Shown here in pieces: positions 1 to 64,000 of a DNA stretch of 64,000 bases. How positions within the stretch are numbered: the stretch's first letter is position 1; the number at the start of each line of letters is the position of its first letter. The notes under the pieces were generated by a model. That model made no database searches. It saw only the letters and a program-made list of their open reading frames with translations, and had not been told where the DNA came from. The stretch comes from Dyella subtropica (GTDB taxonomy: Bacteria; Pseudomonadota; Gammaproteobacteria; Xanthomonadales; Rhodanobacteraceae). The stretch lies in NCBI RefSeq assembly GCF_026283965.1, contig NZ_JAPDPD010000022.1:28403-92402 (forward strand), written 5' to 3'. The position numbers and the translations under genes were made by a program.

Positions 1-438
1 GATGGCTTGCAGCTGTTTGACCGTCGCCTCAGCGAATTGGCGCGCCTGTTGCGGTGAATACGCTCGCAGGCTCATCCGGACGAGCGGGCCAGCGTAAGGC
101 AGCGGGTCCAGCTTAATGCTCTTGCGATAGAGCTGGGCTTCCGGTGAATCGGGTGAAAAGCCGAGATTGCTCATCACGCCGTTTTGGAACGGGGCCATTT
201 GCAAGCGCTCGAGTACGCGTTGAAGCGGCTCGATCTTTGGGTCCTGGCCCTGCGGCAGCGGCCCGACTTGCCCGACCTGCCCGATCTGGATCCAGGCGGT
301 CGCCTCCCACTGATTCTTTAGCCGATGCGTGAAGGCATAGGTGCAGGCCAAGGCCACGACCAGCGCGGCGGCAACCCATCGCCACTCACGGGAGAAGATC
401 CGCCAGAGATCCACCAAATAGACTTCATCTTGTTCCAT
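1..438 (-). CDS. Wzz-type polysaccharide chain-length regulator (N-terminal part, runs off window)
   Basis: The 146 visible codons start at an ATG (438) and stay open to the window edge. They begin MEQDEVYLVDLWRIFSREWR, followed at once by a single membrane segment (about residues 21-37, rich in Ala/Val/Leu) and a periplasmic stretch. That is the usual start of Wzz/chain-length determinant proteins, which sit in the inner membrane and set the length of the polymer made by Wzy. The gene lies 10 bp after the polymerase stop and ends the visible polysaccharide operon. The C-terminal coiled coil and second membrane helix are outside the window, so whether it is a plain Wzz or a Wzc-type fusion with a kinase domain cannot be told. 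Confidence 0.8.
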   Translation of the reverse strand, partial: MEQDEVYLVDLWRIFSREWRWVAAALVVALACTYAFTHRLKNQWEATAWIQIGQVGQVGPLPQGQDPKIEPLQRVLERLQMAPFQNGVMSNLGFSPDSPEAQLYRKSIKLDPLPYAGPLVRMSLRAYSPQQARQFAEATVKQLQAI

Positions 439-448
439 GGTTCTGTGC

Positions 449-1639
449 TCACTGGATGGAATGTGAAGACATGGTTTGCACGGCCGTCGCAGGGGCATCG
501 CCCTGCCCGTTGCCTATGGGCTCCCACAACCTCCTGTTCGGCAGCCATGTCGCGAAGACCTGCATGAAAAGACATAAGCCGATGAAGCCGGCGTTCGTCC
601 AGGTGAAAGCCTGTGGTGCAAAGGGAGACATCACACACACATAGGAAACGCGCAGGAAAATCAGGAAGGAAAACAGCGGAACCGTCGATCGAAGACGACG
701 CACGCTCCACAACAGCAGGCCATACAAAAGGAAAATTGAAGCCACCGCGCCAACGGGGCCCAACGCCAGCAGGAATGGAAAGAACTCCGTACCCACGTTG
801 ATATTCGACGCATCCAGCGGGATATCCGTCCCGGCTGTCGCGACGGAGCCATGCATGGGGACCACCTGATTGATAAGAAAGCTGGCATTGGAGTAATGCT
901 TGGCCAGCATGGCGCTGAAGTTGTAGGGTCCCGCGCTGCCGTAAAGCAGCAGCCACTTGATGCCCACCGGCGCAGCCTTGTACATGGCACTGAAGGGCAG
1001 CGTGATGTGATCCAGCGGACCGGATCGCAGTATGCCGAGGATCGAGAAAATGCTGGTTCCCGCAAGCGCCAGAAAGCCGACACTCTTCCACGGCAGCGGC
1101 CTGGCCTCGTTCCGGCGCAGCAGGATGACGAGCGCAAACGAAAATACGGCGGCGAAGAGCCTGTTCCGGTCGATCACCAGCACGGGAAACAGAAAGCCGA
1201 CGGCTATGAGCACGTTGCGCAGCGCCTTGCTCCTCGCACAAAGCAGCCCGATCGGAGGAAGCACCCAGCAGATGTCGGAAATGTGCCGGATATGTTCGCG
1301 GCCACCCTCCATCGAGGCATACGACGATGGTTTGTCGAACAGCGGGATGGGAAATAGCGTGAGATCAAGCAGACAGAAAAGCAGGATCAGGCCTGCAAAG
1401 GCCAACGCGACGAACGAATCGCGGGTGCCTGCATAGTTGCGCGTGCGAAATCGCACGGTCTCCGGAATCCTGACGCCTGCATTCACGTCGAACAGCACGA
1501 TGACCGATGCCGTGGCTGCCAGAAGGAGCAGGCCATCCAGGTAATCAACCGGGAGATCGTACGTCAGCCACGTGATGCCGCAGGCAAGAAGCATCGGAAG
1601 CCCGAGATAGATGGAAGGAAGGCGCAACAGCTGCATCAT
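449..1639 (-). CDS. Wzy-like O-antigen/exopolysaccharide polymerase
   Basis: A 396-residue very hydrophobic protein with roughly ten membrane helices and a large polar loop in the C-terminal half (around PMHGSVATAGTDIPLDASN), the layout of Wzy polymerases, which join lipid-linked repeat units in the periplasm. Wzy sequences are poorly conserved, so the call rests on topology and on its place between a GT2 gene and wzz. I chose the ATG at 1639: it forms an ATGA overlap with the stop of the upstream glycosyltransferase, and the reading frame further upstream merely runs through that gene. Functional pairing with the Wzx and Wzz of the same operon is inferred. Confidence 0.7.
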   Translation of the reverse strand: MMQLLRLPSIYLGLPMLLACGITWLTYDLPVDYLDGLLLLAATASVIVLFDVNAGVRIPETVRFRTRNYAGTRDSFVALAFAGLILLFCLLDLTLFPIPLFDKPSSYASMEGGREHIRHISDICWVLPPIGLLCARSKALRNVLIAVGFLFPVLVIDRNRLFAAVFSFALVILLRRNEARPLPWKSVGFLALAGTSIFSILGILRSGPLDHITLPFSAMYKAAPVGIKWLLLYGSAGPYNFSAMLAKHYSNASFLINQVVPMHGSVATAGTDIPLDASNINVGTEFFPFLLALGPVGAVASIFLLYGLLLWSVRRLRSTVPLFSFLIFLRVSYVCVMSPFAPQAFTWTNAGFIGLCLFMQVFATWLPNRRLWEPIGNGQGDAPATAVQTMSSHSIQ

Positions 1640-2583
1640 GCCTCCTCCGTGTCTGGCCTGACCGATGGAAGCCGGGTCTTTGAAACCATGACCAGCCATA
1701 GATAAATCATCAGGTGAACCAGCAGATTCCACGGCCGTCTCTGCAGGAACGAAATCTTGGCCTCGATGTAATGGGACTGCGCGCGGAGCAAGGTTCGGTA
1801 AGGCTCGTCGAACAGGCTTTCCCTTCGTAGCGCAACCTGCTTCGACTCGACCAGATTGACTACACGAGTCGCCGTGTTGCGCGTCATGCTCAGATTGGCG
1901 CCGTGGACGCGGTACGCACAAACACTGACGTCGATGAAGCCAAGCGCATCTCGGGCGGCCAGGCGAAGAAACAGATCCCAGTCTTCGATACGCAGGCCTT
2001 CGCTCCAGCGGACGACCGTGTCAAGCGCGCTCTTTCTGATCAAGGCGACCGGACCGCCAACGGCCCACTGACTGATGACGGCACGACGAATGCCTTCATC
2101 AGAGCGATAGAGATTTTTGTTGGCACCGTGAAGGTCGCACATGCCGCTGTCATGTAACTTGTTCCCACCCCGATCGACGACGATCGAATCACCGATCACC
2201 GCCTCCTTGGACGGGTGCGCCAGCAAATAGTGGACCTGGGCTTCAAGGCCGCCAGGCAACAGATAGTCATCGCTTGCGCCCGGCCGGAGGAACTCTCCGC
2301 TCGCTCGCACCACCAGTTCGTTCAAGGTCGCTGCGATTCCTTTGTTATCCCGGCGCACATACTCGATGGGAAGCTCCATGCAATGCGTCGCCACCCAATC
2401 GGTAATGATTTCGCCGGTTCTGTCGGTCGACCCGTCATCGATGATGATGAGCTCCTTGGCTGGATAAGGGTCTTCCAGCACGCTATCCAGACACTGCTGC
2501 ACGAAACGCTCGTGGTTGAATGCGGGTATGAGCACGGAAACCAGCGGCATCGCCGCCCCGCCCTTCGATGCGTCGAAGGCCAT
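1636..2583 (-). CDS. Family 2 glycosyltransferase
   Basis: A 315-residue GT-A fold enzyme. The N-terminus reads PLVSVLIPAFNHERFVQQCL, the nucleotide-sugar-binding start of family GT2, followed by the acidic IIDDGSTDRT motif and the later ED(W)D-type region IEDWDLFLRLAARD. A hydrophobic segment near the C-terminus (LVHLMIYLWLVMV) may anchor it to the membrane. It should add one sugar to the lipid-linked repeat unit on the cytoplasmic face. The start at 2583 lies 2 bp after the flippase stop. Its stop overlaps the polymerase start by 4 bp, so coupled translation is likely. The sugar donor cannot be deduced. Confidence 0.88.
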   Translation of the reverse strand: MAFDASKGGAAMPLVSVLIPAFNHERFVQQCLDSVLEDPYPAKELIIIDDGSTDRTGEIITDWVATHCMELPIEYVRRDNKGIAATLNELVVRASGEFLRPGASDDYLLPGGLEAQVHYLLAHPSKEAVIGDSIVVDRGGNKLHDSGMCDLHGANKNLYRSDEGIRRAVISQWAVGGPVALIRKSALDTVVRWSEGLRIEDWDLFLRLAARDALGFIDVSVCAYRVHGANLSMTRNTATRVVNLVESKQVALRRESLFDEPYRTLLRAQSHYIEAKISFLQRRPWNLLVHLMIYLWLVMVSKTRLPSVRPDTEEA

Positions 2584-2585
2584 CG

Positions 2586-3836
2586 TCACAGCCCTCCCAG
2601 GTAACGTCGTACGACCAGCGCATTGAACGCGAGGTAGGCGAGATAGTTGATCGAGAATGCATACATCGCACCGACCAGGCCGAAGCGCGCGGTAAACACA
2701 TAGACCAGCGCCAGGTAGCTGGCCGCAAACACGCACTCCGAAATCACGAACAGCCATGTCATGGCCTTGGCCAGCATGATGTAGGAAAGAATGAAGGAGG
2801 CGATCTTGATGACATCGCCCACCAGCTGCGGCCCGTACAAGGCGTTGGCGGACCTGAAATCCGCACTGAACAGCAAGCGCGTCACCCACCCTCTCAACAC
2901 ATAGACCACCGCCGCAAGAACGACGACGGCGGGCAAGATGTAGCGATACGCATTGCGCAGCTCCAGCACCAGGGAAGCGCGCTCATTGATCGATGCCAAC
3001 TTGGGCAGGTAGTAGATGTTGATGGCTGTGGTGAGGAACAGCAGATAAGCATCCGACACCTTGCTCACCGCCTGCCAGTAGCCCACCTCCTCCCAGCCGA
3101 GCTGCAAAGCAAGATGATCGCGAACCGCGATATTGATCAAGGGTGCCAACAAGGCGGAAGTGACCGTCATCACCGAGAACGCCGCGAGCCGCAGGGTCAT
3201 TTCGCGGTCGAAATGAACCCGCAGCATGCTGCGCCGGAAATACGAGCTTCGCCACCATGCCGGCAAACCGACCGCAAGCCACAGCACCTGACTCAAGACC
3301 AGTGCCAGCAGAGCGCCGTACAGATCAAGCCAGCGCGACAGCAAGATCACCATCACGATACTGAAGAACGATCCCGTCACCTGGATAAACGCAAGCCGGC
3401 GCACATCCATGAAACCGTTGACCACGGCAAGAATATAGTTGACCAGCGCGATGCCAATCTGCGCCACGGCCAGCACGCGGATCAGCCCTGCATAGCGGGG
3501 GTCATCCAGAAGCCAGGTGGCGATCTGCCGACTGAACAGCAACGCAGCGCATCCCATCAGGCAGGATGCGAAAAACGCATACCAGAGCGCTGCTGCAAGC
3601 AGCCGCGACAACCGTTCCGCATCGTTACGATATTCGGCCACGTATTTGACGATGCCAGCGCTTATGCCACCGCCAGCCAGCACGGCCAGCAACGACATGA
3701 GACTCATGAACTGCCCCAGTTTGCCCACACCTTCAGGCCCGGCAAACGATGCCACCAGCTTGATGACGACCAGGCCCGCGAGCAACCGCGCGGCGGTACC
3801 GGTGGCCGTATAGACACTGGCGCGGACGATGTTCAT
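2586..3836 (-). CDS. Wzx-type lipid-linked oligosaccharide flippase (WzxE/O-antigen translocase-like)
   Basis: A 416-residue integral membrane protein with about twelve helices spread evenly along the chain, starting [24 protein letters not shown]. The length, topology and the N-terminal [11 protein letters not shown] segment fit the MOP-superfamily O-antigen/ECA flippases that move undecaprenyl-linked repeat units to the periplasmic face. The start overlaps the stop of the aminotransferase gene (ATGA), and the glycosyltransferase begins 2 bp after its own stop. Flippases of the WzxE type are often found with Fuc4NAc or Fuc3NAc pathways, which agrees with the fdtA/fdtB-like genes upstream. 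Confidence 0.85.
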
Positions 3837-4987
3837 GCGGGGCCTTCGAACGCCTGACAGACCTCGATAACCCGATCTACCGCGTCCTCGTGCAGCGTCG
3901 GCCCCATCGGAAGACTCAATACTTCATCGTGCAATCGTTCCGTCAGCGGCAGATCGGCATGGCGCAAGGCAGCATAGGCCGGCTGTCGATGCGGTGGCGT
4001 CGGGTAATGCACCTGGCTGTGAATGCCGTGCGCCAGCAGATGCCTCTGCAAGGCATCTCGGTAAGGGCTGCGAACCACGAAGAGATGCCAGGCGTGCTGT
4101 TCTTCTCGCGCCACCGCCGGCAACTGGATATGCGGGTGAGAGATGCCATCGCGATAGCGACGCGCCACACGGCGGCGCCATGCCACATCGTCGTCGAGAT
4201 ACTTCAGTTTCACCCGCAACATGGCGGCCTGTATCTCGTCCAGCCGTGAGTTGAGGCCCTGGAAAAGGTGTCTGTATTTCACGTCGGAACCGTAATTGCG
4301 CAGGGCCGCGACCCGTTCCGCCAGCGCGGCATGGTGGGTCACCACCGCGCCGCCGTCGCCCAGCGCCCCCAGGTTCTTGGCCGGGAAAAAGCTGAAAGCC
4401 GCCGCATCCCCGAACGTGCCGGCCTTGCGTCCATCACTCATCGCCCCATGCGCCTGTGCCGCATCTTCGATCAAGAGCAGCTTGTGCCGCCGGGCCAGTG
4501 CCGCCAAGGCAGGCATGTCGGCCAACTGGCCGTACAGATGTACCGCCATGATGGCCCGCGTGCGCGGCCCGATGGCCGCCTCCACGCATGCCGGATCCAG
4601 GTTGAAACTGGCCGGATCGGGTTCCACCGGTACCGGCACGAGCCGGTTTTCGGTAATAGCGAGAAAGCTGGCGATAAAGGTATTGCCAGGCACGATGACC
4701 TCGTCGCCTTCGTCAATAGCGCCGAGCTCCTTGTAGCCGCGAAAAATCAGCGACAGGGCATCCAGTCCATTGCCGACGCCCACAGCGTGATGCACGCCGC
4801 AATAGGCGGCGAACTCACGCTCGAAGGCCGCAAGCTCCTCGCCGAGCACATACCAACCCGAGTCGATAACCCGCGCGACAGCCACCTTCAGCTCATCGGC
4901 ATACCGGGCGTTGACGTCCTTGAGGCTGAGGAACGGAACCTCCATCAGGGCGGTCTCCATCAGGGATGTTTCCATCAGAGCGGCCAT
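3833..4987 (-). CDS. fdtB: DegT/DnrJ/EryC1-type PLP sugar aminotransferase, FdtB/QdtB-like
   Basis: A 384-residue (or 380) type I PLP enzyme of the sugar 3-aminotransferase group. It contains the entry segment [33 protein letters not shown], the cofactor aspartate in [12 protein letters not shown] and the Schiff-base lysine in [16 protein letters not shown]. FdtB and QdtB aminate dTDP-3-keto-6-deoxyhexoses to give dTDP-Fuc3N or dTDP-Qui3N, and the FdtA-like isomerase of the same operon makes that substrate. The start is uncertain: the N-terminus is a 15-bp tandem repeat with four in-frame ATGs. The ATG at 4975 overlaps the upstream stop as TGATG and is the best translationally coupled start; the ATG at 4987 is the longest option. 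Confidence 0.85.
4934..4975 (-). repeat. 15-bp tandem repeat creating serial start codons
   Basis: Starting at 4975 on the minus strand, two full 15-bp units and most of a third read ATGGAAACATCCCTG, ATGGAGACCGCCCTG, then ATGGAGGTTCC. They encode [15 protein letters not shown], so each unit carries its own ATG. The same 15-bp period occurs in five other places in this window. Confidence 0.9.
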
Positions 4988-5907
4988 TCATAGAAATCGT
5001 GCACGACGGCACGGGCGCCGAAATATTCTTTTTGTGTAACCAGGCCGCTGTTGAGCACTCGCCCTTCCCTTTCGGTAGAAATGCCGAAGCTGAAATAAGC
5101 CCTGTTGGCGTAGATACCGCCGATCAGTTCCGACAGCAAGAAACTGAGCGCCCCCAGGCGCTGCCCCTCCTCCGACGCGGCCATGTACTGCGTGTGCACC
5201 ACCCTGCCGAAATCGTAGACAAGCACACCCGCCAGCAACGCCTCCTCGCGGCGTGCTTCATGCAGCACGACCCTCTGGGGGAAGCGCGCTTGCAGCAGGC
5301 ACAACTCCTTCAGGCTGTGAGTCGGAAGGACGTCGTGCTTGTGCAGCACTTCCGTAAGCAATGCATGAAAAGGCGCAGGATCGGTGCTGGCCTGCAATTG
5401 GATACCCGCCTTTCTTGCCTTGTTGATGGAACGCTTGCGCCCCTCCGTGAAGTGAAACGTTTCCTGCAAGGAAATGACCGAGGAAAGATCACGCCGTTTC
5501 AGCTGTGCTCCCAGTCGATGCAAGGCATACAGATCTTCCTCGGCAGGATAGGCATGAAACACATGCGGCACCGCCTTGTAGACCACTCGTTCCACGCCGA
5601 GCCCACGATAGTGGCTGCCGATCTGTTCGAACGCGGCAAGCGTCGATTCGGCACGCAGGGCATGGGTCGTTATGAGACCGGCATAAGTCAGGCCGCCGTG
5701 ACTCATCACCAGGTTGCCCTGAAGGTTGGCAGGAAAGACCGCCACCATCTCGCCGTTTTTCTCCACGATCAGCGATTGGTCGACAAAGCGATCGGCGTGG
5801 TAATCCATATAGCCACGCCGATGCAACAGGTTGCCGTTTCGGGAGCGCTCGACCGACGCATCCCAAGCGTCCGCATCGGCTTGAACGTAGGGTCTAACCG
5901 TGAACAT
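4975..5907 (-). CDS. FemAB/GNAT-like acyltransferase in the polysaccharide operon
   Basis: A 310-residue protein resembling the GNAT/FemAB fold (peptidoglycan-bridge and sugar acyltransferase-like proteins). Visible are an N-terminal [27 protein letters not shown] stretch typical of FemAB-like proteins of glycan clusters, a central [11 protein letters not shown], the basic [12 protein letters not shown] segment, and a C-terminal acceptor-like half ending [18 protein letters not shown]. It is soluble, with no signal peptide. It probably transfers an acyl or aminoacyl group to an amino sugar; the substrate is not visible. Start choice: ATG 5907 lies in the stop region of the previous gene (14-bp overlap); an ATG 12 bp further upstream is possible. 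Confidence 0.65.
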
Positions 5908-6847
5908 CCGCACCACCATCCAAGCAGGCGTGGTTGACCTCGGCAACGCCGAATCCATCCACCCCCATGTCGTTGCCGTTGTAGAACATCAATAGCTTGT
6001 CGCGCTGGCGAATCAGGGCGGGATAGCAGATGACCCGCGAATCCCAACCACTGTCGGACAGCGTCATGCCGAACTCTTCGTCGCGGCGCTCCCATTCGAT
6101 GCCGTCATCGCTGTAGGCAACGCCCGGAAAGTATTCACCGGTCACATTGCCTCGCGTGAAGTACATCACGTACTTGCCGCCCAGCCGGTAGACACGTGGC
6201 CGGCCAATTCGATACTCGCTACCACGAGGAAGCAGGCATACGCGATCCTCGCGCGGCATCGCCCTGGGATCGCCCGTCTCCGCATAACGGATGTGGTAAC
6301 GCGGAAAAGGCTGGCCGTTGATGGTTTCCCAATCGTCGCCAACGGCATACCACATGCGCCAGCGACCATTTTCGCGAATGACCGAATGCACGGCACCGAT
6401 GGTGCTGCGACCTTGCGCACGATCCAAGATGGGTGTTTCCTGCACACGCTGGTAGCGATCGCCACCATCGCTGGAGACCGCCAGGCCCGTAAAGGCCAGA
6501 AACTTGGCCTTGGCCACACGCTGAAAGCCGACATAGAACATGTGCAGGCCGCCCGGCGCATCGACGATATCGCCCAGGATCACGCCGTGGTCGTCGAAGC
6601 AGCCGTCCCGACCTATGTCCAGCACCGGTGCCGCACTGACGCGCACGATAATCGCAGGATCAGCTGCTCGCACGTCGACGTAGCCAATGCGGCTGACACC
6701 TTCGGCGTCGCGAAACCCTGCGTAGACGCGAATGAGGTCATCGTCGAGGCGATATGGCGTCGGCGTAAGCGCCGAGTGCTGCATCCAGCCGCCCACGCCC
6801 CGCTGTGCGGTGTCGAACACCAACCCTTTCTTCGTCCACTGGAACAT
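5894..6847 (-). CDS. Five-bladed beta-propeller protein of the GH43/GH32/GH130-like superfamily
   Basis: A 317-residue protein without signal peptide or membrane helix. Several blade-like strands repeat the pattern of an acidic residue before a hydrophobic-aromatic strand (DLIRVYAGFRDAEG, GLHMFYVGFQ, RWRMWYAVGDDW, KYVMYFTRGN, LLMFYNGND), as in the five-bladed propellers of glycoside hydrolase families 32, 43 and 130. A true retaining or phosphorolytic catalytic set cannot be assigned by eye. Such genes recur within O-antigen and exopolysaccharide clusters and may act as cytoplasmic glycan-processing or glycosyltransferase-like proteins. It begins 7 bp after the acyltransferase stop and overlaps the next gene by 14 bp. 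Confidence 0.6.
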   Translation of the reverse strand: MFQWTKKGLVFDTAQRGVGGWMQHSALTPTPYRLDDDLIRVYAGFRDAEGVSRIGYVDVRAADPAIIVRVSAAPVLDIGRDGCFDDHGVILGDIVDAPGGLHMFYVGFQRVAKAKFLAFTGLAVSSDGGDRYQRVQETPILDRAQGRSTIGAVHSVIRENGRWRMWYAVGDDWETINGQPFPRYHIRYAETGDPRAMPREDRVCLLPRGSEYRIGRPRVYRLGGKYVMYFTRGNVTGEYFPGVAYSDDGIEWERRDEEFGMTLSDSGWDSRVICYPALIRQRDKLLMFYNGNDMGVDGFGVAEVNHACLDGGADVHG

Positions 6848-6854
6848 GGGTTCT

Positions 6855-7520
6855 TTAGAGCCTCACTTCGAGGCTGGACCTGCCGGGCACCGCATGGGCC
6901 GGTGACCCGACATAGACCAAGCCGGGCTCCGTATCGCGCGTGACCAGCGCACCGGCGCCAATCACATTGTCGGGCGCGACTTTTACGTGGTCGTTGAACG
7001 TGGCGTTCACGCCGATAAAACTGTTTTCGCCAATCTCGCAATAGCCGGAAATAACCGCATGCGAGGCGACGAATACGTTATCGCCCACGATGGTGCGATG
7101 CCCGACATGGTTGCCGCTCCAGAGGATGCAATTGTTGCCGATGCGAACGAAGGGCTGGATCACATTGCCTTCGAAGATGAAACTGTTTTCGCCTACTTCG
7201 GCATTGCGCCATACGAAGGCGCGCGTACTGACATACGTGGCGAGCCGATAGCCCCTGCGCTTCACATCTTGATAGAAGCGCGTGCGCAGGCGATTGAGTT
7301 GGCTGGACGGGATGGCGACAAACACGTCGACATCGGCCGGTGGGTAGTGTGTTTCCAATGTCTCGTAGGCCACCACGGGACGATCCGCTAGCATCGGCTC
7401 TTTGAGATAGTCGCGTTCGACACTGAAAGCTACCACGTCATAGTCGCTGTCGTGCTCGAAGTATTCACAGGCGATCTGCGCGAACTCCCCTGCCCCGATC
7501 AGGACTAGTGGCCTTGACAT
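6855..7520 (-). CDS. PglD/NeuD-type sugar acetyltransferase (left-handed beta-helix)
   Basis: A 221-residue enzyme. The N-terminal RPLVLIGAGEFAQIACEYFE is the Rossmann-like UDP/dTDP-amino-sugar-binding domain of the PglD family. The second half is a hexapeptide-repeat left-handed beta-helix (GENSFIFEGNVIQPFVRIG, GHRTIVGDNVFVASHAVIS, GENSFIGVNATFNDH). The expected reaction is acetyl-CoA-dependent acetylation of a nucleotide-linked amino sugar, here presumably the 3-amino sugar made by the FdtA/FdtB-like pair. FdtC/QdtC enzymes lack the PglD N-terminal domain, so this would be a non-orthologous replacement. The start at 7520 overlaps the fdtA-like stop by 16 bp. Confidence 0.82.
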   Translation of the reverse strand: MSRPLVLIGAGEFAQIACEYFEHDSDYDVVAFSVERDYLKEPMLADRPVVAYETLETHYPPADVDVFVAIPSSQLNRLRTRFYQDVKRRGYRLATYVSTRAFVWRNAEVGENSFIFEGNVIQPFVRIGNNCILWSGNHVGHRTIVGDNVFVASHAVISGYCEIGENSFIGVNATFNDHVKVAPDNVIGAGALVTRDTEPGLVYVGSPAHAVPGRSSLEVRL

Positions 7521-7942
7521 GCTGCCATGTCCTCGACGTACATGGAGCCGCTGACCTCGCGCAGGAATTCGGCGTAGTCGGTGATGTAGTCGCTGGGATC
7601 GTACAACTGGTCGGCCAGCACCATCAGCACGCAATCGTCGCTGAAGTCGTACAGCTCGCGCCATACCATGCGACCGAGCATCAGCCCATGCGAGGGGTCG
7701 TCGAGAACGACCTCTTCAGCCCCACTGCCGTCGTCCAGCAGAAAGGTGACAGAGCCTCGCACCGCCACCGCCAGTTGATGCAGATGGCGGTGTGCGTGCC
7801 GACCCCGATGCACGTCGTTCTTCGTGCCAAATATGTAGTACACGCGCCGGATCACAAAGGGCACGTTCCGATCCTCCTCCAGCGCAATGAGCATGCCGCC
7901 GTGGTCGCCGTGCGTCTGCAACTGGATTCGCTCGATTTCCAT
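7505..7942 (-). CDS. fdtA: dTDP-4-keto-6-deoxyglucose 3,4-ketoisomerase, FdtA/QdtA-like
   Basis: A 145-residue cupin of the WxcM-like/FdtA family. Visible family features are the internal RGRHAHRHLHQLAVAVRGSV, which holds the clustered catalytic histidines, and the C-terminal WRELYDFSDDCVLMVLADQLYDPSDYI. FdtA and QdtA move the keto group of dTDP-4-keto-6-deoxyglucose from C4 to C3, giving galacto or gluco products respectively; which one cannot be told by eye. It is the first gene of the minus-strand operon, so its promoter should lie in 7943-8050. The RmlA/RmlB enzymes that make the substrate are not in the window. Confidence 0.88.
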   Translation of the reverse strand: MEIERIQLQTHGDHGGMLIALEEDRNVPFVIRRVYYIFGTKNDVHRGRHAHRHLHQLAVAVRGSVTFLLDDGSGAEEVVLDDPSHGLMLGRMVWRELYDFSDDCVLMVLADQLYDPSDYITDYAEFLREVSGSMYVEDMAACQGH

Positions 7943-8539
7943 ATTCCAGGCCAGGCTGTGGATTTGAACGTGACCGACTTTTCATTGAGTGCCGTCTGGG
8001 TGGGGAAAGGTTGCGTATCTTCAAAGCTGGCGAGATGGTGTGTGCCTTTGCCTCCTCTCCCCTCCGGGGAGAGGATTGAGGTGAGGGGCGGGTGCTCGCG
8101 ATAACCTCTCATTGTCGTCACCCCGGCGTAGGCCGGGGTCCAGTAGCGTTGACGCTTCGATGTTCGCGTTATCGCGACCTGGCTCGTTGCGACCGAAGGG
8201 AGTCCCCGTGGGACCGCGGGCTTTCGAACCGCTGCCGCGGTCCGAGTCACTTTTCTCTGTTTGGCCAGAGAAAAGTAACCAAAAGAGAGGCCACCCCGGT
8301 TACGCGCTCTCCGGGCTTCGCCCTCCGAGTCCGTGAGGGCTGGCCGGGCTTTTCGACACGACGTTTGGTGTCCTGTCGGGAGGCATGGGCATCCTTGCCC
8401 ATGCCCCTGCGGGCCTTTTCGTCCAGCCCTCACCGCTCCACAGGGGCCCCCGAAGAGCAAGAGCAAACCAACACCACGCTCATACGCCCTGGCAACTTGG
8501 AATGCTGGTAAGAGCGGCCCAGCCCCCCCTCGACCGACA
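7943..8539. repeat. Gene-free spacer holding interspersed repeat B (about 8045-8490)
   Basis: No gene is seen. About 440 bp is a composite element that recurs in opposite orientation at 35205-35615. It contains an ACCCCGGCGTAGGCCGGGGT hairpin (8121-8140), a TCACTTTTCTCTGTTTGGCC / GGCCAGAGAAAAGTAACC hairpin (about 8248-8280) and a run of GC-rich inverted repeats around a GGCATGGGCATCC core. The hairpins could end transcription of the cytochrome operon on the left. The fdtA promoter probably lies at 7943-8044. Confidence 0.75.
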
Positions 8540-9247
8540 TCACCAGCTACTGAGGTAGCTCGCCAGCGCCTGCATATCCTCATCGCTAAGCGTCTGCGCC
8601 ACGCCGTGCATCACCTTCGCATTACTGCTGCCGGCACGCGTGCCGCGCTTGAAGTCGTCCAGTTGCTTGGTCAGATACAACCCGGACTGGCCGCGCAGAT
8701 GTGGAAACGTGGCCCATGGTGGTTGCGGTGCGGTGCTCGGATGCGGCTGTGGGCCGAGGCCTGCCGGTCCGTGGCACGCTTGGCAAGGCGGAATGCCTTG
8801 CGTGGGATCGCCGGCCAGATACAACTGCGCACCGCGCGAGCTCGTATCGGCCTGCCCTGCCGGCTTGGGCGTCAGCGAGGCGTAGTAGCTGGCCAGGTCA
8901 CGCATGTCGTCATCACTCAACGCGGTGGCCTGGCCGGTCATCACCGGATCGGTGCGCTGGCTGTCGTGGAATTCTTTCAACTGCACATAGAGATAGGTCG
9001 CCGATTGCCCGGCCAGGTTCGGGAAGTTCGGTGCAATCGCCACACCCTGTGCACCATGGCAGGCAGCGCAAACCGCAGCCTTGCCGGCACCGGCCTTGGC
9101 GTCGCCGCTGATCGGCTGCATGCGGCGCAGGTCCAACACGCTGGTCGGCGCAGCGAACGTACTGGCCGCCGGTTGCTGTGCGTTAACGCCGGGCACGACG
9201 GTCGACATCAGCAGGCAGGCCAACAGGAGACTTGTGCGAGACGTCAT
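8540..9247 (-). CDS. Diheme cytochrome c (c4-like), exported
   Basis: A 235-residue protein with a Sec signal peptide (TSLLLACLLMSTVVPGVNAQ) and two cytochrome c domains. Heme-attachment motifs are CAACH at residue 60 and CQACH at residue 155; each domain has a downstream methionine ligand candidate (for example KVMHG). The two tandem domains with a GTRxGSSNAKVMHGVAQTLSDEDMQALASYLSSW ending resemble cytochromes c4. It is the last gene of the mtrA-mtrB operon (8 bp after mtrB), so a periplasmic shuttle between the MtrA-like conduit and an inner-membrane partner is likely. Start 9247 chosen because it opens the signal peptide; the longer frame overlaps mtrB. Confidence 0.88.
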   Translation of the reverse strand: MTSRTSLLLACLLMSTVVPGVNAQQPAASTFAAPTSVLDLRRMQPISGDAKAGAGKAAVCAACHGAQGVAIAPNFPNLAGQSATYLYVQLKEFHDSQRTDPVMTGQATALSDDDMRDLASYYASLTPKPAGQADTSSRGAQLYLAGDPTQGIPPCQACHGPAGLGPQPHPSTAPQPPWATFPHLRGQSGLYLTKQLDDFKRGTRAGSSNAKVMHGVAQTLSDEDMQALASYLSSW

Positions 9248-9255
9248 CACGGCTC

Positions 9256-11871
9256 CTACAACTTCAGGCTCAACATGACGCCCACCACGCTCACGCTGTA
9301 GTGCAGCTGGCCGCCCTTGTCGGTATAGAGGCGGTGGTCGTAGCTCAGCGTGTTGTTGAGCCCGGCGTAATGCCAATCACTGAATGCGCCCGTTTCGTAG
9401 CGGCCGTACAGGCGCACGCCGACGTTGCTATTGACGCGAAAGCTCAGGCCCAGGTCGAGCGTATTGGTGCGGTATTTGTTGTCGGGAAAACCGCTGCTGG
9501 CCGCGGCAACGCCAGCAGCATCGCGGTAGGCCAGCGCGCCGATGGTGGCGTAGTTGTAACCGACATGACCGAACGAGCCGGTGTAGTTGTAGCTGAGGTC
9601 GACACGCGCGCGGCCGATGGCATGACTGACGCTGAGACCGGCATTGCGATTGCTTTCGCGGTCGAATTCCCACCACTGGTTCGCATACGGATATAGCGGC
9701 CCACCGAGATGGGGGTTGGCCTGGCCGATCCGGCCGTAGGCATTGCCATTGTCAGAATTGTCGGCATCGTTGATGTTGGAGATGCCCATGTGTGAGCCTT
9801 CCACACCGAGGTAGGCGTTCATGGTGGTCGCCGGGGTCGGCTGCCAATCCCACTGCACGGTGGCACCGGTCGTACTGGTGCTTTGCCGGCCGATCAAGGC
9901 ATCGTAGTGATCGCGATTGCCGTAGAACGTGGTCGAAAGCGTGGCCGAGTCACCCCATGGATAGGTGACGATCACACGTGCCTTGCTCTCTGTGCGATTG
10001 GACAGATCGTACTTGCGCATGTCGGCGACGGTGTAGGCCGGCAGGCCAATGGCCGGAGTGACGAAGCCGGGCAGCGACTCGGAGTAGAACGGCACGAAGG
10101 GATCGTAGTTGTACTTGCCGCCGTCACGCTTGGCGTATTCCCAGCTCAGCCGCACGGTAGCGCCAACGACATCGCGATTGACCCAGTCGAACTTGATGCG
10201 CTGGTCATCGACGCGCTTGCGCTCGCGATACTTCGGCTGATTTTGGTCGTAGGTGTAGGTGACGCCGAGCGAGGTCTTGCGGCCGAGTTGCCAGTCGGCG
10301 CCGAGTTCGAGCTGAGAATCGGTATAGCTGAAAGGCACGTTGCGCACAGGGATGTTGGCTGACCGATACAGCGGGTTGTTCGGATCGAAGATGCCGGTCT
10401 CTCCCGGCACGATGCTGCCCTGCGAACCGTTCTCGGAGATGAAACCGTACTGGCCGGTGAGCGGGTTGTAGGAGAGGTAGCGGGTCTTGTTGTCCTCGCG
10501 ATACCAGCGCAAGCCGGCATGCCAGCCGAACACGGGCGTGGGATGGAAGGTCACCCGTGCATCGAACAGGCCGGTATCGATGCGCGCATGTGCGCTGCGC
10601 TGTGACAACGCCGCGGTGGTGTTCCAGTTCGCGCATGGAAAGGTGTAGTCGGCCGTGGGCGCAATAAAGACGCCGCCGGTGCCGGTGCACGTGGTTGGCG
10701 GCAGCAGCGCATCGTTCTGGCGCATCGTGCCCCACGCCCCAGCCAGGGTGAGCTGGCCGCTCCACTTCAGTTCGCGCGACAGGTCCAGCCGCAGGTTGTG
10801 GTAGTCGTTGTCCGGCTCCAGCGAGGACTGGCCGTTTTTGATATCGGCCACCTGCGGCGTGCCGGCCACGTTGTACAGGGCAAACGGACTCTCGAAGTTC
10901 AGGTGGTCCTTGTGGTTACGGAAGAACGAGCCGTTGTAGGTGGCCAGGAAGTGCCAGATCTTGCCGACGTTGCGCACACTGAGGTTGATATCGGTGGTGC
11001 GGAAGTCGACGGGCCGCACCGTCTCCAGAGCGCCGCCGTTGTCGGGAAACGGGTAGTTGAAGAACATCGAGCCGCCCCACAGTCGGGTACCCGTGCGCTT
11101 CTCGTTGGTGATCGCAGCCGAGCCTATCCAGTCGCGATACAGCACGCCCTCGTAGCTGAGCCCTTCGCGAGTGCGGTTAAGCCCGATAGTGCGCCGGGGG
11201 ACGGTCGCAGATACTGCCGCCACCTGCGCCGGTGTGCTGGCACCGGCGACCAGCCGCGCGGGCAAGGTCAGGTCGGTGGTGCCGACACCATTCCAGATCG
11301 GGTAAGCGTTGGTCGACACGGTATGCGGCATGTCGCGGTAAAAGCCCTCGATACGGTAGCTGCCGTAACGGCCGGCGCGCAGGCGATAGAACTGGTCGTC
11401 GCCGCTGAGGTGGTCGCCGCGGAATTCGGCGTATGCGCCGGTCTTCCGATTTTCGAAGTCGAGTGCGAGCAGGCCCAGCACGGCGCCGCTACGCCAGTCG
11501 GCGTATTGGCGGAAATATTCCGCGTTGCGGTCACCGCCGACGTGGAGGTAGCCGAATTCGAGCACCCCGGCATAGGTCCAGTCGCCCTGCCCCAGCGGCT
11601 TGCCCGGATCGACCATCGGCGGATACGGATACAGCGCGCCGGTGGGCGTGCGCAGCATGCCTGCGTGCAGATACGACATGCCATCGGGATCGCTCGGTTG
11701 CAGCATCGGCGTCCAGCCGCGCGGGTCGAGTGCATTGCCAAACTGCATGTCACCCACACGCATGGTGCCGCTGGTGTCACCAGCCAGCGCCTCCCGCGTG
11801 CCGAACAACGCCAGTAGCAGGCCCAGAGTCAGGGCTGTCGGCGTCATGCGATTTCCCTTCAGCGCAAACAT
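9256..11871 (-). CDS. mtrB: MtrB/PioB-family outer-membrane beta-barrel (decaheme-associated porin)
   Basis: An 871-residue protein with a signal peptide (TALTLGLLLALFGTREALAG) and then alternating aromatic/polar strands to the C-terminus (for example VRLYGRYETGAFSDWHYAGL and the final LHYSVSVVGVMLSLKL), as in a 26-28 strand barrel. Length and strand pattern fit MtrB/PioB, which sheathes the decaheme MtrA/PioA cytochrome so that electrons cross the outer membrane. No N-terminal CxxC of the kind found in some MtrB proteins is seen. It lies 12 bp after the decaheme gene. ATG 11871 has a GGAGG just upstream; ATG 11847 is an alternative with its own GAAGGGA. Confidence 0.88.
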   Translation of the reverse strand: MFALKGNRMTPTALTLGLLLALFGTREALAGDTSGTMRVGDMQFGNALDPRGWTPMLQPSDPDGMSYLHAGMLRTPTGALYPYPPMVDPGKPLGQGDWTYAGVLEFGYLHVGGDRNAEYFRQYADWRSGAVLGLLALDFENRKTGAYAEFRGDHLSGDDQFYRLRAGRYGSYRIEGFYRDMPHTVSTNAYPIWNGVGTTDLTLPARLVAGASTPAQVAAVSATVPRRTIGLNRTREGLSYEGVLYRDWIGSAAITNEKRTGTRLWGGSMFFNYPFPDNGGALETVRPVDFRTTDINLSVRNVGKIWHFLATYNGSFFRNHKDHLNFESPFALYNVAGTPQVADIKNGQSSLEPDNDYHNLRLDLSRELKWSGQLTLAGAWGTMRQNDALLPPTTCTGTGGVFIAPTADYTFPCANWNTTAALSQRSAHARIDTGLFDARVTFHPTPVFGWHAGLRWYREDNKTRYLSYNPLTGQYGFISENGSQGSIVPGETGIFDPNNPLYRSANIPVRNVPFSYTDSQLELGADWQLGRKTSLGVTYTYDQNQPKYRERKRVDDQRIKFDWVNRDVVGATVRLSWEYAKRDGGKYNYDPFVPFYSESLPGFVTPAIGLPAYTVADMRKYDLSNRTESKARVIVTYPWGDSATLSTTFYGNRDHYDALIGRQSTSTTGATVQWDWQPTPATTMNAYLGVEGSHMGISNINDADNSDNGNAYGRIGQANPHLGGPLYPYANQWWEFDRESNRNAGLSVSHAIGRARVDLSYNYTGSFGHVGYNYATIGALAYRDAAGVAAASSGFPDNKYRTNTLDLGLSFRVNSNVGVRLYGRYETGAFSDWHYAGLNNTLSYDHRLYTDKGGQLHYSVSVVGVMLSLKL

Positions 11872-11883
11872 CGTCCGCCTCCA

Positions 11884-13023
11884 TCACTCGTGGAGCTTCG
11901 ATCCGGAAGGATGGTTCGAACCGTGGATATTGGTATGGCAGGTCAAGCAGCCGCGCCCGATCAGCCGCTCGTCCGGATGCGGGCCGGTGCCGAGTCCGGC
12001 CGGGGTCTGCAGATCGTTCGGGTGGAGCGTCATGGTGTGGCACTGCTGGCACAGCATCGGAATCGGCGCGACCAGCAGGGTCTGCTGGTTGGAGCCGTGC
12101 ACGTCGTGACAGTTGAGGCAGTTCGCGCGCACCGGCGCGTGCTCGAACAGGAACGGCCCGCGCTTCTCGGCGTGGCAGCTATAACAAGTCTCGTTGACCG
12201 TATCGGTCTTCAGCAGCGGCTTGGTGATGCTGCCGTGCGGGTTGTGGCAATCGGTGCAGGCCATCTGCCCTTCCGGCAGCGGCATGTGCGAGCGACGGTT
12301 GAACTTGGCGCGGATGTCCTGATGGCAAGTCGCGCAGACCTCGTCGATCGACGACTTCGCCAGCACGCCCTCCGGCGAAAGCCGCGCCATCGGATTGTGG
12401 CAATCGGTGCAGGACAGCCCGCGGTTCTGATGGATCGAACCGATCCAGTGCTGCCGTGCGCCGCCGGCATGACAGCTCAGGCATACACCGGCCTGCTCTT
12501 GCGGCGACGTCTTCGCATCGTGGGTGAACGCGATGATCGAACCCGGTGCGGTTGGCTGCTTGGCGTGGTCGGAACCGGGGCCGTGGCAGGTCTCGCAGGC
12601 GGCCTGTGGGCCCCTGTTCGCCGCACCGGCGCGGAACGAGGCAACGTGCAGGCTGTGCGAGGCTTGCAGGTTTTCCTGCGCGTGGCAGGCCACACAGGTT
12701 TTCGCGCCGATCGCGTCGGCGTTCGGCGCCAGCGGGTTGACCGGAATCGAGGCGGCATCGAACGGCGTGGCCAGGCTGTCGCTGACCGATGGCAGATGTG
12801 GATTGTTCTGGCGTGCAGCATTGGCCCCCATGTCGGTGGCCGGCAGCATTTTCGCGATATCGCTCTGACTGAGTCCGCTGGAAGCGCCGTGCTCGACAGC
12901 TGCTGTGCTGGCGTTGGTTGCAGCCGCCTGTTGGGCTTGTGCGCTATGTGAACTCAGCAAGATGCCACCGGCGCCCAGCATCACGCTGAGCAAGGCCGTA
13001 TAAACCAACGAAATGACACGCAT
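11884..13023 (-). CDS. mtrA: MtrA/DmsE/PioA-type decaheme c-type cytochrome
   Basis: A 379-residue exported protein: signal peptide to about residue 30 (ending SSHSAQAQ), an unusual heme-free stretch of about 80 residues, then exactly ten CxxCH motifs, beginning at Cys 110, 143, 181, 205, 230, 256, 280, 302, 325 and 359. The count, spacing and the repeated CTDCHNPHG-type sequence match the DmsE/MtrA decaheme family. Family members thread the MtrB barrel and pass electrons between periplasm and cell surface, either outward (metal reduction) or inward (Fe(II) oxidation by PioA/MtoA). The N-terminal extension recalls PioA. It is the first gene of a three-gene operon; no MtrC-like surface cytochrome is present. 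Confidence 0.92.
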   Translation of the reverse strand: MRVISLVYTALLSVMLGAGGILLSSHSAQAQQAAATNASTAAVEHGASSGLSQSDIAKMLPATDMGANAARQNNPHLPSVSDSLATPFDAASIPVNPLAPNADAIGAKTCVACHAQENLQASHSLHVASFRAGAANRGPQAACETCHGPGSDHAKQPTAPGSIIAFTHDAKTSPQEQAGVCLSCHAGGARQHWIGSIHQNRGLSCTDCHNPMARLSPEGVLAKSSIDEVCATCHQDIRAKFNRRSHMPLPEGQMACTDCHNPHGSITKPLLKTDTVNETCYSCHAEKRGPFLFEHAPVRANCLNCHDVHGSNQQTLLVAPIPMLCQQCHTMTLHPNDLQTPAGLGTGPHPDERLIGRGCLTCHTNIHGSNHPSGSKLHE

Positions 13024-13685
13024 GGCTTGGAGCCCTTGGCTAGATCTCCCATTTCAAGCCACACCATGGACAATGCATGCCCAGGTGAATCAACGGTACG
13101 TCTTCATCACCCGGAGATGCTCGTCGGTAAGGTGTGAAAGGATGGCGAAGGAGTCGGAGGCCGCTACTTCAGGGAGCGCGATGTTCCCCTCCTTCTGCTA
13201 ACAGCCTGATTAGTGTCGAATCACAGCTGGCGCGGTTTTCTCCTCCCCTTGCTTGCAGGGGGAGGCCGGGAGGGGGTGAACACTTGAGAAAGCCCCTCCC
13301 GAAACGCTTTCTCTAGGGCCCACCCCTCCCCAACCCTCCCCTGCAAGCAAGGGAGGGAGCAAACAGCTCGCGAGCTGTGATTCGACGCTAATCAGGTGTC
13401 GCCACGACTCTGGCACTCCTTCACCGAGAATCCACATCTTTGGGTCGAGATTCGCGATCACGTCGCATATGCGATTCCCCACGGCTACGGTCAGGCGGGA
13501 AGGTTGTGGGGCAAGGGATCTAGGCGGGTTGAACTCGATCGCATCGCGGCCGCCCCTGGGGCATGGCGGCCATGGGGCGGTCTGTGCTCCCCGCCTTCAG
13601 GGCGCAGCGATTTCGCGACCCTCCGACCCGGAGACAACTTTTTTACGTTGTCACGGCACCTACACGGTCACCAAGGCACATCCCA
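13024..13685. repeat. Intergenic region with inverted repeat C (about 13205-13400)
   Basis: A 660-bp spacer between the minus-strand mtrA operon and the plus-strand sigma gene. Positions 13205-13400 form a large inverted repeat: GTGTCGAATCACAGCTGGCG on the left answers GCTGTGATTCGACGCTAATC on the right, enclosing opposed CCTCCCCTTGCTTGCAGGG arms. Related copies lie at 61023-61138 and, truncated, at 55064-55113. A small palindrome GACAAC-TTTTTTAC-GTTGTC lies at 13632-13651, just ahead of the sigma gene, and could be regulatory. The mtrA promoter must lie in 13024-13200. Confidence 0.7.
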
Positions 13686-14288
13686 ATGACCTCCTCGGCA
13701 CCCATGAACGACGACGTTATCGATGCTGATGCCACTGATCGCATGCTGCTCCAACGCATGTCCATGGGTGATCGTGTCGCATTGGGGGTGCTTTATCGCA
13801 GTTATCACAGCAGGCTATGCCGCTTCCTTTCTCGATTGACGCGACGCGCCGACATCATTGATGAGGTCATCAACGACTGCCTCTGGATCGCCTGGCAGAA
13901 GGCGGACAGCTTTCATGGGAACTCACGCGTTTCCACCTGGCTCATGGGCATCGCCTATCGCTGTGGGCTGAAGGCCCTACGGCAACATGGTGACGAGCCT
14001 GTCGAAGACGACGCTTTGCAGGAACATAGCAACCACGCCAATGATCTGGATGAAGATCGTGAGTTGCGCGACTGGTTGAGCAAGGGGCTCGATCACCTGT
14101 CCGTGGATCAACGGGTCGTGATCGAACTGGTCTATGGGGTGGGTCATTCCTTGGACGATGTCGCCATCATCATGCAGTGCCCCGTAGGCACGGTGAAGGC
14201 GCGTCTGTTCCACGCGCGGGTCAAGCTTCGCAACGTTCTCCCAACCTTGGCTGGGGACTTGCCAAGACATCGAGAGCGCGAGCCATGA
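13686..14288 (+). CDS. ECF-subfamily RNA polymerase sigma factor
   Basis: A 200-residue sigma-70 family protein with region 2 (about residues 35-90, including RLTRRADIIDEVINDCLWIAW and STWLMGIAYRCGLKALR) and region 4 (about 137-190, LSVDQRVVIELVYGVGHSLD and the helix-turn-helix CPVGTVKARLFHARVKLR), without region 3, as in ECF factors. The start at 13686 follows a long non-coding leader; the frame further upstream shows no sigma sequence. The stop overlaps the next gene (ATGA), a membrane anti-sigma factor. The target regulon is unknown. Confidence 0.92.
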   Translation: MTSSAPMNDDVIDADATDRMLLQRMSMGDRVALGVLYRSYHSRLCRFLSRLTRRADIIDEVINDCLWIAWQKADSFHGNSRVSTWLMGIAYRCGLKALRQHGDEPVEDDALQEHSNHANDLDEDRELRDWLSKGLDHLSVDQRVVIELVYGVGHSLDDVAIIMQCPVGTVKARLFHARVKLRNVLPTLAGDLPRHREREP

Positions 14289-14917
14289 CGTTCCCGACTG
14301 ATGCAGGCAAGGACTGCCTCCGTGCCTGGGAAGCGATGCCTTGGGTACTGCAAAACACGGCCACTCAAACCCAAAGCATGTGGTTGGAAAGTCATTTGGC
14401 GCACTGTGAATCGTGCCGTGTAGAGTTTGCACAACAAAGTCGCTTGCGGCCCGCCGTGTCGCTGCCCTCGGATATTCCGATCGACGCCAATGTCGGGTTG
14501 AAGCGCTTGCTAGGTCGCCTTGATACGCCTGATCTTCAACTTCGTTCACGGTCGCGAAACGGGTTGACCCGAGCACTGGTCGCCACGGTGCTGATCCAGG
14601 CCATCGGCATCGGTGCATTGGGCGTGAAGTTATGGCCGGCGGGCGGAAGTCCCATGTACCGCACACTCAGTCAAGAGCCTCCCGCCACGGTCCCAGGCGC
14701 GATCCGCGTCGTGCCCGACACATCCATGACACTGGGCGATTGGAATGCGTTGCTTCATGCCCTTCGGTTGCAGACAGTAAGCGGCCCCAACGATGCAGGT
14801 GTCTACACGGTTGCACCAGCGACAACGAGTTCCACTTCAACAGCGCAACATGCCTTGCAGCAGCTGCGCACCACACGAGGTATCCGCTTGGCGGAGTCTG
14901 TCACCGCCACGCCATGA
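14285..14917 (+). CDS. Membrane-anchored zinc-finger anti-sigma factor
   Basis: A 210-residue protein with a short cytoplasmic anti-sigma domain holding the zinc-binding HxxxCxxC signature (HLAHCESC, near residues 39-46), one membrane helix (about residues 98-117, ALVATVLIQAIGIGALGVKL) and a periplasmic domain of about 90 residues. This is the typical build of an ECF anti-sigma factor that holds the sigma factor at the membrane until a signal arrives. It overlaps the sigma gene by 4 bp, so the two are translationally coupled. The periplasmic part has no recognisable sensor motif. Confidence 0.82.
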   Translation: MTFPTDAGKDCLRAWEAMPWVLQNTATQTQSMWLESHLAHCESCRVEFAQQSRLRPAVSLPSDIPIDANVGLKRLLGRLDTPDLQLRSRSRNGLTRALVATVLIQAIGIGALGVKLWPAGGSPMYRTLSQEPPATVPGAIRVVPDTSMTLGDWNALLHALRLQTVSGPNDAGVYTVAPATTSSTSTAQHALQQLRTTRGIRLAESVTATP

Positions 14918-14956
14918 AATGCAGCGCACCATCTGTAAGAGCCAGTTCAAAATCTC

Positions 14957-15540
14957 TGGTTCTGTATTGAACTGCTCGCCCTCTGCTCGCGGAGGTAAGC
15001 CTTTGATTCGCGGTTTCTTGCTTTGATGTTGGGTTATCGCGACCTGGCCGCTTACGCAGCGGGCGTTCCGCCTCGCTGCCGCGAGTCGGGTCACTTTCTC
15101 TTTGCTGGACCACGCACCCGCAGGAGCGGGTGCGAACAGCGCAGCTGGCCCGAAGGGCGGAGGGCATGGATGCCCGGAGTAAAGAGAAAGTAACCCAAGA
15201 GAAATGGCCTCAGAGCAGGCGATGTGCTCTGTAGCTGTGTCTTATCCAGTGTCAGGCGTCGGGATGGTTTTCTGATGTGTCGCCTTGCATAGCTTTTGAT
15301 TCTCTCCGTCTTGCGCGGGAGATGACGAGAGCACGAGCCTCTTGGTAACGCCACGCTTCTAACGTCTGACACTGGAAAAAGCGTCGCCACGAAGCGCACC
15401 ACGCTTTCAGACCATTTCTCTTTGGTTACTTTCTCTTTGGGTCAGCAAAGAGAAAGTGACCCGGGCGCCGGCAGGCGTCCGGAATGCCCGCTGCATAAGC
15501 GGCCAGGTCGCGATAGCACGTCGATTGTCGCGAACACAAA
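14957..15540. repeat. Interspersed palindromic repeat A, copy 1
   Basis: A roughly 580-bp non-coding element almost repeated at 55988-56502. Its core (15031-15516) has terminal inverted repeats: GGGTTATCGCGACCTGGCCG at the left and CGGCCAGGTCGCGATA at the right. Inside are nested palindromes, notably paired GTCACTTTCTCTTTGCTG and AAAGAGAAAGTAACC arms on both sides. Copy 1 carries an extra insert (about 15108-15180) relative to copy 2. The flanking TTCTGTATTGAACTGCTCGC and TCGATTGTCGCGA segments are shared too. Confidence 0.85.
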
Positions 15541-15651
15541 AGACACCTGACAGCGCCTGCCCCGCCCCCTATGTTCCGACGTAGAGATTTTGAACAGGCT
15601 CTAAGAGAGAAATAGTGGCCTTGGATGTCGTTCGCCAGCGATGTTGGATCG

Positions 15652-16818
15652 CTACCGATCGTATGAAGAGGGTTGAAGTGGCTCCAGACGTTGGGCCACT
15701 GGTGCGTTCGCTCGATCGTTCGACCAAAGCGGGCCGCCAGCCATAGGGACACCTCGCCCTATGAAGTATTCCCCAAGCAATTTGCGCGAGGGCTTCTCCA
15801 GGGAGTGATAACTGAGCAGCCCGACCCCCAACCCTATGACACCCATGAGTGTGGCAAGTAAGGTTCGATCAACCACCCCTACCCATCCGAGATGCACGAA
15901 TACCGCGGCGACAGCATTGAACATGATGGCGTGCCACAAATAGATCGAGAACGAGGCGTCACCCAGGTATTGCAAGATTTTCGGCATGATCCAGGTATTT
16001 CGCATCTCGAGCGCGAGTGCCCCATAGACGATGAGAGCGGCCGGAAATCCCCAGCACACCAATCGCAACAGATACGATTGCGGCACCCGACCTGCATGGT
16101 GCAGCAGCTCGACTGCCCCGAAAAGCATCCAAATAACGCCAATGCAAAGGGACGCTGCGTAGAAGCGACTGTGGCCGCTTTCGATGAGAAGTCCGATAAC
16201 GATGCCTAACAAGAACTCCAGCAATATCGGAGCGAATGCATAGTCCAAGGGAATGGGCAGATCGAAGACCGTCGCGAGCATGGCGGCCAAGCCGACAACC
16301 GCAAACCAGATGAGCAGTCCCGCAAAGAGTTTCTTTGGGAAAAGAAAGATGCTCAGCGCCGTTACCGCATAAAAGTAGACTTCGAGGGTCAACGTCCACG
16401 CGGCCTGGACGCGAAAGTTAGGGATGCCGTCAATCAGAAAGAAGAGTTCCAACTGAGGCTTTTTCACAAACGATGCCGGTAGCGGAACCCATATCATGAT
16501 CAGCGCGGCCACGCCAAAAGCGATCCAATAGAGCGGATAGATTCTGATGATCCGCTTCATGGCGAACTCGTAGACCGCGCGGCCTCGGCCCACGACGTCC
16601 ACCTGTGCCGCCGATCGCTTGGCGACGTTGTAGATGATGAACCCCGATATCACAAAGAAGATATCAACCCCGGCCGGTCCGATGGGCACGATATAGGGCT
16701 TTGCCCAATGCGTTCGCATGGGAATGATGTCCCAGAACAGATGGCTCGCAAAAACCATCAGGGCGGCGATCGCCCGAAGTCCTTGGATATTTCGATAGTT
16801 CACCCTTGCCGATTCCAT
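15652..16818 (-). CDS. OafA/NodX-type membrane acyltransferase (acyltransferase family 3)
   Basis: A 388-residue polytopic membrane protein with about ten helices. The N-terminal YRNIQGLRAIAALMVFASHL contains the RxxAxxxVxxxH-type active-site histidine of acyltransferase 3, and GPAGVDIFFVISGFIIYNV is the conserved second motif. Such enzymes acetylate O-antigens, exopolysaccharides or other surface glycans using acetyl-CoA. The ATG at 16818 is chosen because the only in-frame start further upstream is a TTG. It stands alone between a repeat element and the adhesin locus. The acceptor is unknown. Confidence 0.88.
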   Translation of the reverse strand: MESARVNYRNIQGLRAIAALMVFASHLFWDIIPMRTHWAKPYIVPIGPAGVDIFFVISGFIIYNVAKRSAAQVDVVGRGRAVYEFAMKRIIRIYPLYWIAFGVAALIMIWVPLPASFVKKPQLELFFLIDGIPNFRVQAAWTLTLEVYFYAVTALSIFLFPKKLFAGLLIWFAVVGLAAMLATVFDLPIPLDYAFAPILLEFLLGIVIGLLIESGHSRFYAASLCIGVIWMLFGAVELLHHAGRVPQSYLLRLVCWGFPAALIVYGALALEMRNTWIMPKILQYLGDASFSIYLWHAIMFNAVAAVFVHLGWVGVVDRTLLATLMGVIGLGVGLLSYHSLEKPSRKLLGEYFIGRGVPMAGGPLWSNDRANAPVAQRLEPLQPSSYDR

Positions 16819-17123
16819 GGCGTGGCGGGGCAAGCCTGACGATGGAACTCAAGCTCGGTCGATAAGAAGCGATCCCGACCCCCGACCAACTCTTTGCACG
16901 ACATGGTTCGCATGGAGGCCCCCTGCTTCCTGGCTCGTGTGTCCGTAGACAATGGTGTAACCCAGCGCTACTGGATGCGCACACGAAAGTACGAAGCTCA
17001 AAACAGGTAGTGCCGGCGAAGCCGCAAATGGTTGCATTCCTGGCAAGCCGTTCTCGACTTCCCAAAGTGGCGCCGTCCTTGGCGCCTCGTGCCATGACCA
17101 CCAAGTAGCCATGGCTCCGGTTC
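16819..17123. other. Intergenic region, nothing convincing
   Basis: About 300 bp between the acyltransferase start and the lipoprotein stop. It should hold the acyltransferase promoter. Open frames here have no recognisable product, and no repeat family member is seen. Confidence 0.5.
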
Positions 17124-17960
17124 TCAGTCTCCGCTATCGATCTTCACTTCCACGCGCCGGTTCGGCGCGAGGCAGGCGATGAGCTGCGTGCGCGGGCCGT
17201 CCGGGCAGTCCTTCACCGGGTCGGCGGCGCCATGGCCGTCGGCGCGGATGCGTCCGGCGGGTGCGCCCTGCTCCACCAGGTAGTTCATCACCGCGTCGGC
17301 GCGACGCTGCGACAGCTTCTGGTTGTACGTCTCGCCACCGAGACGGTCGGTGTAGCCGACGATGCGCACGGCGTGCAGTTTGTCGCCCTGGTCGCGCAGC
17401 TCCGCGGCCAGATCATCCAGTGCCCGGTGCCCGGCCGGGGTCAGGGTTGCCTTGTCGAAGGCGAACAAGGCATCGGCGGAAAGTACGCGCGATTTGTTCG
17501 GCGCGGGGGCCGCTGCTGCGGGTACGGCTGACGCCGGTTCCGCGAGCAGCGCCGCGCACGACTCGGGTTTCCAGTAGAAGCTGCGCGCTAGCCGGTTCTC
17601 GTCGAACAGCACCTTGTACTGGCACACCGTCACTTCGTCGCTGCCGGGTTTCCGGAAGTTGAACACGTAGTTCCACTCGCGCACTCCCCACACGCCCTCG
17701 CTGAAATGCGGATAGCCGATCAGGTCGGACAATTGTGGTTTGTTGAGCCCTGCCCTCACCTGCCGAAGATTGGCCAGGTTGGGGAAGGTGCCGCCCTTGT
17801 GCATGGGGGTGACACTGTCCGGCGCCGGCCACACCTGTTCGCTGGCGTTGTGGCCGTCCTTCGCCACGTCGCGGCTGACATTGCCGCAAGCGGCCAGGGC
17901 GAGCGCGATCGACGTGGCGACAATGCCTTTGAAATGAAGGCCTTTGAAATGAATACGCAT
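17124..17960 (-). CDS. OmpA-family lipoprotein with BamE/SmpA-like domain, next to the adhesin
   Basis: A 278-residue protein. A lipoprotein signal ends LALAAC with the lipid-bearing Cys at residue 25. Residues of roughly 65-145 resemble the SmpA/OmlA (BamE) fold (VRAGLNKPQLSDLIGYPHF, EWNYVFNF). The C-terminal third is an OmpA-like peptidoglycan-binding domain (ALFAFDKATLTPAGHRALDD, YTDRLGGETYNQKLSQRRAD, NRRVEVKID). It begins 38 bp after the adhesin stop and is probably co-transcribed; a role in assembling or anchoring the trimeric adhesin is inferred, by analogy with SadB-type helper lipoproteins. The start at 17960 is preceded by AAGGAA at good spacing. The signal peptide carries a 15-bp duplication (IHFKGLHFKG). 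Confidence 0.85.
   Translation of the reverse strand: MRIHFKGLHFKGIVATSIALALAACGNVSRDVAKDGHNASEQVWPAPDSVTPMHKGGTFPNLANLRQVRAGLNKPQLSDLIGYPHFSEGVWGVREWNYVFNFRKPGSDEVTVCQYKVLFDENRLARSFYWKPESCAALLAEPASAVPAAAAPAPNKSRVLSADALFAFDKATLTPAGHRALDDLAAELRDQGDKLHAVRIVGYTDRLGGETYNQKLSQRRADAVMNYLVEQGAPAGRIRADGHGAADPVKDCPDGPRTQLIACLAPNRRVEVKIDSGD
17925..17954 (-). repeat. 15-bp tandem duplication in the lipoprotein signal peptide
   Basis: Two 15-bp units, ATTCATTTCAAAGGC and CTTCATTTCAAAGGC, encode IHFKG and LHFKG. They differ at one base. Confidence 0.9.
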
Positions 17961-17998
17961 GAATTGAGTTCCTTGAATATGCATGGACACGCCCGCGC

Positions 17999-20900
17999 TC
18001 ACCACACCACGCCCGCGCCGACACCCGCGCCGGTATCCCCGCGCGTATTGCTGGTGGCGTTGAGCTTGAACACGTAGCGACCGCTTTCGCTGATGGTCGA
18101 CACGCCGATAGCGATGCCGCTTTCACCGTGGAAGCTACCCAACGCCACGCCCGCCGAACTCTGGTTGGGCTGGTAGGCCTGCGGCAGGCTGGCCATCGCC
18201 ATCGCCGAGGCGACGCCGGCATTGGCTCGGTTGCCGACGCGATTGAGGTCGCGGTTGACGCTCTGGAAGCGCTGGTCGGTGTAGTTCTTGGACCAGTCCT
18301 TGGCCTGCGTGATGGCATCGCTCAACTGCCCCACATTCACCGCATCCGTGGCGGCGGTGCCTGCGGCCACGTTCGTGACTGTGCGCTCATGTCCCGCCGA
18401 GCCCACCGACACTGAGTTGGCCGCGGACGCCACCGAACCCGTGCCGACCGCCACGCTGTTGTCGCCGCTGGCGGTGGAGCCGGCGCCGACGGCAGTGCTG
18501 TTGTTGCCCGAAGCCGTGGAACCCGCGCCAGCCGCCGTCGAGTTGCCGCCAGTGGCCGAAGATGCCGTGTTGTTGCCGCTGCTGGTCTGGTAGGTAGTGA
18601 TGGTGGTGCCGCCACCACCACCACCGCCGGGTGGCGGGTTGTGGATCGTGTTGGACAGATTGATGACCTGCGAACCCAACTGCTGCAGCGTCTGATTGGT
18701 GGCATACAACTGCGAACCGTTGATCGCGTCCGTGCTGGTCGCGCTGATCCGTCCCGCCGCCACGTTGGTGAGGGTGCGTTCCGCACCTGCCGCGCCCACG
18801 CTCACAGTCGAGCCCGGCGTGGTGCCAGCGAAGTTGTACGTGGTGCCGTTGAGAGTGGTGCTGGCCGTAGCGACAGGCGCGGCGGTGACCGAACCCGCGC
18901 CCAGCGCCACACTGCCGGCATAGGCCGCCTGCGTGCCCGCGCCCAGCGCCATGGCCTGGATGCCGTTGGACGTAGCATTGGTACCCAGCGCCACGCCATC
19001 GGCCAGGTTCACCGTGGCGTTCTGGCCGATGGCTGTGCCACCCGGTGCCGTCTGCTGCACGATGGCACCGTTGCCCACGCCAATGCCGTTGTCGCCATTC
19101 ACCGTGGTCTTGGGACCGACCGCTACCGATTCCGCACCCGCCGCCAACGAATCGGAGGCGCTGGAGTTGGCGTGGAAATACTTGATCGGCGTCACCGAGA
19201 ACGAACTCATCGCGCCCTTCAATTGACGCAACGTCACCGCGTCCTGATCCGCCGTGCCGTCCGCTACGTTGGTGATCTGGCGAAAACCGGTGGCGTTGCC
19301 TACCGAAACCGCGCCGAGCAAGGTGCGATCGGTGGTGTTGTACGGCACGACATTGGTGCCGACCAGGATCGAGCCGGAGCTTGGCGCGATCGCGCGATCG
19401 GACACCGCGCCCGAACCCAGCGCCACGCCGCCCAGTATCGAGACGCTCGTGTTCTGCCCCAGCGCGGTGCCGCTGTTCGCCGTTGCCGCGGCCCCCACGC
19501 CCGCCGCCAATGCATCGAGACCGGTCGCGCCGTTATTGGTGTAGTTGCCTCCGTGCGTGCCGTTGTCGTTCACGCTGTAGTAGTGCGTCGCGCCGGCGGT
19601 CACGCTGCTGCTCAGGCTCTCCACGGCCTGGTTGGTGGCGAACAGCTGGGAGCCGTTGATGGCATCGGTGCTGTTCGCATTCACCTGACCCGCCGCTACG
19701 TTGGTGACCGTGCGCTCCGCTCCCGCTGTGCCCACGCTCACCGTGCTGGTCGGCGCGGTGCCGGCGTAGGCGTAGGTATGACCATCGATGGTGCCGCCGG
19801 TGGTGACCACCGCCGCGCTGGTGGTGCTGCCCGCGCCTAGCGCCACGTCGCCCGCGTTCGCACCCGCAGTGGCGCCGTTGCCGATCGACACCGCGTTCAC
19901 CGTGCTGGCGGTGGACACCGGCCCGATCGCCACGCTGTTGGTGCCAGCCGCATTGGAGTCGGCCAGCGTGGAATTGGCATGGAAGTATTTGATGCCTCCG
20001 CCGTTCACCACGCCGCTGATCTGGTTGAACACCTGCTGCAGCGAGCTGTACGTAGCGCCGCTATAAGTGATGCTGGTGTTGAGCGTGCCGGTACTCGGGT
20101 TGTAGGTGGTGCTGCCGCCATAGCTGTTGGCGATCGAGTTGCCCAGGCTGGTCACCGTGGTGCCCACGGTGTTGAGCGCCTGGTTGGTCGAGAACAGCTG
20201 CGAGCCGTTGATCGCATCTGTGCTGCTGCCACTGATGCGGCCTGCAGCAACGTTAGTGATCGTGCGTTCGGCACCTACCGCACCCACGCTCACGGTCGAG
20301 CCCGGCGTCGTGCCGGCGAAGTTGTACGTGGTGCCGTTGAGAATGGTGCTGGCCGTAGCGACTGGTGCGGCGGTGACCGAACCCGCACCCAGCGCCACAC
20401 TGCCGGCATAGGCCGCTTGCGTGCCCGCGCCCAGCGCCATGGCCTGGATGCCGTTGGACGTCGCGTTGGTGCCCAGCGCCACGCCATCGGCAAGGTTCAC
20501 CGTGGCGTTCTGGCCGATGGCCGTGCCACCCGGCGCCGTCTGCTGCACGATCGCACCGTTGCCCACGCCAATGCCGTTGTCGCCGTTCACCGTGGTCTTG
20601 GGACCGACCGCCACCGATTCCGCACCGGTCGCGAGCGAATCGGAGGCGCTGGAGTTGGCGTGGAAATACTTGATAGGCGTCACCGAGAATGAGCCCATGG
20701 CGCCCTTCAACTGACGCAGGGTCACCGCATCCTGGTCCTGCGTACCGTCCGCAACATTGGTGATCTGGCGGAAGCTGGTGGCGTTACCTACCGAGATGGC
20801 GCCGAGCAAGGTGCGGTCGGTGGTGTTGTACGGCACGACATTGGTGCCGACCAGGATCGAGCCGGAGCTTGGCGCGATCGCGCGATCGGACACCGCACCC

Positions 20901-23900
20901 GAACCCAGCGCCACGCCGCTCAGCACCGAGACGCTCGTGTTCTGGCCCAGCGCGGTGCCACTGTCCGCCGCTGCAGCGGCCCCCACGCCCGCCGCCAGCG
21001 CGTCGAGACCGGTAGCGCCGTTGTTGGTGTAGTTGCCACCGTGCGCGCCGTTGTCGTTCACGCTGTAGTAGTGCGTCGTGCTGGCGGTCACGGTGCTGCT
21101 CAGGTTCACCAGTGCCTGGTTGGTGGCGAACAACTGCGAGCCGTTGATCGCATCCGTGCTGGAGCCACTGATGCGGCCTGCGGCGACGTTGGTGATCGTG
21201 CGTTCCGCATTCAACGCGCCCACGCTCACCGTGCTGCTCGGCGTAGTGCCGGCGAAGTTATAAGTGGTGCCGTTGATGCTGTAGTTCGGCGTGCCGACTG
21301 CGGTCGCGGTGGTCGAGTTGGAGCCCAGCGCCACATCGCCCGCGTTCGCACCGGCGGTGGCACCGTTGCCGATCGACACCGCGTTCGCCGTGCTGGCGGT
21401 GGATACCGGCCCGATCGCCACGCTGTTCGCGCCGGCCGCATTGGAGTCGGTCAGCGCGGAGTTGGCATGGAAGTACTTGATGCCCCCGCCGTTCACCACA
21501 CCGCTGATCTGGTTGAACACCTGTTGCAGTGAGCTATACGTATTGCCGCCGTAACTGACATTGGTGGTCAGCGCGCCCGTGGCCGGGTTGTAGGTGGTGC
21601 TGCCGCCGATGCTGGTGGCGATGCTGTTACCCAGGTTGGTCACCGTGTTGCCGAGGTTGGTCACCGTGGTGCCCACCGAGTTCACCGCCTGGTTGGTCCC
21701 AAACAACTGCGAGCCATTGATCGCATCCGTGCTGCTGCCGCTGATGCGGCCTGCAGCGACGTTGGTGATGGTGCGCTCGGCGTTCAATGCGCCCACGCTC
21801 ACCGTGCTGCTCGGCGTGGTACCAGCGAAGTTATAAGTGGTGCCGTTGATGTTGTAGTTCGGCGTGCCAACTGCGGTTGCGGTGGTCGAGTTGGAGCCCA
21901 GCGCCACATCGCCCGCGTTCGCACCGGCGGTGGCACCGTTGCCGATCGACACCGCGTTCGCCGTGCTGGCGGTGGATACCGGCCCGATCGCCACACTGTT
22001 GGTACCGGCCGCATTGGAGTCGGCAAGCGCGGAATTGGCATGGAAGTATTTGATGCCCCCGCCGTTCACCACGCCGCTGATCTGGTTGAACACCTGCTGC
22101 AGCGAGCTGTACGTAGCGCCACCGTAAGTGACATTGGTGGTCAGCGCGCCGGTGGCCGGGTTGTAGGTCGTGCTACCGCCGATGCCGGTGGCGATGGTGT
22201 TACCCAGGTTGGTCACCGTGTTGCCGAGGTTGGTCACCGTAGTGCCCACCGAGTTCACCGCCTGGTTGGTCGCAAACAACTGCGAGCCATTGATCGCATC
22301 CGTGCTGCTGCCGCTGATCCGTCCCGCCGCCACGTTGGTGATGGTGCGCTCGGCGTTCAATGCGCCCACGCTCACCGTGCTGCTCGGCGTGGTACCAGCG
22401 AAGTTATAAGTGGTGCCGTTGATGTTGTAGTTCGGCGTGCCAACTGCGGTTGCGGTGGTCGAGTTGGAGCCCAGCGCCACATCGCCCGCGTTCGCACCGG
22501 CGGTGGCACCGTTGCCGATCGACACCGCGTTCGCCGTGCTGGCGGTGGATACCGGCCCGATCGCCACACTGTTGGTACCGGCCGCATTGGAGTCGGCAAG
22601 CGCGGAATTGGCATGGAAGTATTTGATGCCCCCGCCGTTCACCACGCCGCTGATCTGGTTGAACACCTGCTGCAGCGAGCTGTACGTAGCGCCACCGTAA
22701 GTGACATTGGTGGTCAGCGCGCCGGTGGCCGGGTTGTAGGTCGTGCTACCGCCGATGCCGGTGGCGATGGTGTTACCCAGGTTGGTCACCGTGTTGCCGA
22801 GGTTGGTCACCGTAGTGCCCACCGAGTTCACCGCCTGGTTGGTCGCAAACAACTGCGAGCCATTGATCGCATCCGTGCTGCTGCCGCTGATCCGTCCCGC
22901 CGCCACGTTGGTGATGGTGCGCTCGGCGTTCAATGCGCCCACGCTCACCGTGCTGCTCGGCGTGGTACCAGCGAAGTTATAAGTGGTGCCGTTGATGTTG
23001 TAGTTCGGCGTGCCAACTGCGGTCGCGGTGGTCGAGTTGGAGCCAAGCGCCACGTCGTTTGCGTTGTTGGCGGCGGCAGCGTTGCCGAAAGCCACCGCGC
23101 CGGCGGCCAGCGCATTGCTGGTGTTGCCGATGGCAATGGAACCCACACCCTGCGCATTGTTGGTATTGCCCATCGCCACCGCGCCATCACCGTTGGCGGT
23201 GTTGTTGGCGCCCATCGCGATCGCGCCGTTGCCGGTGGCTGTATTGGGATCGCCGATGGCAACCGCGCCATTGCCGGACGCGGATTGTTGCTGACCGATC
23301 GCAACGGCTCCGATGCCGGAATGGACCGTCGACGCGTTGCCCATCGCCACCGAGCCGGTGCCGGCCGCAGCCAATACGGACGACGAATTACCCAACGCAA
23401 CGCTCGATGCTGCCAAGGCCGAGGAGCCACTACCTCCGGCAAATGCATTACCGCCCGTCGCCTGTGCGTTATAGCCAACCGCCGTGTCATTGGTGATCGT
23501 GGCTGAGCCCGAAACACCCGCCACTGCGTTAGGCCCAAGCGCCAAATCCTGGGTGTTGTACGCAAAGGCATGGTTGCCGATGGCCACCGACACCGTGCCT
23601 AGCGCATTGGCAGACGCGGAGGGCAGGCTGTTGGCGCCGATAGCGATCGCGCCGGTGCCCGACGCCGTGGCGGACGCGCCAAGTGCGGTGGCATAGGTTC
23701 CGCTGGCCGTTGCGCGGTAGCCAACCGCTGTCGTATTGGCATTGCTCGCAACCGTCGCGTTGCCCAATGCGATGGCGCTACCGCCTGACACCGTTGCATT
23801 CGTGCCCATGGCGATGGCATCGGCATTGGCGCCCGTCTGAGCCGAATCACCGAGGGCGATGGACGAGGAGCCACCCGCATTCGCGCCGGCCCCAATTGCA

Positions 23901-25210
23901 ACCGCACGAATGCCCGACGCCGCAGCGCCCGCCACTGCTGCTGGTGCAGATGAACCGCCCTCTATGAGGGGATCGGAGGTACCCAACGCCACCGACGAAT
24001 TCCCCGAAGCAGTGGCGCCACCACCTATCGCCACCGCATTTTGCGCGGATGCCGTCGCCGCGGCCGATGCGGCATTTGAACCGATTGCCGTTGCACCTGC
24101 GCCAGTGGCTTGGGCGGAATCCCCCAACGCCGTCGTAAAGTCGCTGGACGCATTGGCACCCTCGCCGACAGCCGCCGATCGCCAACCCGCGGCAGTGGTC
24201 GAATCTCCCAACGCCACCGCGCCACCGTTGCTGGTTCCGCTGGCTTTGGCATTCCAACCGATCGCCACATCATTGATAAACGTTGCACTGCTTCCTGCTC
24301 CCAATGCCACGGCGTTCTGCGCCGAGGCGAAAGCTACCGTGCCCGCTGCCAGCGAAGAGGGGCCGGAGGAAGTCACATCCGTGCCAATGCCAACCGCCCC
24401 CGCCGCGGTCGCTCCCGTGCCCGCCACGGTACGCGCACCCAAATACACGGCATTGAGGCCACTGGCGATGGACTGAAAGCCGATAGCAACAGCGTGTTGC
24501 CCAGAACCGTTGGCCACATAACCCATCGCGACGGCTTCGGGTCCGCTCGCCAGCGTTTGGTAGCCAATGGCGGTGGCATAGTCAGCGCTGGCGTTGGCTT
24601 GATAGCCCAGTGCCGCGGCGTAGTTCCCGGTGGCCGTGCTCGACGCGCCAGTGGCGATGGCAGAGACACCCGAAGCTATCGCCTGGGTACCGATGCCAAT
24701 GGCATTCCCGCCGGAAGCCGTCACGTCGGTACCGATGCCAATGGCGCCCCCCGAGGTCGCTCCCGTGCCTGCAGCGCTGCGCGCGCCCAAATAAACAGAG
24801 TTAATCGCATTGGCATAAGCCTGAAAGCCAACGGCTATACCGTTCTGTCCCGTACCCTGGGCTGCGTACCCCACCGCGAGCGCGCCCAGTACGGAAGCGT
24901 TGGCGGTCGAACCCAGTGCCGTGGCTCCGGTCCCACTGGCCTTGGCCCCAAAACCCATGCACGAGGCGGTGCCGTTGTAGGTGTTGTAAGGCGCCGCGGT
25001 GCAATCCACCGACTGTGCCTGCGCGAACGAAGTCCATCCGATCCCGCCCGACGCCATCAGCACGGTGAAAACCGCGGGGCCCAGGCCTCGCGATGATGGA
25101 CGGCGCCGACTTTGCCCCTGCGAGCCACCGCGATGGCACGCGGCTATCTCCGAAGCGACCACGAGCTGATTCAGCGCGCGGCTCCAGACTTTGCTGTGGA
25201 TCTTGTTCAT
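17999..25210 (-). CDS. Giant YadA-type trimeric autotransporter adhesin
   Basis: 2403 residues. It starts with the ESPR-type extended signal region MNKIHSKVWSRALNQLVVAS and a signal peptide ending TSFAQAQ. Next come several hundred residues of YadA-like head repeats (units such as AIGxGAxASGxxSVALG). Then come alternating neck/stalk modules with the signatures ERTITNVAAGRISGSSTDAI and NGSQLFATNQAV. A poly-glycine linker (NPPPGGGGGGG) precedes a last head block and the C-terminal membrane anchor (KNYTDQRFQSVNRDLNRVGN to GAGVGAGVVW). Type Vc proteins trimerise on the cell surface and mediate adhesion or aggregation. The start at 25210 is preceded by AAGGAGAAGGT. Large internal repeats make the length prone to change. 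Confidence 0.96.
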   Translation of the reverse strand: MNKIHSKVWSRALNQLVVASEIAACHRGGSQGQSRRRPSSRGLGPAVFTVLMASGGIGWTSFAQAQSVDCTAAPYNTYNGTASCMGFGAKASGTGATALGSTANASVLGALAVGYAAQGTGQNGIAVGFQAYANAINSVYLGARSAAGTGATSGGAIGIGTDVTASGGNAIGIGTQAIASGVSAIATGASSTATGNYAAALGYQANASADYATAIGYQTLASGPEAVAMGYVANGSGQHAVAIGFQSIASGLNAVYLGARTVAGTGATAAGAVGIGTDVTSSGPSSLAAGTVAFASAQNAVALGAGSSATFINDVAIGWNAKASGTSNGGAVALGDSTTAAGWRSAAVGEGANASSDFTTALGDSAQATGAGATAIGSNAASAAATASAQNAVAIGGGATASGNSSVALGTSDPLIEGGSSAPAAVAGAAASGIRAVAIGAGANAGGSSSIALGDSAQTGANADAIAMGTNATVSGGSAIALGNATVASNANTTAVGYRATASGTYATALGASATASGTGAIAIGANSLPSASANALGTVSVAIGNHAFAYNTQDLALGPNAVAGVSGSATITNDTAVGYNAQATGGNAFAGGSGSSALAASSVALGNSSSVLAAAGTGSVAMGNASTVHSGIGAVAIGQQQSASGNGAVAIGDPNTATGNGAIAMGANNTANGDGAVAMGNTNNAQGVGSIAIGNTSNALAAGAVAFGNAAAANNANDVALGSNSTTATAVGTPNYNINGTTYNFAGTTPSSTVSVGALNAERTITNVAAGRISGSSTDAINGSQLFATNQAVNSVGTTVTNLGNTVTNLGNTIATGIGGSTTYNPATGALTTNVTYGGATYSSLQQVFNQISGVVNGGGIKYFHANSALADSNAAGTNSVAIGPVSTASTANAVSIGNGATAGANAGDVALGSNSTTATAVGTPNYNINGTTYNFAGTTPSSTVSVGALNAERTITNVAAGRISGSSTDAINGSQLFATNQAVNSVGTTVTNLGNTVTNLGNTIATGIGGSTTYNPATGALTTNVTYGGATYSSLQQVFNQISGVVNGGGIKYFHANSALADSNAAGTNSVAIGPVSTASTANAVSIGNGATAGANAGDVALGSNSTTATAVGTPNYNINGTTYNFAGTTPSSTVSVGALNAERTITNVAAGRISGSSTDAINGSQLFGTNQAVNSVGTTVTNLGNTVTNLGNSIATSIGGSTTYNPATGALTTNVSYGGNTYSSLQQVFNQISGVVNGGGIKYFHANSALTDSNAAGANSVAIGPVSTASTANAVSIGNGATAGANAGDVALGSNSTTATAVGTPNYSINGTTYNFAGTTPSSTVSVGALNAERTITNVAAGRISGSSTDAINGSQLFATNQALVNLSSTVTASTTHYYSVNDNGAHGGNYTNNGATGLDALAAGVGAAAAADSGTALGQNTSVSVLSGVALGSGAVSDRAIAPSSGSILVGTNVVPYNTTDRTLLGAISVGNATSFRQITNVADGTQDQDAVTLRQLKGAMGSFSVTPIKYFHANSSASDSLATGAESVAVGPKTTVNGDNGIGVGNGAIVQQTAPGGTAIGQNATVNLADGVALGTNATSNGIQAMALGAGTQAAYAGSVALGAGSVTAAPVATASTILNGTTYNFAGTTPGSTVSVGAVGAERTITNVAAGRISGSSTDAINGSQLFSTNQALNTVGTTVTSLGNSIANSYGGSTTYNPSTGTLNTSITYSGATYSSLQQVFNQISGVVNGGGIKYFHANSTLADSNAAGTNSVAIGPVSTASTVNAVSIGNGATAGANAGDVALGAGSTTSAAVVTTGGTIDGHTYAYAGTAPTSTVSVGTAGAERTVTNVAAGQVNANSTDAINGSQLFATNQAVESLSSSVTAGATHYYSVNDNGTHGGNYTNNGATGLDALAAGVGAAATANSGTALGQNTSVSILGGVALGSGAVSDRAIAPSSGSILVGTNVVPYNTTDRTLLGAVSVGNATGFRQITNVADGTADQDAVTLRQLKGAMSSFSVTPIKYFHANSSASDSLAAGAESVAVGPKTTVNGDNGIGVGNGAIVQQTAPGGTAIGQNATVNLADGVALGTNATSNGIQAMALGAGTQAAYAGSVALGAGSVTAAPVATASTTLNGTTYNFAGTTPGSTVSVGAAGAERTLTNVAAGRISATSTDAINGSQLYATNQTLQQLGSQVINLSNTIHNPPPGGGGGGGTTITTYQTSSGNNTASSATGGNSTAAGAGSTASGNNSTAVGAGSTASGDNSVAVGTGSVASAANSVSVGSAGHERTVTNVAAGTAATDAVNVGQLSDAITQAKDWSKNYTDQRFQSVNRDLNRVGNRANAGVASAMAMASLPQAYQPNQSSAGVALGSFHGESGIAIGVSTISESGRYVFKLNATSNTRGDTGAGVGAGVVW
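21264..22982 (-). repeat. Three 573-bp tandem repeats inside the adhesin gene
   Basis: Units 21264-21836, 21837-22409 and 22410-22982 have an exact 573-bp period (191 codons). Units two and three look essentially identical; unit one differs at scattered bases. Each encodes one stalk-neck-head module (SVGALNAERTITNVAAGR to GAGDVALGS-type sequence). A longer imperfect duplication of about 1.5 kb links about 18840-19560 to about 20340-21060. Confidence 0.9.
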
Positions 25211-26363
25211 ACCTTCTCCTTCTGTGGGGACAGGAGCCGGAAGCCGGAGGTCACGAATCGCGGGCACGCAAACGCCCTGGGCGCGGAGCCACTATGGGTT
25301 CCGCACCAGCCGTGTCCCTCTGTTCTCCGCGCCCCTGTTGGCTTGCTTACGCGCGCGATCGCCGACCGCGCGCGATGGTCATGTCGAGACAACGTCCCGG
25401 ATCAATCGCTCAGGCGAGTGGGGGAAACGGTTACACCCGCCGAGGCGCAGGTGGCGCATGCAGGAGCGGTGCGTAGCGAAGAAAGACCTCGAACGAAGGG
25501 GCGCGAACGTACTGCGATTCAATCAGCGGCATTGGGTATTCCCATGTCTTGTCCATCTCGATGGATACGTTCCTTTGCGTATGCCACTTCCCATCCTGGG
25601 AAGCTGCCCTCCCCTCCATCTGTTGCCGAGGCGCCCGGCCCATTCGCGAGGCCGGCAAGCGCCATCGCCGCGCCGGCCGGCGCGGCGGATGCGTGTAGTC
25701 GCTGTATGAACCGAAGGAACCAGCGGTCGCGTCGGGCGTGAGAGATGCACGGATGCGACACCGCCTGTATGCCGCGCGCTCCGCGGGCAAGTACGGTCTC
25801 GATATACCGGCATGCACGTCCCAGTTCCTTGTTGACGCGATGCCATAGGGGGTTGATCTGAGGAACTCGGCTCGCGTGAGGCAAACACCAACTCGCGACG
25901 ACAAGGCGTGAGCCCCGTGCCGGATACCTGAGTGTTCGACCCGTGATTCGCGGGAGCCTGCTCCCCATGCCCCCTGTGAGCACCTGTGGGTGAAACCATA
26001 CCGCCCTGGTTTCCTGGAACACCTCGCATCGTCGCTGCGGGCGTCATCCGGGCACTAAGGACTTGTATCGATCTTATGCAAGCCCGGCGCAAGCATGAAG
26101 TCGCACCACAAAAAAATGCGACGGCCATCACTGAATCTCCGTGCATGCGTCGCGTTATGACCCATGCGTTCGGTTCATGGTGATCGCCAGGTCACGGCAT
26201 TTGGCCCGGACTAGCTCGCATCACCCTGCTGTCTTATCTCAGATCCTCAAGCCGATAGCGGCATCGGCGCCACGTGACCTTGATCGGAGTTGAGCTGTGA
26301 TTGCGGCCAATCGCGTTTTGCCTTCTTTCTGAGAAGTGGCCGGGAAGATGGGGCCACGCCTAG
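25211..26363. other. Long gene-poor region upstream of the adhesin
   Basis: About 1.15 kb with overlapping open frames on both strands, none with a coherent protein signature or a good start. It should contain the adhesin promoter and a long 5' leader. No repeat family recognised elsewhere in the window is seen here. Confidence 0.5.
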
Positions 26364-26683
26364 AACCTCGTGCTCTTCGAGGAAGCGCAAGCCGAATGGT
26401 TGCGGGGCTCGGGATAGAGCAGGCAGTCATCTGGGGCGCCGCAGGCCCGGCTTAGGCGGTGCCCTCGGTCAAGATCGACTACCGGCGCCCCGCTCGCCTC
26501 GATGATGCACTCGAGATTCGAGAAGCCGTCATCAAACTCGGCAGAGCCACGATCGAGCTACGACCGCAGACGTGGCGCGAGGAGACGTGGCTGACTGAGG
26601 CCATGGTGCGGCTCGTTTATGTCGATGCACGCAACCAAAAGATTGTGCCGCCACACTCTACTCCTCGTGCGGTCGACGGTTGA
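26364..26683 (+). pseudogene. Degraded YbgC-type acyl-CoA thioesterase remnant
   Basis: Reading from 26364 one frame gives NLVLFEEAQAEWLRGSG and then a stop, matching the FFERARTEWLR segment of YbgC hotdog thioesterases. Read one base on, IEQAVIW continues the match (the LGIEQ region), and further along VKIDYRRPARLDDALEIREA, LGRATIEL and TEAMVRLVYVDA match the family's central and C-terminal strands. The frame change and internal stop, with no intact N-terminus (the catalytic YEDTDAGGVVYHANY region is missing), show a dead gene. Confidence 0.6.
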
Positions 26684-26950
26684 GCTGCCCATCCGAGAAA
26701 GGGGGAGGACTCAAGAAGCACGGCACCAAGACCGCCATATCGAAGCGCCGATTGCATCGATAGCGAAATTCGACGGCCCGATAGAATTGCCCGGAACCAG
26801 GGCTGGCGCAGGCCACCCACGGCCTGCGCCAGCCCGCTCGGTTGTGAGAGCGATACAGCCCACCAAAGGGTATCGAATGAGTACTAAACGCACTTATTCC
26901 AATCGCTATCAAAACCCCACAAAGAACCAACAATTTTCCCGCATAGACAT

Positions 26951-27472
26951 TCAGGCAGAGAACTGCCCCGATCCTGGCGCATTATTAATATTAGCGCCAC
27001 TTACGCCAGGACCCTCCATCTGACCAATCGGCGCACCATTTTGACTGAATACAAGGAATGTCCTGTTGGACTGTATAGTCAGGGCAATGGTAAGAAGCCC
27101 ATAAGCAAGGACTTCGTTTCGAGACGGAAGCATGCCAGAGAGAGGAATAACCGTATCGGTCGTCAACTGCGGCGCTGACGTAGCCGGACTTACCCGGCCG
27201 ATAAAATTGGCATTACCACCAGAATCGAAATTGACGCCATTACAAAAAATCCTAATCGTATTCGAAACCGAATCGTACCTGAAGTGAAAATCACCCCATA
27301 CCTGCGTCAATCCTTTGATAGCCCTTTTAACCTCTTCAGCAATTTTACTATGATGAGGCTTCAGCTCAGGAAATTCCTTGCTATCCGATTCCAACTGATG
27401 CAGGGCATTTTCAATCGTACTGCGTGCGATGACAGCATGCGCATTCTTTAGCTCTTGTGTAAGCGTTTGCAT
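26951..27472 (-). CDS. Hypothetical protein of 173 residues in an AT-richer patch
   Basis: I do not recognise the family. The protein has no signal peptide or membrane helix. Residues 1-60 look helical and charged (LTQELKNAHAVIARSTIENAL, HHSKIAEEVKRAIKGLTQVW). The rest is strand-like with several Asn/Ser-rich turns and a hydrophobic stretch (EVLAYGLLTIALTIQSNRTFLVF). GGAG stands 8 bases before the ATG, and composition is protein-like, so it is probably real. The lower GC of this gene and its surroundings (about 26.9-28.3 kb) suggests recent acquisition. It stands alone, with no operon partner. Confidence 0.6.
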   Translation of the reverse strand: MQTLTQELKNAHAVIARSTIENALHQLESDSKEFPELKPHHSKIAEEVKRAIKGLTQVWGDFHFRYDSVSNTIRIFCNGVNFDSGGNANFIGRVSPATSAPQLTTDTVIPLSGMLPSRNEVLAYGLLTIALTIQSNRTFLVFSQNGAPIGQMEGPGVSGANINNAPGSGQFSA

Positions 27473-28527
27473 TTCGCATCTCCAATATCAAAATGAGAGT
27501 TGTAATCAACGCTGCGACGTCATTACCGACCATCGTCGCAAAGCTCCTGGTCGCGCCGGACACTAGTAGCGTTTCATATCATCCGTAGCGATATTGTGAA
27601 AATAAATGACTTAATTCACACCAAGCCCAAGCTCAAATGAGGTCTTGACCAGCGCTTTGCGCGGCGCAATGACACAGCGTCAGTCAAGGCAAATCGCTGG
27701 CCAAATATCCAACTCTTCAACACCATCTATCACAAGAGCCTTCACACTCTAAACCTAACGAATATTTCGAATATTGCGAATATCGAGGAAATTACATGAC
27801 AAAAATCTTCACGCATCGTTGACGATTCATTCAGAAACCAACACCAAAGACGCCATTCAGGAGATCACATCGCATTTGATACCGAGGAATTCCGTAACAC
27901 TAATTGGCAAAAGAATTCAGGCCGGCAATCGGCAACAGAATGCCAATAACTCTTGGAAGGTAGCCCGGCTTTTAGCGACAACTTCGTGGCGTCCTATTTT
28001 GGATGTTGGGCTATCGCGACCTGGCCGCTTACACAGCGGGCGTTCCGCCTCGCTGCCGGCGCCCGGAATGCCCGCTGCATATGCGGCCATATCGCGATAA
28101 CCCAACCAGGAGAACGCCAACCAAACCCCATCCCTTGCGACCCAAGACAGCCCCCTCCCCCCGTAGAACGGGCAGGCAAAGGCGCAACGGAAAACGGGGC
28201 CGGGTTCACTTACTCCGCACAGAAGGCAAACCTGATCCCAAATTCGCGAATTCAGAATTCGCTAATTATGAATTCTGAATTCATCACGACGACATTTACG
28301 GCTTCGTAGCGAAATGGCAGACGGAATAGCAATGCCTGCATAACGCCTCCTTCAAAACGTCTCAAGAATCCTTGGATCCGTGCCATTCGTAATGCACCTC
28401 AACATTCCATAAACGAGCAGAGCATCACAACAGCAACATCGGCCTTCCATAATTCTTGCGCCCTCAAGCAATGCCGATCATCGCAATGACGAACGGTGAA
28501 CCTTTGTATGAAGGTGGAGGGATACGC
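27473..28527. other. AT-richer intergenic region with a short repeat A derivative and a perfect palindrome
   Basis: About 1 kb without a supportable gene. 28001-28104 is a collapsed form of repeat A: left end (GACCTGGCCGCTTACACAGC), a short centre, and the inverted right end (GCATATGCGGCCATATCGCG). 28198-28238 is a copy of a small repeat (GGGTTCACTTA...GAACCTGA type) also found at about 52727 and 52981. A perfect palindrome follows at 28248-28282. The promoter of the DUF1800 gene should lie in 28290-28515. Confidence 0.65.
28248..28282. promoter_or_regulatory. Perfect 13-bp inverted repeat with 9-base loop
   Basis: GAATTCAGAATTC (28248-28260) and its exact reverse complement GAATTCTGAATTC (28270-28282) flank GCTAATTAT. 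Each arm is itself built from two EcoRI-like GAATTC cores. It lies 245 bp ahead of the DUF1800 gene and could be an operator, a hairpin or the end of a mobile fragment. Confidence 0.5.
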
Positions 28528-30312
28528 ATGAAGGCTTTTACCTCGAACTGGCTCCGCACCGCAGTGCTTGCCTTAGTTCTGTGGCCAACGTTCTGCCTGG
28601 CTCAGGTAGCTGGTCCATACAGTGATGCCGAGGCGGCGCGCTTTCTCGCTCAGGCGACGTTTGGCCCTACCGCGACGGACATCGCTCACCTGCGACAAGT
28701 CGGTTATCAAGCGTGGTTGAACGAACAGCTGACCGCGCCGGTGTCCACGCAAAAACCTTATCTCGACTGGGTAGCGGGCTTGCCGAACGTGCCGGACGGC
28801 AATAACGCAGTCAACGACGACACACGAATGGAAGCGTGGTGGATCAATGCATTGGGCACGCCCGATCCCAGCCGCAGCAACCGTGTGGCGGCCGATCAAT
28901 TACGCCAGCGCGTCGCCTTTGCGCTTTCCGAGATCTTTGTCGTCTCCAATGCAAACGGCACGCTCGCCTACGAACCCTATGCTCTGGCGAGCTGGCACGA
29001 CATGCTCGCCGCCGATGCGCTCGGTAATTACCGCACCTTGCTCGAAGACGTGACCAAGCACCCGGCGATGGCCACGTATCTCAGCATGCTCGCCAATCAG
29101 AAGGCTGATCCGACGCAGAACATTCATCCCGACGAGAACTATGCGCGCGAGGTCATGCAGCTGTTTTCGGTCGGGCTGGTGCTGCTCAATCCCGATGGCA
29201 CCCCCAAGCTGGACGCCAGCAACCAACCAATTCCCACCTACGACCAGACCGTCGTGCGCGGCATGGCGGCGGTGTTCACGGGCTGGAACTGGAACAACAC
29301 GACTTGTGTCACAGGCTCGTGGACGTGTTGCGCTGTGGACACCTATACGAATTGCGGCCCGAGCAACACCAACGATCCCGCATGGTGGAATCCGCTGCAG
29401 CCCGTTGCCGACTTCCACGACAGCACCTCGGACAAGCAGTTGCTCATTTACCCAGGCGTGGCATTGAGCAATGGAATACTTGCACATGGCGGTAATGCAC
29501 AAACCGACATGACCGCCGCGCTGGACAATATCTTCAATCATCCTAATGTCGGTCCGTTCATCGCGCGACGCCTGATCCAGCGCCTGGTGACGAGTAACCC
29601 GACGCCGGGCTATGTCCGCCACATTGCACAGGTATTCGCCGACGACGGCAGCAGCGCCCATGTGCGCGGCAACCTGCAAGCGGTGGTACAGGCGATCCTG
29701 CTCGATCCGGAGGCGGTGATAGGCGCATCCTATGTGCCGAATCCGGACGCTTACGGCAAGTTGCGCGAACCCTTGCTCAAGCTCACGCATCTCTGGAGAG
29801 CAATGGCCGCTGTGACGCAGAACGGCCGCGTGGATACGCCGTATCCAGAATGGGAAAGCAGCTATGGCCAGGCGCCGCTGCGCTCGCCCAGCGTCTTCAA
29901 TTTCTTCAAGCCGGATTTCCAGCAACCGGGTGAGCTGCACCAGCGCGGGCTGTACGGTCCGGAATTCCAGGTCTACACGGCGACGGCAGCGGTAGCCATA
30001 CCCAACGATATCTTTCATCGCATTTTCTGCGACTACGCCACCAGCGCGCGCTGCTATACGTCGTCGGGTCCGAACACGATGTCGATCAATGCGGATCGTG
30101 ACGCCGCGCTTGCACTCAGCAACCCCAGCGGATTGATCGATCTCTACAACCTGCTGTTCATGTCGGGCCAGATGTCATCGTTCATGCATGGCACCCTGCT
30201 GACGCGGCTCAATGCCCTGACCGACAACTCCGCCGGCGATCTCGGTCGCCAGCGTGTGCAGCACGCGCTCTATCTGATCATCAACTCACCCGAATATTCA
30301 GTGCAGAAATGA
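28528..30312 (+). CDS. DUF1800 family exported protein
   Basis: A 594-residue protein with a Sec signal peptide (NWLRTAVLALVLWPTFCLAQ). It has the DUF1800 hallmarks: the N-terminal SDAEAARFLAQATFGPTATDI, the ENYAREVMQLFSVGLV motif, VRGMAAVFTGWNW, and a C-terminal SGQMSSFMHGTLLTRLNAL. DUF1800 genes are nearly always paired with a DUF1501 gene, as here (10 bp downstream). The biochemical role is unknown; both proteins are exported. The start at 28528 follows GGAGGGATACGC at good spacing; the longer frame would not begin with a signal peptide. A Cys-rich insert (TTCVTGSWTCCAVDTYTNCG, around residue 263) is notable. Confidence 0.9.
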   Translation: MKAFTSNWLRTAVLALVLWPTFCLAQVAGPYSDAEAARFLAQATFGPTATDIAHLRQVGYQAWLNEQLTAPVSTQKPYLDWVAGLPNVPDGNNAVNDDTRMEAWWINALGTPDPSRSNRVAADQLRQRVAFALSEIFVVSNANGTLAYEPYALASWHDMLAADALGNYRTLLEDVTKHPAMATYLSMLANQKADPTQNIHPDENYAREVMQLFSVGLVLLNPDGTPKLDASNQPIPTYDQTVVRGMAAVFTGWNWNNTTCVTGSWTCCAVDTYTNCGPSNTNDPAWWNPLQPVADFHDSTSDKQLLIYPGVALSNGILAHGGNAQTDMTAALDNIFNHPNVGPFIARRLIQRLVTSNPTPGYVRHIAQVFADDGSSAHVRGNLQAVVQAILLDPEAVIGASYVPNPDAYGKLREPLLKLTHLWRAMAAVTQNGRVDTPYPEWESSYGQAPLRSPSVFNFFKPDFQQPGELHQRGLYGPEFQVYTATAAVAIPNDIFHRIFCDYATSARCYTSSGPNTMSINADRDAALALSNPSGLIDLYNLLFMSGQMSSFMHGTLLTRLNALTDNSAGDLGRQRVQHALYLIINSPEYSVQK

Positions 30313-30322
30313 GGATGTCGAT

Positions 30323-31756
30323 ATGCCTATAAGCCGTCGTGAATTTCTGCGCCGTAGCATGTATGCCACGCTGGGCGGAGTCAGCCTGTATTCGGGGTTC
30401 GGCAACCTTCGCCTGCTCCAGGCAGCTGCCTTGCAAAGCAATTATGCCTTCAGCGATTACAAGGCACTGGTATGCATCTATCTGTATGGTGGTAACGATG
30501 GTTTCAACACCATCGTGCCTTACGACAGCACAACCTATTCCACCTATGCGGGTACGCGCGCCGGCCTCGCATTGGCTCAAGCCGATATCCAGGGGAATAG
30601 CCTGACTCCCGCCGCGTTCGCAGCGGGCTTGCCCGGTGGACCGCCAAGCGATGGCGGCGCCTATGGCCTGCATCCGGCCATGCCGGAATTGCGCGGCCTG
30701 TTCAATACGGGACACGCTGCGGTCGTCGCCAATGTCGGCTCCCTGCTCTACCCAATCACGCAGCGGCAGTTTCAGCAAGGCCTGGTGCCGGCACCACCGC
30801 AGTTGTTTTCGCACGACGACCAGACCGCGCAGTGGCAGACCTCACGCCCGGACGACGCCAATGCCAATGGCTGGGGCGGCAGGATGGCGGATGTGTTGTC
30901 GTCCGCCAATGCCAATCCGCAATTCTCGATGAGCATGACCTTGTCCGGCACCAATCTCTTTCAGCGCGGAGCGATGGTGAACCAGTACGCCGTCGCCCCG
31001 GGCGGTGTCGAGGCCATGAGCTATCTCGGTAATGGTCCCGAATCCTGGGTGGCCGGCGGCACGACGGACGATACGAATGCCTACAACGCATTGATTCGAG
31101 GTCCCACGCCGAGCAACGCGTTTGAGCGCGCATTCGCCGCATCAAGCAGCAGCGCCGTCGACTATTACACCGTGCTCATCAATGCCCTCAATCAGTCACC
31201 GGCACTTACCACGGCATTCCCGGATACGGAGCTTGGCAATCAACTCAAAATGGTGGCGCAGCTGTTGCAAGTGCGGGCCACGCTGGGCGTGAGTCGACAG
31301 ATATTCTTCGTTTCCGCGAGTGGCTACGATACCCACACCAATCAATTGGCGCAGCAGCAAGGCAATCTCACGCAACTCTCGCAAGCGCTGTCCGCGTTCT
31401 ATAACGCGACGGTAGCGCTGGGCGTGGATCAGAACGTAACGGCCTTCACCGCCTCCGACTTCGGCCGCTCACTCTCGGTCAACAGCGGCGGCACCGACCA
31501 TGGCTGGGGCGGCCATCACTTCGTGGTCGGCGGCGCGGTTCGCGGCCAGCGTTTTTACGGCACGATGCCTAGCCTGCTGAACACGGTGGCAGGCAATCCG
31601 GATGATACCGGTTACGGCCAGATCATTCCGACCACCGCGGTGGATCAATACGCGGCGACGCTGGCGAGCTGGCTCGGTGTAAGCGGGAGCGATATCGCCA
31701 ACATCTTCCCGAATCTCGGCCGTTTCAATTCGTCGAATTTGCGTATTTTCGGGTGA
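30323..31756 (+). CDS. DUF1501 family protein with Tat signal
   Basis: A 477-residue protein starting MPISRREFLRRSMYATLGG, a twin-arginine export signal (Arg 5-6). The YKALVCIYLYGGNDGFNTIVPYD segment and the C-terminal SDFGRSLSVNSGGTDHGWGGHHFVVGGAV are DUF1501 signatures; the family is distantly related to alkaline phosphatase/sulfatase-fold proteins. Tat export implies folding, perhaps with a metal, before export. It is transcribed with the DUF1800 gene. A strong hairpin 43 bp downstream probably terminates the pair. Confidence 0.9.
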   Translation: MPISRREFLRRSMYATLGGVSLYSGFGNLRLLQAAALQSNYAFSDYKALVCIYLYGGNDGFNTIVPYDSTTYSTYAGTRAGLALAQADIQGNSLTPAAFAAGLPGGPPSDGGAYGLHPAMPELRGLFNTGHAAVVANVGSLLYPITQRQFQQGLVPAPPQLFSHDDQTAQWQTSRPDDANANGWGGRMADVLSSANANPQFSMSMTLSGTNLFQRGAMVNQYAVAPGGVEAMSYLGNGPESWVAGGTTDDTNAYNALIRGPTPSNAFERAFAASSSSAVDYYTVLINALNQSPALTTAFPDTELGNQLKMVAQLLQVRATLGVSRQIFFVSASGYDTHTNQLAQQQGNLTQLSQALSAFYNATVALGVDQNVTAFTASDFGRSLSVNSGGTDHGWGGHHFVVGGAVRGQRFYGTMPSLLNTVAGNPDDTGYGQIIPTTAVDQYAATLASWLGVSGSDIANIFPNLGRFNSSNLRIFG

Positions 31757-31798
31757 GCTTCGCTTAAAGATGTTCTGATCTATTCCGCGCATCCGTCA

Positions 31799-31826
31799 CC
31801 GCCCTGTATGCCCGCATACAGGGCGG
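31799..31826 (+). terminator. Hairpin after the DUF1501 gene
   Basis: CCGCCCTGTATGC (31799-31811) pairs perfectly with GCATACAGGGCGG (31814-31826) around a two-base centre. There is no T-run after it, so efficiency as an intrinsic terminator is uncertain. Confidence 0.6.
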
Positions 31827-31955
31827 CCCCAACGCCTGGTCGGAGGCGGCGACATGAGTCTTCAGGCTCACCCATCTCGCAAAGAACGCGGGGAGAGTGC
31901 AAGGATGTGCTCGGCTCTGAGGAGCGAGGAAAGCGAACCCGCCCCGATTTCTCGA

Positions 31956-32732
31956 TCAGTTGTCGTCACCGCTCAGTATCGAGCCCACGATGCCTCCGAG
32001 CAGACCGCCGCCCACGGTCGCCGACGCCGCTCGCCCGCTGCTGCCCTCACTGGGTAGATATTCGGCAATCTTGTGCGCCAGGCGCGCGAGAGGCAGCGTC
32101 TGCAGCCACACTGTGCCAGGGCCGGTAAGCGCAGCCAGGAAGATACCGTCGCCGCCGAAGATCGCGTTCTTGATGCCGGGGACCGTAGTGATCTGAAAAC
32201 CCACCGAAGCCTGGAACGCACCGACGTGGCCCGGGTGAACCCGCAAGGTTTCGCCGGGCGCCAGATCCTTCTGGATGAGTTCGCCGGAGAGTTCCAGCCA
32301 CGCCGTACCCGTGCCGCCGACCTTTTGCAGCACGAAACCATCGCCGCCAAAAATGCCTGCACCCAGTGACTTCTGGAAGCCCACACCGATGGTGATTTGC
32401 GGCGTGGCGCAAAGAAAGCCATGCCGATGCACCATGTATTCGCTGCCGGGGCCCACCGACACCGGCACGATATGGCCGGGCACTTTGGTGGCAAATGCGA
32501 CCTCCCCAGGTACCTGCATGGCGCGGTACTCGGTCATGAACAAACTGCCTCCGCCGACCACACGCTTGAACATACCCATGAGCCCCCCGCCGCCGCCCAT
32601 CTGGGTGTGCGTGGTCATCTGGATCGATGAGGTCATCCATGAAAGCTCGCCGCTCTCCGCGAAGACGCTTTCGTTGCGATCAAGCTGTACTTCCAGCACG
32701 GGCATCACCGTGCCCTGGATGCGAGTCTGCAT
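31956..32732 (-). CDS. AIM24/TIGR00266 family protein
   Basis: A 258-residue protein of the AIM24 (TIGR00266) family, a double-stranded beta-helix fold. Seen are MQTRIQGTVMPVLEVQLDRN, ESGELSWMTSSIQMTTHTQM, the glycine-rich GGGGGLMGMFKRVVGGGSLF, GAGIFGGDGFVLQKV and the C-terminal glycine-rich tail GGGLLGGIVGSILSG. No signal peptide. Bacterial members have no proven function; a phospholipid-related role has been proposed for relatives. AGGAG precedes the ATG. It is convergent with the DUF1501 gene and apparently transcribed alone. Confidence 0.85.
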   Translation of the reverse strand: MQTRIQGTVMPVLEVQLDRNESVFAESGELSWMTSSIQMTTHTQMGGGGGLMGMFKRVVGGGSLFMTEYRAMQVPGEVAFATKVPGHIVPVSVGPGSEYMVHRHGFLCATPQITIGVGFQKSLGAGIFGGDGFVLQKVGGTGTAWLELSGELIQKDLAPGETLRVHPGHVGAFQASVGFQITTVPGIKNAIFGGDGIFLAALTGPGTVWLQTLPLARLAHKIAEYLPSEGSSGRAASATVGGGLLGGIVGSILSGDDN

Positions 32733-33192
32733 GATGTTCTCCTAATGATGGATGGCGGCCGGAACGTCACCCGGGCGACAGGACGTCGGGAGACCATCGG
32801 CCGCTCGGCAATGGCATGCGGATATTACGCCCTGCGATGCCGGACGGAACGGTTCGGGGCAATCGAAATCTTTCGCCAGACTGGCGAGGACAAGGCGTTC
32901 GCCGCTTCGGCACTGCCTGGCGCCGAAGCAAGTGCGGCATGGGCCCAACGAGCGCCATCCGAAGGTGACAGCGTCTTCTTCGAGTCGCGTTATCTACCCG
33001 AAGCGATACGCCACTGGACCCCGGCCCTCGCCGGGTGACCACGTAGGGGTGTTATCGCGAGGCCCCTCACCTCAATCCTCTCCCCCGTGCACAAATCAGT
33101 GAACGGGGGAGAAGAGGCGAAGGCAGAAGCCAGGGATGTGCTCCGCTCTGAGGAGCGAAGAAAGCGAAGCTGCCCCCCGATTTCACCGATCA
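32733..33192. repeat. Intergenic region with a partial repeat B and a 3'-flank repeat
   Basis: No gene is seen. 33013-33115 resembles one end of repeat B (CTGGACCCCGGCCCTCGCCG, then TTATCGCGAGGCCCCTCACC and TCAATCCTCTCCCC). 33132-33190 (GGATGTGCTCCGCTCTGAGG...CCCCCGATTTCACC) is repeated near 31903-31955, so the same 60-bp flank lies just beyond the stop codons of both the AIM24 gene and the beta-helix gene. Confidence 0.65.
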
Positions 33193-34704
33193 TCAGTGGA
33201 AACTGCTGCCCGCATCCTGACTGTACGGCGCCGCTTGCCACTGAGCGGGCGTCAAGGTCACACCCTGGTCATGGGCCATGAACTGCCAGGGGCCGACATA
33301 GGTGTTGTTGCTGAAAACATTGCCCTGGCTGAATGTGATGGCCTGCTCGATGACTTGTCCCTGGTATGGCGACCAGGAAGGATAACTTCCCCAGTTGGAA
33401 AATATGCCTTGGAATCCACACGAATTGGATACAGTGCAATTCGATCCGATGTTTGCGGGAGTCAGGCTGAAGACGTTGTTGTTGACCAGGATATTTTGGC
33501 TTTTCCAGCGACAGTCTGAATAATTGGGCGAATTGTTGATCGTCCCCGCCACACACGTTGACAGGTTAACGACACGGGGATTGACCAGCGTGCATTCGCC
33601 AGTGCTTGTGTCGGCCGGAGAGTTACAGAAACGATCGGCGTTTTCCCAAATCACCACACCAGACCAATTGTCAGTGAACATGTTATTGGCGACCGTGAGC
33701 GTTTGATAGCGAGCGGATACACGACTGTCCCCGCCACTTTCTGACAGGTAGATGGCGCCAGTCGGAAATCCAGGATTGGTTGGGCCGCTTACATTCGCAT
33801 TCCGCAGGAATGTGTTGTTTTTTATCAGAGCGTTGTAGGATGTTTCATAAATTATTCCAGAGTTCTCCTCATCACTGAAGACATTGTTTTCAATATCAAA
33901 ATCATTGTTATTGGTATCCGCCCACAAGCCCGGACCCTCATGATTATGGTGGAACCAATTATTGGTGATGGTCGCGGTATTGGTTGCCCAGAATTTTCCG
34001 CCGCCAGTGCAGCCGCATCCAGGCTGGGCAGTTTCCCAACCATAAGTGTTGTTGTATGAAATCTCGTTGTGGTCGATCACGACATTCGATACACCATTAT
34101 CTTCGTAGGCGCTGAAGCCGTATTGTCCATTATGGGTCAGGCAGTTGGACTGCACGACATCAGAGCTTCCGACGAACACGCCAGCCCCGGCATTTCCTTG
34201 AACAGTGTTGTACTGAATGGTCCATCCATGGCCAGCATCGTGATTGACGACGCCTTCGTTGTTGTTTGCACCCGCGGCCCCAAAATTCTGGATGGTCAGG
34301 TATTCAATGGTCACTCCCGTGGCTTGGCCAGTGAAGGCATACAAGTTGAGGTTCTTGCCATCCAGAATGGCTCCCGGAGCACCGATGAACGTGCTGTTGT
34401 TCGCCGGGATGATTTGGCCGTAAGGATCCGTGCCCAGCGTGTGCGTGCCAGGCGCAAACCAGAATGTCTTTCCTGCCTGGTTGAAGTTGACGGAACTGTT
34501 GTCACCTGCGGGCACCGTGATGGCTCCCACAGGCGGAGCCAAGGGACCTGTCAACACCGACGCGTTTCCGCAGACAGTCATGGCAACAGGCGCTGGCGCT
34601 AGTGCGAGGGATGGCGCTTCCGCGGCCGCTGGCCGCACACCAAACAGAGCGAACGAGATCATAGCGGCAATGGCCGCCATGCGGATCATGGGGAGCGTTT
34701 TCAT
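33193..34704 (-). CDS. Secreted right-handed parallel beta-helix protein (pectate-lyase-like fold)
   Basis: A 503-residue protein with a Sec signal peptide (MIRMAAIAAMISFALFGVRPAAAE) followed by a solenoid of short Asn/Gly-rich turns (NNWFHHNHEGPGLWADTNNN, ALIKNNTFLRNANV, LVNNNVFSL), the pattern of parallel beta-helix repeats (PbH1). Such folds occur in pectate lyases, alginate lyases and epimerases; no catalytic set can be assigned by eye. AGGAAGAGGAAAGT precedes the ATG at 34704. The 5' leader and signal peptide are nearly identical to those of the gene at 53045-54841, while the mature parts differ strongly. Confidence 0.8.
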   Translation of the reverse strand: MKTLPMIRMAAIAAMISFALFGVRPAAAEAPSLALAPAPVAMTVCGNASVLTGPLAPPVGAITVPAGDNSSVNFNQAGKTFWFAPGTHTLGTDPYGQIIPANNSTFIGAPGAILDGKNLNLYAFTGQATGVTIEYLTIQNFGAAGANNNEGVVNHDAGHGWTIQYNTVQGNAGAGVFVGSSDVVQSNCLTHNGQYGFSAYEDNGVSNVVIDHNEISYNNTYGWETAQPGCGCTGGGKFWATNTATITNNWFHHNHEGPGLWADTNNNDFDIENNVFSDEENSGIIYETSYNALIKNNTFLRNANVSGPTNPGFPTGAIYLSESGGDSRVSARYQTLTVANNMFTDNWSGVVIWENADRFCNSPADTSTGECTLVNPRVVNLSTCVAGTINNSPNYSDCRWKSQNILVNNNVFSLTPANIGSNCTVSNSCGFQGIFSNWGSYPSWSPYQGQVIEQAITFSQGNVFSNNTYVGPWQFMAHDQGVTLTPAQWQAAPYSQDAGSSFH

Positions 34705-34960
34705 ACTTTCCTCTTCCTTATGAAAGTCAGTGATCTGCGGGGAAACGGCCATGGGGACTCGCCTGCGTGGCAAGCTGGCCGTCGTTGATGGTTCCACTTC
34801 AACTACATGGCAAATCTACGGGCGATGGATGCGACCGGATCTTGAGTAAGCACACATAGGCGCTTAGCGCTCGCTCGAAGCTCCTTACATGTCAACGCCA
34901 GGAAAGCTTTGCTCGGGAAAGCAAAGCTCTCTGGACGACGCATGTCGCGTTCGATTTTGA
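34705..34960 (-). promoter_or_regulatory. Conserved leader shared by the two beta-helix genes (copy 1)
   Basis: About 250 bp upstream of this gene align almost base for base with 54842-55060 upstream of the second beta-helix gene, including the Shine-Dalgarno region. It contains a hairpin-forming pair (AAAGCTTTGCTC and AGCAAAGCTCTC, around 34903-34932). Conservation in a non-coding leader suggests a shared promoter or regulatory leader, or a recent duplication. Confidence 0.6.
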
Positions 34961-35121
34961 AATGACGGCGGCATCTTCGCTTCTTGCGACCCAACAACTG
35001 TGAACTGGTACTCATGATTGCCCGCCAGCCGCACCACCAAGCTTCAGCGCCAGCGATGACAGCGCTAGTCACGGCGCTACGCGCCATGCCCGGCGCACCA
35101 AAAAAGAGGGCCTCGTATCGC

Positions 35122-35663
35122 TTGTCTCTTATGCACATCTCGCGTCGGCATAGAGCTCCTTTTCCGACCCATATGGATATGACTACCTCCAGACGAGCGA
35201 GGGTCTGCTTTTGATCTTGGGGTCCCCTGTGAAGCGGTGAGGGCTGGACGATCAGGCCCCGAAGGGGGCGCAGGCATGGATGCCTGCGCCTTTTCGACAC
35301 GACAGGGACGTCGTGTCCCCATGTCATCTAAGAGCAGGCCCGGCCAGACCTCACGGACCCGCAGGCGAAGCCGGAGGGCGCGTAACCGGGGTGGCCTCTC
35401 TTTTGGTTACTTTTCTCTGGCCAAACAGAGAAAAATGACCCGGCCTCCGGCAGGAGGACGGAAGCCCGCGGCAGGCGAGCCAGAGCAAGTAAACGCGACA
35501 ATCGAAGCACAAAGACACTGGACCCCGGCCTACGCCGGGGTGACGACAGTGAGCGGTTATCGCGAGCCCCCGCCCCTCAGCTCAATCCTCTCCCCGGAGG
35601 AGAGAGGAGGCCAACACAAAGAGGCCAAGCTCATGCACGCGTTGAGTTGTGCACAAGAGACAG
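35122..35663. mobile_element. Non-autonomous (MITE-like) element with Tn5/IS50-like ends, containing repeat B
   Basis: The left end TTGTCTCTTATGCACATCT (35122-35140) and right end AGTTGTGCACAAGAGACAG (35645-35663) are 19-bp imperfect inverted repeats that closely resemble Tn5/IS50 ends (CTGWCTCTTATACACAWST type). Between them lie about 500 bp without a transposase, mostly repeat B (35205-35615, inverted relative to 8045-8490). No clear 9-bp target duplication is seen, so the element is old, rearranged, or only one-ended. Confidence 0.6.
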
Positions 35664-35702
35664 CCGCATCGGGGGCCCCTCTCGTTCGGTGGGTACCCCC
35701 CC

Positions 35703-37805
35703 TCAAACCATCTGCGACTCCGCATCCCTTCGCGGCCCAGCCTTCCGAAGCAACTTCTCCAACTCTTCGCTGGTGTCGTCGGTCGATCCTTCCGGACAGA
35801 TAAACGGATACTCCCGATTGTCGATAATCGGTTCGATGCCGAAGAAATCGTTGAGTACCGATTCCGATGTGCAGTAGGCACCTTCCACCCAGGCCTGGTC
35901 GTTCGAATAGGCCTCGCCGACGATGAAGATGTCGGCGTCCGCGTCGTCGATCAGTTGCGAGGGTTTGCGGATCTTGCGCTGCACGTCGCCGATGTCGAAA
36001 TGCGGCGCCCATTCGTGATAGCCGGCGTTGAACGGGGGCAGCGACCAATCCATATATGCGGACTGCAGCGGCTCGGGCACGGCGGTGTAATCGCAGTTCG
36101 GGCCGAAATGGAGTTCCGCCAGCATTTTGCGCAGCATCTTCACCATGCGCGCCGGCACCGGGCGCGGACCATCCAGGGGCTGGGTGTCCTGCGAAATCGG
36201 TATCTCGCGCTGACGCTTGGGGCCCAGTTCCAGTTCCTGCCAGAACGCGGTGTTGTCCTCGTCGTCGTAGCTGGCCAGGATGCCGTAGACAGGCGTCTTT
36301 TTCGGCGCGCTCGCGTTGTTGCCGAAATACACCACCATGCGAATGGGCGAGTTGCTCACGCTCGGGCCAATGGTGTTGTTGCGCGAGACGGCGGTCAGCT
36401 GTTTGGTCTGCGCGATGGTAAGCGCCTGTTCGGTGATGTTCTCGATCGCCCCCACCATATCCGCCACCGAGGTGTAAGGCACGTCGATCAGCGTCTGCAT
36501 CGCCTTCAGCGCGGCGGCGGGGAACTTCTTTGCGCGGAGCTTGGCGATGGTTTCGGGCGTGATCGTATAACCGACGATCTGCGCGGGATAAGGCGCCGGG
36601 CTGTCGATATCGGGCGCCCACCATGGCTGGTCGAAGAACATGCCCACCTTGTACGACGGCTGCATGATCGTCGATTCCAGGTACAGGTTCACCTTCTCGT
36701 GGTTGAGCACGTCCACCTCACCGCGCGCCGGTGCGCGGAAACGCGTGGCTTGCGCCACCAGGTCGATCGCAGCACGGGGCATCGCCATCCACGCCGCGTC
36801 AGCCTCGCGCGTGCCGGCGGCGATGTTGGGGTTGTCGCGATGGGCGTAGGTAAATACCGCCTTGTCGGATTTCCACAGGATCGAATGCAGGCGCGTGTCG
36901 GCGTGATAGCGGAACTCGATGCCCTTGGCCTTGGCCAGCTTCACGGTCTCATCGAACAGCGCATTGAACATCCCCGAGTAGCCGATCGACAGCGTGCGGT
37001 ACTGGCTGCCTGGCGTGAACTCGTTGTTGATGTTGAACGAAACGCCGGCATGCGTATTGATGACGTTGGAGCTGTAGCCGTTGCCGTCGGCGGCGTAATC
37101 GAAGCCTTCCGCGCCCAGCTGATCGTAGAGCAGGTTCCAGTAGCCAATGTCCTTGAGGTAATCGCCTTGCTGGAAGATGCTGGATTCCGGCAGCTGCGCG
37201 GTGATCCTTCCGTTCTGGTAGAAGTCGCACCAGTCGCGACGGGTGAAATCCACCCACGGCTTGGTGGTCGCCAGGTCCTGCACCGTGGTGAAGCCCTGGT
37301 CGGGCGTGGTGGAGGCACCGAAGTTGTTCACCGTGTACGGCGCGGGCGTGTTCGATCCGATGGCGTTCAGATAGAAGTTTCGCGAGCGCAGATAGAACAG
37401 CTGGTTGTTAGTGACGTTGAACGGCACGGAGTACTTGTCCAGGCCGACCTTGGAGATCACCTTGGTGACCACGCGATGGCCGGGCGCCAGGCCATTGTTC
37501 GGGTCCGGAAACTCCTTGGTCGGCGCACTGTTCCAGTAGGAATAGCGCATGCCGCCGAGTTCGACGTATGAATCGGTCTTGTCGTTGTTGTAGTGCCAGG
37601 TGCAGACGCGAGCACCCGCCGCGCGAGTACCTTGATGGCGCTTGGAGAAGTCGTAACGGCCCCAGTCGTACAGCTCCAGGACGTCGCCCTTCTTCAGTTG
37701 CTTCGAGGCGAATTTGGTTTTCTTGCATTGGCCGCCCAGCAACCGCCACGCGGTGTAGAGGCCGGCGGCGCCGGCGCCAAAGATCGAATAGGTTTTCTGT
37801 GCCAT
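35703..37805 (-). CDS. FAD-dependent amine oxidase / L-amino-acid-oxidase-like enzyme
   Basis: A 700-residue flavin amine oxidase family protein. The N-terminal YSIFGAGAAGLYTAWRLL is the FAD-binding dinucleotide fold. GARVCTWHYN and VELGGMRYSYW match the RxGG-type motif after it, and the C-terminal DADIFIVGEAYSNDQAWVEG is the second FAD contact with the usual GE/GW signature. No signal peptide is present. It probably oxidises an amino acid or amine to an imine (then keto acid or aldehyde) with H2O2 release. It begins 30 bp after a ThDP decarboxylase of the pyruvate/indolepyruvate type, so an L-aromatic or branched amino acid substrate is the simplest guess. The exact substrate is unknown. Confidence 0.82.
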   Translation of the reverse strand: MAQKTYSIFGAGAAGLYTAWRLLGGQCKKTKFASKQLKKGDVLELYDWGRYDFSKRHQGTRAAGARVCTWHYNNDKTDSYVELGGMRYSYWNSAPTKEFPDPNNGLAPGHRVVTKVISKVGLDKYSVPFNVTNNQLFYLRSRNFYLNAIGSNTPAPYTVNNFGASTTPDQGFTTVQDLATTKPWVDFTRRDWCDFYQNGRITAQLPESSIFQQGDYLKDIGYWNLLYDQLGAEGFDYAADGNGYSSNVINTHAGVSFNINNEFTPGSQYRTLSIGYSGMFNALFDETVKLAKAKGIEFRYHADTRLHSILWKSDKAVFTYAHRDNPNIAAGTREADAAWMAMPRAAIDLVAQATRFRAPARGEVDVLNHEKVNLYLESTIMQPSYKVGMFFDQPWWAPDIDSPAPYPAQIVGYTITPETIAKLRAKKFPAAALKAMQTLIDVPYTSVADMVGAIENITEQALTIAQTKQLTAVSRNNTIGPSVSNSPIRMVVYFGNNASAPKKTPVYGILASYDDEDNTAFWQELELGPKRQREIPISQDTQPLDGPRPVPARMVKMLRKMLAELHFGPNCDYTAVPEPLQSAYMDWSLPPFNAGYHEWAPHFDIGDVQRKIRKPSQLIDDADADIFIVGEAYSNDQAWVEGAYCTSESVLNDFFGIEPIIDNREYPFICPEGSTDDTSEELEKLLRKAGPRRDAESQMV

Positions 37806-37835
37806 GGTCGGAGCCCTCAGTGAGGAATGGGCGGT

Positions 37836-39608
37836 TCATTCGCTGCCGAGGCGATACATCTGGCCGGGCAGATCCTTTTGCGGAATGACAACTTCGACTA
37901 GAACGGGTTTGTTCTTGATCCCCGCAATGCGGGGCAACGCGGATGTCAGATCGTCCACCGTCTCCACCCGGATGCCTTCCGCACCAAAGGCTTTCGCCAG
38001 CGCGAGGTAGTCCCACTTGGGCAGGATGTCGAAGGCGTCGAAGCGGTGCTTCGGGCCGGGTTGGAATGCGGCCATGTCCACGTACACTTGTTCGATGGCG
38101 TAGACCTGGTTGCTCATCACGAAGATGACGGCGTTGAGCTTGTTACGAGCCAGCGTGGACAGCGACTGGCAGACCATCATGAAGCCGCCGTCGCCGGCTA
38201 CGGTCCAGGCGCGCTTGCCACTGCCCAGCTGCGCGCCGGCCGCGGCGCCGGTCTCGAAGCCGATGCACTGCCACGCCGCCGAAGCGATGAAGCTGCCCTG
38301 CGACAGGCCATAGCAGTTGGTGGCGACGTACATCGCCGAACTGACGCCGTAGGTCATCACGATGTCCTTCAGCAGGTTCTTGTCCTGCAGGAACTTCATC
38401 GTGTGCTCAAAGAACCGGTTGTAAGTGATGACCTGCGGTTGAGCGTCGTAGACAGGGTCGGAATTGCCCTTCCACGGCTGCGGAAATTTTGGCTGTGGCG
38501 GCGCTTTGGCTTTGATCGGATAGGCCTTGCTTGCCTTGAACTTCGCCAGCAGGGCTTCCATGAAATCCTGCATGGTGACGTCGCCATATTTGAAATACCC
38601 GGCGCGGACACCGGCCGTATCGGCCAACACCATGTTGGCGTATTTGCTTTCGATAAAGACAAGATAGTCGTCGGTGATGATGGCGCCCAGGGTCAGCACG
38701 CAGTCGGAGGCTTGCACGATCTCCCGCACCGATTCGATCGAAGCGGCGTCGGAGTAGGTACCGATGAACTTGTCGCGCTTCTCGTCCAGCACGGTTTTGC
38801 CGAGCGACGTCGTGGTGTAGAGAAAGCCGCTGGCGTCGATGATCTTCTGCAACAGTTCGGACAAGCCGAAGCGCAGGATCTCCACCCCAGCGAAGATCAG
38901 CGGATGCTTCGCCTCCGTGATCTGCGTCCAGGCCTGATCCACCGCGTTGCGCAGCGCCAGCTCCGGGCTGCGGGTGACGCGTGGCTTGAGCGGCGTCTTC
39001 GACGGGCGTGGACAGGGCTGGCCCCAGACTTCCTTGTAGCAGGCGATATAGACGGGCCGCATGTGGGAGATCGCGTCGATCAGCAGTTCGTCGATCTGCT
39101 CGGCCGCCCCCACGTTGGTGCTGAGCGTAATCGCCTTGACGGTGACGTTCTCGTAGATCTTCCGGTCCGCATCGAGGTCGCCGGTGGAGTGGTGGTACAG
39201 CACGTCGTACATGTCGGTGATATCGCGCATGTCGGCGCCAGGCGTGGCGCTGATCACCACGATCGGGCTGCGTTCGACCCAGGCGCCGGCAATGGCATTG
39301 AGCGCGCTGCAGGTGCTCACCCCGAACTGCAGCGAGACCGCTGCAAGACCGCGAGTGCGCGCGTAGGCGTCGGCGGCGTAAGCGGCGTCCAGTTCGTTGA
39401 TCGCGCCGATCGTGTTGACGCCGTCGAAATGCTCCAGCGCCTGGGTGAAGTGCTTCACGTAGTCACCGGGGATCTGGAATACATCGGTGACGTTCAACTG
39501 CTTGAGTCGGGTCAGCAGGTAGTCGGCGACGGTGAAGTCGACTGCCGAGGTCGGGACCGGATCCGAGGCGGTGTGCTGGGACTTCTTCGAGGTACTGGCG
39601 AGCGGCAT
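37836..39608 (-). CDS. ThDP-dependent 2-keto acid decarboxylase (PDC/indolepyruvate/phenylpyruvate type)
   Basis: A 590-residue thiamine-diphosphate enzyme with all three domains. IPGDYVKHFTQALE is the PDC-type GDxxxxLL segment, the cofactor-activating Glu is in INELDAAYAADAYAR (Glu 72), and the active-site HH pair of the decarboxylase branch is in LYHHSTGDLDADRKIYENV. GDGGFMMVCQSLSTLARNKL begins the GDG-to-N ThDP/Mg motif. The HH pair argues for decarboxylation of pyruvate, indolepyruvate or phenylpyruvate rather than acetolactate synthesis. ATG 39608 starts the conserved part. The oxidase gene follows in the same operon and could supply the keto acid. Confidence 0.86.
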   Translation of the reverse strand: MPLASTSKKSQHTASDPVPTSAVDFTVADYLLTRLKQLNVTDVFQIPGDYVKHFTQALEHFDGVNTIGAINELDAAYAADAYARTRGLAAVSLQFGVSTCSALNAIAGAWVERSPIVVISATPGADMRDITDMYDVLYHHSTGDLDADRKIYENVTVKAITLSTNVGAAEQIDELLIDAISHMRPVYIACYKEVWGQPCPRPSKTPLKPRVTRSPELALRNAVDQAWTQITEAKHPLIFAGVEILRFGLSELLQKIIDASGFLYTTTSLGKTVLDEKRDKFIGTYSDAASIESVREIVQASDCVLTLGAIITDDYLVFIESKYANMVLADTAGVRAGYFKYGDVTMQDFMEALLAKFKASKAYPIKAKAPPQPKFPQPWKGNSDPVYDAQPQVITYNRFFEHTMKFLQDKNLLKDIVMTYGVSSAMYVATNCYGLSQGSFIASAAWQCIGFETGAAAGAQLGSGKRAWTVAGDGGFMMVCQSLSTLARNKLNAVIFVMSNQVYAIEQVYVDMAAFQPGPKHRFDAFDILPKWDYLALAKAFGAEGIRVETVDDLTSALPRIAGIKNKPVLVEVVIPQKDLPGQMYRLGSE

Positions 39609-40672
39609 GGCGATTCCCGTGCGCGGCGAAGGGATGCGCACGAGATACGCTGGACGGCACCGTGCGCATGGTGTCCGTCGTTGCGACCGGAACACCGGTC
39701 AAGGCACAGCAACATCGATCTCAACGTTCAGCGGGTAGCTATGACCTTAAGATCAAATTAGGATGAATTGAAATCAACCGACAAATCGCCATACAAACAC
39801 TTTCCTACGGGAATGGCGGACATTTGAATCGATAGTCAGTGCCTGTGATGGCTAATTCGATCTTTGAGCGCCACCTTATGCTCCGACCTATTCCACTTCG
39901 TCGGCGTATCGTCGTTGAATGGCATGTCAACGCGCGGTGAAATCTCCGTTCGCGAAAAATCACGCAGAAAGTTGTGTCGCATTGACGGCGCGATACCCAG
40001 CGCCTCAAATCATGAGCACTAATTTTCATCGAAAAATGAGCCGGGTTCTTCATCCAAAAACTGATCAGCGTCGAATCTCAGCCACACGAACTATGGTCGC
40101 CCTCACCTGCTCGCCTGTCTCTTATGCACATCTCGTATCGGCATGGAGCTGCTCTGCTGCTCTTTCTCCCCGGCACGACTTGATGACCTTCCGACGAGCA
40201 AGGTTTTGCTTTTGCTCTTGGGGTCCCCTGTGGAGCTGAAACTGGCTTGGCTCCTGCTAGCAAATAAGCAACGCCCGTGTTGCAGTCGAATGTCCTGACG
40301 AGAGATCGATCTGCGACAAACCGCTGCGCGGATAGAGGTCGGCGACAGGTGCGGGGACTAGATCAGAGCACCCTTGCGACGGCGTATACCGAGACCCTTC
40401 CTCACGTCCTTTTCACGGAGCACATCGTTTTATCTCCGTGCAGATTTGGGGGAATCTAGCGGGGGAGCGAGTTCCGATTTTCACGCGCCCGGTTGCGGCC
40501 GCGACGCCTAACTCATCCAATAGATCGCATTTCTACATTATTTGCTGCAAAGCAAATTCATGCCGCCTGCGTGTCAATCGTGCACGAAAGCCGAGGCGTG
40601 CACCCATTTGTCACATCGCGCAAAACAGTAGCCTGATCGACTTTTTCTTACTTCCACAGGAGTAGAAAGGCA
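39609..40672. other. Intergenic region with a Tn5-like end and truncated repeat B
   Basis: About 1.06 kb between divergent genes with no supportable ORF. 40115-40133 is CTGTCTCTTATGCACATCT, a Tn5-like end. It is followed to about 40240 by sequence related to 35140-35235, including TTTTGCTCTTGGGGTCCCCT, the start of repeat B, and then truncated. 40068-40085 is a fragment of repeat C (AGCGTCGAATCTCAGC). Promoters for the decarboxylase (minus) and the exported cytochrome-like gene (plus) must lie near each edge. Confidence 0.6.
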
Positions 40673-42544
40673 ATGATAAAGCCAGCTGCAACGAAGCGGA
40701 ACCATCGTGCGATTTTCAAATTCCTGGGCGCCTCAGCGCTGGTGCTGGCACCCATGGGATTCGCCGGCGCAGAAACCGTGGTGCCATCGAATGCGCAACC
40801 GCTGTGCGCCGTATCCAACGCAACCTTCGCCAGTTGGTTCGTCAGCGGCAAGCCAAGCCTGAACGGCGCGGTCAATCCGGCCAACGGCATCACGTTTCCG
40901 CACCAGAACGACTGCAACTTCTACAACTGGGGTGCGCAGATGTTCCTCTGGCTCACCTCCCCAGCTTCAGGGCCGTATGGTTCGAGCGGTCTCGTGTTCA
41001 ACTCGCCGATTTTCTACAACGTCTCGGGCGTGATTAAGCAGGGCCCGGATAAGAACAAGCGGATCTACACGAAAAACCAACCGAACAATCCACTTTCCCA
41101 GTTGATCGTGCGCACTGCCGAGGCCGGTCAGCACGGCTTGCAGCTTGTCAGGGACAAGACGGGGCAGCTGTTCGAAGTGCTGCCCGCTTCGCAGGCCAAG
41201 AACGGCAACTCACTGATACGCAACGCAGCCAATAAAATGGTCGAGATCCATCGCATCGAAGCGCAGCCTGGCCAGAAGCCCAAGTTCTTCGACGCGGCAG
41301 ACAAGGAGATCGTTCGACCGAAAGCCCCCGCGCTCGACACCACACTGGCTTTGCGCGTCGCACCGGAACTGACGGAGGTTCCCCCGGAGGAAACGAAGAA
41401 CTTCGTGCAAGCGTTCGAAGCGGACGGCAAGGTGGTGTTCGTCGACAGCAACGGCAACACCATCGACCCGACCCAGGGCCAGGCCGGCGGCCTGTCGGGC
41501 GTGCTTCTGGCACAAAACAAGTCGCTGGTGTACTACGCCACGATGGTCAACGACGTCTACGCCTTTTTCCAGACCGGCACCCTCAACGGCACCTTCGGCA
41601 AATACAACAAGGACAGCAACTACTTCTTCCCCACCACGCAAGACCAGCTCAACCCGGTGATTAACTACGCTGCCTCGAAGAATTCACCCCTACCGGACCG
41701 TATTGCCTTGGCGGTCGAATTGAAGACCTCGTGGATCGATACCGCCGACCTGCCAAGGCTGGGGTTGAGGCCAAGCGACTTCATTACCGTCACGACTGCC
41801 GTACCCGTGTACAACCAGAGCAACCCTAAGCTGTGGATCCCCACCGGTCAGAAGAAGACGGTCACCCTGGCCATGGTGGGTATGCATGTGGTCGGTAGCG
41901 TCGCGGGGCATTCGGAAATGGTCTGGGCCACCTTCGAGCATATCGCCAATGCGCCGAGTTCCGGCTACCAGTACACCAACAACCAAGGCGGAACCTCCAC
42001 GGTGCCGCAAGGTAAGGCCGGCAGGTGGGTGTTCGCCTTGCCAACTGCGACTGCCTACAACGTGCAGATGGCGAACTACAAGAATGCCCCCAACATCCAG
42101 GGACAGACGACCGGCAGCACGACGACGACGATCTCGCCTAGCGACACCATGCTCATGAAGGCTTGGGGTACCGGCTCGGATGCGTCGAACTTTCTACTTG
42201 AAAATACCGAGGTCATTTCGGCCGATAGCAGTGTGCTCACCCAGCTCTTCAAGGGTGATGTACGGGCCAATTACGTCATGACCGGCGCGACCTGGACTCA
42301 GGGTGGGCAGGTGGTGCAGCCGACTTCCAGCCAACCTACGCTGCCTAGCAACCAGATCGGCACCAACCTGCTCAACAACACGACCATGGAAACTTACGAT
42401 CAGGGCGCCACCAGCCAAAGCAACACCGGTTTCAACTGCTTCAGCTGCCACGCCAACGGCTCGCAGTCGCCCGGGCAACCAGCCAATACCGGGGTGAGTC
42501 ATATTTTCAGCACGCTGATCCCGCTGTACCTGAAGTCGAACTAG
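40673..42544 (+). CDS. Large exported protein with one C-terminal heme c motif
   Basis: A 623-residue protein with a Sec signal peptide (IFKFLGASALVLAPMGFAGAE). I do not recognise the main domain. The N-terminal part has a Cys pair (Cys in AQPLCAVSN and HQNDCNFYNWG) and the middle holds the conserved-looking GMHVVGSVAGHSEMVWATFE, with possible metal-ligand histidines. A single CFSCH heme-attachment site (residues 589-593) is 31 residues from the C-terminus, in TGFNCFSCHANGS. It is probably a periplasmic redox protein. AGGAG precedes the ATG. A strong hairpin just after the stop separates it from the hyp operon, although the gap to hypF is only 68 bp. Confidence 0.75.
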   Translation: MIKPAATKRNHRAIFKFLGASALVLAPMGFAGAETVVPSNAQPLCAVSNATFASWFVSGKPSLNGAVNPANGITFPHQNDCNFYNWGAQMFLWLTSPASGPYGSSGLVFNSPIFYNVSGVIKQGPDKNKRIYTKNQPNNPLSQLIVRTAEAGQHGLQLVRDKTGQLFEVLPASQAKNGNSLIRNAANKMVEIHRIEAQPGQKPKFFDAADKEIVRPKAPALDTTLALRVAPELTEVPPEETKNFVQAFEADGKVVFVDSNGNTIDPTQGQAGGLSGVLLAQNKSLVYYATMVNDVYAFFQTGTLNGTFGKYNKDSNYFFPTTQDQLNPVINYAASKNSPLPDRIALAVELKTSWIDTADLPRLGLRPSDFITVTTAVPVYNQSNPKLWIPTGQKKTVTLAMVGMHVVGSVAGHSEMVWATFEHIANAPSSGYQYTNNQGGTSTVPQGKAGRWVFALPTATAYNVQMANYKNAPNIQGQTTGSTTTTISPSDTMLMKAWGTGSDASNFLLENTEVISADSSVLTQLFKGDVRANYVMTGATWTQGGQVVQPTSSQPTLPSNQIGTNLLNNTTMETYDQGATSQSNTGFNCFSCHANGSQSPGQPANTGVSHIFSTLIPLYLKSN

Positions 42545-42551
42545 CCACGTC

Positions 42552-42580
42552 GCCCTGCGGCGCCGCAGGCGCCGCAGGGC
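42552..42580 (+). terminator. Strong GC hairpin between the cytochrome-like gene and hypF
   Basis: GCCCTGCGGCGCC (42552-42564) and GGCGCCGCAGGGC (42568-42580) are perfect 13-bp arms around GCA. No T-run follows. hypF starts only 32 bp further on, so either partial read-through feeds the hyp operon or its promoter lies inside the upstream gene. Confidence 0.65.
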
Positions 42581-42612
42581 ATCGTCAACGGCAAACACGT
42601 CGGGATCGGCTC

Positions 42613-45060
42613 ATGTCGACAGTGTGGCAACACATCGAAGTGCGCGTTACGGGTACGGTGCAGGGCGTGGGGTTTCGCCCAACGGTGTATCGGCTGGCCC
42701 TCGCCTGCCGTCTTGATGGGGAAGTCCTTAACGACAGCGAGGGCGTACTGATCCGGCTGGCCGGCGCGCCGCACGATGTGCGCGACTTCCTGCACCGGCT
42801 GCCTGGCGAAGCCCCGCCGCTGGCCAAGATTGATTCGATTACCGCGACCGAGCGTGCGGACTTCCGCGAATACCGCGGCTTTCGCATCACCCATTCGCGC
42901 CATGCTGCCGGCCGGACCGAAGTGGCCGCTGATGCCGCGGTCTGCCAAGCCTGCCTCGATGAGATCAGTGATCCGCAGCAGCGGCGCTATCTCTATCCCT
43001 TTACCAATTGCACCCATTGCGGACCACGACTGTCCATCGTGCGCGGCATTCCCTACGACCGCGCGGCGACAACGATGGCAGCTTTCGCGATGTGCCCCGC
43101 GTGCGCTCACGAATACGCTGACCCCCTGGACCGCCGCTTCCATGCGCAACCGATCGCTTGCCACGCTTGCGGTCCGACCCTGACGCTGCACGAGCCTGGG
43201 GTGGACGAGCCTGGGGTGAACGAGCGTGGGGTGGACGAGCCTGGTGTGGACGGGCATGGAGTGGCGCGCCAGCTTGAGCATCTGTGCCATGGTCTTGCCG
43301 CAGGCAAGATCGTGGCTTTGAAGGGCCTGGGCGGGTTCCATCTGTGCTGCGATGCCACCAGTCATTCGGCCGTCACTACGCTACGCCGGCGCAAGGCGCG
43401 CGAAGCCAAGCCCTTCGCACTGATGGCTGCGGACTTGGCCGAAGTGCGCCGCTATTGCGACATCTCCCCGCTTGAAGAGCAGCTGTTGGGAAGCCCCGCC
43501 GCGCCCATTGTTCTACTCGAGATGCGCAACGAGCCGGCAGCCGGCAGTCCGACGCTGCCGGACGCCATTGCGCCGGGCAGTCGCCTGCTTGGGTTCATGC
43601 TGCCCTATACGCCGTTGCACTACCTGCTGTGCCGCCAGTTTGGCCGGCCGCTGGTCATGACCAGCGGCAATGCCTCCGGCGAACCGCAACTGATCGACAA
43701 CGCCGAAGCCTTGGAAAAATTGGGCGGCATCGCCGACCTGATCGCGACCCACAATCGCGACATCGCCAACCGCATGGACGATTCGGTGGTGCGTGTCGTC
43801 GCTGGCGAGCCTCGGCTTCTCCGGCGCGCGCGAGGCTATGCACCGCGCTCGATCACGCTGCCCGTGGGTTTCGAGCATGCCGACGGCATCCTCGCTTACG
43901 GCGCCGAGCTCAAGTCCACGTTCTGCCTGGTGAAACAGGGTGCAGCCATCCTGTCGCAACACCAAGGCGACCTGGAAGAGGTCAACACCTACGAAGACTA
44001 CGTGCACAATCTCAACCTGTATCGCCTGCTGTTCGATTTCACGCCGCGCCATCACGCCTACGACCTGCACCCCGAATACCTGAGCAGCAAGCTGGCCTGT
44101 CACGAGTCCCCTGTTCCCACCATTGCCGTACAGCATCATCACGCGCACATTGCCGGCGCCATGGCGGAAAACGGTTTGGCCAGAACGCATCGCCCGGTGC
44201 TGGGCATTGCTTTCGACGGGCTGGGCATGGGCGACGACGGCAGCCTGTGGGGCGGCGAATTCCTGTTGGCTGACTACGCGGGCTACCGCCGGCTGGCTTG
44301 CCTGAAGCCGGTAGCGATGCTTGGCGGCGGACAGGCGGTCCGGCAACCGTGGCGCAATACCCTGGCCCAGCTTCTGGCCTGCATGGAGTGGGAGGATTTC
44401 GCTGCACGCTACGGCGACACGGGCATTGGCCGGATGCTGCTGGCCAAACCCATCCCGACATTGCGAGCGATGTTGCGCGAGCGCGTGAACTGCCCATTGG
44501 CGAGTTCCGCCGGCCGCCTGTTCGATGCCGTGGCCGGCGCGCTCGGCCTGCACACCGAGCAGGCGCAGTTCGAAGGGCAAGCTGCCATCGCGCTGGAAAT
44601 GCTGGCCGATCGCGCCACGCTGCAGAACTGCCTTGCGGTCGGGATGGGCCCCCACCGCGAGGACTACCGACTGGACATCGTTCCCGATGCCGTGCCGCTC
44701 GTGCTCGATCCAGGCAGCATCTGGCCACGGCTTTGCGACGATCTGCTGCACGATGTGCCGCCCGCCGTTATCGCCGCACGCTTCCATGCAGGATTGATCC
44801 TTAGCATCGCCGACATGGCCGAGCAGTTGCGGCGCGAGCATGACTTCGGCGACGTAGTGCTCTCCGGCGGCTGCATGCAGAACGCACTGCTGCTCGAGGG
44901 TTTGATCGACACGCTCACAGCTCGCGGCCTGCGCTGCCTGACCCATACCCTCGTGCCGGCCAACGATGGCGGCATCGCCCTCGGACAAGCCGTGGTCGCC
45001 GCTGCGCGCATTGCCGGGCAGCCATCAACCACCGCATCGAGTCGCCATCTCCATGCGTAA
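42613..45060 (+). CDS. hypF: HypF carbamoyltransferase for hydrogenase-type cyanide ligands
   Basis: An 815-residue protein with the complete HypF order: acylphosphatase domain (residues 1-92, GTVQGVGFRPTVYRLAL), two zinc fingers (Cys 111/114/133/136 and 161/164/183/186), YrdC-like domain (KGLGGFHLCCDATSH, SGNASGEPQL), and Kae1-like domain with PTIAVQHHHAHIAGAMAENG and the C-terminal VVLSGGCMQNALLLEG. HypF forms the thiocarbamate on HypE that becomes the CN ligand of an Fe(CN)2CO group. It is the first gene of the nine-gene operon. A linker of five 15-bp repeats (residues 193-217, EPGVD type) after the zinc fingers is unusual for the family. Confidence 0.95.
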   Translation: MSTVWQHIEVRVTGTVQGVGFRPTVYRLALACRLDGEVLNDSEGVLIRLAGAPHDVRDFLHRLPGEAPPLAKIDSITATERADFREYRGFRITHSRHAAGRTEVAADAAVCQACLDEISDPQQRRYLYPFTNCTHCGPRLSIVRGIPYDRAATTMAAFAMCPACAHEYADPLDRRFHAQPIACHACGPTLTLHEPGVDEPGVNERGVDEPGVDGHGVARQLEHLCHGLAAGKIVALKGLGGFHLCCDATSHSAVTTLRRRKAREAKPFALMAADLAEVRRYCDISPLEEQLLGSPAAPIVLLEMRNEPAAGSPTLPDAIAPGSRLLGFMLPYTPLHYLLCRQFGRPLVMTSGNASGEPQLIDNAEALEKLGGIADLIATHNRDIANRMDDSVVRVVAGEPRLLRRARGYAPRSITLPVGFEHADGILAYGAELKSTFCLVKQGAAILSQHQGDLEEVNTYEDYVHNLNLYRLLFDFTPRHHAYDLHPEYLSSKLACHESPVPTIAVQHHHAHIAGAMAENGLARTHRPVLGIAFDGLGMGDDGSLWGGEFLLADYAGYRRLACLKPVAMLGGGQAVRQPWRNTLAQLLACMEWEDFAARYGDTGIGRMLLAKPIPTLRAMLRERVNCPLASSAGRLFDAVAGALGLHTEQAQFEGQAAIALEMLADRATLQNCLAVGMGPHREDYRLDIVPDAVPLVLDPGSIWPRLCDDLLHDVPPAVIAARFHAGLILSIADMAEQLRREHDFGDVVLSGGCMQNALLLEGLIDTLTARGLRCLTHTLVPANDGGIALGQAVVAAARIAGQPSTTASSRHLHA
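43189..43263 (+). repeat. Five 15-bp tandem repeats within hypF
   Basis: Units based on GACGAGCCTGGGGTG (43189-43203 to 43249-43263) encode HEPGV, DEPGV, NERGV, DEPGV, DGHGV. They lie between the zinc-finger domain and the YrdC-like domain and keep the frame. Confidence 0.9.
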
Positions 45061-45093
45061 CCCGAACATGCTTAACCAGAAAAGGAAAGGCAT

Positions 45094-45372
45094 ATGTGCC
45101 TAGGCATACCTGGAAAGATCGTCGCCATCAGCGATAGCGAGCAACTGCTCGGCATCGTCGACGTGGGCGGCATACAGCGCGCCGTGGATTTGAGCTGCGT
45201 CGCCCAAGGTTCCGAATCGCTTGAATCACTGATCGACCGCTGGGTGCTGGTCCACGTGGGCTTCGCCATGAGCGTGATTGACGAAGCCGAAGCGCAGGCC
45301 ACCCTCGCGGTCCTGACGGAACTGGGCCAAGTCCAGGAAGAGCTGGCCGCCATGCAGGAAGGCGAGTCATGA
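45094..45372 (+). CDS. hypC: HypC/HupF hydrogenase maturation chaperone
   Basis: A 92-residue protein starting MCLGIPGKIVAISDSEQLLG, the HypC signature in which Cys 2 (after Met removal) carries the iron during assembly. HypC bridges HypD and the target large subunit. AAAGGAAAGG precedes the start. The stop overlaps the next start (ATGA). Only one HypC paralogue is present. Confidence 0.95.
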   Translation: MCLGIPGKIVAISDSEQLLGIVDVGGIQRAVDLSCVAQGSESLESLIDRWVLVHVGFAMSVIDEAEAQATLAVLTELGQVQEELAAMQEGES

Positions 45373-46112
45373 GCAGCGGAGAAAACATCGAGCCACTGCA
45401 GGCGCTCTATCCGTTTCTAAACGCAAAGAAAACCGATAGCGCCACCATGGAGCAGGCCCTGCTGATTTCGGTGCAGCAAAAAATCGCCCAGCACCTGGAT
45501 GTCGTCGAGCGATTCTTTTCGACCCAAGGCGAGGCGGTGGTTGGGTGCGCCCGCACGGTTGCCGACGTTTATCGAAGACAGGGCCGGCTCTTCACCATGG
45601 GCAATGGCGGTTCGAGCTCGGATGCATCGCATATTGCGGTCGAGTTTCTGCATCCGGTGACCACCGGCCGCCCCGCCCTTCCTGCCTTCGACCTGAGCTG
45701 CGACAAGACCGTCATGAGCGCGATCGCCAACGACGTCGGTTACCAGCATGTTTTCGCGCGCCAGGTAGCGAGCCTGGTACGCAAGGAGGACGCGCTGATC
45801 GGCGTTTCGACCAGCGGCAATTCGGACAACCTGCTTCGTGCGTTTTCGCAGGCCCAGAAAATCGGCGCCAGCACCATCGGCCTATGCGGTGGCGACGGCG
45901 GCGAAATGGCCAAGGCCGGACTGGACCATTGCCTGGTGGTCGATTCGGACAGCATCCACCGCGTTCAAGAGTGCCACGTCGCCATCTACCACGTGCTGTG
46001 GGACCTGGTGCATACGCTGCTGGCCGATGAGCGCGGATTCTCGGGCAGCCAATTCTCGGGCAGCAAAACCTCGGGCAGCAAATCCCAGGAACCAACAGGG
46101 GCCAAGCCATGA
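45369..46112 (+). CDS. SIS-domain sugar-phosphate isomerase-like protein (GmhA-like) inside the hyp operon
   Basis: A 247-residue protein, longer than GmhA (about 195). The SIS domain (residues about 50-215) has TMGNGGSSSDASHIAVEFLH, VSTSGNSDNLLRAFSQAQKI and the C-terminal DSIHRVQECHVAIYHVLWDL. These match sedoheptulose-7-phosphate isomerases, including the phosphosugar loop GNGGSSSDA and the late VQExH motif. It sits between hypC and hypD with 4-bp overlaps on both sides, so it belongs to the same function. Heptose synthesis genes are absent nearby, so its substrate may be another phosphosugar. A 30-residue N-terminal extension and three 15-bp repeats (GFSGS QFSGS KTSGS) at the C-terminus flank the domain. 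Confidence 0.85.
   Translation: MSSGENIEPLQALYPFLNAKKTDSATMEQALLISVQQKIAQHLDVVERFFSTQGEAVVGCARTVADVYRRQGRLFTMGNGGSSSDASHIAVEFLHPVTTGRPALPAFDLSCDKTVMSAIANDVGYQHVFARQVASLVRKEDALIGVSTSGNSDNLLRAFSQAQKIGASTIGLCGGDGGEMAKAGLDHCLVVDSDSIHRVQECHVAIYHVLWDLVHTLLADERGFSGSQFSGSKTSGSKSQEPTGAKP
46035..46079 (+). repeat. Three 15-bp tandem repeats at the 3' end of the SIS gene
   Basis: GGATTCTCGGGCAGC, CAATTCTCGGGCAGC and AAAACCTCGGGCAGC encode GFSGS, QFSGS, KTSGS as a C-terminal tail. Confidence 0.9.
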
Positions 46113-47293
46113 AATATGTGGATGAATACCGCGATCCGGCGCAGGCAGCAAAGCTGATCAAGGAAATCACACGGCTCGCGGATAAGCTTGCCGAACAACG
46201 CGGCCGCGCGGTTTACGTGATGGAAGTGTGCGGCGGCCACACCCATTCGATCTTCCGCTACGGCATCGAGAACATGCTGCCGCCGAGCGTGGAGCTGATC
46301 CACGGGCCGGGTTGCCCGGTATGCGTGCTTCCCATAGGGCGGGTCGACGATTGCGTGGCGATCGCCGAACACGAGAACGCCATCATGACAACCTTCGGCG
46401 ACGCCATGCGCGTCCCGGGTTCGAAGCGCAGCCTGCTGCAAGCGAAGTCGCTTGGCGCTGATGTGCGCATGGTCTATTCACCGCTCGACACACTCAAGAT
46501 CGCGCGCAGCAATCCCGACAAGGAAGTGGTGTTCTTCGGACTCGGTTTCGAAACCACCATGCCCAGCACTGCATTGACCGTGCTCAAGGCCGAGGCCGCA
46601 GGAATCGGCAATTTCTCGCTCTTTTGCAACCACATCACCATCATTCCGACCATCAAGGCCGTGCTCGACTCGGAAGGCTTCCAGGTCGACGGTTTTCTCG
46701 GTCCCGGCCATGTCAGCATGGTTATCGGCACCCGTCCTTATGACTTCATCGCCGAGCACTACCGGCGCCCCGTCGTGATAGCAGGCTTCGAGCCGCTGGA
46801 CATACTGCAATCGCTGTGGATGGTATTGAAGCAACTCGATGCGCAGGACGCGCGCATCGAGAACCAGTACAGCCGCGTCGTCCCGGAGGATGGCAACCCC
46901 GCTGCGCTGCAGGCGATCAACCGCGTCTTCGAGCTGCGCCCGTTCTTCGAATGGCGCGGCCTTGGTTCGATCGACCATTCCGGCGTCCAGCTCACCGCGC
47001 GCTATGCCTCCTACGACGCGGAACGGAAATTCGCCGTGCCCGCCGTGGCCATCGCGGAGCCCAAATCCTGCCAATGCGGCGAAGTGCTCAAAGGCGTGAT
47101 CAAGCCCTGGCAGTGCAAGGTCTACGGCAAGGCTTGCACGCCCCAGACACCGATGGGTGCGCTGATGGTGTCAAGCGAAGGCGCGTGCGCCGCTTATTAC
47201 CAGTATGGCGGTGGTCCGCGCCAGATCGTAAACGAACAGATCGTCGACGATCAGCCGGTAGGAGAACAGCCGATAGGAGAGCAGGCCGCATGA
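46109..47293 (+). CDS. hypD: HypD iron-sulfur scaffold for Fe(CN)2CO assembly
   Basis: A 394-residue HypD with its signatures intact: EVCGGHTHSIFRYGIE (Cys 41), the redox pair GPGCPVC (Cys 69 and 72), FFGLGFETTMP, FLGPGHVSMVIG, and the C-terminal [4Fe-4S] cysteines (within CQCGEVLKGVIKPWQC, KACTP and GACAAYYQY, residues about 321-360). HypD and HypC together attach CN and CO to iron. It overlaps the SIS gene before it and hypE after it by ATGA junctions. The extra tail after the iron-sulfur region is four 15-bp repeats (IVNEQ IVDDQ PVGEQ PIGEQ). Confidence 0.96.
   Translation: MKYVDEYRDPAQAAKLIKEITRLADKLAEQRGRAVYVMEVCGGHTHSIFRYGIENMLPPSVELIHGPGCPVCVLPIGRVDDCVAIAEHENAIMTTFGDAMRVPGSKRSLLQAKSLGADVRMVYSPLDTLKIARSNPDKEVVFFGLGFETTMPSTALTVLKAEAAGIGNFSLFCNHITIIPTIKAVLDSEGFQVDGFLGPGHVSMVIGTRPYDFIAEHYRRPVVIAGFEPLDILQSLWMVLKQLDAQDARIENQYSRVVPEDGNPAALQAINRVFELRPFFEWRGLGSIDHSGVQLTARYASYDAERKFAVPAVAIAEPKSCQCGEVLKGVIKPWQCKVYGKACTPQTPMGALMVSSEGACAAYYQYGGGPRQIVNEQIVDDQPVGEQPIGEQAA
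47225..47284 (+). repeat. Four 15-bp tandem repeats at the 3' end of hypD
   Basis: ATCGTAAACGAACAG, ATCGTCGACGATCAG, CCGGTAGGAGAACAG and CCGATAGGAGAGCAG encode four degenerate pentapeptides ending in Gln. Confidence 0.85.
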
Positions 47294-48396
47294 ACGCTAC
47301 GCAGGAAAAGACTTCGGCCGGATTGACCGGTGGCGCCTCGGAAGATACCCGCATCCGGCGCAGCAAGCTGGCCAGCCCGCTCATCACACTGGCGCATGGC
47401 GGCGGCGGCAAAGCGATGCGCGAGTTGATCGATGACGTCTTTATCAACGCCTTCAGCAACCCGACGCTCAACACCTTGGAGGACCAGGCGCGCGTTCCAC
47501 TGGCCGAATTGGCACGCCTCGGCGATCGCCTGGCCATGACCACCGACTCCTACGTCGTCGACCCGATCTTTTTCCCCGGCGGCGACATCGGCAAACTGGC
47601 CGTCTGCGGCACCGTGAATGACTTGGCTGTAGGCGGTGCCACACCGCTGTACCTGACCTGTGCCGTCATCATCGAGGAAGGCATGCAGGTCGAAACGCTG
47701 CGTCGCATTGTCACCTCCATGGCCGAGACAGCCAGGGCTGCCGGCGTCAGCATCGTCACCGGCGACACCAAGATCGTCGGGCGCGGCAGCTGCGACAAAA
47801 TATTCATCAACACGGCCGGGATCGGCGTGATTCGCCAGGACTATCGGCTCGGTGCAAACCAAGCACGCCCTGGCGATCGCATCCTGGTCAACGGCTATCT
47901 GGGCGATCACGGCGCCACCATACTGAATGCGCGCGGCGACATGCACCTGACCAGTCCGATCCAGAGCGACTGCGCCGCGTTGCACGGCCTGATTTCCGTG
48001 CTGCTTGAAGCTGCTCCGGGGACACGCTTCATCCGCGACGCCACGCGCGGCGGCATTGCGTCGGTCTTGAACGAAATCGCCGAAGCCTCGGCGTGCGGCA
48101 TCGAAATCGCCGAGGCCGCCACGCCGATCCACCAGGAGGTCAAGGGATTCTGCGAGATCCTCGGCCTCGACCCGCTCTACCTGGCCAACGAAGGCAAGCT
48201 GGTCGCCGTAGTACCGGAAGCCGAAGCCGCCGCGGCGCTGCAAGCCATGCGCGCGCACCCGTTGGGCCGGGACGCGGCCGACATCGGTGCGGTGCTCGCC
48301 GACGGCCGTGCCGGCCGCGTTCACATGCAGACCGTCTTCGGCGGCAGGCGCATCGTCGACATGCTGATCGGCGAACAACTGCCTCGCATTTGTTGA
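47290..48396 (+). CDS. hypE: HypE carbamoyl dehydratase
   Basis: A 368-residue protein of the PurM/HypE fold: ITLAHGGGGKAMRELIDDVF, LAMTTDSYVVDPIFFPGGDI, VCGTVNDLAVGGATPLYLTC, and the obligatory C-terminal PRIC whose Cys carries the thiocarbamate/thiocyanate. The start at 47290 overlaps hypD (ATGA); the frame open further upstream is only a shadow of hypD. The complete C-terminus and the ATP-binding GGGGK mean the cyanide-forming step should work. A duplicated 15-bp block straddles the stop codon. Confidence 0.96.
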   Translation: MNATQEKTSAGLTGGASEDTRIRRSKLASPLITLAHGGGGKAMRELIDDVFINAFSNPTLNTLEDQARVPLAELARLGDRLAMTTDSYVVDPIFFPGGDIGKLAVCGTVNDLAVGGATPLYLTCAVIIEEGMQVETLRRIVTSMAETARAAGVSIVTGDTKIVGRGSCDKIFINTAGIGVIRQDYRLGANQARPGDRILVNGYLGDHGATILNARGDMHLTSPIQSDCAALHGLISVLLEAAPGTRFIRDATRGGIASVLNEIAEASACGIEIAEAATPIHQEVKGFCEILGLDPLYLANEGKLVAVVPEAEAAAALQAMRAHPLGRDAADIGAVLADGRAGRVHMQTVFGGRRIVDMLIGEQLPRIC

Positions 48397-48414
48397 GCAC
48401 GCATTTGTTGAACG
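48385..48414 (+). repeat. 15-bp tandem duplication across the hypE stop codon
   Basis: CGCATTTGTTGAGCA (48385-48399) is followed directly by CGCATTTGTTGAACG. The first copy encodes the end of HypE (RIC, stop); the second is non-coding. Confidence 0.85.
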
Positions 48415-48443
48415 CGCCCTCTCAATCTCCGCAAGGGTTCCCT

Positions 48444-49055
48444 ATGCACACATTCTCATCCAAGCAGCACCTCCCGGCCGAAGGCCTGCTGACCCGCATC
48501 GTCGACCACGACGAGGTGTTGACGCTGGACTACCAGGAAGCGACGCGCCGTCATCAACGCTCGCTCTGGTGGGGCACGGCTGTCGGCTATCGCGCCATGC
48601 AAGTCGCCGCCGTCGCGCTTTCCGGAGATAGCCTGTGGCGGCGCGACAACCTGGTCGTCGTCAGCGGCCATCCCGGACCCGGCGTGCTCGACTCATTGAA
48701 CTATGTCACGCTTTGCGCCGACCGCGGCACGCTGACCGTGCTGCAGAACGACCATTGCGTCAATCGCTGCAATAGCGAGATGAAATTCGAGTGGTGGGTC
48801 AGCGACGGCGACAGGACCGCTCATATCATGCTCGACGAGGATTTCGTTCCGCGCGAATTCTATGAGTTGATCGATCGCCGCGTGTACAGCGAAACCCGCG
48901 ACGACGACGACAAGCTGTTCGAGCTGTACAAAGTGAACCTGTCCTCGCGGATCTGGGTTGCGCCGTTGGAGCAAAGCTTCTCGTTCGAGCTGCTGCCGCC
49001 GATGGCGCGAGGCGAATTGCCTGCTGGCCATGCCTGGGTCAAGGAATCCGCATGA
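48444..49055 (+). CDS. FmdE-like protein in the hyp operon
   Basis: A 203-residue soluble protein. The segment RRHQRSLWWGTAVGYRAMQV fits the N-terminal FHGHxxxGxxxGxR block of the FmdE family (named after formylmethanofuran dehydrogenase subunit E), although the metal-binding His/Cys pattern there is changed (RHQRSLWWG). Cys 91, 105 and 109 (LCADRG, DHCVNRC) are alternative ligand candidates. The C-terminal half (KLFELYKVNLSSRIWV) is not recognised. It starts 47 bp after hypE and overlaps the next gene by ATGA. A role in handling the metal or cofactor of the orphan hydrogenase-like protein is inferred only from position. Confidence 0.6.
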   Translation: MHTFSSKQHLPAEGLLTRIVDHDEVLTLDYQEATRRHQRSLWWGTAVGYRAMQVAAVALSGDSLWRRDNLVVVSGHPGPGVLDSLNYVTLCADRGTLTVLQNDHCVNRCNSEMKFEWWVSDGDRTAHIMLDEDFVPREFYELIDRRVYSETRDDDDKLFELYKVNLSSRIWVAPLEQSFSFELLPPMARGELPAGHAWVKESA

Positions 49056-49948
49056 CCGGAATGCCATCCCCGGCTGCAGCGGAACTACCGGAGGACAGCA
49101 TTCCAGCGAGGACCCTGGCGCTGGCGAGCGTGGCCGAGCCGCCGCGTGATTACGACAGCGACCTGTTCCGGCGTTATCCCGGCATGAAGCTCGGACGCAT
49201 GTCCGACGTCGACTTTTTCGCCGAGCTATTGAGCAACCTGACTGCGGAAGTGCTCGCGGAAGGCGAGACGGCCGATGCCTGGGTGCTGACCGCACCGGCT
49301 TATTACCAGCTTCCCTCGGCGGCCAACCTGCTGGCGGAGCGCATGCATGCCATGCTGCGCCATCGAGGCATCGCATTGCCGCTCGTGGAATTGCGACTGT
49401 CGCCCGAACAGCTCGCCGTGCACAGCCTTGAGGAGTTTCGGCTCTCCTGCGATTACAGCCGCCAACCGCTGGCGCAGCGTGTTACCGAGCGCCAGCGCCT
49501 GCAGGACACTGCACCGCCCGACCCAGGCTGGCAGCGTTTCGCCAAGCGCAACGTCATCGTCGTCAACGATATCCACGTTACCGGCACGCAGCAGCGCTTC
49601 ATGCAAAGCTCACTGGCGGCGGCCGGCGCAAACGAGTGTCATTGGCTATATATCTTTCACGTCGAGGGTGAATTGGCGCGCACCTGTCCGGAGATCGAGC
49701 ACCGCATCAATACCAGTAACTTGGCCGATCTCGATAGCTATGCAGCCCTGCTGTCCGACCCCGCGACACGCCACACGGCGCGTTGCCTGTCGCGCCTTTT
49801 CAGTGAGGAGCCCGACGCATTCCGCTATCTGGTCGCCACGCTACAGCCGGAAGCGCACGCACGGATCTACCGCCTGGCGAAGGACGAGGGGCGGTATGAC
49901 ACTCCCTTGTTCGGCGAAAAAATGCGGCTATTGGGCGCTGGTGACTAG
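49052..49948 (+). CDS. Phosphoribosyltransferase-like protein
   Basis: A 298-residue protein with a PRTase type I fold signature: RNVIVVNDIHVTGTQQ corresponds to the PRPP-binding VVDDVxxTGxT loop, although the first acidic residue is Asn (VND instead of VDD). An N-terminal extension of about 45 residues precedes YPGMKLGRMSDVDFFAELLS, and APAYYQLPSAANLLAERMHA fits the early PRTase helix. No base-recognition motif is identified. Its gene overlaps the FmdE-like gene (ATGA) and lies 14 bp ahead of the VanX-like gene. What it ribosylates, if anything, is unknown. Confidence 0.65.
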   Translation: MTGMPSPAAAELPEDSIPARTLALASVAEPPRDYDSDLFRRYPGMKLGRMSDVDFFAELLSNLTAEVLAEGETADAWVLTAPAYYQLPSAANLLAERMHAMLRHRGIALPLVELRLSPEQLAVHSLEEFRLSCDYSRQPLAQRVTERQRLQDTAPPDPGWQRFAKRNVIVVNDIHVTGTQQRFMQSSLAAAGANECHWLYIFHVEGELARTCPEIEHRINTSNLADLDSYAALLSDPATRHTARCLSRLFSEEPDAFRYLVATLQPEAHARIYRLAKDEGRYDTPLFGEKMRLLGAGD

Positions 49949-49962
49949 AGGAAAATCCGATC

Positions 49963-50808
49963 ATGTACGGCATCGATTACCGTATCCCCCAAGTCGACCT
50001 GGCGGAAATCCGCAAGCCGCATTACCAGATTCCGCTTGACCACACTTCCCTGCTGTTTGCCGAGGAAATGGTCGACGTGCGCGACTACGGCCTCAGCTTC
50101 CTCTCCTGGCATGCCATCGACGACGGCAGCAATGCGCCTTATGGCAGGCCGATCGCGGGCAGCCGGACCGACGGCTGGCTGCGCAGGACGTTCGCCGAGA
50201 AGCTCGCGCGCGCCGACCGATTGCTTGCCGCTTACGATGCGCAATTGCTGATCCTCGACGCCTACCGCCCGATCGAATGCCAGCACGGCCTGTGGCGGTT
50301 CTTTTGGGAACTTGGGCGCCAGGCAAACCCCGCAGCGAGCGACGAAGAGTTGCGCCAATATGCATCGCGCTACCTGCGCGACCCACGCAGCTTTGATCGC
50401 AACGACGCGCGCACCTTTCCCATTCACAGCACCGGGGCATCCATCGACGTCGTGCTGCGTAGCCGCTCGCAGGGGCATTGGCTCGATATGGGTTCGCGCT
50501 TCGACGAATACACCGAGGCCAGCGTCACCGATTATTTCGAACGCCAGCTGCTGCTGGGTGCGATCAGCCAGGACGACCACCGGCTGTGGAACCGGCGCCT
50601 GCTGCACTGGGCGCTGTCGAGCGAAGACATTACCAACGACCCGCTGCTGTACTGGCACCACGACTGGGGCAACCAGATCTGGATCAAGGTCAAGCGGGCG
50701 GTCTACGGCGACGCCATGGAGACGGCATGGTACGGCTACATCGATGCCCCTCCCCTCCCCCGGCCCTGCTCTTGGTCTGCATGCTCTCGGACTGACGGAG
50801 TAAGTTGA
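49963..50808 (+). CDS. VanX-like (peptidase M15D) protein lacking the catalytic glutamate
   Basis: A 281-residue relative of D-Ala-D-Ala dipeptidases. Present are the transition-state arginine in LILDAYRPIE, zinc ligands His and Asp in FPIHSTGASIDVVL (HxxGxxxD), DMGSRFDEYTE, and the third zinc ligand His in LLYWHHDWGNQIW. In VanX the corresponding stretch is ExWWH with a catalytic Glu three residues before the His; here that position is Leu (L-Y-W-H). The zinc site is therefore kept while the catalytic base is lost. No signal peptide. It may be a non-peptidase zinc protein or a folding/processing partner of the hydrogenase-like protein encoded 2 bp downstream. The C-terminal 20 residues look like a random tail. 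Confidence 0.75.
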   Translation: MYGIDYRIPQVDLAEIRKPHYQIPLDHTSLLFAEEMVDVRDYGLSFLSWHAIDDGSNAPYGRPIAGSRTDGWLRRTFAEKLARADRLLAAYDAQLLILDAYRPIECQHGLWRFFWELGRQANPAASDEELRQYASRYLRDPRSFDRNDARTFPIHSTGASIDVVLRSRSQGHWLDMGSRFDEYTEASVTDYFERQLLLGAISQDDHRLWNRRLLHWALSSEDITNDPLLYWHHDWGNQIWIKVKRAVYGDAMETAWYGYIDAPPLPRPCSWSACSRTDGVS

Positions 50809-50810
50809 TC

Positions 50811-52643
50811 ATGAGCCTTCAGACGCGCGCGGAAGCGGATGCGGAGCGCCGGGACGCCGCCGGTGAATTGAGCGCCGCGATGATGCGCGAGATGCGTGCA
50901 CGCAATCGCGCGAACCTGGCCGCGTCGGCGGCGCAGACCGACCCGCTGGCTCGACTCGAAGGTAGCCTGGCTGTGCATTGCCGAGTCGATCTTGAGAGCC
51001 GCACGGTGGTGGAAAGTGCGTCGATGGCCAGCTTGTTCAAGGGGTACGAGGCACTGCTGCCAGGACGCGACTTGAGCAAGGTCGGCCTGATCAGCGCGAC
51101 CGCCTCCGGCATTTGCGGCGGCGTGCACGCCACCGCCTCTGCGCTGTGTCTGGAAATGGCGCTTGGCCTGGCGCCACCGCCCTTGGGCATCGTCTTGCGC
51201 AACCTGCTTTTGAGCTGTCAGTACCTCAACGACAGCTGCCTGCATCTGTTCGTGTTGGCCGGACCGGACTATTCGCGACTGGCGTTCGAAAGGACCAATC
51301 CGGAAATCTGGAACCGTGCGATAAAGGCACCGTGCCGTCGCTCGCAGCAGCACGGCTACACCCGCGTCGGCGATCTCATGGCCGCGCTCGATAAAGGCAC
51401 CGGCGCCTTGTACAAGGAAGCGTTGCAGATGGCTGCACGCGCACGCCAGGCCTACACGCTACTGGGTGGCAAATACCCACATTCGGAGTCCATCGTTCCT
51501 GGCGGGGTAGCCCTGCCCGCCGACGCGGCCAAGCTGGCCGAATTCAGCGCTGTATTGCGGCCGTTTGCTGCCTATAGCCAAAAGGCCGCCGCCGTCTGGG
51601 ACGACGTGTTCGACTTCCTGCTGGAAGCCGAGCCGCGCTATGCCGAACTCGGGCGAGCGCCCGCCTCGATGCTCGACTTTGGCCAATGGGATCATCCGGA
51701 TCACTACGACGGCAGCTATGCACGCTGCGACAGCTGGGGCGCGCAGCGCTGGTCCACGCCAGGTGCGTTGATCGACGGTCAGCTGGCCTGCACGGCGTTG
51801 AGCCTGCTCAATGCCGGCATGGAAGAGCATCTCGACCACTCCTATCAGCAGCGCGCCGCGCTACCGCACGCCATGCTCAGCACCGACCCCAAAGGCAACC
51901 CCATCTCGCACCTGCACCCATGGAACAAAAGGACCGAACCAGCCAGGGCGCACAATCCGCGTGCCTATAGCTGGGGTTCGAGCCTCACCTGGCGCGGCCA
52001 CAATTTCGAGGTCGGGGCCTATGCACGGCTTTACCTGAGCGCAGCGGCGCGAGCATTGCCGCCCGGCAAGCACGTGGCGGCCGACGGTGCCGGACTTGAT
52101 TTCAGCTTGCCGGATGAACATGGCGGTGAAATCACCTTGCGCTGGAACATCCCTTCGCTATGGAACGCATTCGAACGCAACCGCGCCCGTGCGTATTCCC
52201 TCGCGTTCAATGTCGGAGTCACGCGTGAGAATATCGCGCTGGCCGAGGCAGCCATGGCCTCCGGCGAAACCAGAACGCGCGTATCGCTCGACAACGTGCC
52301 GACGGGACAGCGACTCGGCGTCGGCTTGTGGGGGGCCAGTCGTGGCTTCCTGGCGCACTGGGCCGTGCTGGATGAACAGGTGATCGACAACTACCAGATT
52401 GCCATCCCTTCACGCATCAATGTCGGAACACGCATGCCCGATCGTACGCCGGGGCCGCTCGAGCAAGCCTTGGCCAACACGCGCATCGTTGAAAGCCGCT
52501 ACAACGGTCCGGATGATTTCGTCGGCATCGATATCCAGCGCGTCGTTCAAAGCTTCGATCCATGCATGGATTGCACGGTTCATATCCTGATCGGCGATGA
52601 TGCCACTGTGCTGGAACGAACCGTCGATACGCGCGTTCGTTAA
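50811..52643 (+). CDS. Orphan [NiFe]-hydrogenase large-subunit-like protein with an incomplete cysteine set
   Basis: A 610-residue protein. The N-terminal half follows the hydrogenase large-subunit pattern: VHCRVDLESRTVVESASMAS, LFKGYEALLPGRDLSKVGLI, TASGICGGVHATASALCLEM and VLRNLLLSCQYLNDSCLHLF. The C-terminus has VGIDIQRVVQSFDPCMDCTV and His 591, the usual DPCxxCxxH that binds the metals (Cys 585, 588). The N-terminal motif RxCGxC is altered to GICGGV: Cys 102 is kept but the second, bridging-position cysteine is Val, and the Arg before it is missing. Nineteen residues follow His 591; whether they are cleaved is unknown. It is the last gene of the hyp operon and no small subunit is present in the window. 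ATG 50811 is preferred over a TTG 6 bp upstream. Confidence 0.82.
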   Translation: MSLQTRAEADAERRDAAGELSAAMMREMRARNRANLAASAAQTDPLARLEGSLAVHCRVDLESRTVVESASMASLFKGYEALLPGRDLSKVGLISATASGICGGVHATASALCLEMALGLAPPPLGIVLRNLLLSCQYLNDSCLHLFVLAGPDYSRLAFERTNPEIWNRAIKAPCRRSQQHGYTRVGDLMAALDKGTGALYKEALQMAARARQAYTLLGGKYPHSESIVPGGVALPADAAKLAEFSAVLRPFAAYSQKAAAVWDDVFDFLLEAEPRYAELGRAPASMLDFGQWDHPDHYDGSYARCDSWGAQRWSTPGALIDGQLACTALSLLNAGMEEHLDHSYQQRAALPHAMLSTDPKGNPISHLHPWNKRTEPARAHNPRAYSWGSSLTWRGHNFEVGAYARLYLSAAARALPPGKHVAADGAGLDFSLPDEHGGEITLRWNIPSLWNAFERNRARAYSLAFNVGVTRENIALAEAAMASGETRTRVSLDNVPTGQRLGVGLWGASRGFLAHWAVLDEQVIDNYQIAIPSRINVGTRMPDRTPGPLEQALANTRIVESRYNGPDDFVGIDIQRVVQSFDPCMDCTVHILIGDDATVLERTVDTRVR

Positions 52644-53044
52644 GGATGCTCTGATCCATGCTGCGCAGGCGGCATGATGTCCGGACAGCCCGCAAGGCGC
52701 GTTGCGTGGCGGGAAATGTGGTCGGGCTCACTTATCCCGCACGGAAAGCGAACCTGACCCCGATTTCGCCTTGATGTTGGGATATCGCGACCTGGCCGCT
52801 TATGCAGCGGGCATTCCGGACGCCTGCCGGCGCCCGGGTCACTTTCTCTTTGCTGACCCAAAGAGAAAGTAACCAAAGAGAAATGGTCTGAAAGCGTGGT
52901 GCGCTTCGTCGCCACACATCTTCCAGTGTCAGACCTCGGAAGCATGGTGTTAGCGAGAGACTCGTGTCGGGAAACAGGGCCGGGTTCACTTATCACGCAC
53001 AGAAAGCGAACCTGACCCCGACACGCCTACCCCCGATTTCACCA
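52644..53044. repeat. Intergenic region with a one-ended copy of repeat A and two small repeats
   Basis: 52770-52945 matches one end of repeat A (GATATCGCGACCTGGCCGCT, then the TCACTTTCTCTTTGCTGACC hairpin and CTTCCAGTGTCAGACCTCGG). Two copies of a short sequence, each reading CACTTATC-CGCAC-GAAAGCGAACCTGACCCC in spaced form, lie at about 52727-52762 and 52981-53022; a third is at 28198. The hairpins may end the hyp operon transcript. No gene is seen. Confidence 0.7.
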
Positions 53045-54841
53045 TCAGTGCTGATACGCCCCCTGATCAATCAATCCGCTCGTCGTTGTACGAGCCGCTC
53101 CCGCGTAGTCGTATGCCCCTTCCACCACCAACCCAAGATTCAGCCCCTGGAGGATGCCTGGCGACCCTGCGGCGAGCCTCAGATTCAGCGCGGCCGCGTT
53201 GACAAAGAGAGGATCGGCGAGCACCCCATGGGTCTCGCTGCCGCTCGCCTGCTGGAACGTGCTGAGGGTGATGTAGGTGGAGCCGTTCCAGATCCACGAC
53301 GCGCCGGAAGAGCCAGCACTGGAGAAGTACAGATTGTTCTGCAGGGTGGCCGGTGGCGTGCTGTAGGTATAGGGGCTGCTTACAAGCAGGCCCTGATCGT
53401 TGGCGTAGAGGATGTTGTTTGCGACGAGATTGCTGCTGGCGTTGTACTGGATCTGGAGTTCGCCGCTACCGGAGGAGTTGGTGTCATTTTCGTACAGGGT
53501 GTTGTTGACGATGTTGCAGTGGGTGGTGCCGCCGACGCTGGCTGCGTAGCCGCCGATGGACATACCGACGACGTTACTGTTGAAGACGATGTTGTTGCGG
53601 GCGGTGATGTAGCTGGTGGTGCGGCCGTAGTGTTCGCTGGCGAGTTCAATACCAAGGTCCGCGGCCTGCACGGTGTTCTGTTCGATGGTGATCTGAGTGC
53701 CGCCGTCCACGTAGATGCCGTCGGCGCTGGGCTGGTAGTTGTAGGCGGGATTGGTGCTGGAGGTGATGTTGTAGACGTTGTTGTTGGCGATCCAGCCGTT
53801 GCGGGCCTGGTCCAGGCTGGTCGAGGGCGCAGTGCCTTCGAAGCCGATGGCGACGATACCGATGTTGTTGTTGTCGTGGACTTCGTTGTTGGTGACTTGC
53901 CAGTTCTGCACGTTGCCGTTGACGGAGAGGGATTCGCTGTAGCCGAGGGTGAGGCTGTCGAGCGTGTTGCCGTCAATGATGAGCTGGCTGATCGGCGTGA
54001 TGGCCGTGCCGTAAACAGCCAGGCCGAAGGCATCGCCATCGGAGGTCGTGATGGTGGTAGCGATATGGTGAATGTGGTTGTTGCGGATCTCGATGTGATC
54101 ACCCGTGCCTTGGACATAGATGCCCGCGGGCGTCTGGCTGATCGAGTTGGATGTGTAGTTGCGTAGCTCCAGGCCGATCACGCGTACATAGCTGACGTTG
54201 CTCAGGTTGAGAAGTCCCTGCGTGCCAGATGCGATGCCCAGCCCGGTGCCGTCGATGATGGCAGTCTGACCCGGCGCGGACATCAGCGTGATGAAGCCGG
54301 CCGTGGCAGAACCGGATTGGGTCATGGTCACGAGCTTGTTGTAAGTGCCCCCTGCCACCTGCACGGTCGCACCGGCAGGCACGTGATCCACCGCCCATTG
54401 GATGCTGGCCCACGGGTTCGCGGCGCTGCCGTCGTTACCGTCGTTGCCATTGGTCGCCACGTAATAGGTCGGCCCGATGTAGGTGGCTGCTGCCACGGCG
54501 GCGGAGGCTGCGCCCGTTGAGGTCGGCGATGCCACCGAGGCAGCGCTGATGGTGGCTGTGAAGTTGGAGGAGGCACCGGCCGGCGCCGTATAGACACCCG
54601 TCGGGGAGATGGTGCCAAGGCTCGGCGCGCCGCCCGGCACGCCATTCACCAGCCACGTGACGTTTGAGTTACTGCTGCCGGATACGTTAGCGACGAACTG
54701 TTGCGTGCCATTGGCTGGCAGCGACACCTGCGCGGGTGACACCGAGATGCCAACGTCCGCGGCCGCGGGCCGCGCGCCAAGCAGAGCGGACGAGATCACG
54801 GCGGCGATAGCCGCCATGCGGAACATGGGGAGCGTTTTCAT
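53045..54841 (-). CDS. Secreted beta-helix protein with N-terminal Ig-like domain
   Basis: A 598-residue protein with the same signal peptide type as the protein at 33193-34704 (MKTLPMFRMAAIAAVISSAL). After it comes an Ig-like domain (residues about 30-115, VSPAQVSLPANGTQQFVANV, VTWLVNGVPGG). A right-handed parallel beta-helix follows (ASIQWAVDHVPAGATVQVAG, GDHIEIRNNHIHHIATTITT, IANNNVYNITSS, ITARNNIVFNSNVVGM). ATYIGPTYYVATNGNDGNDG marks the helix start, as in polysaccharide-lyase and right-handed helix proteins. It is likely secreted and glycan-related; no catalytic residues assigned. AGGAAGAGGAAAGT precedes the ATG. Confidence 0.82.
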   Translation of the reverse strand: MKTLPMFRMAAIAAVISSALLGARPAAADVGISVSPAQVSLPANGTQQFVANVSGSSNSNVTWLVNGVPGGAPSLGTISPTGVYTAPAGASSNFTATISAASVASPTSTGAASAAVAAATYIGPTYYVATNGNDGNDGSAANPWASIQWAVDHVPAGATVQVAGGTYNKLVTMTQSGSATAGFITLMSAPGQTAIIDGTGLGIASGTQGLLNLSNVSYVRVIGLELRNYTSNSISQTPAGIYVQGTGDHIEIRNNHIHHIATTITTSDGDAFGLAVYGTAITPISQLIIDGNTLDSLTLGYSESLSVNGNVQNWQVTNNEVHDNNNIGIVAIGFEGTAPSTSLDQARNGWIANNNVYNITSSTNPAYNYQPSADGIYVDGGTQITIEQNTVQAADLGIELASEHYGRTTSYITARNNIVFNSNVVGMSIGGYAASVGGTTHCNIVNNTLYENDTNSSGSGELQIQYNASSNLVANNILYANDQGLLVSSPYTYSTPPATLQNNLYFSSAGSSGASWIWNGSTYITLSTFQQASGSETHGVLADPLFVNAAALNLRLAAGSPGILQGLNLGLVVEGAYDYAGAARTTTSGLIDQGAYQH

Positions 54842-55060
54842 ACTTTCCTCTTCCTTATGAAAGCGAGTGATCTGCGGGGAAACGACCATGGGGACTCGCT
54901 TGCGTGGCAAGCTGGCCGTCGTTAATGGTTCCACTTCAACTGCATGGCAAATCTACGGGCAATGGATGCGATCAGATCTTGAGCAAGCGCACATATGCGC
55001 TAAGAGCCTCCTTGCATGTCGGCGTTAGGAAAGCTTTGCTTCGGAAAGCGAGGCTCTTTC
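54842..55060 (-). promoter_or_regulatory. Conserved leader shared by the two beta-helix genes (copy 2)
   Basis: Nearly identical to 34705-34960, with scattered substitutions. The alignment runs from the signal peptide through the Shine-Dalgarno region to the hairpin around AGGAAAGCTTTGC, and fades near 55060 where repeat C begins. Confidence 0.6.
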
Positions 55061-55063
55061 TGA

Positions 55064-55330
55064 TTGGCGTCGAATCTCAGCAGGCGCGATGCTCCCCTCT
55101 CCCCTGCTTGCAGCTGTCTCTTGTGTACAGGCGGTGTCAATCTAGAAGTGCATCATCGATCTTCTGAGCGAGGTCGTGACGTCCCATCGCCCGCATGAAC
55201 ATCTCCGCCGGACAGTGGCAATCGAGCGTGGCACGCGGACACAGATTGAGTCGGCGGGCGGACGGAAGCCCGCCGCGGGCGAACCAGTGCATACAGACAC
55301 GGCAACCAAGCGATAACGCCGCTGGGTGAT
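55064..55330. mobile_element. Insertion-sequence scar: Tn5-like end, transposase C-terminal remnant, broken repeat C
   Basis: 55064-55113 is the left arm of repeat C (GTCGAATCTCAGCAGGCGCG, then CTCCCCTGCTTGCA). It stops exactly where CTGTCTCTTGTGTACAGG (55114-55131), a Tn5-like end, begins. On the minus strand 55142-55213 reads CPAEMFMRAMGRHDLAQKID and ends DALLD plus stop 11 bp before that end, as expected for the C-terminus of a transposase abutting its inverted repeat. The rest of the transposase is missing. The family is uncertain (IS4/Tn5-like by the end sequence). Confidence 0.45.
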
Positions 55331-55550
55331 TGAACAAGCAGCGAAGGGTGTGGCTGCATCATCCAAGCAAGTGTCGAAGGCGGAAAGGAAAGGCCCTTTG
55401 CGGCGCCTTCCCTTTGAGCGGACAGACGCGCTGCGGTACCGTTGGGGGGCGTTGAAGTGGCGACGGAGACAGCGACCGCAACGACTAGGGAGTGGAGCCA
55501 CGACCAATGACAACAGACCGCCGTCAGGCGTCTCAAACTTGGAGAGCTAC

Positions 55551-55976
55551 ATGAAACCATCTCTTCTATTGCGAATCGCGTCGATCCTCTCGTTGCTTTT
55601 CGCCGCAGGACACACCAGTGGTGGACTGAGCCTCTGGTCTCCCGCGGGAGAAACCGAGGTGCTCCGCGCCATGGGATCATTTCGCTTCGATGCCATGGGT
55701 GTCAGCCGAACCTACCTGGATTTTTATCTTGGCTTTGGTTACACCATCAGCGTCTACCTATTCATTCAGGCGGTCGTTCTCTGGCAGTTGGCCACCCTCG
55801 CGAAGTCCGATGCGCTTCGCATTCGCCCACTGATCGGCTCGTTCCTACTGGCTTCCATCGCATCGGCCGCCCTCTCATGGAGGTTCGTGTTTGTGGTGCC
55901 TGTGGTTTGTTCCTCCGCGGTTGCTGTTTGTCTTGGGCTTGCGTTCTATGCTGCGGGGAAACACAAAGGCGCCTAG
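55551..55976 (+). CDS. Small membrane protein with about four helices
   Basis: A 141-residue hydrophobic protein starting MKPSLLLRIASILSLLFAAG. Four membrane segments are visible, with a polar loop GGLSLWSPAGETEVLRAMGSFRFDAMGVSRTYLDFY between helices one and two that contains a conserved-looking FDAMGVSRTYLDFYLGFG. I know of uncharacterised families of this size and pattern but no function. GGAG stands ahead of the ATG at 55551; the open frame upstream has no protein-like features. It is flanked by repeats on both sides and has no operon partner. Confidence 0.7.
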   Translation: MKPSLLLRIASILSLLFAAGHTSGGLSLWSPAGETEVLRAMGSFRFDAMGVSRTYLDFYLGFGYTISVYLFIQAVVLWQLATLAKSDALRIRPLIGSFLLASIASAALSWRFVFVVPVVCSSAVAVCLGLAFYAAGKHKGA

Positions 55977-55987
55977 TGCCTTAGTGC

Positions 55988-56502
55988 CTCCAGTTCTGTA
56001 TTGAACTGCTCGCCCTCTGCGCGGGGAGGTAAGCCATTGGTTTCTTGCTTTGATGTTGGGTTATCTCGACCTGGCCGCTTACGCAGCGGGCGTTCCGCCT
56101 CGCTGCCGCGAGTCGGGTCACTTTCTCTTTGCTGGCCCAAAGAGAAAGTAACCCAAGAGAAATGGCCCAAGAGCAGGCGGCGGGCTCTGTAGCCGTGTCT
56201 TATCCAGTGTCAAGCGTCGGGAGGGTTCTCTGCTGTATCGCCTCGCATAGCTTTTGATTCTCTCCGTCTTGCGCTGGAGATGACGAGAGCACGAGCCTCG
56301 CGGTAACGCCACGCTTCCAACGTCTGGCACTGGAAAAAGCGAGGCCACGAAGCGCGCCGCATGCTCTTCAGACCATTTCTCTTTGGTTACTTTCTCTTTG
56401 GGTCAGCAAAGAGAAAGTGACCCGGGCGCCGGCAGGCGTCCGGAATGCCCGCTGCATAAGCGGCCAGGTCGCGATAACCCATCGATTGTCGCGAGCACAG
56501 AA
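55988..56502. repeat. Interspersed palindromic repeat A, copy 2
   Basis: Closely matches 14957-15540, including the flanking TTCTGTATTGAACTGCTCGC and TCGATTGTCGCGA. Terminal inverted repeats lie at about 56058-56090 and 56447-56479. It lacks the 70-bp insert of copy 1. It ends 9 bp before the stop of the glycosyltransferase gene. Confidence 0.85.
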
Positions 56503-56510
56503 CGCATCCC

Positions 56511-57587
56511 TCAGCGATTCGCCAGAATCCTGACGAACTCGGCAGCGATGACACTCGTGCTGAAATGCTCCCGCACATAATCGCGCGCCGCTGCACCCAT
56601 CGCCTGCCGGCGAGACGCATCGCACATCGCCAGAATGGCATCGCGCCATGCATCCACGTCGCCCGGCGGCAGGAGTAAACCGGTGACCCCCGGCATCAAG
56701 GTCTCGGGTATGCCGCCGACGTCGCTGCCAAGCACGGGGATACCCGCTGCCTGCGCTTCGATGGAAACGCGGCCAAAGGTCTCGGACGCGATGGACGGAA
56801 AGGCCAACATCGACATCGCGCTGTAGTAAGGGTGGACGTCGTGAATCCAACCGAGAAAGTGGTGCCGGCTCCCCATCGGATGGGAGGCCGCGCGGGCACG
56901 CAGCTCCTCAGCCTCCGGGCCGTCGCCTAGCCACAGGCAATGCAGCCGCGGCTCCTGCGCCATAGCCGCGGTGGCGGCCTCAAACAAGGTAAAAATACCT
57001 TTGCCGCCGTGCATGCGGCCGGAATAACCCAGCACGATGGCATCGTCGCTGATGCCGAGCGTACGCAGGATCGCGCTGCGCTGCTGGGCGTCGGGCCGGT
57101 ACCGCGCCAGACTGACCGGGTTATAGAGCACCTGAACCAAGGCGGCCGGTACGCCGCGCTCCAGGTAGAAGTTGCGGGCGTTCTTGGAGACGGCGAAGAA
57201 ACGCTGCGCCAGACGCGGCAGCAGATAAGCCGATAGCGGCCTCATCGGCGGCGTGCGGTGGCGGAACAATGCGACCGGTACGCTGAGCAACCGCCCGATG
57301 ACGATCAGCGGCCAATACTCCTTGCCGAAGTTTCCGACCAGCCAATCGGGCCTGAACTGTTTGGTGACGGCGAAGACCTTGGCATAGCCCCGCAGATCCA
57401 ACGCATTGCGAAACGCCGCGCCATGCAAGCGCACATCCGAATGGGCCAGCTCCTGCGCAATCAATCCAACCGGATAAGCGACCACGCTGACCTCATGCCC
57501 CGCTTCAGCCATCGCTTGCGCGAGCGCGACGAAGTGAGTGGCACCGCCTGTGTTCTCCGGATTGGTGCCGACGAAGAGAAACTTCAT
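56511..57587 (-). CDS. Family 4 (GT-B) glycosyltransferase
   Basis: A 358-residue GT-B enzyme. The N-terminal MKFLFVGTNPENTGGATHFV has the glycine-rich acceptor-side loop, and the C-terminal half has LGYSGRMHGGKGIFTLFEAA and SETFGRVSIEAQAAGIPVLG, the E-x7-E retaining signature of family GT4. It probably adds a sugar from a nucleotide donor to a lipid-linked or surface glycan. The start overlaps the stop of the polysaccharide deacetylase gene (ATGA), so the two are coupled. Donor and acceptor are unknown. Confidence 0.88.
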   Translation of the reverse strand: MKFLFVGTNPENTGGATHFVALAQAMAEAGHEVSVVAYPVGLIAQELAHSDVRLHGAAFRNALDLRGYAKVFAVTKQFRPDWLVGNFGKEYWPLIVIGRLLSVPVALFRHRTPPMRPLSAYLLPRLAQRFFAVSKNARNFYLERGVPAALVQVLYNPVSLARYRPDAQQRSAILRTLGISDDAIVLGYSGRMHGGKGIFTLFEAATAAMAQEPRLHCLWLGDGPEAEELRARAASHPMGSRHHFLGWIHDVHPYYSAMSMLAFPSIASETFGRVSIEAQAAGIPVLGSDVGGIPETLMPGVTGLLLPPGDVDAWRDAILAMCDASRRQAMGAAARDYVREHFSTSVIAAEFVRILANR

Positions 57588-58330
57588 GCACGCCGATCCT
57601 CATACCCGGTCAACGCGCGCATGGCGAACTGCGGCAAGAAATGGTGCCTTGCCACCTGCACCCGCGGCAGCCGCCACAGGTCCGTACCCGGAACAGCGCG
57701 TCCGCGACGGGTGGTGGTGGCCGCCGCATAGCCCGCTTCTCGGGCGAGGTCAGCGACGCGATCATCCATGTCGCCATAGGGGTAGCAGAACTGAGTGACC
57801 GCCACACCCAGGCGATCTTCCAGATCGGTTTTGCTGCCGTGGATTTCGTGGCGCAACTGGCGGTCGTCGCATTGCGTCAATCGAGGATGGGTTTGCGTGT
57901 GCGAGCCAATCTCCATACCGCCGCTGTGCCAGGCGCGCAACTCTTCGGCCGTCATGAGGCGCTTGCGAATGCCTAAACGCTCCTCATCCCACGTGTTGTG
58001 ACGACCTATGCTTCCGCTGACCACATACACCGTTGCGCTGAAGCCGAACCGGGACAGCGTGGGAAGCGCGGCCTCGAGGTTGTCGGCATAGCCGTCATCC
58101 AGGGTAATCACGACCACGCGGCCGCGGCGCTCGCCCCGCAGGTAAGGCATCGCGGCCGACATCGACAACCCGGTGTATCCGAGCCGGTGCAGCAGCCACA
58201 TCTGGCGCGTGAACGCCTGCGGGCTCACGTACAAACTGCGATAGACAGGCAGATTGCGCGGCGCCCGCGCAATGTTGTGATACATGAGGATAGGCAGGCT
58301 GTCCTTGCCCTCGGATGATGCTTGCCGCAT
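57584..58330 (-). CDS. Polysaccharide deacetylase (carbohydrate esterase 4, NodB-like)
   Basis: A 248-residue NodB-homology protein without a signal peptide. Motif 1 VVITLDDGYADN carries the catalytic/zinc Asp pair, motif 2 GSHTQTHPRL the two zinc histidines, motif 3 QFCYPYGDMDDRV the RxPY-like substrate groove. The N-terminal PILMYHNIARAP is typical of cytoplasmic or membrane-near members found in glycan loci. It would remove N- or O-acetyl groups from a sugar. GGGAGTTGGGAT precedes the ATG at 58330. The GT4 gene follows by a 4-bp overlap. Confidence 0.88.
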   Translation of the reverse strand: MRQASSEGKDSLPILMYHNIARAPRNLPVYRSLYVSPQAFTRQMWLLHRLGYTGLSMSAAMPYLRGERRGRVVVITLDDGYADNLEAALPTLSRFGFSATVYVVSGSIGRHNTWDEERLGIRKRLMTAEELRAWHSGGMEIGSHTQTHPRLTQCDDRQLRHEIHGSKTDLEDRLGVAVTQFCYPYGDMDDRVADLAREAGYAAATTTRRGRAVPGTDLWRLPRVQVARHHFLPQFAMRALTGYEDRRA

Positions 58331-58658
58331 ATCCCAACTCCCTTCCTTGCCAACGTGGTAGCTCTGACCAACCCGGCCCGCCGCAGTGGTGCTGACTAGC
58401 GGTCGGCCGCATGGTATTCGGCCTGACCTCACACAAGCCAGTGGATCGTGCGCGATCGGTACTCGATAGCATCACGATTTCAACAGGTCAGGCTTGCGCT
58501 GCGCTGTCGGGCAGGGTCGCCCGCGCCAAAACCCGATCAGTACGTCTCGATGGTGGCGCTGATCGTTACCGGCCTCAATCAACGGTCAGCTCATTTCAAA
58601 AAACGACGCCTCATCCGTCATAGCTCCAATCCAAAGCGATCCGTGGGATGGGTGCGGC

Positions 58659-59627
58659 ATGAAGGCTGTCTTGGTAGACGAAGATTTTGAGGGTGGTCCG
58701 CCGGCCGACAGGGTCCAGCCGGCACGGCGGCATGCCGGTTCGTTGCTACGGGATGCGTTTCGGAACCGCTGGGATCTCCGCCGCGCCCCTGCCCCGCAGA
58801 TCATCCGCAGTTTCGTGACTTACGGCTGCCGCACGATGCTTCGGCTTGCTCGGCAGATCCAGTGGCTGCGCATTCTGGATGACTCAGAGGTCATGCAGCG
58901 AGCGGTCAAGGCGGACCCGGGGCTGTATGAGCGGTGGCACCTGCCTTATATCTCCCAGGGCTTTTCGGCCGGAGCGAGATATCGCTTGATCGCCGCGCAC
59001 TACGCCTTCCTGCTGCAGCGTTTTCCGGTGCGGTTGCGCGACAAGATATTGAAGGGCCACGACGTGCGCATTGGCACGCTACGCCTTAGGCATGGCGAGA
59101 TGGTGCACCTGCATGTGCGCAAGCCGGTGACGCGAGCGGTGGGCGAATTAGGCCTCTTTCTGCTGACGAATGACAAGAAAGTGCTGTCTTCTTGTGTGGT
59201 CACCTTTGGCGGCGACGAAGGCCTGCTGATTGGCTCCCTTCAAGGCTCCTGGCCATTTATGGGCAAGCAGCCCATTCGTGAGTTCACTCGAGGCAGTCAC
59301 GGGTTGCGCCCGAAGAATCTGCTGCTTTCCTTGGTGCGGGCGCTCGCGAGGTTCTATGGCGTGGAGCGAGTGCGTGGCGTTTCCCGCGCGGGGCATGTCC
59401 TCGCCCTCTCCGGTTTGATCAAGGCCGATGTCGACGGCTTCTGGAGAGAGAGCGGCGGTGTGCCGGGGGAAAACGGATGCTATGAACTTCCGCGCTATGA
59501 ATCGTTGCGACGAATGGGAACGCTGCCTAGCAAGCGGCGCGCGGCGCGACGGCGGCGTGAGCAGTTTCGCGATGAGGCGTGTGCACTGTTTCTTAAGGCG
59601 TTCGATTGGCGAAGCACCGTTACCTAA
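58659..59627 (+). CDS. DUF535 (VirK/YbjX) family protein
   Basis: A 322-residue protein resembling the VirK/YbjX (DUF535) family: QWLRILDDSEVMQRAVKADP, YERWHLPYISQGFSAGARYR, LAAHYAFLL-type helix, the strand-rich centre GHDVRIGTLRLRHGEMVHLH, LLIGSLQGSWPFMGKQPIRE, and a basic C-terminus (SKRRAARRRREQFRDEACAL). YbjX/VirK proteins are linked to envelope or virulence phenotypes and lipid A/LPS modification, without a known reaction. It is divergent from the deacetylase and convergent with the CapA gene. The start ATG has GGGATGGGTG ahead of it. Confidence 0.75.
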   Translation: MKAVLVDEDFEGGPPADRVQPARRHAGSLLRDAFRNRWDLRRAPAPQIIRSFVTYGCRTMLRLARQIQWLRILDDSEVMQRAVKADPGLYERWHLPYISQGFSAGARYRLIAAHYAFLLQRFPVRLRDKILKGHDVRIGTLRLRHGEMVHLHVRKPVTRAVGELGLFLLTNDKKVLSSCVVTFGGDEGLLIGSLQGSWPFMGKQPIREFTRGSHGLRPKNLLLSLVRALARFYGVERVRGVSRAGHVLALSGLIKADVDGFWRESGGVPGENGCYELPRYESLRRMGTLPSKRRAARRRREQFRDEACALFLKAFDWRSTVT

Positions 59628-59718
59628 AGCGACGCCAATGGGGCCGGCGAATTCAACGCTGAAGTGCACGACCCGGCATACGTGAAGGTGGCTGAAGTCT
59701 GCCAAGGAATGCTCTGAG

Positions 59719-60858
59719 CTATTCAGTGCAAGCCATGCGCAACTCGCCGTCCGCTATGTGCGTCACGCGCGTACCGAGCGAGCGCCCTTCCCGCTCCAGC
59801 ACCTGCGCAAGCCGCTTCACGTCGGCCTCGCTGGCTCGGACGAGCTTGAAACGCCAACGTCGCAGCGGCACGAGCGTCAGGTCGGCGAGCCGGCCGTGTT
59901 GCTCTGCATCGCCTGCGTCGCCGTCCGCGCAATGCACGGTTACGAAGAACATCAGCGCGAGGTCCGGCGCATAGTGTTCTTGTCCGCCGATGCCTTCGTA
60001 GTCGTTCACGAAATCGCCGCAGCCGTGCAGGATCAGCCGGCCGCGATGGCACTCGATGCCCTTCACGTGGTGCGATGAGTGCCCGAAGATCAGGTCGACG
60101 CCGGCCTCGTCGATCAGCCGGTGTGCAAAACGCTGCTGACCCGGCTCCAGCGCATAGCCCCAGTTCTCGCCCCAGTGCACGGAGAGCACAACGAGATCCC
60201 CAGGTTGGCGGTTGGTGCGCACCCGCGCCGCGATGGTTGCGACGCTGGCCGAGGAGAAATCCGATAGCAGGCAGACACCGGGATGCCCGTTGCGCGCGGC
60301 CCATGCGCGTGGCGTGCCGGCGTTCTCCATCGTCGCGCCCAGAAGCAGTACCCGGCCCTTGCCAGGCATGTCGAAGATCGTCGGCCGCACCGCCTCGACG
60401 CCGTCCTCGCCCGCGCCCGCCGTGGCGATACCGGCCGAGTGCAACACCGCCAGGCTTTCGCGCAACCCTCCTTCGCCCCAATCCAGCACGTGATTGTTCG
60501 CCAACACGGCGCAGTCGAGGCCGGCCGCTTTCAGGCAACCGATGTTGGCGGGATGCATGCGGTAGTGAATGCCCTTGCCGGGCCATGCGTCAGCGGATGT
60601 CGTCACAGCGGTTTCGAGGTTGACGATGCGCAGATCCGGGCGGCGGGCGGCCAGTTCAGGCAGCGCATCTCCCCATAAGTAAGCGTTATCCACGGACCGC
60701 GGGATCGGCCCGGACACCCGCTCGGCGAGCGCGACGTAGTTCCGCGCATCGTGCGTGCCGTACTCGTGCAATATGGGGTCGCTGGGCGTGGCCAGTATCT
60801 GGTCGACGCCACGGCCGGTCATGACGTCGCCGGCCAGGAACAGGCGCAACAAGCGCAT
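59719..60858 (-). CDS. CapA/PgsA-family metallophosphatase-fold protein
   Basis: A 379-residue protein with CapA/PgsA motifs: FLAGDVMTGRGVDQILATP at the start, LRIVNLETAVTTS, LDCAVLANNHVLDWGEGGL, VLSVHWGENWG and IFGHSSHHVKGIECHRGRLI, which provide the calcineurin-like metal ligands. Family members take part in poly-gamma-glutamate or capsule production, and others are of unknown function. No signal peptide or N-terminal membrane helix is seen, unlike PgsA. ATG 60858 begins the domain; the longer frame is unsupported. It lies near the GT4/deacetylase pair, which fits a glycan or capsule role. Confidence 0.85.
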   Translation of the reverse strand: MRLLRLFLAGDVMTGRGVDQILATPSDPILHEYGTHDARNYVALAERVSGPIPRSVDNAYLWGDALPELAARRPDLRIVNLETAVTTSADAWPGKGIHYRMHPANIGCLKAAGLDCAVLANNHVLDWGEGGLRESLAVLHSAGIATAGAGEDGVEAVRPTIFDMPGKGRVLLLGATMENAGTPRAWAARNGHPGVCLLSDFSSASVATIAARVRTNRQPGDLVVLSVHWGENWGYALEPGQQRFAHRLIDEAGVDLIFGHSSHHVKGIECHRGRLILHGCGDFVNDYEGIGGQEHYAPDLALMFFVTVHCADGDAGDAEQHGRLADLTLVPLRRWRFKLVRASEADVKRLAQVLEREGRSLGTRVTHIADGELRMACTE

Positions 60859-61022
60859 GGCGTGACTCCCGGAATGCACCGTTGTAACAGGGCGGTGCCT
60901 CGTATCACGATACTCCACGTGATCGACGCGTTGACGCACATCGCGCGCATCGTCTCAATGCATGAGAGCGCAGGCGGATACGTACCGAAAACCGGATCGG
61001 AGTCCTTGGGGCCATCGGATTC

Positions 61023-61138
61023 GCGTCGAATCTCAGCTGGCACGATGATCCCTCCCCTTGCTTGTCCCATAGGGACTTCCTTCGGTCGCAAGGAGGGAGC
61101 CCAGTTCGCGCGTTGCTGAGATTCAGCGCTAATCGCGT
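61023..61138. repeat. Repeat C, copy 2
   Basis: GCGTCGAATCTCAGCTGGCA at the left end answers GTTGCTGAGATTCAGCGCTA at the right end, with CTCCCCTTGCTTG and CAAGGAGGGAG arms between. It is a shorter version of 13205-13400. Confidence 0.75.
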
Positions 61139-61234
61139 AATGGAATCGTCCGCTCAGACGTTAGTCGCCAACGCACATTGAGCTCGCCATCCCCTGACAA
61201 GGTCTTGGCTCTACTGCCTAAGAAGCCCCGTAAC

Positions 61235-61564
61235 TGTCCGCTCCGGGTCGAAAGCGGACAGCTCCTAAGTCACAAATCCAGTCACCTGGCGGGACGACCC
61301 TCGCCATTTCCCAGGGTAATGAATGTGAAAGCCGCAACGATGACGGCACTACCAAGCGTTACTCGGGATACCGCGTAGAGAGCGACAAGGAACTTGTAGT
61401 TGACCCCCAAGATTAGGCATTTGATAAGCACCACGACCATGACAATGGTCGTAACAACTGCGTAGAAGATCGCGCCAGCCAGAAGGCACTTCAAGGTTCT
61501 TTTCATCCCTGCCCCCTTTCAAACTGCAGTCCGTGAAGCGTCCGCTTCGGGTCGAAAGCGGACA
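61235..61564. repeat. 26-bp palindromic repeat TGTCCGCT...AAGCGGACA flanking the small gene
   Basis: Copies of the inverted repeat (TGTCCGCTCCGGGTCG then AAAGCGGACA) lie at 61235-61260 and 61540-61564, one on each side of the 74-residue gene. Further copies or partial copies are at 63085-63112 and 63863-63885. Confidence 0.75.
61282..61506 (-). CDS. Small membrane protein, two helices
   Basis: A 74-residue protein: MKRTLKCLLAGAIFYAVVTT begins a long first membrane segment (to about residue 34), then NYKFLVALYAVSRVTLGSAV a second, then a short polar tail. AAAGGGGGCAGGG stands directly ahead of the ATG, a good ribosome-binding site. The same leader (GGCAGGGATGAA) precedes the 38-residue peptide at 62851-62967. 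No family is recognised. Confidence 0.55.
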   Translation of the reverse strand: MKRTLKCLLAGAIFYAVVTTIVMVVVLIKCLILGVNYKFLVALYAVSRVTLGSAVIVAAFTFITLGNGEGRPAR

Positions 61565-61795
61565 TTCTCAGCATGCTGGCAACAGCCGCCCGGTGACAAG
61601 CAGGCGGCCATCCACCAGCGTTTACCTGTCGCCTGATGGACGGCCCACTGCGTGACTTTGTCCTGGGCATGAGCTCGCTCTCCTGGGGACCGCCGGGCCC
61701 GACGCCCTGCCAACGAAATTCCTGCCGACTGGTTTGGTTGCCTCGCGCTGTCGATGGTCGCTAGTCTTTGCGCAAAGCCACATGGATAAGTCCGC

Positions 61796-62458
61796 ATGCG
61801 CCTCTATCACTTTCTGGAAGCCAAATGGGCGCTGGACGACATCCGCTATCGGCGCTTGAAAGTGTCGCATCTGGACAAGCTCAACGACCCCTTTGAGTTT
61901 TTCGCCGTCGATCTGTCAGACAAGGTTTTTCGTCGGGCCTTGATTCGAACACGCGATAAGTTGGCAGCTAATCGCGGCATCATTTGTTTCTGCAATAACT
62001 GGCGAAACCCCCTGATGTGGGCGCACTACGGCGACCGCTACAAGGGTATTTGCCTAGGCTTTGATGTGATCGCACCTGAGGGAGCCATCGCAAAAATTGA
62101 CTATGTGGAAAGGCGACTCAAACGACCCAGAGACTTTCTCGCCCAGACAGAAGCCGACAAGCTCGCTTTTCTTCAGCGCCTAATCACGACGAAGTTCCAT
62201 CACTGGCAATACGAGGGCGAGCACCGGCTCTACGTCAGCCTAGACACGAATGACCCGAACACAGGGCAATACTTTTTCGACTTCGGGAAACAGTTAGTGT
62301 TGCGTGAGGTCATCGTGGGCGCTGAATCGGACACGACGCGTAAGCAAGTTCGCGATGCGCTGGGTTCGCTGGCGCCCACGGTCGAGGCATTCAAGAGCCG
62401 TCCGGGCTTTAGCAACTTTGAGGTTGTGCGCAACCAAGACAGGAGCGCATGGAAGTAG
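61796..62458 (+). CDS. DUF2971 family protein
   Basis: A 220-residue DUF2971 protein: MRLYHFLEAKWALDDIRYRR, LKVSHLDKLNDPFEFFAVDL, IICFCNNWRNPLMWAHYGDR and YKGICLGFDV are the family signatures (Y-x-F, NDPFE, SxxxxxxLMWxHYG). C-terminal HWQYEGEHRLYVSLD is the WxYExExR motif. Function is unknown; members are scattered in accessory regions and some lie near defence genes. There is no clear ribosome-binding site ahead of the ATG. It stands alone among short genes and repeats. Confidence 0.85.
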   Translation: MRLYHFLEAKWALDDIRYRRLKVSHLDKLNDPFEFFAVDLSDKVFRRALIRTRDKLAANRGIICFCNNWRNPLMWAHYGDRYKGICLGFDVIAPEGAIAKIDYVERRLKRPRDFLAQTEADKLAFLQRLITTKFHHWQYEGEHRLYVSLDTNDPNTGQYFFDFGKQLVLREVIVGAESDTTRKQVRDALGSLAPTVEAFKSRPGFSNFEVVRNQDRSAWK

Positions 62459-62850
62459 TCGCCGGCCGCAGGGAGTGAGGCGCCCCCGGCGTACCGTCCA
62501 GCCCCAGCCTGCTCCTTGGTCTCAACCATGCTCTTCTGCCCCATCGGACCCAACCCGCTCAACGCTTTGGGTCGGAAACAGACGTTCCCAAATCGCCTTC
62601 TGGAGCCTGTCAATCACCTAGGCAGAGCACAAAAGATTCAGAGTCATCTTGCGCACGGTAGCTTGCGTTGGACTATCAACGGTGCCGGAAGCATCGACTC
62701 TATACCCGGGACAGTCCATGTTGCCCTCGCGATTGTCCTTGATGGCACATTCGGCCCCGATGTTGAAATCCACGCGCCCCTAGCGGCTTGACCTGACTAC
62801 GGAGACATCCTTGCATGTCCCCAGCACCCGTACCAGTACCGCGTCGTTGC
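62459..62850. other. Intergenic region, nothing convincing
   Basis: About 390 bp. A plus-strand open frame (62516-62791) begins with TTG, lacks a ribosome-binding site and has no recognisable product. Confidence 0.5.
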
Positions 62851-62967
62851 TCAGCGCAATCCATTATCGCTTCTCAAGTCCTCGCCAGCGACGCTAGCTG
62901 AGAAGGGCCATAGTGCAGCGAGGAGAATCACCGGAACGACTGATACCGTACAAAGCCTTCTCTTCAT
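62851..62967 (-). CDS. Short exported-peptide candidate, 38 residues
   Basis: ATG at 62967 preceded by GGGAGGCAGG. The product MKRRLCTVSVVPVILLAALW continues PFSASVAGEDLRSDNGLR. It looks like a signal peptide (positive start, hydrophobic core, AxA-like SVA cleavage) plus about 11 residues, so either a tiny secreted peptide or the stump of a truncated exported gene. Its leader resembles that of the gene at 61282-61506. Confidence 0.35.
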   Translation of the reverse strand: MKRRLCTVSVVPVILLAALWPFSASVAGEDLRSDNGLR

Positions 62968-63147
62968 CCCTGCCTCCCGAAACAAGCTCTTGGTTAGATT
63001 CGCTGGCGAATGGCCAGCCATGGGCCTAGTAAATCCATCCTAGACCAAGCTCCTGTCGCGTGAGTGGCTTAGCCAAGGCTAGAAGATGTCTCCTATGGGT
63101 CGAAAGCGGACACTACCGATCATTTGGGCGTCGCTCGCGGATGCCCT

Positions 63148-63810
63148 TCACATTGATTCCGGTGACGCCCAACACAATCCAGTCGGCAACGAAGGGCCAT
63201 AGAGAAAGTGCAGGATGCGGCGAGGTGACGGAGAGCGTGGCTTACTGGATGAATGAATCAGCAAGGGACGCATGACCAATGCACCGCCCCGTGGCACCAG
63301 GCATTTGATCCTCTGCTCTGCGTACTTGCTGACCGAAGCACTGGCGAGCCGCCCCTTCGCATGGCTCCCGGGAACAACCTCGAGCGGCCCCGTCTCGGAC
63401 GCATTCCCGTCCAGCTGAAGGCGCACTGCGACCAGGTCCTCCAAAAATGCGGTAGGAGGCTGTGCGAACCAGACATTCTCCTTCCTGGACCAGCCGGCCC
63501 ACCCAGGGATATCAACGCGATCGGCTACAGGGATGCTCAGGTCCTGATGCGGCGTCACCGACCAGCTCACACCATCCCCTTTGGCGAAAAGGGAGCATTG
63601 GACGGCGCGATGCCGCTCGTCCAGCAAACCCAAACCAAGGAGCTTCCGATGTAAGACGCCCGCCGTGTGAGCGACGACTTGGTTACCGAGAAGATCACGC
63701 GATCCAGGTTTACTCGAATCTCTATCTGAGATGGCCTTTATTAGCTCATCACATGCATCTGGCGATACAACTTCAGAAAGAATGGTGAAGCCATCGTCTT
63801 CAAACTTCAC
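63148..63810 (-). CDS. Phytanoyl-CoA dioxygenase (PhyH)-like Fe(II)/2-oxoglutarate enzyme
   Basis: A 220-residue protein starting at GTG (63810) with an ideal AAGGAGG five bases ahead. The iron-binding HxD pair is His 88/Asp 90 in SVTPHQDLSIPV and the distal His is His 186 in MRPLLIHSSSK; PRRILHFLYG supplies the likely 2-oxoglutarate arginine. ETGPLEVVPGSHAKG is the PhyH loop. It should hydroxylate a small molecule or lipid; the substrate is unknown. It is shorter than most PhyH proteins (260-300), mainly at the C-terminus, but retains the active site. Confidence 0.8.
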   Translation of the reverse strand: MKFEDDGFTILSEVVSPDACDELIKAISDRDSSKPGSRDLLGNQVVAHTAGVLHRKLLGLGLLDERHRAVQCSLFAKGDGVSWSVTPHQDLSIPVADRVDIPGWAGWSRKENVWFAQPPTAFLEDLVAVRLQLDGNASETGPLEVVPGSHAKGRLASASVSKYAEQRIKCLVPRGGALVMRPLLIHSSSKPRSPSPRRILHFLYGPSLPTGLCWASPESM

Positions 63811-63885
63811 GTTTCCTCCTTGATTCGCTTACCACTTCAGTCGATGCAACGTGAAATGCGCAGTGTCCGCTTCGGGTTGCGGATT

Positions 63886-64000
63886 CAGCCGGTCGTTGCA
63901 ACACCCATAGACTGCTTGAGCAGGAGGCGTGTTGCCAATGGCCCAACGACCCCGGATCCATTACACGGACACCCAGAAGGCGCTGATGTGGGATCGCTGG
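63886..64000 (+). mobile_element. IS30-family insertion sequence, left part
   Basis: The window ends inside an IS30-type element. An inverted-repeat-like sequence begins around 63886 (TTCAGCCGGTCGTTGCAACA), followed by a short leader with GGAGG and then a transposase start. The element interrupts or abuts a partial copy of the GTCCGCTT repeat (63863-63885). The right end is outside the window. Confidence 0.6.
63938..64000 (+). CDS. IS30-family transposase (first 21 residues)
   Basis: The ATG at 63938 opens MAQRPRIHYTDTQKALMWDR, the N-terminal helix-turn-helix start of IS30-family transposases (HYT-x-x-QKALMWDRW), and the frame is open to the window edge. GGAGG lies 12 bases upstream. Confidence 0.7.
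   Translation, partial: MAQRPRIHYTDTQKALMWDRW

Follow-up and report, generated by a model that had tools for sequence, protein, structure and literature searches.

The locus of Dyella subtropica analyzed here raises the question of what use a bacterium could have for a complete set of Fe(CN)2CO maturation genes when the hydrogenase-like protein encoded beside them is accompanied by no small subunit and by no nickel insertion genes. A sequence-only reading of the window (the whole stretch of DNA that was analyzed, 64,000 nucleotides) had described nine consecutive genes as a dedicated assembly line that loads an Fe(CN)2CO-like group on a non-standard protein. All nine open reading frames are indeed present and intact on the plus strand in the order given in that reading, namely, hypF, hypC, SIS, hypD, hypE, FmdE-like, PRTase-like, M15/VanX-like and the gene for the hydrogenase large-subunit-like protein, hereafter HLP (Table 1). 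The junctions between them measure 33, -4, -4, -4, 47, -4, 14 and 2 bp, so that six of the eight fall within 14 bp, as had been claimed, but four rather than five are overlaps, because the HLP gene most likely starts at the ATG at 50811 and not at the TTG at 50805, which would create the fifth. In the loci of three Dyella homologs, the corresponding gene begins with an ATG that is preceded by an AAGGA-type site. HLP residue numbers are counted throughout from the TTG at 50805 (minus 2 for the ATG start). A tenth co-conserved gene, which encodes a haem-c protein and had been overlooked, lies directly upstream of hypF. A search for sigma-70 promoters between 42400 and 53050 returned 2, against 2.0 expected.

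Table 1. Genes of the locus and the two ligand motifs of HLP (positions in the window)
Feature	Position	Strand	Evidence and remarks
haem-c gene, tenth member	40673-42544	+	623 aa; predicted secreted (signal peptide by eye); one C-terminal CFSCH
hypF, carbamoyltransferase	42613-45060	+	TIGR00143 737.8 bits (cut-off 466.1)
hypC, Fe(CN)2CO chaperone	45094-45372	+	TIGR00074 77.9 bits (cut-off 48); N-terminal Met-Cys kept
SIS-domain (GmhA-like) gene	45369-46112	+	SIS_2 6.4e-19; between hypC and hypD
hypD	46109-47293	+	TIGR00075 501.9 bits (cut-off 192.8)
hypE	47290-48396	+	TIGR02124 451.5 bits (cut-off 251.6); C-terminal PRIC
FmdE-like protein	48444-49055	+	203 aa; FmdE fold
PRTase-like protein	49052-49948	+	PRTase_3 6.6e-5, below cut-off; VNDIHVTGTQQ motif
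M15/VanX-like protein	49963-50808	+	281 aa; Peptidase_M15 8.1e-13
HLP, hydrogenase large-subunit-like protein	50811-52643	+	610 aa; NiFeSe_Hases 4.1e-55; HofG (5aa5) E=7e-92; trees
HLP altered L1 motif TASGICGGVH	51099-51128	+	1h counterpart RICGICGDNH; Ser101 replaces first Cys; Cys104 kept
HLP L2 motif FDPCMDCTVH	52554-52583	+	Asp585, Cys587, Cys590; C-terminal tail after

The nine genes together with the haem-c gene recur as a block in all eight genomes examined, rearranged in two of them, and the gene order is therefore not due to chance. The FmdE-like, PRTase-like and M15-like genes accompany the locus in each of these genomes, and the HLP gene is free of internal stops in every one. The distribution of the locus is patchy (7 of the 398 genomes of the taxonomic order); the seven locus-bearing genomes for which a figure is available are 99-100% complete. 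In one of the eight genomes (G055), the locus additionally contains genes for a multicopper oxidase, a BNR protein, an ATP-grasp-like protein (named by eye, without a Pfam match) and two GT2 glycosyltransferases, and counterparts of the ATP-grasp-like, GT2 and oxidase genes were read by eye in a second genome (G050), the two ATP-grasp-like proteins being 48% identical. These extras led us to consider a secondary-metabolite cluster, a possibility that was set aside; the remaining six genomes yielded no match to the ATP-grasp-like gene, and the additional genes were therefore kept out of the core.

The maturation genes themselves are unambiguous. All four hyp products score above the respective NCBIfam cut-offs, so that the set of HypC, HypD, HypE and HypF is complete at the locus, and the signature cysteines that the earlier reading had reported are in place, namely, MC in HypC, CGGHTH and GPGCPVC in HypD, PRIC in HypE and the zinc-finger cysteines of HypF. 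HypD is encoded by a single gene in each of the eight genomes, and this gene is situated inside the cluster. The order hypF-hypC-SIS-hypD-hypE is identical to that in the locus of the group 1h (actinobacterial-type) hydrogenase (AH/Hhy; HofKG) on pHG1 of Cupriavidus necator, where a SIS protein that is 63% identical to the one analyzed here occupies the same position. Overall, HypD, HypE and the SIS protein are 56-73% identical to the copies in the AH and M. parvus 1h loci, compared to 49-52% for HypD and HypE against the MBH-locus copies. For HypD in particular, the identity is 70-73% to the proteins of two proteobacterial 1h loci, 51% to an actinobacterial one and 49% to the MBH-locus copy; the actinobacterial 1h-locus HypD and HypE, at 48-51%, are no closer than the copies from MBH loci.

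The affinity of HLP points in the same direction. HLP belongs to the large-subunit family of [NiFe] hydrogenases, its best match among solved structures being HofG of the C. necator AH hydrogenase (Table 1), and is 33-35% identical to four 1h large subunits over about 570 aa, against 25-26% to those of MBH and RH. In a tree with 18 of the 121 HLPs (the query and the best 120 of 1556 protein matches, on which all conservation counts are based), HLP and group 1h, the nearest group, lie on one side of a branch supported at 100/100, and the HLPs form a single group. The HLP loci share with group 1h the order of the maturation genes, the canopy Arg and Asp and the L2 motif, and differ in that the first L1 cysteine is missing from most HLPs, together with the Arg that accompanies it in the 1h motif. 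This kinship, as read from the sequences, is one of the two additions to the earlier view of the locus; the other is HoxV, considered below both as a precedent and as a rival.

That HLP is non-standard, as had been claimed, is borne out at the decisive place, where one nickel ligand is gone. Position 101, that of the first L1 cysteine and terminal nickel ligand, is occupied by Ser in 114, Ala in 5 and Cys in only 2 of the 121 HLPs (query and best 120 of 1556; the same set applies to the following counts), and the four-cysteine ligand set of the NiFe(CN)2CO site is accordingly incomplete in the HLP of the window and in 119 of the 121. We considered and rejected the possibility that L1 has lost three residues while keeping its first cysteine; the alignments to HofG, the 1h proteins and HoxV are gap-free in this region and, therefore, the retained L1 cysteine is the second one. 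Cys104 (L1-Cys2), Cys587 (L2-Cys1), Arg513 and Asp585 are present in 121 of 121, at identities down to 50%, which makes Cys104 and Cys587 the only universal cysteine ligands; Asp143 is kept in 120, and Cys590 (L2-Cys2) in 104, having been lost in 17. The two HLPs that keep all four cysteines, P0109 and P0120, branch outside a group, supported at 100/100, of the 12 sampled HLPs that lack Cys101, in a tree with 14 of the 121 HLPs that is flagged for possible long-branch attraction between 1h and the outgroup. A 135-row FastTree of all 121 HLPs, re-rooted afterwards in a step that may have displaced support values close to the root, agrees on this placement, and the apparently basal position of the four-cysteine proteins suggests stepwise ligand loss. 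The missing N-terminal proton-transfer Glu was dropped as an argument against H2 chemistry, three aligned 1h proteins having Val at this position.

The missing ligand and electron-transfer partner, along with the patchy distribution of the locus, could also be read as decay, with HLP being a remnant of a hydrogenase, or else a structural subunit comparable to NuoD of complex I, and the hyp genes being relics. Such a history is hard to reconcile with the four invariant residues, the HLP genes devoid of internal stops, the retention of the key residues of HypC, HypD, HypE and HypF, and the presence of the same new genes alongside HLP in all eight genomes; we regard it as highly improbable, and HLP as a remnant is rejected on conservation.

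The window had been reported to encode no hydrogenase small subunit, no HypA or HypB and no HyaD/HycI-type endopeptidase, and such genes elsewhere in the genome had been named as part of the evidence that would speak against a dedicated assembly line. At the sensitivity of our searches, these absences extend to the complete genomes: in profile searches that gave positive results in control genomes, HypA and the HycI protease were detected in none of the eight locus-bearing genomes, and HypB was not detected above the cut-off in any, with weak matches in one genome alone (G790; best 84 bits against a cut-off of 121). The 1h small subunit HofK was likewise found in none of the eight, in a genome search that had no positive control of its own. 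A parallel tblastn search with positive controls detected HofK, HypA, HypB and the protease in all four group 1h loci; in 13 HLP-locus stretches, it gave no match to HypA, HypB, the AH protease or any of three small subunits. The 1h loci (4 of 4) also encode a NifU-like protein, DUF5947, DUF6084 and an NHL protein, all of which are missing from the 13 stretches, whereas the HLP loci contain FmdE-like, PRTase-like, M15-like and haem-c genes that occur in none of the four. One could still suppose an ordinary [NiFe] hydrogenase locus, the small subunit and nickel genes of which are located elsewhere or have diverged too far for detection, and the uncontrolled HofK search leaves some room for this; given the positive controls of the Pfam, NCBIfam and tblastn searches and the completeness of the genomes, we attach very little weight to this explanation.

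Somewhat less improbable, and still doubtful, is that HLP binds nickel without the help of HypA and HypB, as a one-subunit [NiFe] enzyme or an H2 sensor. Three cysteines, the canopy Arg and the Asp are retained in most of the 121 HLPs (query and best 120 of 1556), and two basal HLPs have four cysteines; according to PMC12134894, high nickel makes HypAB dispensable in the laboratory. Against these points stand the loss of the first L1 cysteine in 119 and of L2-Cys2 in 17 of the 121, and the fact that a small subunit was found neither in the eight genomes nor in the 13 locus stretches. Nor was a protease found, although, according to PMC12134894, cleavage of the tail requires that the site contain nickel.

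Apart from a truncated second HLP copy in one genome (G000), no other large-subunit homolog scores above the Pfam cut-off (PF00374) in any of the eight genomes. HLP being the sole such homolog, no hydrogenase client for it was found. With a single HypD and a single intact large-subunit homolog per genome, the proposal of a dedicated assembly line for a non-standard protein is supported. The main rival to an enzymatic role is that HLP serves as a carrier or store of Fe(CN)2CO, like HoxV and HupK, and would pass the group on to some non-hydrogenase client, for which the FmdE-like protein is a candidate. In HoxV, and likewise in two near-identical HupK-like proteins, the canopy Arg and the Asp of L2 are retained together with L1-Cys2 and L2-Cys1, and the other two cysteines are lost. 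This pattern is derived from three sequences and coincides with the core that is universal among the 121 HLPs (query and best 120 of 1556). According to PMC12134894, HoxV holds Fe(CN)2CO but no nickel and lacks enzyme activity. The FmdE-like protein, with Cys105, Cys109, His37 and His76 invariant in 32 sequences, could be imagined as a recipient. The similarity between HoxV and HLP is short and local (29.9% over 87 aa, E=2e-4), which does not amount to a close relationship. Furthermore, HoxV serves a hydrogenase in the same cell, whereas none was found for HLP in the eight genomes; and HLP is of full length (610 aa compared to 383 aa for HoxV), has invariant large-subunit pocket residues and groups with the 1h large subunits in the tree. 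On balance, we consider a carrier role unlikely, albeit deserving of serious attention.

The accessory genes offer hints as to the chemistry involved. The FmdE-like assignment is confirmed by the fold, which is shared with the FmdE-family structures 2glz, 2gvi and 3d00; sequence profiles yielded no significant solved relatives for either this protein or the haem-c protein. The fold alone suggests that the FmdE-like protein may take part in one-carbon chemistry; no core of a formylmethanofuran dehydrogenase was noticed among the genes of the cluster. The PRTase-like assignment is weak, the PRTase_3 match scoring 22.8 bits, below the cut-off of 28.7. The M15/VanX-like assignment holds: the profile also matches VanX (1r44) at 2.5e-7 with HxxxxxxD aligned, the alignment ending before the region of the late His. 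In an alignment of the eight loci, this late His is kept in all and the Glu three residues before it is missing; we take the metal ligands and the catalytic Glu to be the diagnostic residues of VanX-type D,D-dipeptidases (M15D). The haem-c protein shows a weak fold resemblance to cytochrome P460 and a C-terminal CxxCH, which we treat as a lead only.

The explanation that we favor, on sequence evidence and with roughly even confidence, is that the cluster produces and employs a protein that bears Fe(CN)2CO and no nickel, with HLP as the predicted acceptor and probably an enzyme of a single subunit. We infer that HLP would be loaded with Fe(CN)2CO, lack nickel and be catalytic, and predict for it a function other than hydrogen chemistry. 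Under this model, HypF and HypE would provide the cyanide ligands of an Fe(CN)2CO group assembled by HypC and HypD, and HLP would receive this group at Cys104, Cys587 and usually Cys590, working without nickel as one subunit. For HoxC, transfer from loaded HypCD has been carried out in vitro (PMC11565642). A small substrate would most likely bind at the vacated nickel position beside the iron, roofed by Arg513, Asp585 and Asp143. The FmdE-like protein might be the supplier of the CO ligand or a partner in one-carbon (formyl or CO) chemistry, and the PRTase-like, M15-like and exported haem proteins might make, bind or finish the product. The [Fe]-hydrogenase Hmd, in which a single iron with CO ligands and a thiolate functions in the absence of nickel, would be the precedent; it is a protein unrelated to HLP, the cofactor of which is iron-guanylylpyridinol and which involves no Hyp proteins.

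Several observations count against this model. Most of the listed HLPs have three of the four cysteines and might thus have a weak or different nickel site, and 2 of the 121 (query and best 120 of 1556) have the full ligand set. The actinobacterial 1h HypD and HypE, as noted above, are no nearer than the MBH-locus copies. The same ligand pattern occurs in HoxV, which is reported to be inactive as an enzyme (PMC12134894), and the pattern therefore speaks for a carrier no less than for an enzyme. Two lineages have ATP-grasp-like and glycosyltransferase genes that show no clear fit with a one-carbon role.

To our knowledge, Fe(CN)2CO occurs only in hydrogenases and their assembly proteins. Among the literature matches listed, no title or abstract opening mentions such a cluster or an Fe(CN)2CO enzyme devoid of nickel, preprints and most subscription papers being outside the scope of the search. 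More tentatively than the model itself, we propose that HLPs may be the first Fe(CN)2CO enzymes that dispense with both nickel and hydrogen, a one-subunit class that would have descended from hydrogenases of the atmospheric-H2 type by losing, step by step, nickel site, electron relay and nickel loaders, with an FmdE-like one-carbon protein recruited instead. If this is the case, Fe(CN)2CO would have a second life, in a conserved family that has retained the costly pathway for the cyanide and CO ligands and for which our searches recovered no nickel loaders and no electron partner, and HLP would be a natural nickel-free model of the site. The locus would also be a new place to seek the source of the CO ligand; the FmdE-like protein merits attention in this respect because it is encoded in all eight genomes, whereas HypX has a full-length match in only one (G007), with short matches in the others.

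The hydrogenase large-subunit-like protein (HLP) encoded by the last gene of the hyp cluster finds its best solved relative in HofG, the large subunit of the actinobacterial-type (AH, group 1h) [NiFe]-hydrogenase of C. necator (E=7e-92, residues 43-593); it shares 33-35% identity with four group 1h large subunits, against 25-26% with the MBH and RH large subunits encoded on the same plasmid. A careful 32-row tree places HLP together with group 1h on the same side of a branch with 100/100 support, and the HLPs it includes (18 from a set of 121) form one group. The AH locus is ordered hypF-hypC-SIS-hypD-hypE-hypA-hypB, and the window has the same hyp order, with hypA and hypB being additional in the AH locus. 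HypD from the window is 70-73% identical to HypD from the AH and M. parvus 1h loci and 49% identical to that of the MBH locus, whereas HypD and HypE share just 48-51% identity with the S. fungicidicus 1h-locus copies; these differences suggest an origin from the proteobacterial 1h branch.

The host genome (4.95 Mb in 46 contigs, 99.96% complete; the window lies on contig C14) has its closest named relatives at the HLP locus, among the matches listed, in Dyella species. All nine genes recognized in the sequence-only reading are intact and in the order described there. HypF, HypC, HypD and HypE score above the curated cut-offs in profile searches and retain their key residues: Met-Cys of HypC, CGGHTH and GPGCPVC of HypD, the C-terminal PRIC of HypE and the zinc fingers of HypF. 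The eight successive junctions measure 33, -4, -4, -4, 47, -4, 14 and 2 bp. The most likely HLP start is the ATG at 50811, yielding 610 aa, because HLP begins with ATG behind an AAGGA-type site in three Dyella loci; accordingly, the cluster contains four overlaps, not the five counted previously. Residue numbers here count from the TTG at 50805. In all 8 loci, no Glu precedes the late His by three residues in the M15/VanX-like protein and its homologs, which keep putative zinc ligands and might be metal-binding pseudo-peptidases. The family of the haem-c protein encoded upstream is broader than the HLP cluster, with 528 matches, including Dyella acidiphila, Methylomonas and Bryobacteraceae; two members among the matches listed carry type IX secretion tails, and the 50 members scanned gave no convincing Pfam match.

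Coordinates of the features discussed (window positions unless another contig or locus is named)
Feature	Location	Strand	Remark
MtrB/PioB-type outer-membrane beta-barrel porin	9256-11871	-	about 30 kb from the cluster
Trimeric autotransporter adhesin	17999-25267	-	2422 aa; YadA head and stalk repeats, ESPR signal
Haem-c protein gene	40673-42544
Nine-gene hyp cluster	42613-52643
M15/VanX-like gene	49963-50808
HLP gene	50811-52643	+
Truncated HLP copy	C13:100357-101115 (locus L030:15358-16116)		759 bp; 98.4% identity to 51891-52648
Extra genes, G055	L028:1544-7564
Extra genes, G050	L035:2278-7382

The L1 cysteine motif aligns without gaps as TASGICGGVH in HLP and RICGICGDNH in group 1h, so that the second Cys is present in HLP, and the first Cys and its Arg are missing. 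In established hydrogenase structures, L1-Cys1 is a terminal nickel ligand; Cys104 and Cys590 of HLP correspond to the bridging L1-Cys2 and L2-Cys2, respectively. At position 101, 114 of the 121 HLPs (the query and the best 120 of 1556 matches) have Ser, 5 have Ala and 2 have Cys. Cys104, Cys587, Arg513 and Asp585 are invariant in the set, Asp143 is found in 120, and Cys590 is kept in 104 and replaced by Thr, Ser or Ala in the remaining 17. The two proteins with Cys101, P0109 and P0120, also retain the L1 Arg and the full four-cysteine set. In a careful 22-row tree, which carries a warning of long-branch attraction between 1h and the outgroup, both lie outside the 12 sampled HLPs without Cys101, which group together (100/100); a 135-row FastTree likewise places them as basal. 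They are possible intermediates between hydrogenase and HLP, and their position suggests that a full-ligand HLP ancestor derived from a hydrogenase lost first L1-Cys1 and then, repeatedly, L2-Cys2.

With AH-locus queries, tblastn detected the small subunit, HypA, HypB, protease, DUF5947, DUF6084, NifU-like and NHL proteins in all four 1h loci and none of them in 13 HLP-locus stretches from 8 genomes; neither the MBH nor the RH small subunit was detected in these stretches. Genome-wide, none of the 8 HLP carriers yielded HypA, HypB above the cut-off, HycI or the 1h small subunit HofK (the latter searched without its own positive control). The weak HypB matches in genome G790 (best, 84 bits) are perhaps a urease-type GTPase. 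Apart from HLP and its truncated copy in the own genome, no large-subunit family protein exceeds the Pfam cut-off in the 8 genomes; the two matches below the threshold, from G050 and G055, possibly represent complex I subunits. Each of the 8 genomes has one copy of HypD, and no further client of the hyp genes was observed. At the sequence level, the earlier proposal of an assembly line loading an Fe(CN)2CO-like group on a non-standard protein withstands these searches.

HLP is sparsely distributed. In a set of 61 genomes, comprising the own one and relatives, some match occurs in 10, but only 5, own included, reach 52% identity or higher over most of the protein; the rest are partial (23-42%). 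None of 5 other genomes of the genus has HLP; at E<=1e-60, it occurs in 7 of 398 genomes of the order, and in a phylum sample (n=398) only in the own genome. Protein databases contain more, with Undibacterium, Methyloprofundus, Thalassomonas, Arenicella, Endozoicomonas, Kordiimonas and Rhizomicrobium among the names listed. The FmdE-like, PRTase-like and M15-like genes accompany HLP in 8 of 8 genomes, with order and strand rearranged in G050 and G055. The loci of these two genomes, from two other families of the order, share an ATP-grasp-like gene and, after it in identical order, two genes for GT2 glycosyltransferases, as well as a multicopper oxidase (G050 genes by eye); G055 adds a BNR/YCF48-like protein. 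The truncated copy (residues 362-612; L2 present, L1 missing) follows an unrelated stretch; it sits between apparent ABC-transporter and hydrolase genes (by eye), with a polyketide synthase nearby, and is offered as a recent duplication or chimera. Elsewhere in the window are an adhesin and an MtrB/PioB-type porin, a kind that serves extracellular electron transfer.

Given the observed cluster composition and conservation, the ligand changes and the genes that the searches, within their sensitivity, did not find, a pathway can be outlined. As established for the Hyp families, carbamoyl phosphate is turned into cyanide by HypF and HypE, and the Fe(CN)2CO that HypC and HypD put together is passed on to the large subunit. 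HLP would receive this group and hold it through Cys104 and Cys587, usually with Cys590; it would take up no nickel and retain its C-terminal tail, and a small substrate would bind in the vacant place beside the iron, below Arg513, Asp585 and Asp143. More speculatively, the substrate or the CO ligand might be C1-derived via the FmdE-like protein. The hand-over to an apo large subunit has been achieved in vitro (PMC11565642). CO formation under oxic conditions is reported to require HypX (PMC12134894); a full-length HypX match is present in only 1 of the 8 genomes, so the others would need another CO source if HLP is matured in air.

HLP could instead be a carrier, as is the C. necator protein HoxV. 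This scaffold of hydrogenase maturation, which resembles large subunits, is reported to carry Fe(CN)2CO, to lack nickel and to be inactive (PMC12134894). HoxV (motifs RLFALCGEAH, MARG and YDPCVPY) keeps L1-Cys2, the canopy Arg, Asp and L2-Cys1 and has lost L1-Cys1 and L2-Cys2, as have two near-identical HupK-like proteins of Mesorhizobium loci found via HoxV; the kept residues are those shared by all 121 HLPs, which lends credibility to a nickel-free Fe(CN)2CO site in HLP. However, HLP is longer (610 versus 383 aa), shares only 29.9% identity over 87 aa with HoxV, and groups with 1h, and no client hydrogenase was found in the 8 genomes, so the resemblance is probably convergent. A carrier appears rather unlikely, and an enzyme, at about even chances, is favored. 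HLP falls outside the [NiFe]-hydrogenases by the four features tested (ligands, small subunit at the locus, HypA/HypB and protease), and its way of working would resemble that of a large subunit without nickel. With hyp genes near the 1h copies and in the same order, the maturation genes are little altered and their target protein is greatly altered.
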